Positions 1 to 35,350 of a DNA stretch of 35,350 nucleotides are shown here, in pieces. Within the stretch, counting starts at the first letter, position 1; each line of letters begins with the position of its first letter. The position numbers and the translations under genes are program-made. The notes under the pieces were generated by a model, which made no database searches, was not told where the DNA came from, and saw only the letters and a list, made by a program, of their open reading frames with translations. Source of the stretch: Prevotella sp. (lineage in GTDB: Bacteria; Bacteroidota; Bacteroidia; Bacteroidales; Bacteroidaceae); the NCBI GenBank assembly GCA_017483185.1, contig JAFULM010000014.1, positions 1 to 35,350 of the forward strand. The letters run 5' to 3'.

Positions 1-16
1 TTTGCGGCAAGGTGGC

Positions 17-36
17 GGTCGCGACGGGTCGCGACC
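17..36. repeat. Perfect 9-bp inverted repeat (palindromic repeat)
   Basis: GGTCGCGAC (17-25) is followed by two bases and then by its exact reverse complement (28-36). It lies in GC-rich intergenic sequence downstream of tcdA. It could be a dispersed palindromic repeat or part of a transcription end signal; there is no U-tract beside it. Confidence 0.5.
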
Positions 37-142
37 CTACTTGTGGAAGTTCTGCTGTGCCCTCAATGAGATTACGCAAAATGAAGTCATTGTTTTGGTA
101 TAAACTGAAAGATGTGCACGGAGAATACCCATTCCGCAGGCC

Positions 143-160
143 CCCTCCCCTTGGGGAGGG
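143..160. repeat. GC-rich hairpin downstream of tcdA
   Basis: CCCTCCCC (143-150), a TT spacer and GGGGAGGG (153-160) form a perfect inverted repeat, flanked by further GGCC-rich sequence. It sits 33 nt past the stop codon of the leftward gene tcdA, where it could end transcription or protect the 3' end. It may equally be a dispersed intergenic repeat, because no U-run follows. Confidence 0.4.
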
Positions 161-192
161 TCGGGGTGGGGCCGGTGGCCTCCCCGTCGCCC

Positions 193-903
193 CTACCTTG
201 CGATGTCACGGATGACGAGGCCGGCGATGGTCAGGCCGAATATGGCCGTGATGTGCATGAGCGAGCCGTTGGCGTGGCTGTCGCCGGACGGCTGTTTGTT
301 TTCCAAACGCTCTTCGCTATATACACACATGAACTTGCGGGCGGGGCGGGTCTTCGCTTTCTTGAACCGTTGACGCAACGCACGGGCCAACGGACAGCCT
401 TCGACACGCCAAAACTCGGCCACACGGACGCGCGTCGGGTCCAGCTTGAGCGCCGCCCCCATAGAAGAGAAGAAGCGGGCCTGAGTCCGGCAGGCGGTCT
501 CGATGAGCGTCATCTTGTCGCGGAGCGAGTCGATGGCGTCGATGATGTAGTCGTATTCGTCCAAACGGAAACTGTCGGCCGTAGCCGCCGTGAAGACCTC
601 ACGGCGCGCGTCGATCTCCGCTGCGGGATTGACCGTCAGCAGATGAGCCTTGAGGGCGTCGACCTTGACCTGCCCCACGGTCTCGGTGGTCGCCATGAGC
701 TGGCGGTTGATGTTTGTGGCACAGACGACGTCACTGTCCACTATGGTCAGATGGCGCACACCGGAACGCACCAGACTCTCGGCACACCACGACCCGACGC
801 CGCCCACTCCGAAGATGATCACACGCACGCGGTCCATCTCCGACATCGCCACGTCTCCCAACAGAAGACGCGCGCGGTCAAGCATATCTTTCTCCTTATC
901 CAT
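193..903 (-). CDS. tcdA: tRNA threonylcarbamoyladenosine dehydratase (TcdA/CsdL, ThiF/E1-like)
   Basis: This 236-residue protein is an E1-like ATP-dependent enzyme of the ThiF/MoeB superfamily. The TcdA branch cyclises t6A37 of ANN-decoding tRNAs to ct6A in the cytoplasm. A Rossmann nucleotide-binding motif GVGGVGSWCAE lies at about residues 33-43, followed by IVDSDVVCATNINRQ, the usual E1 signature with the conserved Asp and Asn-x-x-Arg-Gln. The MoeB zinc-binding CxxC pairs are absent, as in TcdA. The ATG at 903 is preceded by a matching promoter at 997-1004. It is divergent from rlmN, so two tRNA/rRNA modification genes share an intergenic region. The family assignment is firm; the choice of TcdA over other ThiF proteins rests on length and motif spacing. 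Confidence 0.88.
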   Translation of the reverse strand: MDKEKDMLDRARLLLGDVAMSEMDRVRVIIFGVGGVGSWCAESLVRSGVRHLTIVDSDVVCATNINRQLMATTETVGQVKVDALKAHLLTVNPAAEIDARREVFTAATADSFRLDEYDYIIDAIDSLRDKMTLIETACRTQARFFSSMGAALKLDPTRVRVAEFWRVEGCPLARALRQRFKKAKTRPARKFMCVYSEERLENKQPSGDSHANGSLMHITAIFGLTIAGLVIRDIAR

Positions 904-996
904 ACTTGTTTGTCATTGTTTTTGCAGCTGCAGCGATAATGCAGACGAGCGCGATGTGAGCTTGCCCACACATTGCCGAGTGCGGCTTATCGTCTA

Positions 997-1004
997 CAAA
1001 GGTA
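997..1004 (-). promoter_or_regulatory. Bacteroidetes -7 promoter element for tcdA
   Basis: On the minus strand the sequence reads TACCTTTG, an exact match to the Bacteroidetes primary sigma consensus TAnnTTTG. An ATTG resembling the -33 box lies 21 nt upstream. The tcdA start codon is about 95 nt downstream. Confidence 0.6.
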
Positions 1005-1033
1005 CTCATTTTATCTGTTTGTAGACAATTTAT

Positions 1034-1064
1034 TTTGTATTTAGCCCGATTTGCAGTAAATTTG
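1034..1064 (+). promoter_or_regulatory. Bacteroidetes promoter (-33 TTTG, -7 TAAATTTG) for rlmN operon
   Basis: TTTG at 1034-1037 and TAAATTTG at 1057-1064 are separated by 19 nt, which fits the Bacteroidetes consensus TTTG-N19-21-TAnnTTTG. The expected start of transcription is about 1070, leaving a leader of about 20 nt before the rlmN ATG at 1090. Confidence 0.7.
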
Positions 1065-1089
1065 CAGATTATAACGATTCATAAAGACA

Positions 1090-2133
1090 ATGGACAGCAG
1101 CAAGAAAGTGCTTCTCGGCATGACTGTCGACGAGATAAAAGAGTCTGTCACCTGTCGTCTCGGCATGCCCGGATTTACGGCGGGACAGATAGCGCGGTGG
1201 ATATATGTCGGACACGTGAGGTCCATCGATGAGATGACCAATCTGTCGAAAGCCAATCGGGCACGACTCGCAGAGATGTGCACGGTGGGAGCGATGGAGC
1301 CGGCCGACTGTCAGAGATCGGTCGACGGGACTGTCAAATATCTCTTTCCGACGGCCGAAGGCAAGTTTGTCGAGACAGTGTTTATCCCCGACGGCGACCG
1401 TGCCACGCTGTGCGTGTCGTCGCAGGTGGGCTGCAAGATGAACTGTCTGTTCTGTCAGACGGGCAAACAGGGGTTCGAGGGCAATCTCACCGCCGCCGAC
1501 ATTCTCAACCAGATATACTCCCTGCCTGAGCGCGAACGGCTGACCAACGTCGTCTTCATGGGCCAGGGCGAACCGATGGACAATCTCGACAATGTCCTCC
1601 GGGCCACGGAGGTGCTCACGGCCGACTACGGATATGGATGGAGCCCGAAGCGCATCACGGTCAGCAGCGTTGGCGTGAAGAACAAGCTGAAACGCTTTCT
1701 TGACGAAAGCGACTGCCACATCGCCATCAGCATGCACTCGCCGCTCCACGAGCAGCGCCTCAGTCTGATGCCGGCAGAACGCCAGATGCCGATAAAGGAT
1801 GTCGTCGACCTGCTCCGGCAGTATGACTTCACGCACCAGAGGCGGGCGTCATTCGAATATATCGTGTTCGACGGACTCAACGACACGATGGCCCACGCAC
1901 GGGAGATAATCCGTCTGGTGAATGGACTGGAGTGTCGGGTGAACCTGATCCGCTTCCACGCCATACCCGGCGTGGACCTACATACGACGGACGACGGCAA
2001 GATGGAGGCCATGCGCGACTACCTGACGCAGCACGGCGTCTTCACCACCATACGCGCCAGCCGCGGTCAGGACATCTTCGCCGCCTGCGGACTGCTGTCG
2101 ACAGCTCATAAAAAAGGTATGAGAGAAACTTAA
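1090..2133 (+). CDS. rlmN: 23S rRNA (adenine2503-C2)/tRNA A37 methyltransferase RlmN
   Basis: This radical-SAM methyltransferase of 347 residues makes m2A at 23S A2503 and at tRNA A37. The [4Fe-4S]-binding CxxxCxxC motif is visible as CKMNCLFC at about residues 116-123, after the conserved SSQVGC. The glycine-rich VVFMGQGEPMDN segment follows at about 155. The substrate-binding cysteine of RlmN is kept near the C-terminus in IRASRGQDIFAACG, at about residues 320-333. The length is normal for the family. The promoter at 1034-1064 supports the ATG chosen. It is followed 44 nt later by pdxA on the same strand, probably in one transcript. Confidence 0.96.
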   Translation: MDSSKKVLLGMTVDEIKESVTCRLGMPGFTAGQIARWIYVGHVRSIDEMTNLSKANRARLAEMCTVGAMEPADCQRSVDGTVKYLFPTAEGKFVETVFIPDGDRATLCVSSQVGCKMNCLFCQTGKQGFEGNLTAADILNQIYSLPERERLTNVVFMGQGEPMDNLDNVLRATEVLTADYGYGWSPKRITVSSVGVKNKLKRFLDESDCHIAISMHSPLHEQRLSLMPAERQMPIKDVVDLLRQYDFTHQRRASFEYIVFDGLNDTMAHAREIIRLVNGLECRVNLIRFHAIPGVDLHTTDDGKMEAMRDYLTQHGVFTTIRASRGQDIFAACGLLSTAHKKGMRET

Positions 2134-2177
2134 TCCGGCAGCCCAAGCTGCACTATATACATTAATATAATATATTT

Positions 2178-3392
2178 ATGGAAGATAAACTTATCCGCGT
2201 GGCCATCACGCACGGAGATACCAATGGAATCGGATACGAGGTGATTCTTAAGACTTTTGAGGAACCGGGGATGCTCGAGCTCTGCACTCCCATCATCTAC
2301 GGTTCACCCAAAGCGGCCGCATACCACAGAAAAATGCTCGACCTGCAGACCAACTTCAGCATCATCAACTCCGCTGAAGATGCAAAAGAGGGTCGCGTAA
2401 ACTTGCTTGCCACATTCGATGAGGAAGTGAAAATCGAAGTCGGACAGCCTTCACCCGAAGCCGGAGAGGCCGCATTGAAGGCACTCGACCGGGCCATGAC
2501 AGACTTTCGTTCGGGACTGTATGACGTCTTGGTGACGGCACCAATCAACAAGAACAACATCCAGAGCGACCAATTCCACTTCTGCGGGCACACCGAATAC
2601 ATCGAAAACTGTGTCGGTGACGGACAGAAAGCGCTGATGATATTGATGAACGGCGACCTGCGTGTGGCCTTGGTGACAACCCACCTGCCTATCAAGGACG
2701 TGGCAAAAGCCATCACCAAAGAAGCTATCGTCGAGAAGACAAAGATATTTCACACCAGTCTGAAGCGCGACCTGCGCATCGCCAACCCACGCATCGCCGT
2801 GCTGGCACTCAACCCGCACGCCGGCGACAACGGTGTGTTGGGAACGGAAGAGCGCGATGTCATATCACCGGCAATAGAGGAACTGGAAGCCGCCGGCATA
2901 CAGGCGTTTGGCCCCTACCCCGCCGATGGTTTCTTCGGCAGCGGCATGTACAGCAAGTTTGACGGTGTGATGGCAATGTATCACGACCAGGGTTTGGCCC
3001 CATTCAAGGCTCTTGCCGTCGAAGACGGTGTCAACTTCACTGCAGGACTGCCCATCGTGCGCACCTCGCCGGACCACGGCACGGCATACGACATTGCCGG
3101 CAAGGGCATCGCCGACGCCAACTCGTTCCGTCAGGCCATCTATGCGGCAATAGACATCTACCGCAATCGCATCAATTATGACGAACCGTTGGAGAATCCT
3201 CTGCCCAAACTTTTCCACGAAAAAAGGGAAGAGGGTGAGAAGACGAGGTTTGCCATTCCCAAGCAGAAGGACCAGTCCAGACGCGAAAGCAAACCCGTAC
3301 GCGACGAACGCCATGCGAAACCGACTGCTGACAACAGTTCCACGACAACCGACAACGCCGCAGAGACCAACAAGCAGGAAACCGAAGAATGA
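2178..3392 (+). CDS. pdxA: 4-hydroxythreonine-4-phosphate dehydrogenase PdxA, with C-terminal tail
   Basis: PdxA oxidises 4-phosphohydroxy-L-threonine with NAD(P)+ in DXP-dependent pyridoxal phosphate synthesis. The N-terminal THGDTNGIGYEVILK, the metal- and substrate-binding FCGHTEYI at about residue 136, and the metal-binding MYHDQGLAPFKAL near residue 267 are all typical. The core ends near residue 345. About 60 further residues are charged and polar (rich in Lys, Arg, Glu, Thr and Asn) and look disordered, so the 404-residue protein is longer than usual. The stop codon overlaps the ATG of the next gene in ATGA, showing translational coupling. Function is firm; the role of the tail is unknown. 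Confidence 0.94.
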   Translation: MEDKLIRVAITHGDTNGIGYEVILKTFEEPGMLELCTPIIYGSPKAAAYHRKMLDLQTNFSIINSAEDAKEGRVNLLATFDEEVKIEVGQPSPEAGEAALKALDRAMTDFRSGLYDVLVTAPINKNNIQSDQFHFCGHTEYIENCVGDGQKALMILMNGDLRVALVTTHLPIKDVAKAITKEAIVEKTKIFHTSLKRDLRIANPRIAVLALNPHAGDNGVLGTEERDVISPAIEELEAAGIQAFGPYPADGFFGSGMYSKFDGVMAMYHDQGLAPFKALAVEDGVNFTAGLPIVRTSPDHGTAYDIAGKGIADANSFRQAIYAAIDIYRNRINYDEPLENPLPKLFHEKREEGEKTRFAIPKQKDQSRRESKPVRDERHAKPTADNSSTTTDNAAETNKQETEE

Positions 3393-4450
3393 AAAAGAAA
3401 TATCAGAACGGATTCTTCATCTTTGGTATTGCCGTTCTGCTGATAATGATCACGCAGCTCGATTTCGCTCAGGTCTGGGCGGGAGTTCAGCGTGCCGGCT
3501 ATTGGTTTTTGGCCGTAATAGTCCTTTGGTTCTTCCTGTATATGTTCAATACGGCGGCGTGGTATATCATCATACGCAGCCAAGAGGAAGACCGAAAGGC
3601 GGCAAAAGGCGATAGCGGGAACACCAGTGAGACATCATCTGACACTCCGGCCAACGGCGACAAACGTCAGACGGTGTCCTACTGGTGGCTGTACAAAATC
3701 ACGGTGAGCGGTTTTGCGCTCAACTATGCCACCCCCGGAGGACTGATGGGAGGCGAGCCCTATCGCATCATGTCCCTCGCTCCGAAAATCGGAACGGAGC
3801 GTGCCTCGTCGTCGGTCATACTCTATGCCATGACGCACATATTCTCCCACTTCTGGTTTTGGCTCCTCTCCATCGTGCTGTACGTCCTCACGCAAGAGGT
3901 CAACATGTTCATGGGAGGTCTGCTTACGGCAGTCGGAGCGTTCTGCGTGACGGCAATCTGGTTTTTCATAAAAGGCTACAAGAAAGGCATAACGGTGAGA
4001 TGTATGAGTCTGGTGAGCCACTTCCCTATCATCAAACGACGGGCACAGCACTTCTTCGACAGCCACAGAGAACAGTTGGCCGGCATCGACAGCCAGATGG
4101 CGGCACTGCACAATCAGAACCCGCGCACCTTTGTCACTGCCGTCGGCCTTGAGTTGGCATGCCGGGTGGTGTCCGCTCTTGAGATATTCTTCATCCTTTT
4201 GGTCATTATGCCCGAGGCCAACTTCCTCCAGTGCATACTCATTCTCGCTTTCACATCCCTCTTTGCCAACATGCTTTTCTTTCTCCCGCTCCAACTCGGA
4301 GGACGCGAGGGCGGTTTTCTCATGTCTGCAAAAGGTCTCGCCATGACTGCCAGCTCCGGCATTTTCGTGGCCTTGCTCGTTCGTCTTAGGGAGCTGATAT
4401 GGACCATCATAGGTCTCGCCCTGATCAAGTTTGACCGCAAGAAGCATTAA
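3389..4450 (+). CDS. Lysylphosphatidylglycerol synthase TM-region/YbhN (UPF0104)-like membrane protein
   Basis: A 353-residue inner-membrane protein with about seven to eight hydrophobic helices, beginning near residues 8-20 and 33-55. It carries motifs of the flippase-like UPF0104/LPG synthase TM family: the central YATPGGLMGGEPYR stretch (about residues 112-125) and the C-terminal LPLQLGGREGG (about 300-310). The family is thought to move or flip lipids, but no substrate can be read from the sequence. A polar, low-complexity loop lies at about residues 60-90. The start codon overlaps the pdxA stop by 4 nt. The gene is the last of the rlmN operon and is followed by the hairpin terminator at 4506-4543. 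Confidence 0.85.
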   Translation: MKKKYQNGFFIFGIAVLLIMITQLDFAQVWAGVQRAGYWFLAVIVLWFFLYMFNTAAWYIIIRSQEEDRKAAKGDSGNTSETSSDTPANGDKRQTVSYWWLYKITVSGFALNYATPGGLMGGEPYRIMSLAPKIGTERASSSVILYAMTHIFSHFWFWLLSIVLYVLTQEVNMFMGGLLTAVGAFCVTAIWFFIKGYKKGITVRCMSLVSHFPIIKRRAQHFFDSHREQLAGIDSQMAALHNQNPRTFVTAVGLELACRVVSALEIFFILLVIMPEANFLQCILILAFTSLFANMLFFLPLQLGGREGGFLMSAKGLAMTASSGIFVALLVRLRELIWTIIGLALIKFDRKKH

Positions 4451-4505
4451 AAAAGACTGAGAATAACCACAGTTGCTATACGACAAGCATACATAACAAA
4501 CACGC

Positions 4506-4543
4506 AAGCCCCGGAATGTCCATATCGTGACATTCCGGGGCTT
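4506..4543. terminator. Strong bidirectional hairpin terminator
   Basis: A 15-bp perfect stem, AAGCCCCGGAATGTC (4506-4520) and GACATTCCGGGGCTT (4529-4543), encloses an 8-nt loop. It lies between two convergent operons and is followed by a short T-rich run on each strand (TTCGTTAT on plus), so it can end transcription from both sides. Confidence 0.85.
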
Positions 4544-4602
4544 TCGTTATAAACTCATACCATGACGTCGCTATCTTATAATCAAGACGCCGCAAAGCCT
4601 GT

Positions 4603-5112
4603 TTAACGCCGCAAAAGCCAGCGAAGGACGGCATAACCGCCAAAGATCTGTATCGCTATGCCGGGCAGACCGAGGCGTACGTCCTGTACCGCAGCGGCGT
4701 AGCTGCCGGTCAACGCCAACTCAAACAGAGAACCGACAGTCTGATAAGCGACAACTGCGGCTGCCACGGAAAGCAGCGTTACCGTACCTTGGCGACGAGC
4801 AATCAACGCGGCGGAAAGCGCCAGGACGACCGACTTGACCGTGATGGGAAGCAGGGCGTGGGCCGGTGGCATGCCGAACAGAACGTGGTTGACCAACGGT
4901 GAAAGCAAAGCGGTGAGCAATCCGACCTGCCATCCGTACTTACAGGCACCGACAAGAGTGAAAAAGTAGATCGGCAAAAATATCAGTCCTCCTTGTGGAA
5001 TGGTGTGACACAACTGCGGCAGGATGATATTTCCGGCGATAAAAAGTGTCGCGATGATATATGTCCGTATCTCGCGATAAGTCGGTGAGTATAGTCTTAC
5101 GGTTGTTTCCAT
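4603..5112 (-). CDS. ECF transporter S-component-like integral membrane protein
   Basis: A 169-residue, very hydrophobic protein with about five to six predicted membrane helices and short loops, first near residues 15-31 and last ending in WLLRR. Size, helix number and the LVNHVLFGMPPAHALLP and SLFELALTG segments resemble substrate-binding S components of energy-coupling-factor vitamin or metabolite importers in Bacteroidetes. No EcfA or EcfT gene lies in the window, so it would depend on a shared ECF module elsewhere. It is the last gene of the leftward tat operon region, 120 nt after the DUF1893 gene, and ends facing the terminator at 4506-4543. The substrate cannot be deduced. Confidence 0.6.
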   Translation of the reverse strand: METTVRLYSPTYREIRTYIIATLFIAGNIILPQLCHTIPQGGLIFLPIYFFTLVGACKYGWQVGLLTALLSPLVNHVLFGMPPAHALLPITVKSVVLALSAALIARRQGTVTLLSVAAAVVAYQTVGSLFELALTGSYAAAVQDVRLGLPGIAIQIFGGYAVLRWLLRR

Positions 5113-5232
5113 TATCTCTCTTATTTCATTTCTATGGTTATTATTCTTTCATAACAATGCCGTGGCCGTTGAGAAACGATGCCGTTGTCATCGCAATATC
5201 GTCCGGCCTCTCTGCTGTCTGCATGTATCCAT

Positions 5233-5673
5233 TCAGATGCTGCAACTTGTCGCTGTCCTGCCACGCAAGAAGTCTTCTACCTTCCGCCTTATCACCTCCG
5301 GGTCGTGCTCGTCCCGGCTCAGCTTCTCCATCGGACACCAGTCCGTTCCGGCGCGGTTGACGATATGGTCGGCAACGGCCGAATAGCCGACCTGAATGCC
5401 ATGCTGCTGAAGCAAAGCGACGGCCGGAGCACTGATAAGATCGGCATAAACACGGTTCACACCACCGAGAACCATCAGAGCGGCTGCGGCTTTGCCGACC
5501 ACTTTGTCTGCGACCAGAGCACCACGGAGCAGCGACGGCTCATTCTTGAGCACGAGAAACAAGTCCATGATGCCGCGACGGCGGAATGACCGCACGCTGT
5601 CACCATTGGAGATGACGCACGAGCACTGTTCCGCATGCAATCTTTCAATCAGTTTTTCCATCATAAATATCAT
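5233..5673 (-). CDS. DUF1893 domain protein
   Basis: This 146-residue protein matches the DUF1893 family, whose function is unknown and which resembles cytidine-deaminase-like folds. The core includes CSCVISNGDSVRSFRRRGIMDL (about residues 18-39), GALVADKVVGKAAAALMVLGG (about 50-70) and VNRAGTDWCPMEKL (about 107-120). These are the family's conserved Asp-Lys-Val-Val-Gly-Lys-Ala and Cys-Pro-Met-Glu stretches. Translation could begin at the first ATG (5673) or at ATGs 9-12 nt further in. It lies 40 nt downstream of the aldo/keto reductase gene on the same strand and is probably cotranscribed. Confidence 0.8.
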   Translation of the reverse strand: MIFMMEKLIERLHAEQCSCVISNGDSVRSFRRRGIMDLFLVLKNEPSLLRGALVADKVVGKAAAALMVLGGVNRVYADLISAPAVALLQQHGIQVGYSAVADHIVNRAGTDWCPMEKLSRDEHDPEVIRRKVEDFLRGRTATSCSI

Positions 5674-5713
5674 TCAAACGTATCCTTCTTTTTCCTCAGA
5701 AGCACCCGCCGAG

Positions 5714-7147
5714 CTATTCCTCCAAGCCCTGCCGCAAACGCTCCACATACTTGTCTATGATGCGAAGTTCGTGCGGGATGCGTATGTTTTGCGGGCAATG
5801 AGACTCACACTGTCCACATCCGATGCAATGGGCAGCCTGTCGCAGACGCGGCACACTGCGGTCCAAACCGATCAGGTAGTCCCGGCGGAGACGTCCGTAC
5901 TCCTCGTCCTTGGCATTGCGGGGCAGCCGTCCCTCGTTCTTGCACTTGTTGTAGTGGACGAATATGGCTGGTATGTCGACTCCGTATGGACACGGCATAC
6001 AATACTTACAGTCGTTGCAGGGTATTGTCTCCAACCCGACAATCTTTTCGGCCACGTCATGGAGAAAGTCACTCTCCTCCTTGCTGACAGGTTCCAACGG
6101 ACAATAAGACAGCAGATTGTCCTTCAGATGTTCCATATAAGTCATTCCCGACAAGACCGTGAGCACTCCGTCAGGTGTGCCGGCATAGCGGAAAGCCCAT
6201 GAGGCGACACTCTTTTCCGGACGGCGGCGCTTCATTTCCACCGCCAGATACTGCGGGATGTTGGCCAGACGGCCGCCAAGGAGCGGTTCCATGATGACGG
6301 CCGGTATTCCGCGCTTGTGCAGTTCGCCGTAGAGATAGACCGCGTCAGTGTTCCGCGGATTTATCTCGTCAGCATATTCCCAATCCAGATAGTTGAGTTC
6401 TATCTGCACGAAGTCCCATTTATATTTGTCGTGCTGCGACAGCAGATAGTCGAATACGGCGACATCACCATGATATGAGAAACCAAGATTGCGTATCCGG
6501 CCGGCCTGTCGCTCCTCCATGAGAAAGTCGAGTATGCCGTTGTCGAGATAGCGGCCGCGAAGTGCCTCCATGCCACCCATGCCGATGCCGTGGAGCAGAT
6601 AGTAGTCTATATAGTCGACCTGCAACTCCTTGAACGACGTGCGATACATCTTGATGGACTCTTCGCGCGTCCATGTCTCCGGGCTGAAGTTGGAGAGTTT
6701 TGTCGCCACATAATAGCTGTCCCGCTTGTGGCGGCTGAGCGCGATACCGGTAGACCGCTCCGACAAGCCTTTGCAGTAGGCGGGAGACGTGTCGAAGTAG
6801 TTGACACCATGCTCGATGGCATAGTCGACAAGCCGGTTGACCGTCTCCTGTGCTATCGGAGCGTCGCTCTCACGTGAGGAGGCGGTGGCGTCGGTTGGCA
6901 GACGCATCATGCCGTACCCCAGGAGCGACACCTCCTGTCCCGTCTTTGGATTCTTCCGATAGGTCATCTTGCCCACCGGAGGCTCTGTCTGACTGCTGTA
7001 ATCATCCGCCACTCCGTCCTTACGGTCGTTCTTGCACCCCGTGAGAGCTGCGGCTGTGGCCAGCGTTCCCGCTCCGAAGAGATGGAGAAACCGACGCCGT
7101 GTCATATCTTTATTGTTGCTCATAGACTGTAATGATTGGATTGTCAT
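5714..7147 (-). CDS. Tat-signal aldo/keto reductase with C-terminal 4Fe-4S ferredoxin domain
   Basis: The N-terminus carries a twin-arginine signal, TRRRFLHLFGAG, then a hydrophobic stretch ending in a lipobox-like LTGC, suggesting export by Tat and possibly lipid anchoring. An aldo/keto reductase barrel follows: the catalytic-type Asp and Tyr in NYFDTSPAY, ATKLS, and DYIDYYLLHGIG. The C-terminal 110 residues hold CNDCKYCMPCPYGVDIP and CIGCGQCESHCPQNI, a two-cluster ferredoxin domain. The fusion implies electron transfer from iron-sulfur centres to an NADPH-type or flavin-free reductase fold; the substrate is unknown. The first in-frame codon (TTG, 7165) overlaps the upstream stop. ATGs at 7147 and 7123 are more likely starts, and 7147 has a weak AAGAG upstream. 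The gene is the fourth of a tatA-tatC operon. Confidence 0.85.
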   Translation of the reverse strand: MTIQSLQSMSNNKDMTRRRFLHLFGAGTLATAAALTGCKNDRKDGVADDYSSQTEPPVGKMTYRKNPKTGQEVSLLGYGMMRLPTDATASSRESDAPIAQETVNRLVDYAIEHGVNYFDTSPAYCKGLSERSTGIALSRHKRDSYYVATKLSNFSPETWTREESIKMYRTSFKELQVDYIDYYLLHGIGMGGMEALRGRYLDNGILDFLMEERQAGRIRNLGFSYHGDVAVFDYLLSQHDKYKWDFVQIELNYLDWEYADEINPRNTDAVYLYGELHKRGIPAVIMEPLLGGRLANIPQYLAVEMKRRRPEKSVASWAFRYAGTPDGVLTVLSGMTYMEHLKDNLLSYCPLEPVSKEESDFLHDVAEKIVGLETIPCNDCKYCMPCPYGVDIPAIFVHYNKCKNEGRLPRNAKDEEYGRLRRDYLIGLDRSVPRLRQAAHCIGCGQCESHCPQNIRIPHELRIIDKYVERLRQGLEE

Positions 7148-7161
7148 AACTCTTTGGTCCG

Positions 7162-8661
7162 TCAAATGGTCCTATGCACCTCATGCCCTTCGACGTAAAT
7201 GGCTGAGAACGGGCGTGCAGGACAGAGGTTCTCGCAAGCTCCGCATCCGATACAACGTGCCTCGTTGATGACCGGGATGCGCGGAGACGTGTCGTCGCCA
7301 GCCACCGACGGCACCATCTCGATGGCTCCCGTGGGACAGTGGCGGGCACAGTTGCCGCACGAGACACCGTCCGTCAGCGGCAGACAGTTCTTCTTCACCC
7401 ACACGGCATGGCCGATCTGGATGGCCGACTTGTCTTCCTTGGCGATGTGACGGATTGCTCCCGTAGGACAGACTTCCGAGCAAGCCGTACACTCCGGTCG
7501 GCAGTAGCCGATCTCGTAGGACATCACCGGTTGCATCAGTTTGGTCAGCTCTGTCGACGGGCGAAGCACTCCGTTAGGACATTTCGACACACAGAGCTGG
7601 CATCCGGTGCAACGGGTGGCGAGATTGCGTGCGCTCAGCGATCCCGGAGGTGTCAGCGGCGTGTGACGTTCGGGCGCCACCTTATCCTCTATTTTGGCCA
7701 GTCCGCCGTCCACCTTTTTCTTCTCCTGAGCCATAGCGGCTGTCGTCGCCATCGCCGTGGCGAGCAGAAACGAGCGTTTCGTGAGGTCCGGAGCTGCGAC
7801 TGCGGCTTTACTTTCGTCCGTCCCACCCTTCGGAGCGGACTTGCGGACCGGCTGATGACCGTAGGAGATTGCTCCGAAACTGCACTTGCCGATGCAGTCG
7901 CCACACACCACACAACGTGTCGGGTCGATGGTGTGCGTCTTGACGTCGATACACGACGCCTTGCAGTAACGCGCACACGAACCGCAGTTGCGGCAGAGGT
8001 CGGTGTCGATGTGCACCTTCAGCCACGAGACGCGCGACACGGCGCCGAGCAACGTGCCGACGGGACATATCGTATTGCAATAGGTACGACCGCCGCGCCA
8101 AGCCAACACACATATTATAATAAAGGTGGCGGCGGCGACAATGAGCGTCGGCAGACTCTTCACCCACACGTCAACCGAATAGAAAGCGTAGCTGTCCACG
8201 CGCTCGGCGATTGCGGCCAGGACGTTGTTTCCCGTCTGCCAAATCGGTTGAAACAGTGTCGCGGCCATACGTCCGTAGGCGCTATATGGTTCGAGCAAAG
8301 CCACAAGCGACCCTATGCCGGCCACAAAAGCGGCCACCATCACGCACAGCACGCTCCACCGCAGCCACGTCTTTGCCCTTGAATAGTTGTAAGGACGCTT
8401 GCGGCCGTGATTGTGCAGCCAGGCCACAATGTCCTGAAACACGCCCAACGGGCATATCACGGAACAGTAGATGCGGCCGAAGACCAGGGTCAGCAACAGC
8501 GGGATGGCCACGATGGCCGTGTTGGTGAGCAGGGCCGGCACCAGCTGAAGGTGCGCCATCCAATGGAGCCAGCGGTGCAAAGTGCCCGTAAAGTCGAGGA
8601 AGAGCAGCGTGATGCCCGCAAAGAACATCACGGCAAGTACGGTTCTGATCTTTCTTAACAT
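7162..8661 (-). CDS. Membrane-bound polyferredoxin (NapH/CcoG-like, multi 4Fe-4S)
   Basis: A 499-residue electron-transfer protein. The first half has about four membrane helices (near residues 5-25, 45-64, 90-112 and 170-188) and two Cys-Pro motifs after helices, CSVICPLG and CNTICPVG, as in NapH-type quinol-linked proteins. Then come ferredoxin clusters: CRNCGSCARYCKASC, CVVCGDCIGKC, CTGCQLCVSKCPNG, CTACSEVCPTGA, CGNCARHCPTGA and CIGCGACENLCPARP. Between the second and third lies a KR-x-FLL hydrophobic segment (about residues 285-310) that resembles a Tat signal or a fifth membrane helix, as if a NapH-like and a NapG-like protein were fused. It probably passes electrons from the quinone pool to the exported reductase encoded next. 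It is 3 nt from tatC. Confidence 0.85.
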   Translation of the reverse strand: MLRKIRTVLAVMFFAGITLLFLDFTGTLHRWLHWMAHLQLVPALLTNTAIVAIPLLLTLVFGRIYCSVICPLGVFQDIVAWLHNHGRKRPYNYSRAKTWLRWSVLCVMVAAFVAGIGSLVALLEPYSAYGRMAATLFQPIWQTGNNVLAAIAERVDSYAFYSVDVWVKSLPTLIVAAATFIIICVLAWRGGRTYCNTICPVGTLLGAVSRVSWLKVHIDTDLCRNCGSCARYCKASCIDVKTHTIDPTRCVVCGDCIGKCSFGAISYGHQPVRKSAPKGGTDESKAAVAAPDLTKRSFLLATAMATTAAMAQEKKKVDGGLAKIEDKVAPERHTPLTPPGSLSARNLATRCTGCQLCVSKCPNGVLRPSTELTKLMQPVMSYEIGYCRPECTACSEVCPTGAIRHIAKEDKSAIQIGHAVWVKKNCLPLTDGVSCGNCARHCPTGAIEMVPSVAGDDTSPRIPVINEARCIGCGACENLCPARPFSAIYVEGHEVHRTI

Positions 8662-8664
8662 GAC

Positions 8665-9444
8665 TTATCTGTTTGTTGTTTGTTTCTTCTTTCTGCCTGT
8701 CATCCTCACTATGACTATGCTCAACTCGTAGAGCAGCCATATCGGCAGCGAGACGACAAACAGCGTAAATATGTCTGTCGTCGGCGTTATGATGGCGGCC
8801 ACGATGAGTATGGCCACGACGGCATGACGCCGATAGCGCGCCATCGACTCTCCGTCGACGAGTCCCATGCGGGCCAGAAGCCAACTGACGACAGGCAGCT
8901 CAAAGACGACTCCCATCACGAGACACATCGTTATCAGAGTGTCGATGTACGACTGTATCGTGAGCATGTTGTCGACGTCGGGGCTCACCTGATATGTGCC
9001 CAGAAAACGGACGGTAAGGGGGAATATCAGAAAATAGTTGAGCAGCGTCCCGGCCATGAACATCACGTAGGAACTCAGCGTGATGCGTACGGCATATCGG
9101 CGTTCGTCGGCATAGAGGGCCGGCGAGATGAAACGGAACAGGACGTACAGCACGTAGGGCGAAGCCGTCAGCAGACCGGCATAGAGGGCCGTCTTCATGT
9201 GAATCATGAACTGTTCGGTCAGCCCCGTGTTCATCAGATGAAGCGCAAACGGCTCCGTGCCAAGCAGACGGTAGGTCACAAAACTGCCCTCACGCGGCGC
9301 GAGCACAACGGCAAACAGCGTGTCCTTCATGCAGAAGGCCACCATCGCCATGACAACCGTGACGACTATGATGCGTATCAGACAAGCTCTCAGCTCGTCC
9401 AGATGATCCCAGAAAGTGGCCACGCCACCCTCTCCGACGCTCAT
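8665..9444 (-). CDS. tatC: Sec-independent protein translocase TatC
   Basis: This 259-residue inner-membrane protein is the receptor of the twin-arginine translocase, which exports folded cofactor-bearing proteins. The N-terminal [14 protein letters not shown] matches the signal-binding region of TatC, and six membrane helices can be seen. Conserved segments include LYADERRYA and [17 protein letters not shown], with the buried Glu and the Pro of the family. Its ATG overlaps the tatA stop in ATGA. No tatB gene lies in the window, as is usual for Bacteroidetes. The gene immediately downstream but one carries a Tat signal. Confidence 0.95.
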
Positions 9445-9644
9445 TCCTTCGCCGGTCCGTCGTTACCGGCCTCCTTCTTCTTGTCTCCGGCCGAGGCGTC
9501 TTCGCCCAGTCCGCTCATTCCGTCCTTAAAGCTCTTGACACCCTTGCCAAGTCCGTTCATCAGTTCGGGTATCTTCTTGCCGCCGAAGAGCAGCAGTATG
9601 ATAAGCGCGATGACGAGTATCTCTTGTATTCCAAGTCCAAACAT
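9441..9644 (-). CDS. tatA: Sec-independent protein translocase TatA
   Basis: A 67-residue TatA/E protein: one membrane helix (residues 6-21), the FGGKKIPEL hinge with the conserved Phe-Gly, then an amphipathic helix and a charged tail rich in Lys, Glu and Asp. TatA multimers form the translocation site recruited to TatC. It is the first gene of the tatA-tatC-polyferredoxin-reductase operon. The promoter-like element at 9709-9716 lies about 65 nt upstream. Confidence 0.94.
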
Positions 9645-9684
9645 AGTCTTATTCTCCTTTATTTACGTTACGTTGTCAACATTC

Positions 9685-9699
9685 AACCGGCAGCCGGTT
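9685..9699. other. Small hairpin in tatA leader
   Basis: AACCGG and CCGGTT surround a 3-nt loop in the presumed 5' leader of tatA, just downstream of the -7 box. It could affect initiation or stability of the tat transcript. Confidence 0.35.
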
Positions 9700-9708
9700 T
9701 ATCGGTTG

Positions 9709-9716
9709 CAAAATTA
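9709..9716 (-). promoter_or_regulatory. -7 promoter element for tatA operon
   Basis: TAATTTTG on the minus strand fits TAnnTTTG exactly. No clear -33 TTTG is seen at the usual spacing, so the assignment rests on the -7 box and its place upstream of tatA. Confidence 0.5.
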
Positions 9717-9793
9717 ATGCAAACCGACAGAAACGGCATTATCTTTATTACGGATTAAGTTACCAAAATCACATCTATTGCTATCCCGGAAAG

Positions 9794-10321
9794 TCAGACG
9801 TATGCCGCCCACTCCGGCCCACGGGTGCGGACGATGTGGTCCAGCAGTCCCTCACAGGCGTCCTCCAGCAGTTCGATGACCAGCTCAAATCCGCGGTCGC
9901 CGCCGTAATAAGGGTCCGGCACCTCGGTGTGTCCGTCGTGCCGACGGCAGAAGTCCGTCATCATCATCACCTTGCGGCGCTGGTCGTCCGTCCGGGCCAG
10001 AGCCATGACGTCATGACGGTTTTCGCTGTCCATCACGACGATGATGTCAAAACGGTCCATATCCTCACGGCATATCTGCCGCGCGCGGCTGCAGAAGTCA
10101 TATCCGTGGGCTGCCCCGTGGCTACGCATGCGGCGGTCAGGCAGTTCACCCGCGTGCCACGGGCCGATGCCGGCAGAGTCGATTTCGATGTTGTCGTCCA
10201 ACATCCGCTCGTGGACCAAGTGGCGCATGATGCCCTCGGCTGCCGGCGAACGACAGATGTTGCCGAGGCAAATGAACAACACTGACGTCCGCATGTCCTG
10301 CTTGATGTTTTCTTCTTTCAT
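9794..10321 (-). CDS. Low-molecular-weight protein-tyrosine phosphatase
   Basis: This 175-residue cytoplasmic phosphatase has the active-site loop CLGNICRS (Cys18, Arg24; the CX5R motif), placed at the N-terminus as in the LMW-PTP family. The general-acid motif is present as VPDPYYGG at about residues 125-132. The family removes phosphate from tyrosines and often controls exopolysaccharide or stress proteins; no kinase partner is nearby. Length is slightly above the usual 150-160 because of about a dozen extra N-terminal residues; a GTG or later start is possible. It has its own -7 box at 10346-10353 and seems to be a single-gene unit. Confidence 0.92.
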   Translation of the reverse strand: MKEENIKQDMRTSVLFICLGNICRSPAAEGIMRHLVHERMLDDNIEIDSAGIGPWHAGELPDRRMRSHGAAHGYDFCSRARQICREDMDRFDIIVVMDSENRHDVMALARTDDQRRKVMMMTDFCRRHDGHTEVPDPYYGGDRGFELVIELLEDACEGLLDHIVRTRGPEWAAYV

Positions 10322-10345
10322 ATTTGTCCGTATTCAATCTCTTTT

Positions 10346-10353
10346 CAAAGATA
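10346..10353 (-). promoter_or_regulatory. -7 promoter element for the tyrosine phosphatase gene
   Basis: TATCTTTG on the minus strand matches TAnnTTTG and lies 25 nt before the ATG at 10321. Confidence 0.55.
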
Positions 10354-10421
10354 CATTTTCCGTCCGAGAATCAGACACGAGAATGTATCAGAATGTAAAG
10401 GAAGCGTCTTGATACACCCAC

Positions 10422-10937
10422 CTACTCTTCCTCCTCGGCAGAGAAGTCGGTCCTGTGCTTCTTCGCGTAGCTCAGATCTGTCGCATCGCTGATTTTGACG
10501 AGGTCAAACGAGGCCATCGTCTCGCCCGTATCGTAGTTGTCAAAATAGCCGCGGAAATGGGTGCTGCGACCGACACTGTACAACTCATAATCGCGTATGA
10601 TCACACGATAACCGTCGTCATATTCAAGATAGATCTTTCCGTCGCGCACGGTCCAGTCGAATCCCACCTGAACGAACGGTTTGTGGCGATCATGCGGATA
10701 GTCTGTCTCCAAGCCGTAACCACCGTGAGCGAAAACACCTTCCTGCACAAACTGTATTTCGGTATCGTAGTCGTTGTTGTGAAAACGGTCCACGTAATAG
10801 CTTCCTTGGATAATCCCTCGCCATATCCCGTTCATGTCATACGCCTGATCGGCGTCATCGTCATCACATGATGTCATTGAGACAGCCGTGGCCATAAGCA
10901 TCACGACAAATGTCAGATAGTTGCAGAATCGTTTCAT
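10422..10937 (-). CDS. Small lipoprotein of unknown function
   Basis: A 171-residue protein with a lipoprotein signal peptide: a Lys-Arg n-region, a hydrophobic core (about residues 8-22) and the lipobox MTSC, followed by an Asp-rich stretch that in Bacteroidetes often marks proteins kept in or sent to the outer membrane. The mature part looks like a small beta-rich fold with repeated Gly-Tyr-Asp and Trp-Arg-Gly segments, such as MNGIWRGIIQGSYYVD near residue 35, resembling lipocalin-like lipoproteins of this phylum. No catalytic motif is seen. It is monocistronic with a good -7 box at 11013-11020. Confidence 0.7.
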   Translation of the reverse strand: MKRFCNYLTFVVMLMATAVSMTSCDDDDADQAYDMNGIWRGIIQGSYYVDRFHNNDYDTEIQFVQEGVFAHGGYGLETDYPHDRHKPFVQVGFDWTVRDGKIYLEYDDGYRVIIRDYELYSVGRSTHFRGYFDNYDTGETMASFDLVKISDATDLSYAKKHRTDFSAEEEE

Positions 10938-11012
10938 ATTCTTTTCCGTTATTGATTATTGATTTGATATGTATTTGACCTTAAAGTTGTCAACATCCTG
11001 TATTGACAATTG

Positions 11013-11020
11013 CAAATATA
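11013..11020 (-). promoter_or_regulatory. -7 promoter element for the lipoprotein gene
   Basis: TATATTTG on the minus strand fits TAnnTTTG, about 75 nt upstream of the lipoprotein ATG. A TTTG lies 23 nt further upstream, slightly more than the normal spacing. Confidence 0.5.
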
Positions 11021-11392
11021 CGACAAAAACATAAGACCACACACAAACAGAGCCGCAAAAAACGACATTTTCTTCACCGGATTTAACACATTGCGATTGC
11101 GGCACAAGGCATTTCGGCTAATTCCGTACGTCACGGCACACCTCGAGGGCATCGTTTTTTCTTACAAAATCGTGTACGGAAAAATCTCCGTTCAGCGTCG
11201 TTTCGAGGCCTTTTCGGCAGCCGCGGGGGCCTCCTTGCATCCGTCGGACATGTGGTGACGGACACAATCGGCAGCCGTCGACACCCCGGGAGGGCCTTAC
11301 GGGACTCAAAAAACGAAAAAGTTCGCCGTTTCTGCATCGCCGTCAGACCACAAAAAAGCGACCGTTTCCGACCAACGGGGCCCTTATTGGGT

Positions 11393-11458
11393 TGCAACGG
11401 CGTGCCCGTCATGATGCAACGGCGGCCTCCTTGCAATGCAACGGCGGCCCCGTTGCAG
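11393..11458. repeat. Three tandem copies of a 22-bp GC-rich unit
   Basis: TGCAACGGCG begins at 11393, 11415 and 11437, exactly 22 bp apart; the second and third units share most of their length. The third unit contains an inverted repeat, TGCAACGG and CCGTTGCA (11437-11457). Confidence 0.65.
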
Positions 11459-11459
11459 A

Positions 11460-11478
11460 GCCGTAAGGGCCTTACGGC
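11460..11478. repeat. Palindrome with 9-bp arms
   Basis: GCCGTAAGG, one G, and CCTTACGGC form a perfect inverted repeat. Half of it (GGGCCTTACGG) recurs at 11292-11302. It directly follows the 22-bp tandem repeat. Confidence 0.5.
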
Positions 11479-11861
11479 ATCCCGACCGCCATCTTCTGAA
11501 AAACCAAAGGAAAGCCTCCCGATCGCAAGCAGCTGAGTGTCAGCCCGTTAGAAAAAGCATGGTTTTTTCAATGAAAAAACGCCCCGATTTTTACCTTCGC
11601 AGGATTGAAGAATTTGGAGGCACTGCGGAAAAAATTCATAAAGTGCCCCTAAAAAACGGCCCTAAATTCAGAATTTTTATGACATTACAGCCCTGAGAGT
11701 AGAAATCCGTTTATCAAAACAGACAGCGACTCTACCTCTACAATGGAGACGGCCACTATTTTACGCTGTAACAGGTTCAATTTTAATCAGACTACAGTCA
11801 CAACCGCACGTCTTTTGAAAAATAATTACCTCATCATGCCACATAATGCAAAAATAAGCAC

Positions 11862-11869
11862 TATCTTTG
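11862..11869 (+). promoter_or_regulatory. -7 promoter element for the candidate structured RNA
   Basis: TATCTTTG on the plus strand matches TAnnTTTG. It stands just ahead of a structured, GC-rich block that has no protein gene, so the product would be an RNA starting near 11876. No good -33 box is seen. Confidence 0.5.
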
Positions 11870-11875
11870 CAGTCG

Positions 11876-12261
11876 GATCATATATTGCCTTAAGACAAAA
11901 GCTGCCAGCGTGAGACGTGTCTCCATGACAGCAGACTAGGCAGCCCACGCCGGGTTAAGTGCGGCCGTGTCTGACCGCATGAAGCGGGCTTTGGGCGGGG
12001 AAAATGGTTCGAGACATATTGAAGGCGTTTATCTGACGCTCTGTTCTTGACACATCGAATCTTGCAAATTCCAAAATCAAAGTCTTGAACTAAGCCAACG
12101 GTAGATGTCCCGGGTGTGATTATGTCATCTCGCGGAGAGTTCGCAAGCACGAGCTGTACCCTTTCGGTACAGACGGATTGTTTGCTGAAAGCTCTGTTGA
12201 TTGATGATTAATTCATATCGGCGTGGGCTCTGACGTTGTCTGTTCAACTATAATAGGCAAT
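11876..12261 (+). ncRNA. Candidate structured non-coding RNA (about 385 nt)
   Basis: The block between a Bacteroidetes promoter and the left end of the element can fold on itself over its whole length. A closing helix pairs ATTGCCT (11884-11890) with AGGCAAT (12255-12261). Inside it CAGAC (11932-11936) pairs with GTCTG (12238-12242). AGCCCACGCCG (11942-11952) pairs perfectly over 11 bp with CGGCGTGGGCT (12219-12229). Local hairpins include TGCGG/CCGCA (11960-11979) and CTGTACC/GGTACAG (12154-12172). The block is richer in G+C than its flanks and has no credible ORF. I do not recognise the tmRNA tag, the RNase P core or an SRP domain in it. An unusual 6S-like or Bacteroidales-specific RNA is possible. 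The ends are approximate. Confidence 0.5.
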
Positions 12262-12276
12262 GCAAGAGCCTCGACT

Positions 12277-12305
12277 CGTGGAACAGACAGCAAGACGGTT
12301 CCACG
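12277..12305. other. 8-bp hairpin at the RNA 3' side / possible element end
   Basis: CGTGGAAC (12277-12284) and GTTCCACG (12298-12305) form a perfect stem with a 13-nt loop. The right arm is part of an 11-bp sequence repeated at 33494-33504, so it may be a terminator remnant or part of an attachment site. Confidence 0.35.
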
Positions 12306-12308
12306 CTT
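12298..12308. other. Possible left attachment site core (attL candidate)
   Basis: GTTCCACGCTT occurs here and, in the same orientation, at 33494-33504. The pair brackets all element genes, with the integrases next to the right copy. Eleven bases could match by chance in spans this long, so this is a suggestion only. Confidence 0.25.
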
Positions 12309-12438
12309 GAACCCATCTCAATATTCTATAACACTGATAACCAACTAAAATACGATATTCTACCAGTTGTTTGATACCGCAAAGTTCCCACAGTATTGAA
12401 GTGTCCACAAATATGAAATATACAGACCTTTAGATTAT

Positions 12439-12951
12439 TCATTTTGATTTGCCATAACTTTCAACGGGTTCTGCTACCATATTATATTCAACCTCTATCG
12501 TCTTGTAATATTTTATTTTTCTGTCTTCAAGGTAAATATGGTTAAGAGTATATTCCAAAGCCTCTAAAGTCTGTTGACGGACTTTTGGTTTCAACTGACA
12601 TTCCCAAACAGTAATACAATGCCACCCCATCGAAGTTATCTGTTGCCGTTCCTCTATATCCCTACTCCGATTACGCTCAATTTTATTCTTCCAAAATTCA
12701 ACATTTGTCTTTGGTAGAACGTAGTATTTGCATCCTTCGTGACCGTGCCAAAAGCAACCATTTACGAAAATAACAGTTCTGTATTTGCGCAAAACCAAGT
12801 CGGGATGCCCAGGAAGCCGTGGATGATTCAGTCTATACCGAAACCCACGGCCGAACAAGAACTTTCTCACCAGCAATTCTGGCTTCGTATTCTTGCTTTT
12901 TATCGCAGACATACAACGATGGCGCTGCTCTTGGGTCAAGACATCAACCAT
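12439..12951 (-). CDS. vsr: Vsr-family (very short patch repair) endonuclease
   Basis: This 170-residue nuclease of the PD-(D/E)XK fold keeps all Vsr signatures. These are the N-terminal MSAIKSKNTKPELLVRKFLFGRGFRYR, the catalytic Asp in LPGHPDLVL (about residue 51), IFVNGCFWHGHEGC with the zinc and active-site His and Cys residues (about 62-76), and FWKNKIERNRSRD. Classical Vsr nicks T:G mismatches left by 5-methylcytosine deamination and sits beside a cytosine methyltransferase; none is present in this window. Instead its ATG overlaps the stop of the HerA gene by 8 nt, making it the last gene of the SIR2-HerA set. A defence nuclease role is inferred from this context. Confidence 0.9.
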   Translation of the reverse strand: MVDVLTQEQRHRCMSAIKSKNTKPELLVRKFLFGRGFRYRLNHPRLPGHPDLVLRKYRTVIFVNGCFWHGHEGCKYYVLPKTNVEFWKNKIERNRSRDIEERQQITSMGWHCITVWECQLKPKVRQQTLEALEYTLNHIYLEDRKIKYYKTIEVEYNMVAEPVESYGKSK

Positions 12952-15022
12952 TGTATTTGTTATTTTTGTCTTTATCAGTCACAACTTCTTTGTAAAACCA
13001 TTCCATCTTAATGTCACAGTTCTTGCTATTTGGTGCTGGCTCAGCTTCTTTAATTTTAACCATAATTGGCATAGGTACACAATTTCCGAAGATTAACGCC
13101 TCACCAGGAACAGCTTGTTTGATTTTTGTTATATAATCTTCACTGAAGTATGGAAGAACTGAATAGATATATTTCATATCAACTTCGTTCTGTATTCTAT
13201 GAACGATATAGTTTCCACATTGCGACAAAACCGTCTGGGATAACTCTGAGGGTCTTTGTGAAGATATAATCAAATATAGAGAGTATTTCCGGCCTTCTCG
13301 TGCTATTTTTTCAAAAATATTCTCACGCATTATGTAATTAGCGTCTTTTCGAATATAGCGATGTGCTTCATCAAGAATCAGATGTATTGGTTTTTGCTGT
13401 CGCAATTTCCCAAACTTATGTTTTCTATAATCGAACACCATTCGAGATACGACACTTGTCATCAATTCTAAAGCATCCGTTCCCACTTCACTCGAATCTA
13501 TAGTGATAAGTTGTTTGCTTTTTCCCTCAGAATCTGAGATGCCAAACATTTTTTCTAAGTAGTCATTGCAATCTTGATAATCTGGAGTTTCAATACGCAT
13601 AAACGCGCACTCTGGGTTATAAAGAAAGAAATCCAACCGACTCATCAGCGTAGATGTGAAGTCTCTAATGTGCAGATTACCATGAGCCTCTTCTTCCAAA
13701 AGTACCATATCAACCGCAGTTCGCAGATAGTGGTAATCAAAGTATTTACCAGGCATAAGCTTGTTTTGGTCTACCGACAAAGCATCACTTTCATCGATTT
13801 GTCGGAATGCACCTTCTGTTTGGGTACCTGAAAGGTTCGCTTCGCAATGGTCACGATGTTTTGTTATACATACGTATTTCGGCTTGTCTTCTATAGCTGT
13901 AAAAAGATTAAGTGCATTAGACAAGGAATCATTATTGTTGCCAAAGTTAACCACGCACAGGTCGTTACATGCATTGAGAAAGTTAGAAAGATCTGTCAAG
14001 ACATTATTATCAGCATCATCACCAAGACCTCGATCGCATGTCTGCCTAAGCATTGCGATAGCTCCTTTTGCCGCTGTCATTTTGGAGGTGTCACTATCTA
14101 TTCTGCTTACAATATTGAATAGCATTTGCTGTAATTTCCATTTGATATAATTGGCAAATCGATGAGTATCGTTTCTTTTATCAGTATTGAAAATGCTATA
14201 AAACTTATAACTCTCTTGAAGGACTCTGTCCCAGAACGGTTTTTGAGTTCGTTCCGATGCCATTAAAAATGACAACCACTCATCAAGGTTCATCAAATAA
14301 TAAGGTAATATGAACCGTTTATGTACACCATTCTCCTCACATATATTAGGCTTATAGAAAATAGATTCTATCTCGTTATTCAAATGTGCCTCTACTCCCA
14401 AAGCCATAGGATATTCACCATTTGCATCGAATATGATTGTTTTGGCTCCTATAGCTTCATTTTCATGCTTGCGATATACTTCATGCAAAATATGAGCTAT
14501 TGTATTAGACTTGCCGCTACCACTATTCCCAAGTACGGCTGAATGTATATTGAAGAAACGGTTGATATCAAGTTCTATAGAGTAATTAATCAAACTTTTA
14601 CTTGTCCCAATGAAAATTGTTGAATGTACGCCTTCAATGTCATATCCTTCATTACAAGACAATATTGAATCCAAATCATTAAAAGTCACGATTTCCACGT
14701 CACTATACAAAGAAGGGAAAATACCCACACCCATACAGAACTTTTCGTGCATTAATGTTCCTATTGGCTTAATGATAATCTCTCTTGAACTGTCGAGATT
14801 ATATGTACTATATACTTGATTTTCCTTGCCTACCCAATCAACTATTGATACCACCTCACACAAAATATACTCTCCTGAAGAGTTTATTGTCTTCAAGTAA
14901 CTACCAATATTGCCAAAATAGTATACTTTTCCATCAATATTGACAGTAGAGTTTCTTGTAGTGTGAAACAAGCGAACTCTAAACTTGTCATATTCCACTG
15001 ATATTATTTTACCTATTTTCAT
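12944..15022 (-). CDS. herA: HerA-family ATPase/helicase (SIR2-HerA defence)
   Basis: A 692-residue hexameric-type DNA translocase of the HerA/FtsK superfamily. An N-terminal beta-rich HAS-barrel-like part (about 1-110) precedes Walker A GNSGSGKSNT (165-174). Walker B is PIHLILDEAHRY, about residues 565-576, and is followed by the HerA sensor and arginine-finger region SSQRPSELSQTVLSQCGNYIVHRI. HerA pairs with SIR2 effectors in known anti-phage systems, where it forms a complex that activates or scaffolds the effector. The track-length frame opens with a TTG at 15034, but the ATG at 15022 starts MKIGKIISVEYDKF and is preferred; it overlaps the SIR2 gene by 14 nt. The gene is clearly AT-richer than the chromosome to the left. 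Confidence 0.9.
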   Translation of the reverse strand: MKIGKIISVEYDKFRVRLFHTTRNSTVNIDGKVYYFGNIGSYLKTINSSGEYILCEVVSIVDWVGKENQVYSTYNLDSSREIIIKPIGTLMHEKFCMGVGIFPSLYSDVEIVTFNDLDSILSCNEGYDIEGVHSTIFIGTSKSLINYSIELDINRFFNIHSAVLGNSGSGKSNTIAHILHEVYRKHENEAIGAKTIIFDANGEYPMALGVEAHLNNEIESIFYKPNICEENGVHKRFILPYYLMNLDEWLSFLMASERTQKPFWDRVLQESYKFYSIFNTDKRNDTHRFANYIKWKLQQMLFNIVSRIDSDTSKMTAAKGAIAMLRQTCDRGLGDDADNNVLTDLSNFLNACNDLCVVNFGNNNDSLSNALNLFTAIEDKPKYVCITKHRDHCEANLSGTQTEGAFRQIDESDALSVDQNKLMPGKYFDYHYLRTAVDMVLLEEEAHGNLHIRDFTSTLMSRLDFFLYNPECAFMRIETPDYQDCNDYLEKMFGISDSEGKSKQLITIDSSEVGTDALELMTSVVSRMVFDYRKHKFGKLRQQKPIHLILDEAHRYIRKDANYIMRENIFEKIAREGRKYSLYLIISSQRPSELSQTVLSQCGNYIVHRIQNEVDMKYIYSVLPYFSEDYITKIKQAVPGEALIFGNCVPMPIMVKIKEAEPAPNSKNCDIKMEWFYKEVVTDKDKNNKYNG

Positions 15023-16283
15023 CTTTTGTTTCAATCTTTAAGCTTTCGACGAATCGGTTAAGTACATTTTCTTCTTTTTGGAATGTGTCAAGATTTGGCA
15101 AGAGATTATTAACTATATAATCAAAGTAATTAATTGTTCCCTTTTTATCCTTTTTGTCTTCGTCATTATACTCTATCCCACTAATTGTAAAGATGCGCTT
15201 ATCGTCAATAAAGAAGATTGGCTTAGTTTTCTTTTCCTCGATTTTTGGTTTGGAGCCAAAGATCACCACATTTATAGTTGAATTAGTAGCCAAGGCCCTA
15301 TATATTATATCGTTTACATGCCTGTCACTGAAACTATATCCTATAACAAATAGGACAGAATGTGGTTCTAGTAATTTGTTTTGGAACTCGCGAAAGAGGT
15401 CAACATATGGGCTGCCCAAGCTTTTGTCCTGCTTTGTTGGGGTGGGATATATTAGAACAGAGCCATTGGGGGTTGTTTCAGAAGGAACAACTTCCTCAAT
15501 CTCGAAATAATTATTAGTTTGATTATGCGATTCACGCCAATTGACAGAACCATGAATTTTATAAAGATATACCATATTTTCAACAGGTTCATATTTGTCA
15601 ATACTAGTGTCCATTCGTTTAGACCATGTATAGTTGAAAATAGCAGGATTAAAGTACTTGTGAAGTCCTCCGCTAAAACCATTAATGTAATGAATATTTA
15701 ATGCGTCAAGAGCTGTTTCACTGAACAAATCGTTATTTGTCGTAAACACTCGAATTCTGGAATTATCCTTAGTCCTAAGAGCCAACTTTTGATAGAAAGT
15801 TTTATAGTATCCTAAGACCTTATTGTGATTATCTTTATCGAACCCAATATTGATACTGTTAAAAATATGCTTTTCAACTTTATCTATCATGGCTTCATAA
15901 AGTTTCAACCAAGATTCTATGTTCTCTTGTTGCTCCTTGACCGTGATCTCTATCCCCTGATAATGTGTTCTTGCGGCATACATTACTGTCAGACATTTCT
16001 CTAAATTGCTTTCACATTTTGCAGCGATACTTTTGAACTCTGTTTCCATTTCTTTCTCTTCGGCGGTGAAGGACAACGAAGTATAAAGTTCCGACATTGT
16101 AGGAATTGCTCCACTACTTGTGCCGGACCCAAAAAGAAAATTGACATTTTTCAAATTAAACAACTCTCGGATCTTGTCCTTAAGTAAAGAAAGCTGTTCT
16201 TCAAAATTAGAACCCGATTGAAAATAATCAGAAGTGCCTTGGGTCATAACCAAGTCACCAAATTTATGTTTATTATCTGTCAT
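15009..16283 (-). CDS. SIR2-family NADase-type effector (SIR2-HerA defence)
   Basis: This 424-residue protein has a SIR2_2-type catalytic domain. It shows FGSGTSSGAIP (about 51-61) for NAD binding, FTTNND (180-185), the catalytic-type histidine in YKIHGSVNW (His244) and VIGYSFSDRHVNDI near residue 320. The key residues are intact, so NAD+ hydrolysis is expected. In known SIR2-HerA systems infection triggers NAD+ loss and stops phage growth; that role is inferred here. The middle region (about 60-180) is helical and does not match the catalytic core. The ATG at 16283 is preferred over the GTG at 16289. It lies 34 nt after the AlbA_2 gene and overlaps herA. Confidence 0.88.
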   Translation of the reverse strand: MTDNKHKFGDLVMTQGTSDYFQSGSNFEEQLSLLKDKIRELFNLKNVNFLFGSGTSSGAIPTMSELYTSLSFTAEEKEMETEFKSIAAKCESNLEKCLTVMYAARTHYQGIEITVKEQQENIESWLKLYEAMIDKVEKHIFNSINIGFDKDNHNKVLGYYKTFYQKLALRTKDNSRIRVFTTNNDLFSETALDALNIHYINGFSGGLHKYFNPAIFNYTWSKRMDTSIDKYEPVENMVYLYKIHGSVNWRESHNQTNNYFEIEEVVPSETTPNGSVLIYPTPTKQDKSLGSPYVDLFREFQNKLLEPHSVLFVIGYSFSDRHVNDIIYRALATNSTINVVIFGSKPKIEEKKTKPIFFIDDKRIFTISGIEYNDEDKKDKKGTINYFDYIVNNLLPNLDTFQKEENVLNRFVESLKIETKDENR

Positions 16284-16323
16284 AATCACTTGTCAATATG
16301 AGGTTGTTAATTCAAATTTGTCT

Positions 16324-17823
16324 TTATATTCTATCAAAGAATCCCTCGTATTCTTCGTCGATAATCTTCCATTCTCCCATTTTTCGCCCACCTATACGAG
16401 CTATCTTTCCTAATTCTTGAAGACGTCTCAGGTATTTCTGAACCTGGCGAGGTGAAAGATCCATGCTCTCGCTCATTTGTATAGCGCTGATATGAGGATT
16501 TTGAGAAATCAACTTGTATATCTGGCGACTTGCTTTTACGAACTCTTTTGCGAACTTGGACGGTCCTTTTACGAACTCTTTTACGACCACTTCGCCATTG
16601 CCTTTTACGAACTCTTGTATTAAGGGAATGTTGTCTGGCGTGAGTTCTTCCATTATCTCACCCTTATAATTCAAGTTCCATAGAGTCACGTGAAATTCAG
16701 AAGCATTGGAGGTGAATGCTGGTACATGGTAGTCTGAAAGATGCTCATAAAGCCTATATGTGTTTATGATCTTCTTCATTCCACTGCCTCGTCTCTCCAT
16801 AAGTCCCAATCTACTGAAGAAATCAGCCAGCAAGGGATTCCTTCTTTTGGATGGCACTGTAAGTGGGTTTAACTGCTGGATAAGCCTGCCGTCCATCATT
16901 CCTCCAGGTGAGTATATTTCTAAACGGTCGTCATACATATCTATGTGTATCTCACTTCCCATCTGCATATAATCCCTATGGATAATGGCATTTGCTATCG
17001 CTTCTGTTACGGCACGTTCTGGATAATCAGGCAGTTCCTCACGATAGTCATTCTCTTTCCACCATTTCTTCCGGGAATTGTTCCTGACAAAAGAAACGGC
17101 ATCCTGTAACTGGCTTATCACGCAACCTTCTAATTCCACATCATCAATCGCTTCACCTAAGCCGCTTGTCATATCAAGACCATTCCAGCGTGTGCAAAAT
17201 ATACGTGACTGCCGAACAGGAGATTCATCAGCCAATAATGCACCAGCATTTGTCAACATACCATTTTCATCAATGATTCCCCACGAAACGAACTCATTGT
17301 CTTCAAACGAACGCTGTAGCCTTTTGTAGTGGACAGACTTGAGTTTGGAGAATGCCATATCCTCAAATCTATAATTGGAAGGCAAACTGTCATATGTGCG
17401 CCCGGAACCTTTCAACACAAGTGTTTTCAGTTGAGTGCGGTCTGCTGTAACAGACTCATTGCCTATGCGTACAAAGGCGATGCGCTGTTTGTCGCCAATG
17501 TAATAATATGGCGTTTCCTGTCCGGGATATACATGCAATAATACAAGGGTTTTACCTTCTGCTTCCTTTAGTTCAAGATTGACTGCAGGAACTGGATCCA
17601 TTTTACTCTTAATCTCCTCACTTATTCTCTCTGCATCGCCTTTTGCGTCAGCGAGTCCGACTATATGGTCATCATCACTGACACCAAATATCAACGTGCC
17701 GCCCTCGCCATTAGCAAAAGCCGATACACTCTTGAGCCAACTTTTAGGGCGTTTGACCTCAAGCATCTGTTTCTTGTCATAGGTTGTAGCTTCACCTATG
17801 AGTTTCTGTATATCTGTATTCAT
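16324..17823 (-). CDS. AlbA_2 (Schlafen-like)/HATPase_c_4 regulator-type protein
   Basis: A 499-residue protein. An AlbA_2 domain (about residues 10-125, with EVKRPKSWLKSVSAFANGEGGTLIFGVSDDDHIVGL) is followed by a GHKL-like ATP-binding region (about 265-370: RAVTEAIANAIIHRDY, YSPGGMMDGR, RRGSGMKKI). A C-terminal winged helix (about 450-490) carries ISAIQMSESMDLSPRQVQKYLRRL. Members are often annotated as transcriptional regulators and occur in phage-defence clusters; what this one does is not known. Between the ATPase and HTH parts lie three exact copies of a 15-bp repeat encoding KEFVK-type units. Its ATG overlaps the previous stop by 4 nt, tying it to the McrBC-like genes. Confidence 0.82.
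   Translation of the reverse strand: MNTDIQKLIGEATTYDKKQMLEVKRPKSWLKSVSAFANGEGGTLIFGVSDDDHIVGLADAKGDAERISEEIKSKMDPVPAVNLELKEAEGKTLVLLHVYPGQETPYYYIGDKQRIAFVRIGNESVTADRTQLKTLVLKGSGRTYDSLPSNYRFEDMAFSKLKSVHYKRLQRSFEDNEFVSWGIIDENGMLTNAGALLADESPVRQSRIFCTRWNGLDMTSGLGEAIDDVELEGCVISQLQDAVSFVRNNSRKKWWKENDYREELPDYPERAVTEAIANAIIHRDYMQMGSEIHIDMYDDRLEIYSPGGMMDGRLIQQLNPLTVPSKRRNPLLADFFSRLGLMERRGSGMKKIINTYRLYEHLSDYHVPAFTSNASEFHVTLWNLNYKGEIMEELTPDNIPLIQEFVKGNGEVVVKEFVKGPSKFAKEFVKASRQIYKLISQNPHISAIQMSESMDLSPRQVQKYLRRLQELGKIARIGGRKMGEWKIIDEEYEGFFDRI
16533..16616. repeat. Three exact 15-bp in-frame repeats in the AlbA_2 gene
   Basis: CTTTTACGAACTCTT occurs exactly at 16533-16547, 16566-16580 and 16602-16616 (33 and 36 bp apart, so in frame), with two degenerate copies between (near 16545 and 16578). 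On the coding strand they give the motif KEFVKG/A. Confidence 0.8.
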
Positions 17824-19991
17824 GCGTCATTGTTTTCTTTTATTAAACTCTTTATGGATAACAAGTGTGGTGAGTAACTATCACCACTCTTGGTAATGGG
17901 AGTGAAATCCAATTCGCCAAATGCAGGGATTGCATTCAGTTCTGCATTATAGACAAGATAGATGGATGCTCCTTTCTTTGTCGTCACCATATCTGTCATC
18001 TCATTTGCGGAAATCAGCCTCGGCCCTTTCCCATCAACGAAGAAGGCAGCATATTTGTTGCTTTTGTTGTGGATAATGAGATATTTGGCAGTGGTAAAAC
18101 CTTCAACCAATTGCAATGTAGCTCCATTCATATTCAGTGCTATGCCAAGTTTGCCAGTCTGCTTCATTTTTGCCACAGCATTGTCGAAATGTATTCCCTC
18201 TTTAGTTACACATAGAGCCAATTCTTGATCTTTTGGCTTTACTGCTACATTGGCAGCAATGGCAGGCAGCACTTCGTCCGGATTCTGCCCTAAACTACAA
18301 GGTTCCACATAGAAGAACTCGGACAATGCCGCCTTAATATCTTCATTGTCACCTTCTGGATCTTTATTATCCAATGCAAGCGAATAAGTCTTTTCGTCTG
18401 CGAATGGAGTATAAATCTTGCCAACAACGTTCTTGAAGTTTCGCCTGATATATTCTTCTCCATCGACTCCCGGACGGGCACGCATGGCATAGAAGTCATA
18501 ATCCTTTTGCAGCCATTCTTGTATTTCTTTGCGGAACTTGTCCCTAATGTCATTCTTCCATCTGGCTTTCTGTGATATGTTGTCACGCGCATAGAGTGAC
18601 AACACAAATAAGAAGTTCACATCATAGTGGAACAACAGAAGAGTGTCACGGTCGAACAGGCGGTTTTTGAATTGCTCCTTCTTGTGCTTGTTCTTCTTGC
18701 GGTCTGTTTTCTCAATCCCATCATTGGAATAGTCAAACGCCATATCCATCTTCGCACTTATGAAGAAGTTAGGTATGATATTGTAGCCTTCTGTCACATC
18801 ATCACGCAGGCGTACACCAGACTTCGTCTCTCCACCCACATTGAAGATGTCCAGATTCCATTGGATTACGTTGCGGGCGTATGTATATTGCTTGTAAATG
18901 GATTCTGTGGTCAGTTCATGACCAATCTTATAATACTTGCTGTCACCAATGTAGTATGTCTGCTTTGCTTCGCCGTCAATCAGACTTGGCGCAGAGAAAA
19001 GATGGTCAACGATTTTCCCGTCCTCCTGTTTCTTTTCCATACCGTCTGGAAGAGGTTTGTCGCCAATCAGTTCGTCAATGATTGCTTCAAAGACAATATA
19101 GAAATTCTTGACCAGCAAGTATTCTTTCTGCTCTGTGTTGATGAACACCTGCCGTGACTCGTCAAAGAAAGCATAACAAAGTTGCCATAGCTCCAAAGCC
19201 TTGTCTGAGAAATACTTGTACTTGATTTGCAGCAACCTTGTCTTGCCATAACCTTTCAGATAGGTTGCAAACTGTTTACCCTTGACAAGTTCAAACTGGC
19301 AGCTTATTTCCTTGGAGAATCCGTAGGTGTCACCGATATAATTCAATATGGAGAAGAAGATGACAAGCAGTTCCTCATCGAAGTTTATTTTCCGTTTCTT
19401 GTTTACGGGGTTCAGATAGATGGGGCGGTTTCGCTGCACAATGGCTGTTGTCGTGCCGATGGTGCGCGTCCAGTTTATCTTATTGAAGCCGGAATGAAGA
19501 TTTTTCAGTATAAAAAAGAAAAAGTTCTGGTTCTCGCGATTAAACTGTATCAAAGACAACAAGATGTCAAGATAGGTATTGCTCAGCCTGCGCTGTCCTT
19601 TGCCCACTTGCGCTATTTGGGCATGATAAATGATGGAACTGTCGGTTTGTTTGTCGTTCTTGTAAACCACGATTGCCCGATAAATCCATACCGCAAATTT
19701 ATAGATGAAATCCCGCTCCCTTTGAGAAAGCGGATTCTTTTTGTCAAGGTTTGCAATGTCCTCTGGCTTGTACTTGCCGAAAACCAAATCCGGACTGTAA
19801 GCAGCGTCTGCGCCTCCCTGTAGTAATACTTTAGGAAGAATAAATACGCAGTCCTTCAATAGGCTGTTGTAATAATAGCCTACATAATGTATTGACACCT
19901 TGCCCTCTATGTTGGTCAAGGGGTCAATGCCGTGGAGGATGTCCTTCACGGCAGCCACTTCGTATTGATATTCTTCAATGAGGATGCGCAT
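17820..19991 (-). CDS. McrC/LlaJI-like restriction nuclease subunit
   Basis: This 723-residue protein is the partner of the McrB-like GTPase encoded just upstream (1-nt overlap). A PD-(D/E)XK nuclease core is visible around KIVDHLFSAP (Asp329) and YYIGDSKYYK (Asp350, Lys352). The region after it (about 360-430) has the QYTYARNVI helix seen in McrC-like nucleases. The protein is much longer than McrC (about 350-450 residues). The N-terminal 300 and C-terminal 270 residues are extra, and the overall layout resembles LlaJI-type restriction proteins. McrC cleaves DNA when driven by McrB GTP hydrolysis. Whether it reads methylated or bare DNA cannot be told. The stop overlaps the AlbA_2 ATG by 4 nt. 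Confidence 0.75.
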   Translation of the reverse strand: MRILIEEYQYEVAAVKDILHGIDPLTNIEGKVSIHYVGYYYNSLLKDCVFILPKVLLQGGADAAYSPDLVFGKYKPEDIANLDKKNPLSQRERDFIYKFAVWIYRAIVVYKNDKQTDSSIIYHAQIAQVGKGQRRLSNTYLDILLSLIQFNRENQNFFFFILKNLHSGFNKINWTRTIGTTTAIVQRNRPIYLNPVNKKRKINFDEELLVIFFSILNYIGDTYGFSKEISCQFELVKGKQFATYLKGYGKTRLLQIKYKYFSDKALELWQLCYAFFDESRQVFINTEQKEYLLVKNFYIVFEAIIDELIGDKPLPDGMEKKQEDGKIVDHLFSAPSLIDGEAKQTYYIGDSKYYKIGHELTTESIYKQYTYARNVIQWNLDIFNVGGETKSGVRLRDDVTEGYNIIPNFFISAKMDMAFDYSNDGIEKTDRKKNKHKKEQFKNRLFDRDTLLLFHYDVNFLFVLSLYARDNISQKARWKNDIRDKFRKEIQEWLQKDYDFYAMRARPGVDGEEYIRRNFKNVVGKIYTPFADEKTYSLALDNKDPEGDNEDIKAALSEFFYVEPCSLGQNPDEVLPAIAANVAVKPKDQELALCVTKEGIHFDNAVAKMKQTGKLGIALNMNGATLQLVEGFTTAKYLIIHNKSNKYAAFFVDGKGPRLISANEMTDMVTTKKGASIYLVYNAELNAIPAFGELDFTPITKSGDSYSPHLLSIKSLIKENNDA

Positions 19992-21706
19992 TAGTTAACC
20001 CTTTCAATACTTATATCCAACTTTTGTTTTACGTTCTGTATGAACTTCTTGAATAAGGCTTCTGTCCAGCCCATAATCAACCAGACAATAGAGTTTCCCC
20101 ATTCAATTTTGACACGCCTTTTATTTGCAAATGGCTGATTGTCATTGGGTGATGGTTGCCATGTGGGGACTAATAGATTATTCCTTTCGGCAATACCATT
20201 CCAAAGTTGAATCATTTCATCAACTGAAATGTTCTCGTTCTGCTTTGCATAATTTTCAATTATGTATCGAACTGCATTTGGGGTGGAAAATTGTTCAGAA
20301 CTCCCATTAATAGAATATTTGGGTATTGTCTTACCATTGGAATTTTCAGACTCATCGTCAACCTCTTCTGAGTATTCTTCTATTGGCATCATCCCAAGGT
20401 TTTCAAGGAACATCTTAATCTTCCCCTCATTCACATTACCATTTGCCATATAGAATTTGTCAAACGAGAGTTTAGTATTCTCATTATCTTCATTGTCGTC
20501 AAATATTTTGTCGTCAAATCCGAAATCCTTGAACACATCGTTCCATAGGTAGAAGATAACTTTACAAACGAATGTTTCTGCACTGATGATATTGTCCTTA
20601 GCCTTGCAGAAGAAAAAGCCCAATTGCTTGTCTTCCGAATTGGTCGTGTCAAAAACATGCTTATTGATAGTTCTGACAAAAGTCCACCAATCGTATAAGC
20701 CACCATCAACATCTATCATCCAATTCAATTCTTTTCCATTGTCATTTCCCTTGGAAATAGGCACATACTTCCAATCCCAACGGCGTTTAAAAGCACTGTC
20801 TATTGGGAACAGACTCTGGTCGGAGGTATTCATCGTAGCGCGGATATAGAGGTTACTTGGCAAAAGCAGTTCCTTTCCCGTCTTTATATTAGGGTAATCT
20901 GCTATCTCCACATCCTCGAATGCTTTGCTCAAATGCTTCTGTAAATCCCGATCAGCTCTTATGGCATACTCAGAATAGCCATCATCACCTCTGTCCAAAA
21001 GCTGGAACAAATCACCGAATACCTGAGCACAGTTGCCACGGTTGATTTCCTCGATTATCAAGAACTCAGGCTCATCTCTGTTCTTCCATGCATCAATGTA
21101 AGCTTGCAAGAAAGCCTGTTCTACAAACTCGTAGGTGATAATCTGTTCCATGACAGGCACTCCATCTCTTGTCATAGGTTTGTTGTAGATGTCATATCTT
21201 TGCACACTCTCTGTGGTAGGCTTGTATGCCCCAACAAATGTGAAATAGTCGCTGTCGGGATGGAAGGTCGTCCTTACCACTCTGTCTCGCCCTTCCCATG
21301 CTTCTGTTTCCTTTTTCACGGCATGGGACTTACCTGTGCCTGGTGCACCGTAAAAGATTTGTTGAAAGGGGGTATTGATACATTTTAATGCCGTTTGCAT
21401 ATGATTTATATCTCCGGAAAAATCATCTTCAAGAAGCATTTTTGCCATGGTGACAAGAGACGCTGCATAACCATATTCAAATTTGTCTATTCTACTTTTC
21501 CCTACTAAAGCCTCTCTTACATCATTCGCTACTGCATCAGGATGTTGGCTGACGTATTTTGTGAATTCATCCAAAAGTGCTTTTGATATTGTACGAATCC
21601 CCTTTGCTCCTTTACTGGCATTCTCCACCTGATAGCACAATCTATCTTCGTCCACAATAACAATGTTACCGAGTGGAGAGACATCACCTATTTTTAACTT
21701 TCTCAT
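19991..21706 (-). CDS. mcrB: McrB-like AAA+ GTPase
   Basis: A 571-residue AAA+ motor. Walker A is GAPGTGKS (120-127), Walker B FLIIEEINRG (215-224), and the McrB signature MNTSDQSLFPIDSAFKRRW follows from residue 292. McrB proteins carry MNTxDR here; the Arg is replaced by Gln, a small variation. The first 100 residues form a different domain, probably for target recognition, and are not one I recognise. McrB rings use GTP to move DNA and to stimulate the McrC nuclease. It is 12 nt downstream of the FRG gene and overlaps the nuclease gene by 1 nt, so the set is one operon. Confidence 0.9.
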   Translation of the reverse strand: MRKLKIGDVSPLGNIVIVDEDRLCYQVENASKGAKGIRTISKALLDEFTKYVSQHPDAVANDVREALVGKSRIDKFEYGYAASLVTMAKMLLEDDFSGDINHMQTALKCINTPFQQIFYGAPGTGKSHAVKKETEAWEGRDRVVRTTFHPDSDYFTFVGAYKPTTESVQRYDIYNKPMTRDGVPVMEQIITYEFVEQAFLQAYIDAWKNRDEPEFLIIEEINRGNCAQVFGDLFQLLDRGDDGYSEYAIRADRDLQKHLSKAFEDVEIADYPNIKTGKELLLPSNLYIRATMNTSDQSLFPIDSAFKRRWDWKYVPISKGNDNGKELNWMIDVDGGLYDWWTFVRTINKHVFDTTNSEDKQLGFFFCKAKDNIISAETFVCKVIFYLWNDVFKDFGFDDKIFDDNEDNENTKLSFDKFYMANGNVNEGKIKMFLENLGMMPIEEYSEEVDDESENSNGKTIPKYSINGSSEQFSTPNAVRYIIENYAKQNENISVDEMIQLWNGIAERNNLLVPTWQPSPNDNQPFANKRRVKIEWGNSIVWLIMGWTEALFKKFIQNVKQKLDISIERVN

Positions 21707-21718
21707 ATAATTCCTTCT

Positions 21719-22723
21719 TTATTCTCTGTGACTGTCAGGAAAACTTCCTGGATATTTTTTATGATAGTTATTAATAATGTATTCTAATTCCGAATCCGTA
21801 TATTTAAATGGAGACGTAGAATAGAAATGACATCCTCTTTCTTCCAATGCTTTCTTGGCAAATTCATAAGAAACATCATATTTAGATGAATGTATGACTT
21901 TTTGCAAAGAATCTTCGCCGTACATACGATATTTGCTCATTTCCCGTATTTTCTCTGCCATTGGGTCATAAGGCGACAGTAGCTTTCCTTCATCAAAATA
22001 ATCATAACATTTTTTTGATGCTTGCGGATTTTGCCAAAAGAAAAATCTAATAGGACAGATTGCATTAAAATCTTCTCCTTTTCGCAGTTCCGCTCCGTAG
22101 GCACGTTGTTCACCAGGACGTGCCAAAGCCTCCATACCTATGGGAAGTATATAGTCTTTACGATTTCTGTCAAAATTAGAAAGGAGTCCACCTGTTGGCA
22201 TAAAATATATGACACCTTTTGTGATAGACCATGGGATTGGAATATAGCAATTAGTAATTAGATCATAATATGTTGTTGCAAAAAATGCGGCGACCCCGAA
22301 ACTGTTGGTTAGATCCATAATGTTTGTGTCAATTCCATAGTGCTGTGCTAATCCTGTATAATTTACAACTAAACCATTGTCTTTTAAATCTTTAATTTCC
22401 GGATTTTTATCTAAAATCGTTTTGAAATCCTCAAACTTAATGTCTCTTTCTATCAAATCTAATTCAGACATTTCTTTCCTGTATAACGAAGGATAAGAAG
22501 GGGAATGAAAAAGATTTTGTCCACGAAATAACGGAGACATTGGCATAGGTGCTGCAACCAATCGGTTTGCCTCCAATTGCATGATTTCAAAATTAGGCGC
22601 TGCATACCAACCAAAACTCCATCCGCTTTTTATGTGAAGATAGTCATATACGTCAAAAATATCGCGGAAAACATATTTCCCAGAACGGATATCTTCATTA
22701 GAAACATTTGACCAGCGTTCCAT
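21719..22723 (-). CDS. FRG-domain protein
   Basis: This 334-residue protein has the FRG motif that names the family: SPLFRGQNLFHSPSYPSLYRKE (Phe-Arg-Gly at 66-68). An Asp/His-rich block, YTGLAQHYGIDTNIMDLT (about 120-137), and RPGEQRAYG near residue 204 follow, all typical of the domain. FRG proteins are common in phage, restriction and defence clusters; their biochemical role is not settled. There is a 2-nt gap to the XRE gene upstream and 12 nt to mcrB, so it is probably cotranslated and could act as an effector or adaptor of the McrBC-like pair. Confidence 0.88.
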   Translation of the reverse strand: MERWSNVSNEDIRSGKYVFRDIFDVYDYLHIKSGWSFGWYAAPNFEIMQLEANRLVAAPMPMSPLFRGQNLFHSPSYPSLYRKEMSELDLIERDIKFEDFKTILDKNPEIKDLKDNGLVVNYTGLAQHYGIDTNIMDLTNSFGVAAFFATTYYDLITNCYIPIPWSITKGVIYFMPTGGLLSNFDRNRKDYILPIGMEALARPGEQRAYGAELRKGEDFNAICPIRFFFWQNPQASKKCYDYFDEGKLLSPYDPMAEKIREMSKYRMYGEDSLQKVIHSSKYDVSYEFAKKALEERGCHFYSTSPFKYTDSELEYIINNYHKKYPGSFPDSHRE

Positions 22724-22725
22724 TT

Positions 22726-22950
22726 CTATTCTATCTCATAATTAAAATCTGCCTCTATGAGGTCTTTAATATCTACCTTGAGCAATTTGGCAATCTCAAC
22801 GAATTGCATCATAGATGGTTGAATCTTATTTGTTTTCCATCGTGAAACTGTCATATCAGTAACGCCCATTTGTTCCGCCAACCATCGGTTGGTTATTTCT
22901 TTTTCAGCTAAAACGACACGTAGTCGATTAGAGCAATCTTTCTTTTCCAT
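22726..22950 (-). CDS. XRE/Cro-type helix-turn-helix regulator
   Basis: A 74-residue Cro/C1-type repressor. The HTH reads RWLAEQMGVTDMTVSRWKTNKIQPSMMQFVEIAKLLKV (about residues 23-60). Its size matches small controller proteins of restriction systems. It heads the defence operon and has a -7 box (22976-22983) only about 25 nt upstream. A 10-bp direct repeat lies over and beyond the -33 region, a probable self-operator. It probably times expression of the toxic nuclease and NADase genes behind it. Confidence 0.9.
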   Translation of the reverse strand: MEKKDCSNRLRVVLAEKEITNRWLAEQMGVTDMTVSRWKTNKIQPSMMQFVEIAKLLKVDIKDLIEADFNYEIE

Positions 22951-22975
22951 GCCACAAGTTATGTATTATCGTGTG

Positions 22976-22983
22976 CAAATATA
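22976..22983 (-). promoter_or_regulatory. -7 promoter element of the defence operon
   Basis: TATATTTG on the minus strand matches TAnnTTTG and gives a leader of about 20 nt before the XRE start codon at 22950. Confidence 0.6.
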
Positions 22984-22992
22984 AACATAAAA

Positions 22993-23022
22993 TGATAAAT
23001 ATCAAAATTATTTGATAAATAT
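22993..23022. promoter_or_regulatory. Candidate XRE operator: paired 10-bp repeats
   Basis: TGATAAATAT occurs at 22993-23002 and 23013-23022, exactly 20 bp (two helical turns) apart. The first copy extends to the perfect inverted repeat TGATA-AA-TATCA (22993-23004). The pair covers the expected -33 region of the defence promoter, as an autoregulatory operator would. Confidence 0.5.
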
Positions 23023-23092
23023 TTCACTTTTAAGTATCTAATTTTTCGAAATTTCTCACAAAATAACTATTTGAGCAGTGTTTTCTATCCCA

Positions 23093-24475
23093 TTATCGTT
23101 TACGTATCGGCTTTTTCCTTTCGCCCCACGGCATATCCGATGTTGAACCACCGCCACCAGTTTCTACTTGTGGTTGAGCAGAACCGCCTGTAGCCAATTC
23201 AATGGCAGCACTGAGTAGATTGGCTTGTATCTCGTTGACTTGCTCAGCGGCACTGAAACAGGCATTGACAAATTCGTGGTCTGTCAGTTCTCCATTGCTG
23301 AAAGCGTGCAATCGCTTGTCGCTGTCGCTAAGATAGGTGACAGCGGTATGCTCAATCTCCTTAACCTTGGTCCAGATTTTCAGGGTAATGGTATAGGGGT
23401 TGTTGCCAAGGAAACGATGACCTATGAGTTCCGCTCCCGATGAAAGCCGGTACCGTTGCGGATTAGCCTTGCGGTCAAGCTCGTCAATCCTGCTCTTCTG
23501 TCTTTCAATGACAGCATCCTTCTCGACAGCCTTTTGCTCTGCGTTCTCCGCACGCCTGATGGCAACATCGATTTCCTTCTGATAGCCATTCCTCAGTTTG
23601 GCTATTTCAGACTCATGCCTCTGCTTCAAGGTAGCTTTCTCCGCCTCCAGTTTCGCAATCTTAGCCTGGTGTCTTGCCAGTTCCTCGTCTTTTGATGCCA
23701 GTTCTTTCCTTGCCTTGGCAAGGTCGCCTTTACCAAACAGGGCGAGTATTGTGCTTTTGCCCTCCTTTGCCTTTTCCACCTCTTCCTGCAACTTAGCGAT
23801 ATTCTCTTCATACTGTCGCATCTGCTGCTTATAGTGGGTGGATGTGGCAATATGTCTGGCAGTAGAACCGACAATGCCACGCTTCAGACCGAACTCACTC
23901 ATGGCAGCAGCGTATGTGTTCTGATATTCATGAAGCCTAGCACGTTTGAGTACGTCATCTGCTGACAGCCGTGGTCCGGACTTTGTGTTGTACTTCCGCT
24001 CTCCCTCCCGTTCACGGCGTTGCCTTTCGGCAGTAACGATTGGAACTATGGTCGCATGCAGATGGGGAGTCTTCTCGTCCATGTGCAACACACATGAGAC
24101 AACATTTTCCTTGCCGAAGGTCACATACAGCCATCTGAGGTTAGCTTCCATCCACTTGTCCAGTCTGCCTTCTTCCTGCATCTTCATCATCTGCTCGTGC
24201 GTCCCCGTCAGGATGATTCGGATAGCCTTGCACTGGTTCTTCGCCACCTTGCGTGACAGTCCTGCATGGTCTATGCGGTACTGTATGGCTTCAGTCCTGT
24301 TCCTTACTCCATCAGGGAATGATACCAGTTCCCTGTTCTGATGCGTGCGGCTACTGTCGGCATTGTCCGGCACATAAGTCTTGCCCAGGGCATCCTTTCT
24401 CTCGATGTGGCACGACATTCCACTGTCGCTGCCACTGCCACGCTGAAGGTGGCATACTGCATATTGTTCTTTCAT
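23093..24475 (-). CDS. MobV-family relaxase (Mob/Pre)
   Basis: A 460-residue DNA relaxase that nicks oriT for mobilization by a helper conjugative element. Start codon ATG at 24475 (KEQYAVCHLQRG, with GGAAAG just upstream) is preferred over the frame's earlier codon at 24544. The MobV motif HMDEKTPHLH (131-140) supplies the metal-binding His triad. Motif I has CHIERKD near residue 22. A long coiled coil (about 225-350, EKAKEGK, AEKATLKQRHE) and a C-terminal VSVFAD-like tail with LIGHRFLGNNPYT follow. No coupling protein or transfer genes are present, so it depends on other elements. The candidate oriT lies immediately upstream. Confidence 0.93.
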   Translation of the reverse strand: MKEQYAVCHLQRGSGSDSGMSCHIERKDALGKTYVPDNADSSRTHQNRELVSFPDGVRNRTEAIQYRIDHAGLSRKVAKNQCKAIRIILTGTHEQMMKMQEEGRLDKWMEANLRWLYVTFGKENVVSCVLHMDEKTPHLHATIVPIVTAERQRREREGERKYNTKSGPRLSADDVLKRARLHEYQNTYAAAMSEFGLKRGIVGSTARHIATSTHYKQQMRQYEENIAKLQEEVEKAKEGKSTILALFGKGDLAKARKELASKDEELARHQAKIAKLEAEKATLKQRHESEIAKLRNGYQKEIDVAIRRAENAEQKAVEKDAVIERQKSRIDELDRKANPQRYRLSSGAELIGHRFLGNNPYTITLKIWTKVKEIEHTAVTYLSDSDKRLHAFSNGELTDHEFVNACFSAAEQVNEIQANLLSAAIELATGGSAQPQVETGGGGSTSDMPWGERKKPIRKR

Positions 24476-24518
24476 CTTTCCAATTGTTTTTGTTGGTGAT
24501 ACATTGTTGTCCGTAGGG

Positions 24519-24641
24519 TTTATAAAATGCCGTCTTGCCTTCACGGATACCGCTGGTTATCCGCTTATGGGGCTTTTTCGCTCCGCCACTCGCAGAGGGA
24601 AGGAGATGAAAATGCCCTAATAAGCTACGGCATTTTATAAA
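24519..24641. other. Candidate origin of transfer (oriT) region
   Basis: Between the primase-like gene and the relaxase gene, TTTATAAAATGCCGT (24519-24533) and its exact reverse complement (24627-24641) flank about 93 nt. Inside, 24544-24563 can form an 8-bp hairpin with one bulge (CGGAT-ACC...GGT-ATCCG). Just outside, GACAGC/GCTGTC pair around two bases near 24657-24670. A GC-rich stretch ggctttttcgctccgcc lies between. The placement fits the oriT of MobV elements, but the nick site is not identified. Confidence 0.5.
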
Positions 24642-24672
24642 ATCCCTTTCTTCAAGACAGCAAGCTGTCCCG

Positions 24673-25698
24673 TTACGGCTCCTCCACGAGTTCCAGGTCA
24701 AGTTCGTCTATGAGCGTCTGTAATGCAGGATTGCGGTCTATCATCTTCTGCAAAATCATACGTGGGGTGTCCTCCATCAGAAGGAAGTCAGCTATGTCAA
24801 GTCCCTGATTGCGCTGTTCATTTGTCGCCATTGTCTCCAACACGTCATTGACTGATATGGAACGGCAGACCTTTCTCAACATTGGCAGTTTACCCTGCCA
24901 CTCCTGCGTGGCACCGAGGTCGGGCATCAGCATCACGTCCCTGCCTGCCAAGACATAGATGGCCCGCTCGTTGAAGCAACCGTTCTTGCCTCCTGTGGCT
25001 ATCCACAGCACATCGGGCATGAAGTGCGAGGCAATGACAGCCGTCTTCTCACTCTCCACCACAAAGACCTGCTTGTCTGGATATAAGGGAAGAAGATGCT
25101 CGCCAAAGAAACATTGGCGGAGGTTAAAATCTTTCTGCCTCATTTCCGTATGCACCCAACAGATGTGCGGCTGTGGATGCTTCACCCTTTTGCCTGTAGT
25201 AGCATCATAAAGCATGATCTTTCCAGTGCGGACACAACCGCTGCAATCCACCTGCCAGAATACGGCAGCACCTCCCCATTTCCTTGACGTGCCTATCCGG
25301 TAAAGGCGGCTCAACCTGTCGCTCTCTTCCTTTCCCATGCATCTGGCAAGGAATGTGTACAAAGGGTTAATGTCATAGTGTGACAACGTCTGCTCCATGA
25401 TGACATTGTCTATGAATGACGGTTGTGGTTCTTGTTGAGGAGCAGGAGATATTTGTATCGTGCCTTGTTTTTCTTTCATCATGGTGTTGAGAATTTCCGG
25501 ATTTTCTTGAAAATGGTCTCTTGGCGTAAAGTGATAGCCACAACTTTGTTCATGGTCACACCTGCCGACATAGTCGGGAAATGTAATTTCCTTTTTACTG
25601 TCAACATAGCGTGTAAAACAGGCTTTGCAGCCACATTTGGGACACTGCTTTTTACACCCGGTATGGTATTTCTCCAAATGAAATCTATATTGTTCCAT
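24673..25698 (-). CDS. Primase-like protein with zinc finger and Toprim-type domain (DUF6371-like)
   Basis: A 341-residue protein. The N-terminus has a zinc-binding pattern, CPKCGCKAC (about 19-27), and CDHEQSCGYHF (about 48-58), as in bacterial and phage primases. A Toprim-like half (about 200-300) carries VFVVESEKTAVIAS (acidic Glu) and VLAGRDVMLMPDLGATQEW (DxD-like Asp). It belongs with proteins found beside DUF3987 ATPases and MobV relaxases in Bacteroides mobilizable elements, where it probably helps convert or copy the transferred strand. It follows the DUF3987 gene after 136 nt. Confidence 0.75.
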   Translation of the reverse strand: MEQYRFHLEKYHTGCKKQCPKCGCKACFTRYVDSKKEITFPDYVGRCDHEQSCGYHFTPRDHFQENPEILNTMMKEKQGTIQISPAPQQEPQPSFIDNVIMEQTLSHYDINPLYTFLARCMGKEESDRLSRLYRIGTSRKWGGAAVFWQVDCSGCVRTGKIMLYDATTGKRVKHPQPHICWVHTEMRQKDFNLRQCFFGEHLLPLYPDKQVFVVESEKTAVIASHFMPDVLWIATGGKNGCFNERAIYVLAGRDVMLMPDLGATQEWQGKLPMLRKVCRSISVNDVLETMATNEQRNQGLDIADFLLMEDTPRMILQKMIDRNPALQTLIDELDLELVEEP

Positions 25699-25726
25699 AT
25701 TCGTTTCTGAAATTAGATTACGGCGA

Positions 25727-25820
25727 TTTCAGTTTTCAGTTCTTTCAGTTTTGCAGAAACCGTGAATGTATGGCACAGACATCCTTGTATCCTTATTCTG
25801 AAAAACTGAAGAAACTGAAA
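25727..25820. repeat. Clustered TTTCAGTT inverted repeats
   Basis: The block 25727-25754 contains TTTCAGTT-like units three times. The block 25798-25820 contains the reverse-complement units CTGAAAAACTGAAGAAACTGAAA. Together they can fold as an imperfect hairpin in the transcript between the DUF3987 and primase-like genes. They could be iterons for replication or an attenuator. Confidence 0.5.
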
Positions 25821-25834
25821 TGTGAAACAGGGGC

Positions 25835-27259
25835 TTATTCATTGCAGCTTGGACTTAGATTCCCCTCAATACTGCCCTTTGTAAATTCATCAAAGACCGT
25901 CTTACGGTATTCCCCTTGCCGGATTTTATGGACAAGACGGTTTTTGAGAAGTTCTTTGAGGTAGTTCATCACCGTGCGGTCGGTCACCTTTAGCTGCTTC
26001 CCTGCGGCAAGAGCCTCCGCGGTAGTGAATGAATCGTTCAGCATCGAGAGCAGTTCCCTTGACGGTTCGTCACAGGCATCGTTGGCGACATACTCCCTTA
26101 TCCTGCAATAGGAATCCTCGAAATAATCCATCAACCTTATAGCTCCATGCATAGCCTGTTTAGTCACGAACTGGAGATGGCTCTCGCCACACGCATAGCG
26201 CAACACCTGTAGGATAAGTGCGATGCGTGCCACATGGACAGGGGCTTTCATCGGGCGGGACTCTATCATGTTGTCATCCTCTATGGCATTTGTCCGCTGT
26301 ATGGTGGCATTGTGACTTGTGATGAACTCATCCCTGGCTTCTTCCTCCATGTCTATAAGGTGAAATTTCTGTTTCTTCCCGTCCTCACCAGTCTCATAGT
26401 CAAGGGCAAGAACCTTTCTGATGATACTCTGCCATGCCTCCATGCCGGAAGCGGAACGATGGTGTGTAGAGTTGTCTTCTTCCTTCGTCCAAAGTGTCAG
26501 CTGCTGTACCTTGGGAAGCGTGAACAGAATACGGTCAAGCAGTCCGTTCTCCTCATACCCCTTCTTCATCAGTTCTCCCATACGCTTCGTCTGTGTTGTT
26601 CCTATCATATTGATGCAGGGGTGTTCGATATGGAGCGGTATGGGATTGTTCACACGTACCACATCCAGTGCGCCTCCGCTCCATGCCGTCAGCAGCTGCT
26701 CTATCAGCTGTCCGTTGTTGTAGCGGTTGGCCGAATTGAACATCCCCATTATCTCATCCACCAGTATGGTGACACCACGAGGGGAATTATAATGAGAGAG
26801 AAGCAGGGCCTCCGGTGTGAAGTCAGATACAAGAGTGCGTGAGAGGACGGGCTTCTCCATGTCGCATCCTCCCTTTGTCTCTTTAGCCGCATTCTGATAT
26901 GCGGACATGTCCGCCTTGAATTTCCCCATCTTCGCATTGTCGTTCCTGCGTATGGGACGGAATGCCGCTTCAAGAGGCGGTGTCTTGCCCAGTCCCGGTC
27001 TCCCCACCATGATGATGTAGAGTGCGGCATTGGTTATCCATTGCCCTTTCACCCTCACATAGTAGGTTCCGCCCAATGCGGAGGAAGCTGCCGAGAGCAT
27101 GGCTGGAGCGAGATACTCCACCTTGAAGTTCTCGTACCTCACCATATCAAGGATGATGGTCTGCACCCTCTCAGGGAAGGCGTCTAAAGGAAATCCAGTG
27201 TCCTTAATACCTTGCACATCGGACATGACTCTATTACAGATTGTTTGCGCGATACTCAT
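25835..27259 (-). CDS. DUF3987-type ATPase/helicase-like replication protein
   Basis: This 474-residue protein has a P-loop, VGRPGLGKTPPLEA, at about residues 87-100 and a Walker B region VTILVDEIMGMF near residue 170, both in the DUF3987 layout. The C-terminal part (about 400-460) looks like a winged helix (FTTAEALAAGKQLKVTDRTVMNYLKELLKNRLVHKI). Proteins of this type sit next to primases on mobilizable plasmids and elements and are thought to unwind or initiate on the element. The start is the ATG at 27259, which overlaps the previous stop by 4 nt; the in-frame TTG at 27283 is less likely. Confidence 0.85.
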   Translation of the reverse strand: MSIAQTICNRVMSDVQGIKDTGFPLDAFPERVQTIILDMVRYENFKVEYLAPAMLSAASSALGGTYYVRVKGQWITNAALYIIMVGRPGLGKTPPLEAAFRPIRRNDNAKMGKFKADMSAYQNAAKETKGGCDMEKPVLSRTLVSDFTPEALLLSHYNSPRGVTILVDEIMGMFNSANRYNNGQLIEQLLTAWSGGALDVVRVNNPIPLHIEHPCINMIGTTQTKRMGELMKKGYEENGLLDRILFTLPKVQQLTLWTKEEDNSTHHRSASGMEAWQSIIRKVLALDYETGEDGKKQKFHLIDMEEEARDEFITSHNATIQRTNAIEDDNMIESRPMKAPVHVARIALILQVLRYACGESHLQFVTKQAMHGAIRLMDYFEDSYCRIREYVANDACDEPSRELLSMLNDSFTTAEALAAGKQLKVTDRTVMNYLKELLKNRLVHKIRQGEYRKTVFDEFTKGSIEGNLSPSCNE

Positions 27260-27612
27260 ACTAAGGGCTCCTTTCTCTTGCAATAGTTGGTCACACTGTC
27301 ACCCCGTCCTCCTGTCTGTACACGGCGCACATCGCTCTTTGCATACATGTTCTTGTTGCCGACCTTGACAGGGATAAGGTAGCCACGTTTTGCCCACAGG
27401 TTGAGTGTGCCGTCACATACGTTGAGGAGTTCCTTCACCTCACGTGTGTTATAATAGGTTTCCTCTTGTGGAACCTTACTCTCAATCTCTTGTCTGTATG
27501 CCATGATTGCCCGTTCGGCGATTCCCTCACCGAACATCTTGAGGTCGGCAGCAGTGACTTCTATCCTGACATTCGCACCCTGCTCGACCAAGGATTGTAA
27601 ATTTATAGCCAT
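27256..27612 (-). CDS. HTH/excisionase-like DNA-binding protein
   Basis: A 118-residue protein with a MerR/excisionase-type winged helix in the C-terminal half: YYNTREVKELLNVCDGTLNLWAKRGYLIPVKVGNKNMYAKSDVRRV (about 56-101). The N-terminal half is helical. Such proteins precede DUF3987 genes in Bacteroides mobilizable elements and may control excision or the mobilization operon. It heads the operon HTH-DUF3987-primase-MobV, and its stop overlaps the next start by 4 nt. A palindrome (27776-27789) and a leader hairpin lie upstream. Confidence 0.85.
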   Translation of the reverse strand: MAINLQSLVEQGANVRIEVTAADLKMFGEGIAERAIMAYRQEIESKVPQEETYYNTREVKELLNVCDGTLNLWAKRGYLIPVKVGNKNMYAKSDVRRVQTGGRGDSVTNYCKRKEPLV

Positions 27613-27693
27613 ACTATAATATTTATGAATCTGATACTATGACCATCACCTGAAATCCCTGACACCTCCCTTCCGATGGCACATGAAAAAGAG

Positions 27694-27727
27694 GCACCGC
27701 CAAACCTCGGGAAAGATTTGACGGTGC
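27694..27727. promoter_or_regulatory. Leader hairpin upstream of the HTH gene
   Basis: GCACCG (27694-27699) and CGGTGC (27722-27727), extended by CAAA/TTTG after one mismatch, make a 34-nt stem-loop. It lies downstream of a TAATTTTG -7 box on the minus strand (27727-27734 region) and about 80 nt before the HTH start, so it would be at the very start of the transcript. Confidence 0.5.
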
Positions 27728-27775
27728 AAAATTACGCTGATTTTGTAAGTGGTTGAAATAAAGTGTTTTGTCTTA

Positions 27776-27807
27776 TTTGTCATGACAAAAATGACAATTT
27801 ATGACAA
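27776..27807. promoter_or_regulatory. Candidate operator: palindrome plus three ATGACAA repeats
   Basis: TTTGTCATGACAAA (27776-27789) is a perfect 14-bp palindrome. ATGACAA repeats at 27782, 27791 and 27801, spaced 9-10 bp, about one helical turn. It lies about 165 nt upstream of the HTH gene and just upstream of its promoter, where a regulator would bind. Confidence 0.5.
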
Positions 27808-27846
27808 GGGAGAATTGCAATAAAATAGCGATTTCGCTTTGAATTT

Positions 27847-27903
27847 GCGCAAAATAAAATGCAGACTTAGTTACTTTGAATTGATAAAAAGTAACCAAGT
27901 CTG
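27847..27903 (-). terminator. Rho-independent terminator after the AbiE pair
   Basis: Read on the minus strand, CAGACTTGGTTACTTT and AAAGTAACTAAGTCTG pair over 16 bp (one G-U) around a 10-nt loop (27862-27903). The U-rich CATTTTATTTT follows. It lies 31 nt past the AbiEii stop. Confidence 0.85.
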
Positions 27904-27934
27904 TATCAAAAAGTGTCTAAGTAAGCAAGTTCGG

Positions 27935-28810
27935 TCAGTGCTGCATACGACCGTATTCTGTCCAATATGGTCTTAATGTATCTTGAAGCCAACGCACCAC
28001 CTCTGGAAATGACAGGGCACTATTGATAGCAGCCTTTCTCAGGAAAGTTGTCCATCTAACCTGCATCTGAGGATGGTTTGGGAAGTCTTCTCTGAAAAAC
28101 ATTGTGTCAGCATTATAGGGTGTGTGACGATTCTCAAAGGTGCGGTTGATGGCATCCTGCAAAATGGAGGCGTCGTATTGGAATGATGTGAGCAGGTGGT
28201 GGATGTCATAGTAGTCTTTCATACGGCTGCTTTGGTCAGCCAAATCTATGATAGCATGCATCTTCTCTGCAATTACGGTTTCTGTGGAGTAAGCAAGGAT
28301 GCTTGCTTCGGGCAGTCCCTCCAACAACAGAGGGTAATCTAATGAAACAGGATGCGGTGTCACTACATCGCCAAATCCTACGTCCATCGTGAGCACTTGC
28401 GCGATTGTGTCCATTGTTACGGGAATGCTCAGACGGACACCATGGTAATCCTTGAACTCTGTGATGTTCTGGGTGACAATCTTGTCGCAGGCAAACTGTA
28501 CACCATCCTCTTTGCAATCAACCGCACATATCTCGCGGAACGCCTCGGCTATGCGCTCTCCATCATTGCTGATGTGAGTGCCAAGAAAGTCTATGTCCAA
28601 TGTGGGACGGGCGGCAAACCTCTCGTAGGCGTACATCAGCGCACCGCCTTTCAGATAGAAGTTATTACGATAACGTGTCTGGGAAATACGGTACAGCAGA
28701 CGCTCCTGAAAGTATCTGGTCAGGATGGTCTGATAGAACACTTCCTCCTGCTTGGCTACATTGAGTAGCCTTGCCCTGATGGATTTCCCATAGTTTTTGA
28801 TTTCACTCAT
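27935..28810 (-). CDS. abiEii: AbiEii/AbiGii nucleotidyltransferase toxin
   Basis: A 291-residue nucleotidyltransferase-fold toxin. The catalytic strand reads YLKGGALMYAYERFAARPTLDIDFLG (about 50-75), with the GG/GS-type turn and the Asp-x-Asp metal site in LDID. VIAEKMHAIIDLADQSSRMKDYYDIHHLL (about 190-218) carries the conserved Lys and the RMKDYYD motif. Known AbiEii toxins transfer nucleotides to targets such as tRNA and act in abortive infection and element maintenance. It overlaps the antitoxin gene by 4 nt and is followed by a terminator. Confidence 0.92.
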   Translation of the reverse strand: MSEIKNYGKSIRARLLNVAKQEEVFYQTILTRYFQERLLYRISQTRYRNNFYLKGGALMYAYERFAARPTLDIDFLGTHISNDGERIAEAFREICAVDCKEDGVQFACDKIVTQNITEFKDYHGVRLSIPVTMDTIAQVLTMDVGFGDVVTPHPVSLDYPLLLEGLPEASILAYSTETVIAEKMHAIIDLADQSSRMKDYYDIHHLLTSFQYDASILQDAINRTFENRHTPYNADTMFFREDFPNHPQMQVRWTTFLRKAAINSALSFPEVVRWLQDTLRPYWTEYGRMQH

Positions 28811-29379
28811 AGCTTTAGTGCAATATACTGTTCAAGGATTCTTCTTACTCTCAGTTTGTCGGCATAGTCAAAAAGCAGGGAAAGGTTTCTGCCAGGTAGT
28901 GCCAGATAGCTGTTTACCACTTCGGCACAAATGTCCATACCGACCTTGTTGCGGTATTTCACGGTATCACATACGCATCGTTCCTTATTGTATATATGGA
29001 TGCGATAGCCGCTGACTATCTGTTCTTCGATACCTATGTCAAACATCGTGTCAGTGATGTGGTGCAGTTCGATTTTGGGGAAGACAGGGAGCGTGACTTT
29101 CCTGCCTCTCTTCACGGCAATGTGGTAGGCTTGTGGCAGCGAGGTGGTAAGTCCATGCACATTCCATGCGGAGAAAAGGCATAGCACTCCACCCGGAACA
29201 ATGGCTTCCACATCAATCATAGTGTCGGCCAACTGTTCGGCAGTGGCATACACCCCGCGCTTAATGCGTACAGTATCACCATCACGCACGCTGTCCAGCA
29301 GTTTGTAGTATGCTGCCCTTCCTTCTTCTTTTACCATTCCTGAGGAGGTAAAACTGTTGCTGTATCTCTTGCCTTCCAT
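28807..29379 (-). CDS. abiEi: AbiEi-type transcriptional antitoxin
   Basis: A 190-residue protein of the AbiEi family, with an N-terminal winged helix and a C-terminal domain (YATAEQL near residue 45, KRGRKVTLPVFPKIELHHIT near 90-108, YNKERCVCDTVKYRNKVGMDI near 128-148). It represses its operon and neutralises the toxin. The reading frame opens 123 nt earlier, but a -7 box lies inside that extension (29403-29410). The ATG at 29379 is therefore the start. It precedes abiEii with an ATGA overlap. Confidence 0.85.
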   Translation of the reverse strand: MEGKRYSNSFTSSGMVKEEGRAAYYKLLDSVRDGDTVRIKRGVYATAEQLADTMIDVEAIVPGGVLCLFSAWNVHGLTTSLPQAYHIAVKRGRKVTLPVFPKIELHHITDTMFDIGIEEQIVSGYRIHIYNKERCVCDTVKYRNKVGMDICAEVVNSYLALPGRNLSLLFDYADKLRVRRILEQYIALKL

Positions 29380-29402
29380 GCCTTTATACTTTATTTTGTG
29401 TA

Positions 29403-29410
29403 CAAAGTTA
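29403..29410 (-). promoter_or_regulatory. -7 promoter element of the AbiE operon
   Basis: TAACTTTG on the minus strand matches TAnnTTTG, about 24 nt before the AbiEi ATG at 29379. This box fixes the start of the gene within the longer open frame. Confidence 0.65.
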
Positions 29411-29513
29411 CTACATTTATTTCTAATTGTAGTCTGATTGTTCAGAAATATACTAATTAGCCATGAAAAATTAACATATATTTGACAGTTTGGCACCTCC
29501 AAATGGCTTTGTA

Positions 29514-30605
29514 TCAGATAATCTTACCTATGTCGTTCCGAAGTTGTTCGAGTATCTTTTGGTTCGCATCGCTTTCAATGTACCGACACAATTGCTTCTT
29601 GTTATCCTTCTCCAACAGCTGTGTTTCTGTTCCAGCCAGTTTCCCCACTGCCTGTCTGAGGGAGTGCTCGCTAAGGAGTTCACTGACATCGGAGAACTGT
29701 CTTGTCATGGCAGTGGCATATTCCACTCCATTGAGAAGAGGCAGTCGGAGTGGCATTTCCTTCAGTACGAAATATGGCAGAGCCTGCAGCATGGCAGACT
29801 GATGGGTTGTGACGTAACTACGGATGTAGGATATGACAGCCTCACCGCTGTCTGCTGGCAGATAGTCTATAAGAGGACATGCCTTGGACTTCTTCCGTCC
29901 AGGAGTTAAATGTTGTACATTCTCCGTTGCCGCTTCCGGCAGTGGGGCTGCTTCCGTTCCAGAATCAATGTCTTTCACCGCATCCCGCAAAGCCCATTCG
30001 CCTGTTGCAGCATCTTTATTGGCTTTCTCCATAGCGAAATAGCTTTCCCAGTCTTCCTTTGTCCGATAACCGCCCTTGATGCTGACGGCAATGACACTTC
30101 TTGAAGCCAAAGAGCATTTAATCCTGTCGATACGCTCTATATGGGGATTTGCCATCTGTTTCTCCAACATTGCCATCATGCTTTCAAAACTTTTTCCGTA
30201 AAACAGCCAACTCAACAAAAGAGGAGCGGAGAGCCTGACTTTCATATTTGGCTTCATGCCAATCATACGTCTGGCTATGTTCATCCATCTGCACTTTTTT
30301 TCTGTGTCGGGAACAGGCTCGGAAAACATTTCGTCAATCTTCTGTGGAAGGTTCTCTTTGGAGACCAGTATAAAAATGGAGTCAAAAGTCTCATCTCCAT
30401 CATCGCCCCACGACAGCTCCCATTCCCTTGCGATATGCCGCATCTGACCGCTGACAGCCTTGAATATCTGATAATAGAAGGTCTCGTCACAGTTTGTCAT
30501 GACACGGGCAAACTCGTTATACTCTTCCCTATGTTCGTTCTTCCATTTGAGGATTCCGGCTTTGAAAGCCTCAAACTTTTCAGTCTTTTCTTTGTCCTTC
30601 ATCAT
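29514..30605 (-). CDS. Hypothetical protein encoded with the integrases
   Basis: A 363-residue protein that I do not recognise. It is helical and charged, with no catalytic motif: KFEAFKAGILKWKNEHREEYNEF at about 9-31, then LSAPLLLSWLFYGKSFESMMAM near 125-146, a Pro/Ala linker around 225, and a C-terminal leucine-rich helix (about 320-360). Its ATG is only 3 nt after the integrase stop, so it belongs to the integrase operon and may be a recombination accessory factor, like the third gene of Tn554-type elements. It ends 135 nt before the AbiEi start. Confidence 0.8.
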   Translation of the reverse strand: MMKDKEKTEKFEAFKAGILKWKNEHREEYNEFARVMTNCDETFYYQIFKAVSGQMRHIAREWELSWGDDGDETFDSIFILVSKENLPQKIDEMFSEPVPDTEKKCRWMNIARRMIGMKPNMKVRLSAPLLLSWLFYGKSFESMMAMLEKQMANPHIERIDRIKCSLASRSVIAVSIKGGYRTKEDWESYFAMEKANKDAATGEWALRDAVKDIDSGTEAAPLPEAATENVQHLTPGRKKSKACPLIDYLPADSGEAVISYIRSYVTTHQSAMLQALPYFVLKEMPLRLPLLNGVEYATAMTRQFSDVSELLSEHSLRQAVGKLAGTETQLLEKDNKKQLCRYIESDANQKILEQLRNDIGKII

Positions 30606-30608
30606 ATG

Positions 30609-31940
30609 TCAGTCGAGCAGGTTTACAAGTTCTTTCTTCATTTCATCGTCTATCTTGCGGTAGCGGGCAAAGGCACGGCTTCCCTCGGAGTGTCCCGACA
30701 TCGATGCTATCAGATTAGGGTCCTTCACCTGCTTGTAGAGGTTGCCTATGAAAGTCTTGCGTGCCGTATGGCTTGTGGCAACCTCCCAAAGCGGACGTGC
30801 CTCGTCCTGTCTGGTTTTGGGATTCAGTGTGCGCACCATACGGTCTATGCCCACGTGTTTGAGGATGCGCTTTATCATCTTGTTGTACATGGTCTGCGTG
30901 AAGTGTGGCAGCAGGGCATCATCAAGGTCGGTGTATCGTGCAAGGATGTCCTTAGCTTTTTGGTTGAGAGGTACACGCACGGTGCTGGCATGCTCGTGCT
31001 TGGTCTTCTGGGGAATATACTCAATGCACCCATCCACAAGGTTTGCCTTGGTCAGCGAGTTAAGGTCACTCACTCGGCATCCTATCAGACACTGGAACAT
31101 GAACACGTCACGATATACGGCATAGCACGGGTCAAGTGCGCTAAGGTCAGCATAATACACCTTGTCACGCTCCTCCATGTTCAGGAAGAACGGGTCGCCG
31201 TACATTGGCTGGGCTATCTGGTACAGGTCAAAGGGATTGTTCTTGGTCATGCCCTTCTTGATGCACCATTTGATGACGGTGCGGATTCTGTAGAAGCAGC
31301 CTGTGATGCTGTTTTCGGAACGTTCCTGTTTGTACTTGCTCTCGGGAATGTCCATGTAGAAAAGAGGGAACTGCTCGCCATAGATATGCTCCTCTTGCAT
31401 CCATCGCTTCAAGTCACGCAGGTCATCCGCGGTTATCGTGTCAACGTTGAGCTGGAATCCACGGCGGTGCATTACTTCCCTTTGGAAGCGCTCGTACCTG
31501 CCAATCTTGTCTATGTTGGCAAGATGATGCTTGCGGCTGTCCGATGCCAGTATGGTCTCGTCAACATAGTGCTGTATCTGTGTCACCAAGCGGTACTCGT
31601 CGCTCTTGCTCCCTGCATGGGAGTTGATACCGGGATGGTGGTATTCCTCAATCAAGGCTTGCAGCCACTTGCCGTCCACCCCTCGGTGGTATTCCCTGGC
31701 AATGAGGCGTGTGATGTTCTGAATCTCCTCGTCAAATTTCATGCGCTTCTCGTCAGAGACGAGTGCAACGCGGGATTTGTAGCCCTGTTTCTCCGCACTC
31801 CAGTGGTTAGGGCTGATGGAGAGCTCGCTTGCCGCCTTGATATCTACGCCTCCCTTGTCACGCAGGCGGAAATACACCCTTGCGAGGTCGGTGACATTGT
31901 TCTTCGATGCGGTCTTCCTTATAAATGCGGTCACTTTCAT
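30609..31940 (-). CDS. Tyrosine-type site-specific integrase (second of pair)
   Basis: A 443-residue tyrosine recombinase with an N-terminal arm-binding domain (about 1-100), a SAM-like core-binding domain (about 115-230) and a catalytic domain. The catalytic set is intact: Arg289 in LIGCRVSDL, then SHTARKTF (His391, Arg394), His417 in MSGHSEG and Tyr427 in FARYRKI. It recombines attP and attB or the element ends. It is 15 nt after the other integrase and closely resembles it, so the two were probably made by duplication and may act together. Confidence 0.93.
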   Translation of the reverse strand: MKVTAFIRKTASKNNVTDLARVYFRLRDKGGVDIKAASELSISPNHWSAEKQGYKSRVALVSDEKRMKFDEEIQNITRLIAREYHRGVDGKWLQALIEEYHHPGINSHAGSKSDEYRLVTQIQHYVDETILASDSRKHHLANIDKIGRYERFQREVMHRRGFQLNVDTITADDLRDLKRWMQEEHIYGEQFPLFYMDIPESKYKQERSENSITGCFYRIRTVIKWCIKKGMTKNNPFDLYQIAQPMYGDPFFLNMEERDKVYYADLSALDPCYAVYRDVFMFQCLIGCRVSDLNSLTKANLVDGCIEYIPQKTKHEHASTVRVPLNQKAKDILARYTDLDDALLPHFTQTMYNKMIKRILKHVGIDRMVRTLNPKTRQDEARPLWEVATSHTARKTFIGNLYKQVKDPNLIASMSGHSEGSRAFARYRKIDDEMKKELVNLLD

Positions 31941-31955
31941 AGTCTATATGCTTGT

Positions 31956-33272
31956 TTAGTTAATCATATCAACGAGTTTGTGCTTCATGTCATCGTCAAT
32001 GTTGCGGTATCGGGCAAAGGCACGGCTTCCCTCCACATGCCCGGACATGGACGCAATCAGATTTGGATCGGGTACCTGCTTGTAGAGGTTGCCGACAAAA
32101 GTCTTCCGTGCCGTATGGCTCGATGCCACCTCATATAAGGGCTTCTGCACGGTCTTGTAGCCGTGGGTGTCAAGAACCGTCACCATCCTGTCAATCCCGC
32201 AATGCTTCAGCAGTACCCTTATACCGCTATTATAGGTATAGACGGGTTTGAACGGAAACAGTTTGTCCGTATCAGAGTTCTCATATTTGGAAAGTATTCT
32301 TAGCGCTTTCTCATGCAAGGGTACTCTTACTGTCTTTGCCTCGCATTTCTTTGTCTTCTGTGGCATATACTCCACAAAGCCGTTCTTCACGTTATCCCAT
32401 GTCAGACGGTACAGGTCACCGACACGACAGCCTATATAGCAGTGGAAGACAAAGATGTCACGGATGACCTCCAACTGGGGATAGGACGAGAGGTCTACAT
32501 CATAGAGAATGTTACGTTCCTCGATGGAGAGATAGAACGGATCTCCATACACAGGGACTTTGCATCCATACTGCAGGAATGCTTCATTGCTTGTATAGCC
32601 CATCTTCTTGCACCAGTGCAGAAAAACGCAGAAAAGATTCATCGTGTTTATGATGGTAGTGCTTGACTTCTCTTTCGGCTTGTATTGGGCAGGGATATAA
32701 TCCTTGTAGAAGTCTGGATGTTCAAGATACAGCAGGTGCTCATTGACTACATAGTCACGGAAGTCGTTCATGTCTTCCAGAGAGATTGTCTCGACAAAAA
32801 GGTTGAACTCCTTGTCCCCCATAATTTCACGGTTGTAGGCCACATACCTTGTTAACTTACGGTACAGGTTCTCTATCTGCCCCTTGGTCTGTCTTGTCCC
32901 CTCATGCCGACTGATATACTCTGAAAGTTTTGTCAGCAGGTTTGGATGTTTACGCTCATACGCAAGATTCGGATGGAGCACATCCTCGATGACCCGTCTC
33001 AGCCAGTCCCCGTCTGCCTTGTTCCTGTCAAAGGATGTTTCTATCTGTTCAATGATGGCGGCAATCTGTTCGGGAATGCGCTTCTGTTCATTCTTGTCCA
33101 CAATGGTGTTCCTGCGATACCTTAGCGCATTGCCGTCCCAATACTTATCGACCACTTGCAACCCGGAGGCGACCTTGATGTCGATTTCCTTGTCGCGCAC
33201 ACGGAAACAGATGCAGGAAACACCTTGTTTCCCGTTCCCCTTTGCCTCTTTGAGATATACGCTTGCCTTCAT
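31956..33272 (-). CDS. Tyrosine-type site-specific integrase (first of pair)
   Basis: A 438-residue recombinase with the same three-part layout as the downstream paralogue: arm-binding N-terminus, SAM-like domain, then GCRVGDLYRL (Arg), SSHTARKTFVG (His, Arg), MSGHVEG (His) and FARYRNIDD (Tyr). All catalytic residues are present. The C-terminal 80 residues are nearly identical to the paralogue in large blocks (GNLYKQV, DPNLIASMSGH, GSRAFARYR). It is the first gene of the int-int-hypothetical operon, next to the probable right end of the element. The -7 box at 33302-33309 drives it. Confidence 0.93.
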   Translation of the reverse strand: MKASVYLKEAKGNGKQGVSCICFRVRDKEIDIKVASGLQVVDKYWDGNALRYRRNTIVDKNEQKRIPEQIAAIIEQIETSFDRNKADGDWLRRVIEDVLHPNLAYERKHPNLLTKLSEYISRHEGTRQTKGQIENLYRKLTRYVAYNREIMGDKEFNLFVETISLEDMNDFRDYVVNEHLLYLEHPDFYKDYIPAQYKPKEKSSTTIINTMNLFCVFLHWCKKMGYTSNEAFLQYGCKVPVYGDPFYLSIEERNILYDVDLSSYPQLEVIRDIFVFHCYIGCRVGDLYRLTWDNVKNGFVEYMPQKTKKCEAKTVRVPLHEKALRILSKYENSDTDKLFPFKPVYTYNSGIRVLLKHCGIDRMVTVLDTHGYKTVQKPLYEVASSHTARKTFVGNLYKQVPDPNLIASMSGHVEGSRAFARYRNIDDDMKHKLVDMIN

Positions 33273-33301
33273 GTTCCTGTCGGTTTTATGTTTTCTGGGT
33301 G

Positions 33302-33309
33302 CAAAGTTA
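33302..33309 (-). promoter_or_regulatory. -7 promoter element of the integrase operon
   Basis: TAACTTTG on the minus strand matches TAnnTTTG and lies about 30 nt upstream of the ATG of the first integrase gene. Confidence 0.6.
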
Positions 33310-33493
33310 ATATGTTTCCCGTAAATGTTCCCAATAATCCCGAAGAAACTTGCAGACGATTAAAAAGATTTAAGATATTGTTCCCATGACAAAATAAGCC
33401 AAAACACTTGTAAATCAACCGTTTTATTTGCAGTTGTTATGCTTTTGTTTTTATTTGATAGTCAAAACTCAGTAATAAATTTCATCGGTTTAA

Positions 33494-33504
33494 GTTCCAC
33501 GCTT
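33494..33504. other. Possible right attachment site core (attR candidate)
   Basis: GTTCCACGCTT repeats the sequence at 12298-12308 in the same orientation, between the integrase promoter and the next plus-strand gene. With its partner it would give an element of about 21.2 kb. Chance repeats of this length are possible. Confidence 0.25.
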
Positions 33505-33554
33505 TTTTATATCATTATCTTTAAACCCCAAAACTATTAACCAGTTTATTTTTT

Positions 33555-34718
33555 ATGAGGAAGCCATTAATTATTACATTGCTGTCGGTTCCTGCCGTTA
33601 TGTATTCACAGGACTTGATAGTGAAAAGCGATGGGAGTGAGATACAGGCCAAGGTACTGAGTGTCGAGGAGAGCAAGGTCTGCTATAAGAAATGGACCAA
33701 CCAAAGCGGGCCCACTTATTCACTCAACACGGACAAAATATTTATGATAAAGTATGAAAACGGCGAAAAGGATGTATTCTCTGGCAATAAGGACAGCGGA
33801 AAAGCGTCCGCCGCTGACGATGACGCCGACGGATATGTCGAAAAACAGCCTGCCGCCAACAATGCGGAGCTGGTAATGAAGTACAATCCCAAGGTGGAAT
33901 TCAATCTAAAACGGAAAGATAGCAAGACAAAATACTGCTTTCCTGTCATGGGAGTGGAGCCTTCGTCCGTCCTGTCTAATGAGGATGTGGAGATGAGTTT
34001 CGTGAGAAAGGCAGCTCCATCAAACTATGGGTCTGTGGCTTTACGATATTATATAGAGATAAAGAACAAGACAAGCAAGATTATATATGTTGATAAAGGC
34101 AACAGTTTCAGGAGTGTCAACAACATCTCCACCCCTTTTTATGACCCCAAACAGGTTAGTGTCTCAACGGGCGGAGGGTCCGGTGCGAGCATGGGACTTG
34201 GCAGTGTGGCAGGCGCATTGGGCGTAGGCGGCCTTATAGGAGACTTAGCCGGCGGCCTGTCTGTTGGCGGCGGCACATCATCTTCAGTGTCAACGACCTA
34301 CACCCAACAGCGAATACTCGCCATACCGCCACACAGTTCGGTATACATCTCGGAACACATGTGGGATAATTACAAAGGGAATAAGTGGAAACAGATATCA
34401 GAGGCTGAAGATTTCAGAATTGAACCAAAGAATGGAGAGCGTTTCTTTAAGGAGGAATGTATTGAATATACCGCCGAGAACTCTCCGTGTAAGTACAAAT
34501 ACTTCATAAAATACTCAACATCATCTGACTTCCGAACCTACTCTTCTATAAATGCGAACCTGTATGCAAGATATATTATAGCGAAAGGAGTATACACTAA
34601 TTACGGTGAAAATAATTGGTCTTCTGAAAAATATATGAATAAATGCTACAACGATATAATTCCGAATTTCGTGTCTGTACCGTCAATGATTGTAGGAAGA
34701 TGTAATTACGATTATTGA
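33555..34718 (+). CDS. Secreted protein of unknown function with Gly-rich segment
   Basis: This 387-residue protein starts with a signal peptide (residues 1-18, [17 protein letters not shown], cut near Ser-Gln). A compact N-terminal domain follows ([28 protein letters not shown]) that resembles short repeats of Bacteroidetes surface proteins. Then comes a polar linker rich in Asp and Ala (about 80-105), a beta-rich domain, and a glycine/serine-rich stretch (about 205-245). No enzyme motif is visible. It lies outside the integrases on the opposite strand and is probably a chromosomal neighbour. Function unknown. A remnant of a BspA-like repeat protein begins at its stop codon. Confidence 0.75.
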
Positions 34719-34869
34719 TGGTTGCACGGGCTTGACGTCGATCACAATGCCCAACAACGTCAAAGAAATCGGAGAGGGCGCTTTCAATAATTGTGCCGGA
34801 CTGACGTCGATTACCCTCCCCAACAGTGTCATGTCAATAGGCGTCGGGGCTTTCGATGGCTGTATTTAG
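34717..34869 (+). pseudogene. Remnant of a BspA-like leucine-rich-repeat (LRR_5) protein
   Basis: From the stop codon of the secreted protein gene the frame at 34717 reads [19 protein letters not shown], then [19 protein letters not shown], then GAFDGCI and a TAG at 34867. These are two BspA-type repeats (GLTSITxPNSVxxIGxxAFxxC). There is no start codon, signal peptide or further repeat, so it is the broken C-terminal end of a once longer surface protein. Confidence 0.75.
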
Positions 34870-35315
34870 AAGGGTGTAACCAACTGCATATAATGAAAAG
34901 CACTTGCAAATAAACCGCTGATTATCAGCATTCTTTGGATTTTAACACTTCGCAGTCAGTTTTTGGTGCTTCGACATTTTCCGCATAAATTTGTGACGTA
35001 TTTCTATCGCGGTGAATGTACGAGGTTTTATTTTTGCCACAAAATTCAAGTCCGGCGACAAAGGTTGACAACGGTTCACAGACAGCGACAAAAGGCTGGG
35101 CGAAATGCGAAGGTTGTCACAAAAGTTAAGCAGGTTGATAACAAGTGACAATAGTTGACTTCCGTTCACTTCCCGATGGAATACACAGAAAAGAGTGTAA
35201 AACATTAAAATAACGTGAGTTCGACGAATTATAAGTGCTTGAAAATTTGGTGATTAGCGAAAATTGTTGTAACTTTATAGTGCTCAAATACAAAGAATTA
35301 CAAACAATAATCGCT
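34870..35315. other. Gene-free spacer with short repeats
   Basis: No credible gene is seen. GCGACAAA occurs at 35055-35062 and 35085-35092 (30 bp apart). GTTGACAACGGTTCAC (35064-35079) recurs with three changes at 35154-35169. Several GTTGA/GTGACAA pieces lie between. The part after about 35200 probably belongs to the insertion sequence end. Confidence 0.5.
35055..35169. repeat. Short direct-repeat cluster in spacer
   Basis: Two exact GCGACAAA copies 30 bp apart and two 16-bp copies (13 of 16 identical) 90 bp apart make a repeat-bearing block in the spacer before the transposase. It may be a decayed intergenic repeat. Confidence 0.45.
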
Positions 35316-35350
35316 ATGATCACCGAGGACAAAGTTACAGAATTATTTTG
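35316..35350 (+). CDS. Transposase, IS982-type, N-terminus only (cut by window end)
   Basis: The last 35 nt encode MITEDKVTELF in frame, cut by the window edge. This opening resembles transposases of IS982-type insertion sequences in Bacteroidales, which begin with a similar acidic helix. The call comes from recall of family starts and so is tentative. A TAACTTTA box resembling a -7 element lies about 45 nt upstream. Confidence 0.5.
   Translation, partial: MITEDKVTELF

Follow-up and report, generated by a model that had tools for sequence, protein, structure and literature searches.

The LlaJI restriction-modification (R-M) system of Lactococcus lactis is described, in the portions of PMC1459862 that concern its subunits, as combining an McrB-like subunit that has a unique N-terminus with an adjoining, co-directional predicted-nuclease partner, and in both R1.LlaJI and McrB the specificity is said there to be set by the N-terminal part. 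The Type IV system McrBC belongs to a family covered by an McrB census (PMC11090510), parts of which report methyltransferase-associated McrB branches; LlaJI and FRG are absent from the census text and no SIR2 is counted in it. SIR2-HerA (Nezha, GAO_19), as presented in excerpts of PMC11559045 and PMC11514479, consists of adjacent SIR2 and HerA genes. The idea that immunity and suicide are joined in one operon has already been proposed in PMC3506569, which also reports a linkage of Sir2 enzymes with Type I R-M.

The locus described here occupies positions 12439-22950 of a stretch of 35,350 nucleotides, hereafter the window, from Prevotella sp. (GCA_017483185.1, contig JAFULM010000014.1, 1 to 35,350, forward strand). 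Compared with LlaJI by description only, it has the same pairing of an McrB-like subunit carrying its own N-terminus with an adjoining co-directional predicted nuclease, and relatives of this core mostly carry methyltransferases, mainly m5C; it differs in that it has no methyltransferase, an FRG gene in that place, XRE first, AlbA-SIR2-HerA nested and Vsr last. The likeness to McrBC resides in an AAA+ subunit whose profile (A3) matches McrB structures 6ut5 (6.7e-24) and 6hz4 (1.7e-17) and which keeps an NxxD-type motif, MNTSDQS, but the McrC-like partner has no match in Pfam, PADLOC or NCBIfam, McrC models included, and its profile has no PDB relative. The adjacent SIR2 and HerA genes, with catalytic and Walker motifs present, resemble Nezha, which is recognized by the NADase activity of a 12:6 complex, whereas the window pair is known from its genes, stands inside an R-M-derived operon behind AlbA_2 and is only remotely similar to solved homologues. 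While the loci of PMC3506569, as far as that source describes them in the relevant sections, are of Type I, the window joins a methyltransferase-less LlaJI-type core to a full SIR2-HerA pair. An earlier note on this DNA had stated that restriction and NAD-depletion modules are usually described apart, which is too strong, because parts of PMC3506569 link Sir2 to Type I R-M and parts of PMC11514479 place SIR2/HerA between R/M systems.

We consider it somewhat probable that the eight genes of the locus make up a composite defence operon, which is the cargo of a 21.2-kb element and descended from a LlaJI-type R-M operon, in which AlbA_2-SIR2-HerA is nested and DNA cutting is backed up by SIR2-HerA.

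Layout, promoter and carrier of the operon

The eight co-directional genes and the spacing given in the earlier note were confirmed in the open reading frame listing, where all eight ORFs lie on the minus strand in one compact run, with intergenic gaps of 2, 12, -1, -4, 34, -14 and -8 nt. In operon order they encode an XRE regulator of 74 aa (22726..22950; Pfam HTH_26, 3.4e-9), an FRG-domain protein of 334 aa (21719..22723; Pfam FRG, 6.2e-12), an McrB-like or R1.LlaJI-like AAA+ subunit of 571 aa (19991..21706; Pfam AAA_5, 1.1e-7; PADLOC REase_II models, 1.7e-43), an McrC-like or R2.LlaJI-like putative nuclease subunit of 723 aa (17820..19991), an AlbA_2-HATPase_c_4-winged-helix protein of 499 aa (16324..17823; Pfam SLFN_AlbA_2, 1e-20, HATPase_c_4, 1.4e-25, HTH_24, 3.2e-7), a SIR2 NADase-like subunit of 426 aa starting at GTG or at ATG 16283 (15009..16289; Pfam SIR2_2; PADLOC SIR2, 4.4e-144), a HerA translocase subunit of 692 aa (12944..15022; Pfam DUF87, 2.5e-22; PADLOC HerA, 1e-229), and a Vsr-family endonuclease of 170 aa (12439..12951; TIGR00632, 4.1e-42, above cut-off; PADLOC Vsr, 1.1e-29; Pfam Vsr). 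The HerA frame is open from TTG 15034 (696 aa), and conservation starts at ATG 15022; the SIR2-HerA gap is -14 nt counted from the ATG and -26 nt from the TTG. Contig C59 of the same genome was considered as a second operon copy but repeats window 1-17854, with 13957 nt identical at 100% and a further 3897 nt at 99.97%, and was therefore taken as assembly redundancy.

Scanning for TTTG-N19-TATATTTG, which we take to be the Bacteroidota promoter consensus, yielded a sole 10/10 match on the minus strand of the window, at 22976..23006 ahead of XRE, with 0.11 perfect matches expected on that strand of the operon. A 10/10 match also stands at the same place in L070/L101, a second element (Bacteroidales UW_MP_BACTE5_2); neither operon contains a perfect match internally, and in the AlbA-SIR2 gap, where a separate promoter before the SIR2 gene was sought, neither element shows a match of at least 9/10. 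At this lower threshold the operon strand of the window carries nine sites (2.0 expected), two of which are the XRE promoter and its shifted double; the remaining seven are intragenic, so weak internal transcription starts may exist within operon genes. Terminator-like sites are no commoner than chance predicts (10 against 10.3 expected in 11000-24500). A palindrome overlapping the -33 box, TATCAAA-N4-TTTGATA (23000..23017), is a candidate XRE operator, and L101 has an 18-bp palindrome directly upstream of its -33 box, but 55 and 64 of 500 shuffles, respectively, equal them, which makes them weak evidence of an operator. Taken together, the sequence supports eight genes that form a single operon-like unit headed by one promoter and an XRE gene, from which we infer a single transcript governed by XRE.

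The operon is cargo of a putative integrative mobilizable element of 21.2 kb, as judged from a tyrosine integrase, a relaxase and direct repeats at both ends. Its core, on the minus strand at 23093..33272, comprises a Mob_Pre relaxase, DUF6371, DUF3987, HTH_17, an AbiEii gene, DUF6043 and two tyrosine integrases. The left attachment repeat, GTTCCACGCTT (12298..12308, plus strand), forms the 3' end of a structured RNA gene of no assigned class, where the element is inserted, and the right copy, GTTCCACGCTT (33494..33504, plus strand), is followed by a T-run like that past the RNA 3' end in L119. The name 6S RNA was considered for the left flank and dropped, because no Rfam family matched, either at the gathering threshold or with E values of up to 5. 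Excision and transfer of the element find indirect support in near-identical cargo in locus L069 of a Prevotella genome, whose host is of another genus than that of the window and whose operon is 98.8% identical over 10.7 kb. No relative was met on viral contigs in three scans (AlbA, FRG and HerA).

Probable nesting of SIR2-HerA and recurrence of the gene order

Both SIR2 and HerA match solved proteins of their kinds at remote similarity; the SIR2 motifs TTNND and KIHGS align with structures 8yhx and 8j4u, and HerA has Walker A GNSGSGKS and LILDEAH. Downstream of HerA, an open copy of Vsr is found in L070 as well as in the window. Vsr most likely belongs to the restriction system, and SIR2-HerA is therefore regarded as nested in that system, between McrC and Vsr. 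The two modules are thus joined in one run of genes, as had been noted, with the second placed inside the first and not appended to it.

A search of genomes for the same gene order found it again in L070/L101, which reads XRE, m5C methyltransferase, McrB, McrC, YobI ATPase, AlbA_2, SIR2, HerA, Vsr. Homology to L101 at the DNA level covers the promoter and XRE (window 22721-23030), breaks off where gene 2 begins and is found again from about 10 nt into AlbA; promoter, XRE and AlbA-SIR2-HerA-Vsr are kept. As HerA (90%), XRE (89%) and AlbA (85%) are far more alike than McrB (45%) and McrC (42%), the ends were probably conserved while the restriction core between them was exchanged, and the recurrence of the order in one diverged element makes it probable that the genes are a true unit that did not accumulate by chance. 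Against this weighs that the L101 element is the sole diverged second instance and that its relaxase region is partly related.

Beyond these elements, related SIR2-HerA pairs lay in R-M gene runs in 7/18 loci by script, compared with 8/159 control ORFs (p = 1.3e-4), a comparison whose R-M references came partly from 5 of the same 18 loci, which favours R-M near SIR2-HerA, and whose control ORFs are not independent. The count of seven was the same at both gap limits, with controls at 8/159 for 100 nt and 10/136 for 300 nt; by eye, R-M genes were near in 9/18 loci (L079 and L085 added). Several show the order HsdM-HsdS-SIR2-HerA-HsdR, checked with Pfam, with HsdS-SIR2 gaps of 5, 11 and 13 nt in L062, L075 and L081 and HerA-HsdR gaps of 2 nt in L062 and 232 nt in L081, L075 having a 643-aa gene between. 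Relatives of the McrBC half gave SIR2-HerA in 0/11 fetched stretches at order level, where the contigs of L054 and L058 end right after McrC, and in 0/5 at phylum level. Nine of the 24 non-own genomes with SIR2 relatives in the order were fetched (contig ends truncate L060, L064 and L067), with McrB or McrC in none of the nine, and R-M genes are absent from the gene run of L071, the sister HerA locus. Since SIR2-HerA often stands in other restriction operons, restriction and SIR2-HerA modules are not invariably separate, and in spite of the empty McrBC counts the same order is present in a second element.

These observations bear on a competing explanation, possible though short of probable, in which the operon is a co-transcribed stack of independent defences: R-M operons would be convenient landing places where SIR2-HerA gains a promoter, with no mutual sensing or need. 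Defence genes do cluster in islands, the slot after McrC is variable (YobI ATPase in L070, Piwi in L123 and L124, a GHKL-type ATPase in L126), and inspection by eye found SIR2-HerA with no R-M in the run in 9 of the 18 loci, of which some lie on short contigs. Such a stack fits poorly, however, with SIR2-HerA sitting between parts of one R-M system, both in the HsdS/HsdR loci and between McrC and Vsr here, and with the joint retention of XRE and AlbA-SIR2-HerA-Vsr next to a core that diverged or was replaced. Gene order by itself suggests the cooperation between the McrBC and SIR2-HerA halves that the composite operon implies.

The restriction core and its missing methyltransferase

The McrC-like ORF is placed as McrC/LlaJI-like because it is paired with the McrB-like gene, which it adjoins in every readable relative, and because D329-H330...D350-S-K352 is invariant across 12 sequences, a pattern that we read as PD-(D/E)xK-like; one McrC relative was found on plasmids. 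What the earlier note called McrBC-like is thus an McrB-like AAA+ gene with a partner gene, although not classical McrBC: it is a LlaJI-type core that lacks the methyltransferase found upstream of the core in 14/16 readable relatives (nine order-level loci, L101, five phylum loci and one plasmid), and FRG occupies that place. The order-level loci derive from 15 non-own genomes with McrC relatives, of which 11 were fetched (the omitted G053, G237, G289 and G362 being weak), and L049 and L050 are without upstream sequence; the methyltransferase is directly upstream of McrB in 7/9, none being recognised in L057 and L059, both of one genus. In the phylum locus L126 a 222-aa ORF separates methyltransferase and core. 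Since Pfam recognised no m5C methyltransferase among the eight ORFs, we call the system LlaJI-derived and do not file it as R-M.

Elsewhere in the host genome (G000), two m5C genes on C23 form part of another locus, and no close match that could serve as cognate partner was found among its m5C enzymes. In genome-wide searches confined to m5C enzymes, the hosts of the window and of L069 had no close methyltransferase in common, and none was more than 40% similar to the L101 enzyme. Both genomes are metagenome-assembled, the former 74.7% complete, so the data may lack a cognate enzyme.

A second alternative, tentative in our view, concerns the core alone and fits either view of the whole operon: the core would have become a Type IV-like nuclease that depends on modification, its methyltransferase lost because a new McrB N-terminus reads modified DNA, with FRG an unrelated added effector. 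The N-terminal 116 aa of the McrB-like subunit are private, found outside the own genome only in L069 among the loci examined; they presumably recognise DNA and correspond to the part named in PMC1459862 as setting specificity. The enzyme searches in the two hosts, the open core frames in both, and L057 and L059 agree with this change, but the methyltransferases of the 14 relatives, the possible gaps in both assemblies, the restriction of the searches to m5C enzymes, and the persistence of Vsr, as expected beside an m5C methyltransferase, speak against it.

It is improbable that the restriction half is a decayed relic with a silent nuclease, leaving SIR2-HerA as sole protection: the missing adjoining methyltransferase and the concentration of window-L069 coding changes in Vsr (32 nt), McrB (19) and FRG (7; 5 nonsynonymous, 2 synonymous) would suit it, yet in L069 seven frames are open over their full length and that of XRE up to the contig end, pN/pS is 0.18 for McrB and 0.20 for Vsr (small counts), and the nuclease-like and ATPase motifs are intact. 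Relatives of FRG in the order are weak (own genome plus 5/393 genomes), one was found on plasmids, and parts of PMC9503650 assign FRG to the ART superfamily with a possible NADase role. It would be a long shot that FRG has taken over the function of the methyltransferase, marking or gating DNA or nuclease by NAD+-dependent ART-type chemistry, with SIR2 as second NAD+ consumer and back-up; if so, this would be a restriction system with ADP-ribosyl chemistry as its 'modification' partner.

A model for the composite operon and its meaning

In the composite operon that we favour, the ancestor would have been a LlaJI-type R-M operon of XRE, m5C methyltransferase, McrB, McrC and Vsr; a block of AlbA_2-SIR2-HerA would then have entered between McrC and Vsr, and in the window lineage FRG would have taken the methyltransferase place. 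McrB, through recognition and translocation, and McrC, through cleavage, would cut incoming DNA, and SIR2-HerA would act as a back-up that senses infection, or DNA being processed, and drains NAD+ when cutting fails. Self would be spared without a cognate methylase either by modification-dependent recognition or through gating of the nuclease by FRG or infection.

If this is true, SIR2-HerA would be a recurrent internal part of restriction systems, kept while the neighbouring core changes, and the old proposal of cutting-suicide coupling would become directly testable in one small transferable operon. The locus also poses the question of how a LlaJI-type nuclease with no methylase, and with a gene of an NAD+-enzyme family in its place, spares its host.

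Architecture and recurrence of the operon

The eight minus-strand genes (12439..22950), XRE, FRG, McrB-like, McrC-like, AlbA_2, SIR2, HerA and Vsr, lie where the earlier note had placed them, and the ORF listing of the window bears out its positions and gap sizes, the quoted gap of -14 resulting from a HerA start at ATG 15022, the better one, where conservation sets in. Seven of these ORFs were identified by Pfam, PADLOC and NCBIfam; the 723-aa ORF, which has no match in any of the three, owes the name McrC-like to its pairing with a McrB-like gene in relatives and to a D329-H330...D350-S-K352 pattern, invariant across 12 sequences.

A scan of a genome collection for HerA by two peptide patterns, which constitutes a sample, yielded 18 loci, among which the gene order recurs. 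Locus L069 (Prevotella sp. RGIG8630) carries the same operon, at 98.8% over 10.7 kb, and its contig stops inside XRE. The diverged second element (Bacteroidales UW_MP_BACTE5_2), comprising L070 and the upstream L101, reads Mob, XRE, m5C methyltransferase, McrB, McrC, YobI ATPase, AlbA_2, SIR2, HerA and Vsr (open), with the putative Mob labelled from position and DNA similarity of adjoining genes. Identity between the window and this element is 89% for XRE, 85% for AlbA, 69% for SIR2, 90% for HerA and ~77% for Vsr, and 45% and 42% for McrB and McrC. DNA homology spans the promoter and XRE, ends at the start of gene 2 and picks up again near the AlbA start, with McrB and McrC showing short weak pieces only. 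Most simply, the restriction core was probably swapped between conserved ends, the alternative being that the core diverged faster. Because Vsr is the last gene of both the window operon and L070, SIR2-HerA sits inside the restriction operon. The HerA tree groups the window with L069 and L070 in one clade (100/100), which L071 adjoins.

A single promoter with a candidate operator had been proposed before XRE. When TTTG-N19-TAnnTTTG, which we take to be the Bacteroidota promoter consensus, was used for scanning, the sole perfect site on the minus strand was at 23006-22976, immediately before XRE (expectation for the operon, 0.11); in L101 a perfect site stands at the equivalent place, and neither the window operon nor the L101/L070 operon has one inside. 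The AlbA-SIR2 gap (34 nt in the window, 60 nt in L070) likewise holds no site of at least 9/10. Nine sites of at least 9/10 occur on the operon strand (2.0 expected), and since seven lie inside genes, the other two being the promoter and its shifted double, weak internal transcription starts may exist. An 18-nt palindrome overlaps the -33 box in the window, and that of L101 lies just upstream of its -33 box, but shuffles gave equally good palindromes in 55 (window) and 64 (L101) of 500, and support for a candidate XRE operator is therefore weak.

Restriction half and the methyltransferase place

Searching 393 genomes of the order for McrC relatives, we fetched 11 of 15 non-own relatives, nine with upstream sequence. 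A methyltransferase lies directly upstream of McrB in seven of these nine (m5C in five, N6/N4-type in L054, D12 in L053), XRE precedes the methyltransferases in four of the nine, and no methyltransferase was recognised upstream of McrB in L057 and L059, from one genus. With all five phylum relatives (385 genomes searched; methyltransferases confirmed by Pfam), a Pedobacter plasmid relative and L101 (DNA_methylase 1e-83), the total is 14/16. The arrangement in these relatives is that of LlaJI (PMC1459862). In the window, the McrB-like subunit has a profile that matches McrB structures (6ut5, 6.7e-24), and it retains Walker A and the MNTSDQS motif.

In the window operon, FRG occupies the methyltransferase place. 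The window's genome has two m5C genes, on a different contig and at a different locus, neither resembling the L101 enzyme closely (at best 40%, over 195 residues); the host genomes of the window and L069 have no close m5C enzyme in common. A locus in the same genome (L102, 3645-12153), perhaps a separate restriction-modification (R-M) system, contains two m5C methyltransferases, XRE, AlbA-like pieces and two large genes without assignment. Separately, Piwi-domain (pAgo-like) genes lie directly 3' of McrC in two LlaJI-type R-M operons (L123, 5434-7506; L124, 10730-12832).

Carrier element and structured RNA

An 11-bp repeat, GTTCCACGCTT, at 12298 and 33494 encloses 21.2 kb, the core of which (23.1-33.3 kb) carries a relaxase, DUF3987, DUF6371, two tyrosine integrases and an AbiEii toxin gene, preceded by a 231-aa gene that Pfam does not match, the two lying at 27935-29502. 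The left copy forms the 3' end of an unclassified structured RNA of ~325 nt (11982-12308, plus strand), and RNA homologues in another genome (G409) end at the same point; at L119 a run of Ts follows the RNA 3' end, as one follows the right copy, and at L069 the operon likewise adjoins the RNA's 3' domain. The element uses the RNA 3' end as its attachment site. The RNA has a fold z-score of -4.1 (12050-12320) and no Rfam match; of its 84 predicted pairs, 13 show changes on both sides in one or more of five sequences. A 3'-domain model built from 6 sequences matched in 60 of 384 genomes of the order, the RNA's own included, with up to 9 per genome where at most 10 candidates per genome were scored. 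An intergenic repeat family also occurs at about 11285-11684, and further copies, at 70-86% identity, lie on several more contigs of the window's genome.

SIR2-HerA in R-M operons and a proposed mechanism

By script, R-M genes stand in the co-directional run of SIR2-HerA in 7/18 loci, against 8/159 other, non-R-M ORFs of the same loci with gaps of at most 100 nt (10/136 at 300 nt). Fisher's test gives p = 1.3e-4 for 7/18 vs 8/159, and 2.8e-3 with L069 and L070 left out (5/16), values biased in favour of association by R-M reference proteins taken partly from five of the 18 loci, and based on control ORFs that are not independent. Counting by eye gave 9/18 (L079 and L085 added). HsdM-HsdS-SIR2-HerA-(x)-HsdR is found in L075, L081 and the distant L062, the same type of order with extra genes (one without assignment, and AlbA_2) in L072, and SIR2-HerA-HsdR-HsdM-HsdS in L073, with R, M and S genes confirmed by Pfam; L068 has a Type ISP enzyme upstream, and on an Arcobacter plasmid Type I S and R genes flank those for a DUF87 protein and an AlbA-like protein.

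A single operon-like unit finds backing in the recurrence in L069 and, with changes, in L070/L101. Counting against this reading, SIR2-HerA did not turn up at any of the McrBC loci (11 from the order, 5 from the phylum), nor McrBC at any of the 9 SIR2 loci fetched from the order, though several of these contigs are short. The SIR2-HerA run of L071 has no R-M gene; a gene directly after SIR2-HerA there (12041-12520) weakly matches the ThsB TIR family (4.4e-4, just under the cut-off).

Earlier papers already propose that immunity and suicide are coupled and that Sir2 enzymes are linked with Type I R-M (PMC3506569), and note SIR2/HerA lying between R/M systems or downstream of them (PMC11514479). 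Neither SIR2-HerA in a LlaJI-type operon nor FRG in the methylase's place was recognised in titles and abstract openings among the matches listed, weak evidence of novelty because subscription literature lay mostly outside the scope. In relatives that have been studied, SIR2-HerA forms a 12:6 NADase complex (PMC11559045), and FRG is placed in the ART superfamily, with NADase function possible (PMC9503650). We infer that the operon is probably expressed as a single transcript under XRE control, that McrB-McrC would cut incoming DNA and that SIR2-HerA would act as back-up.
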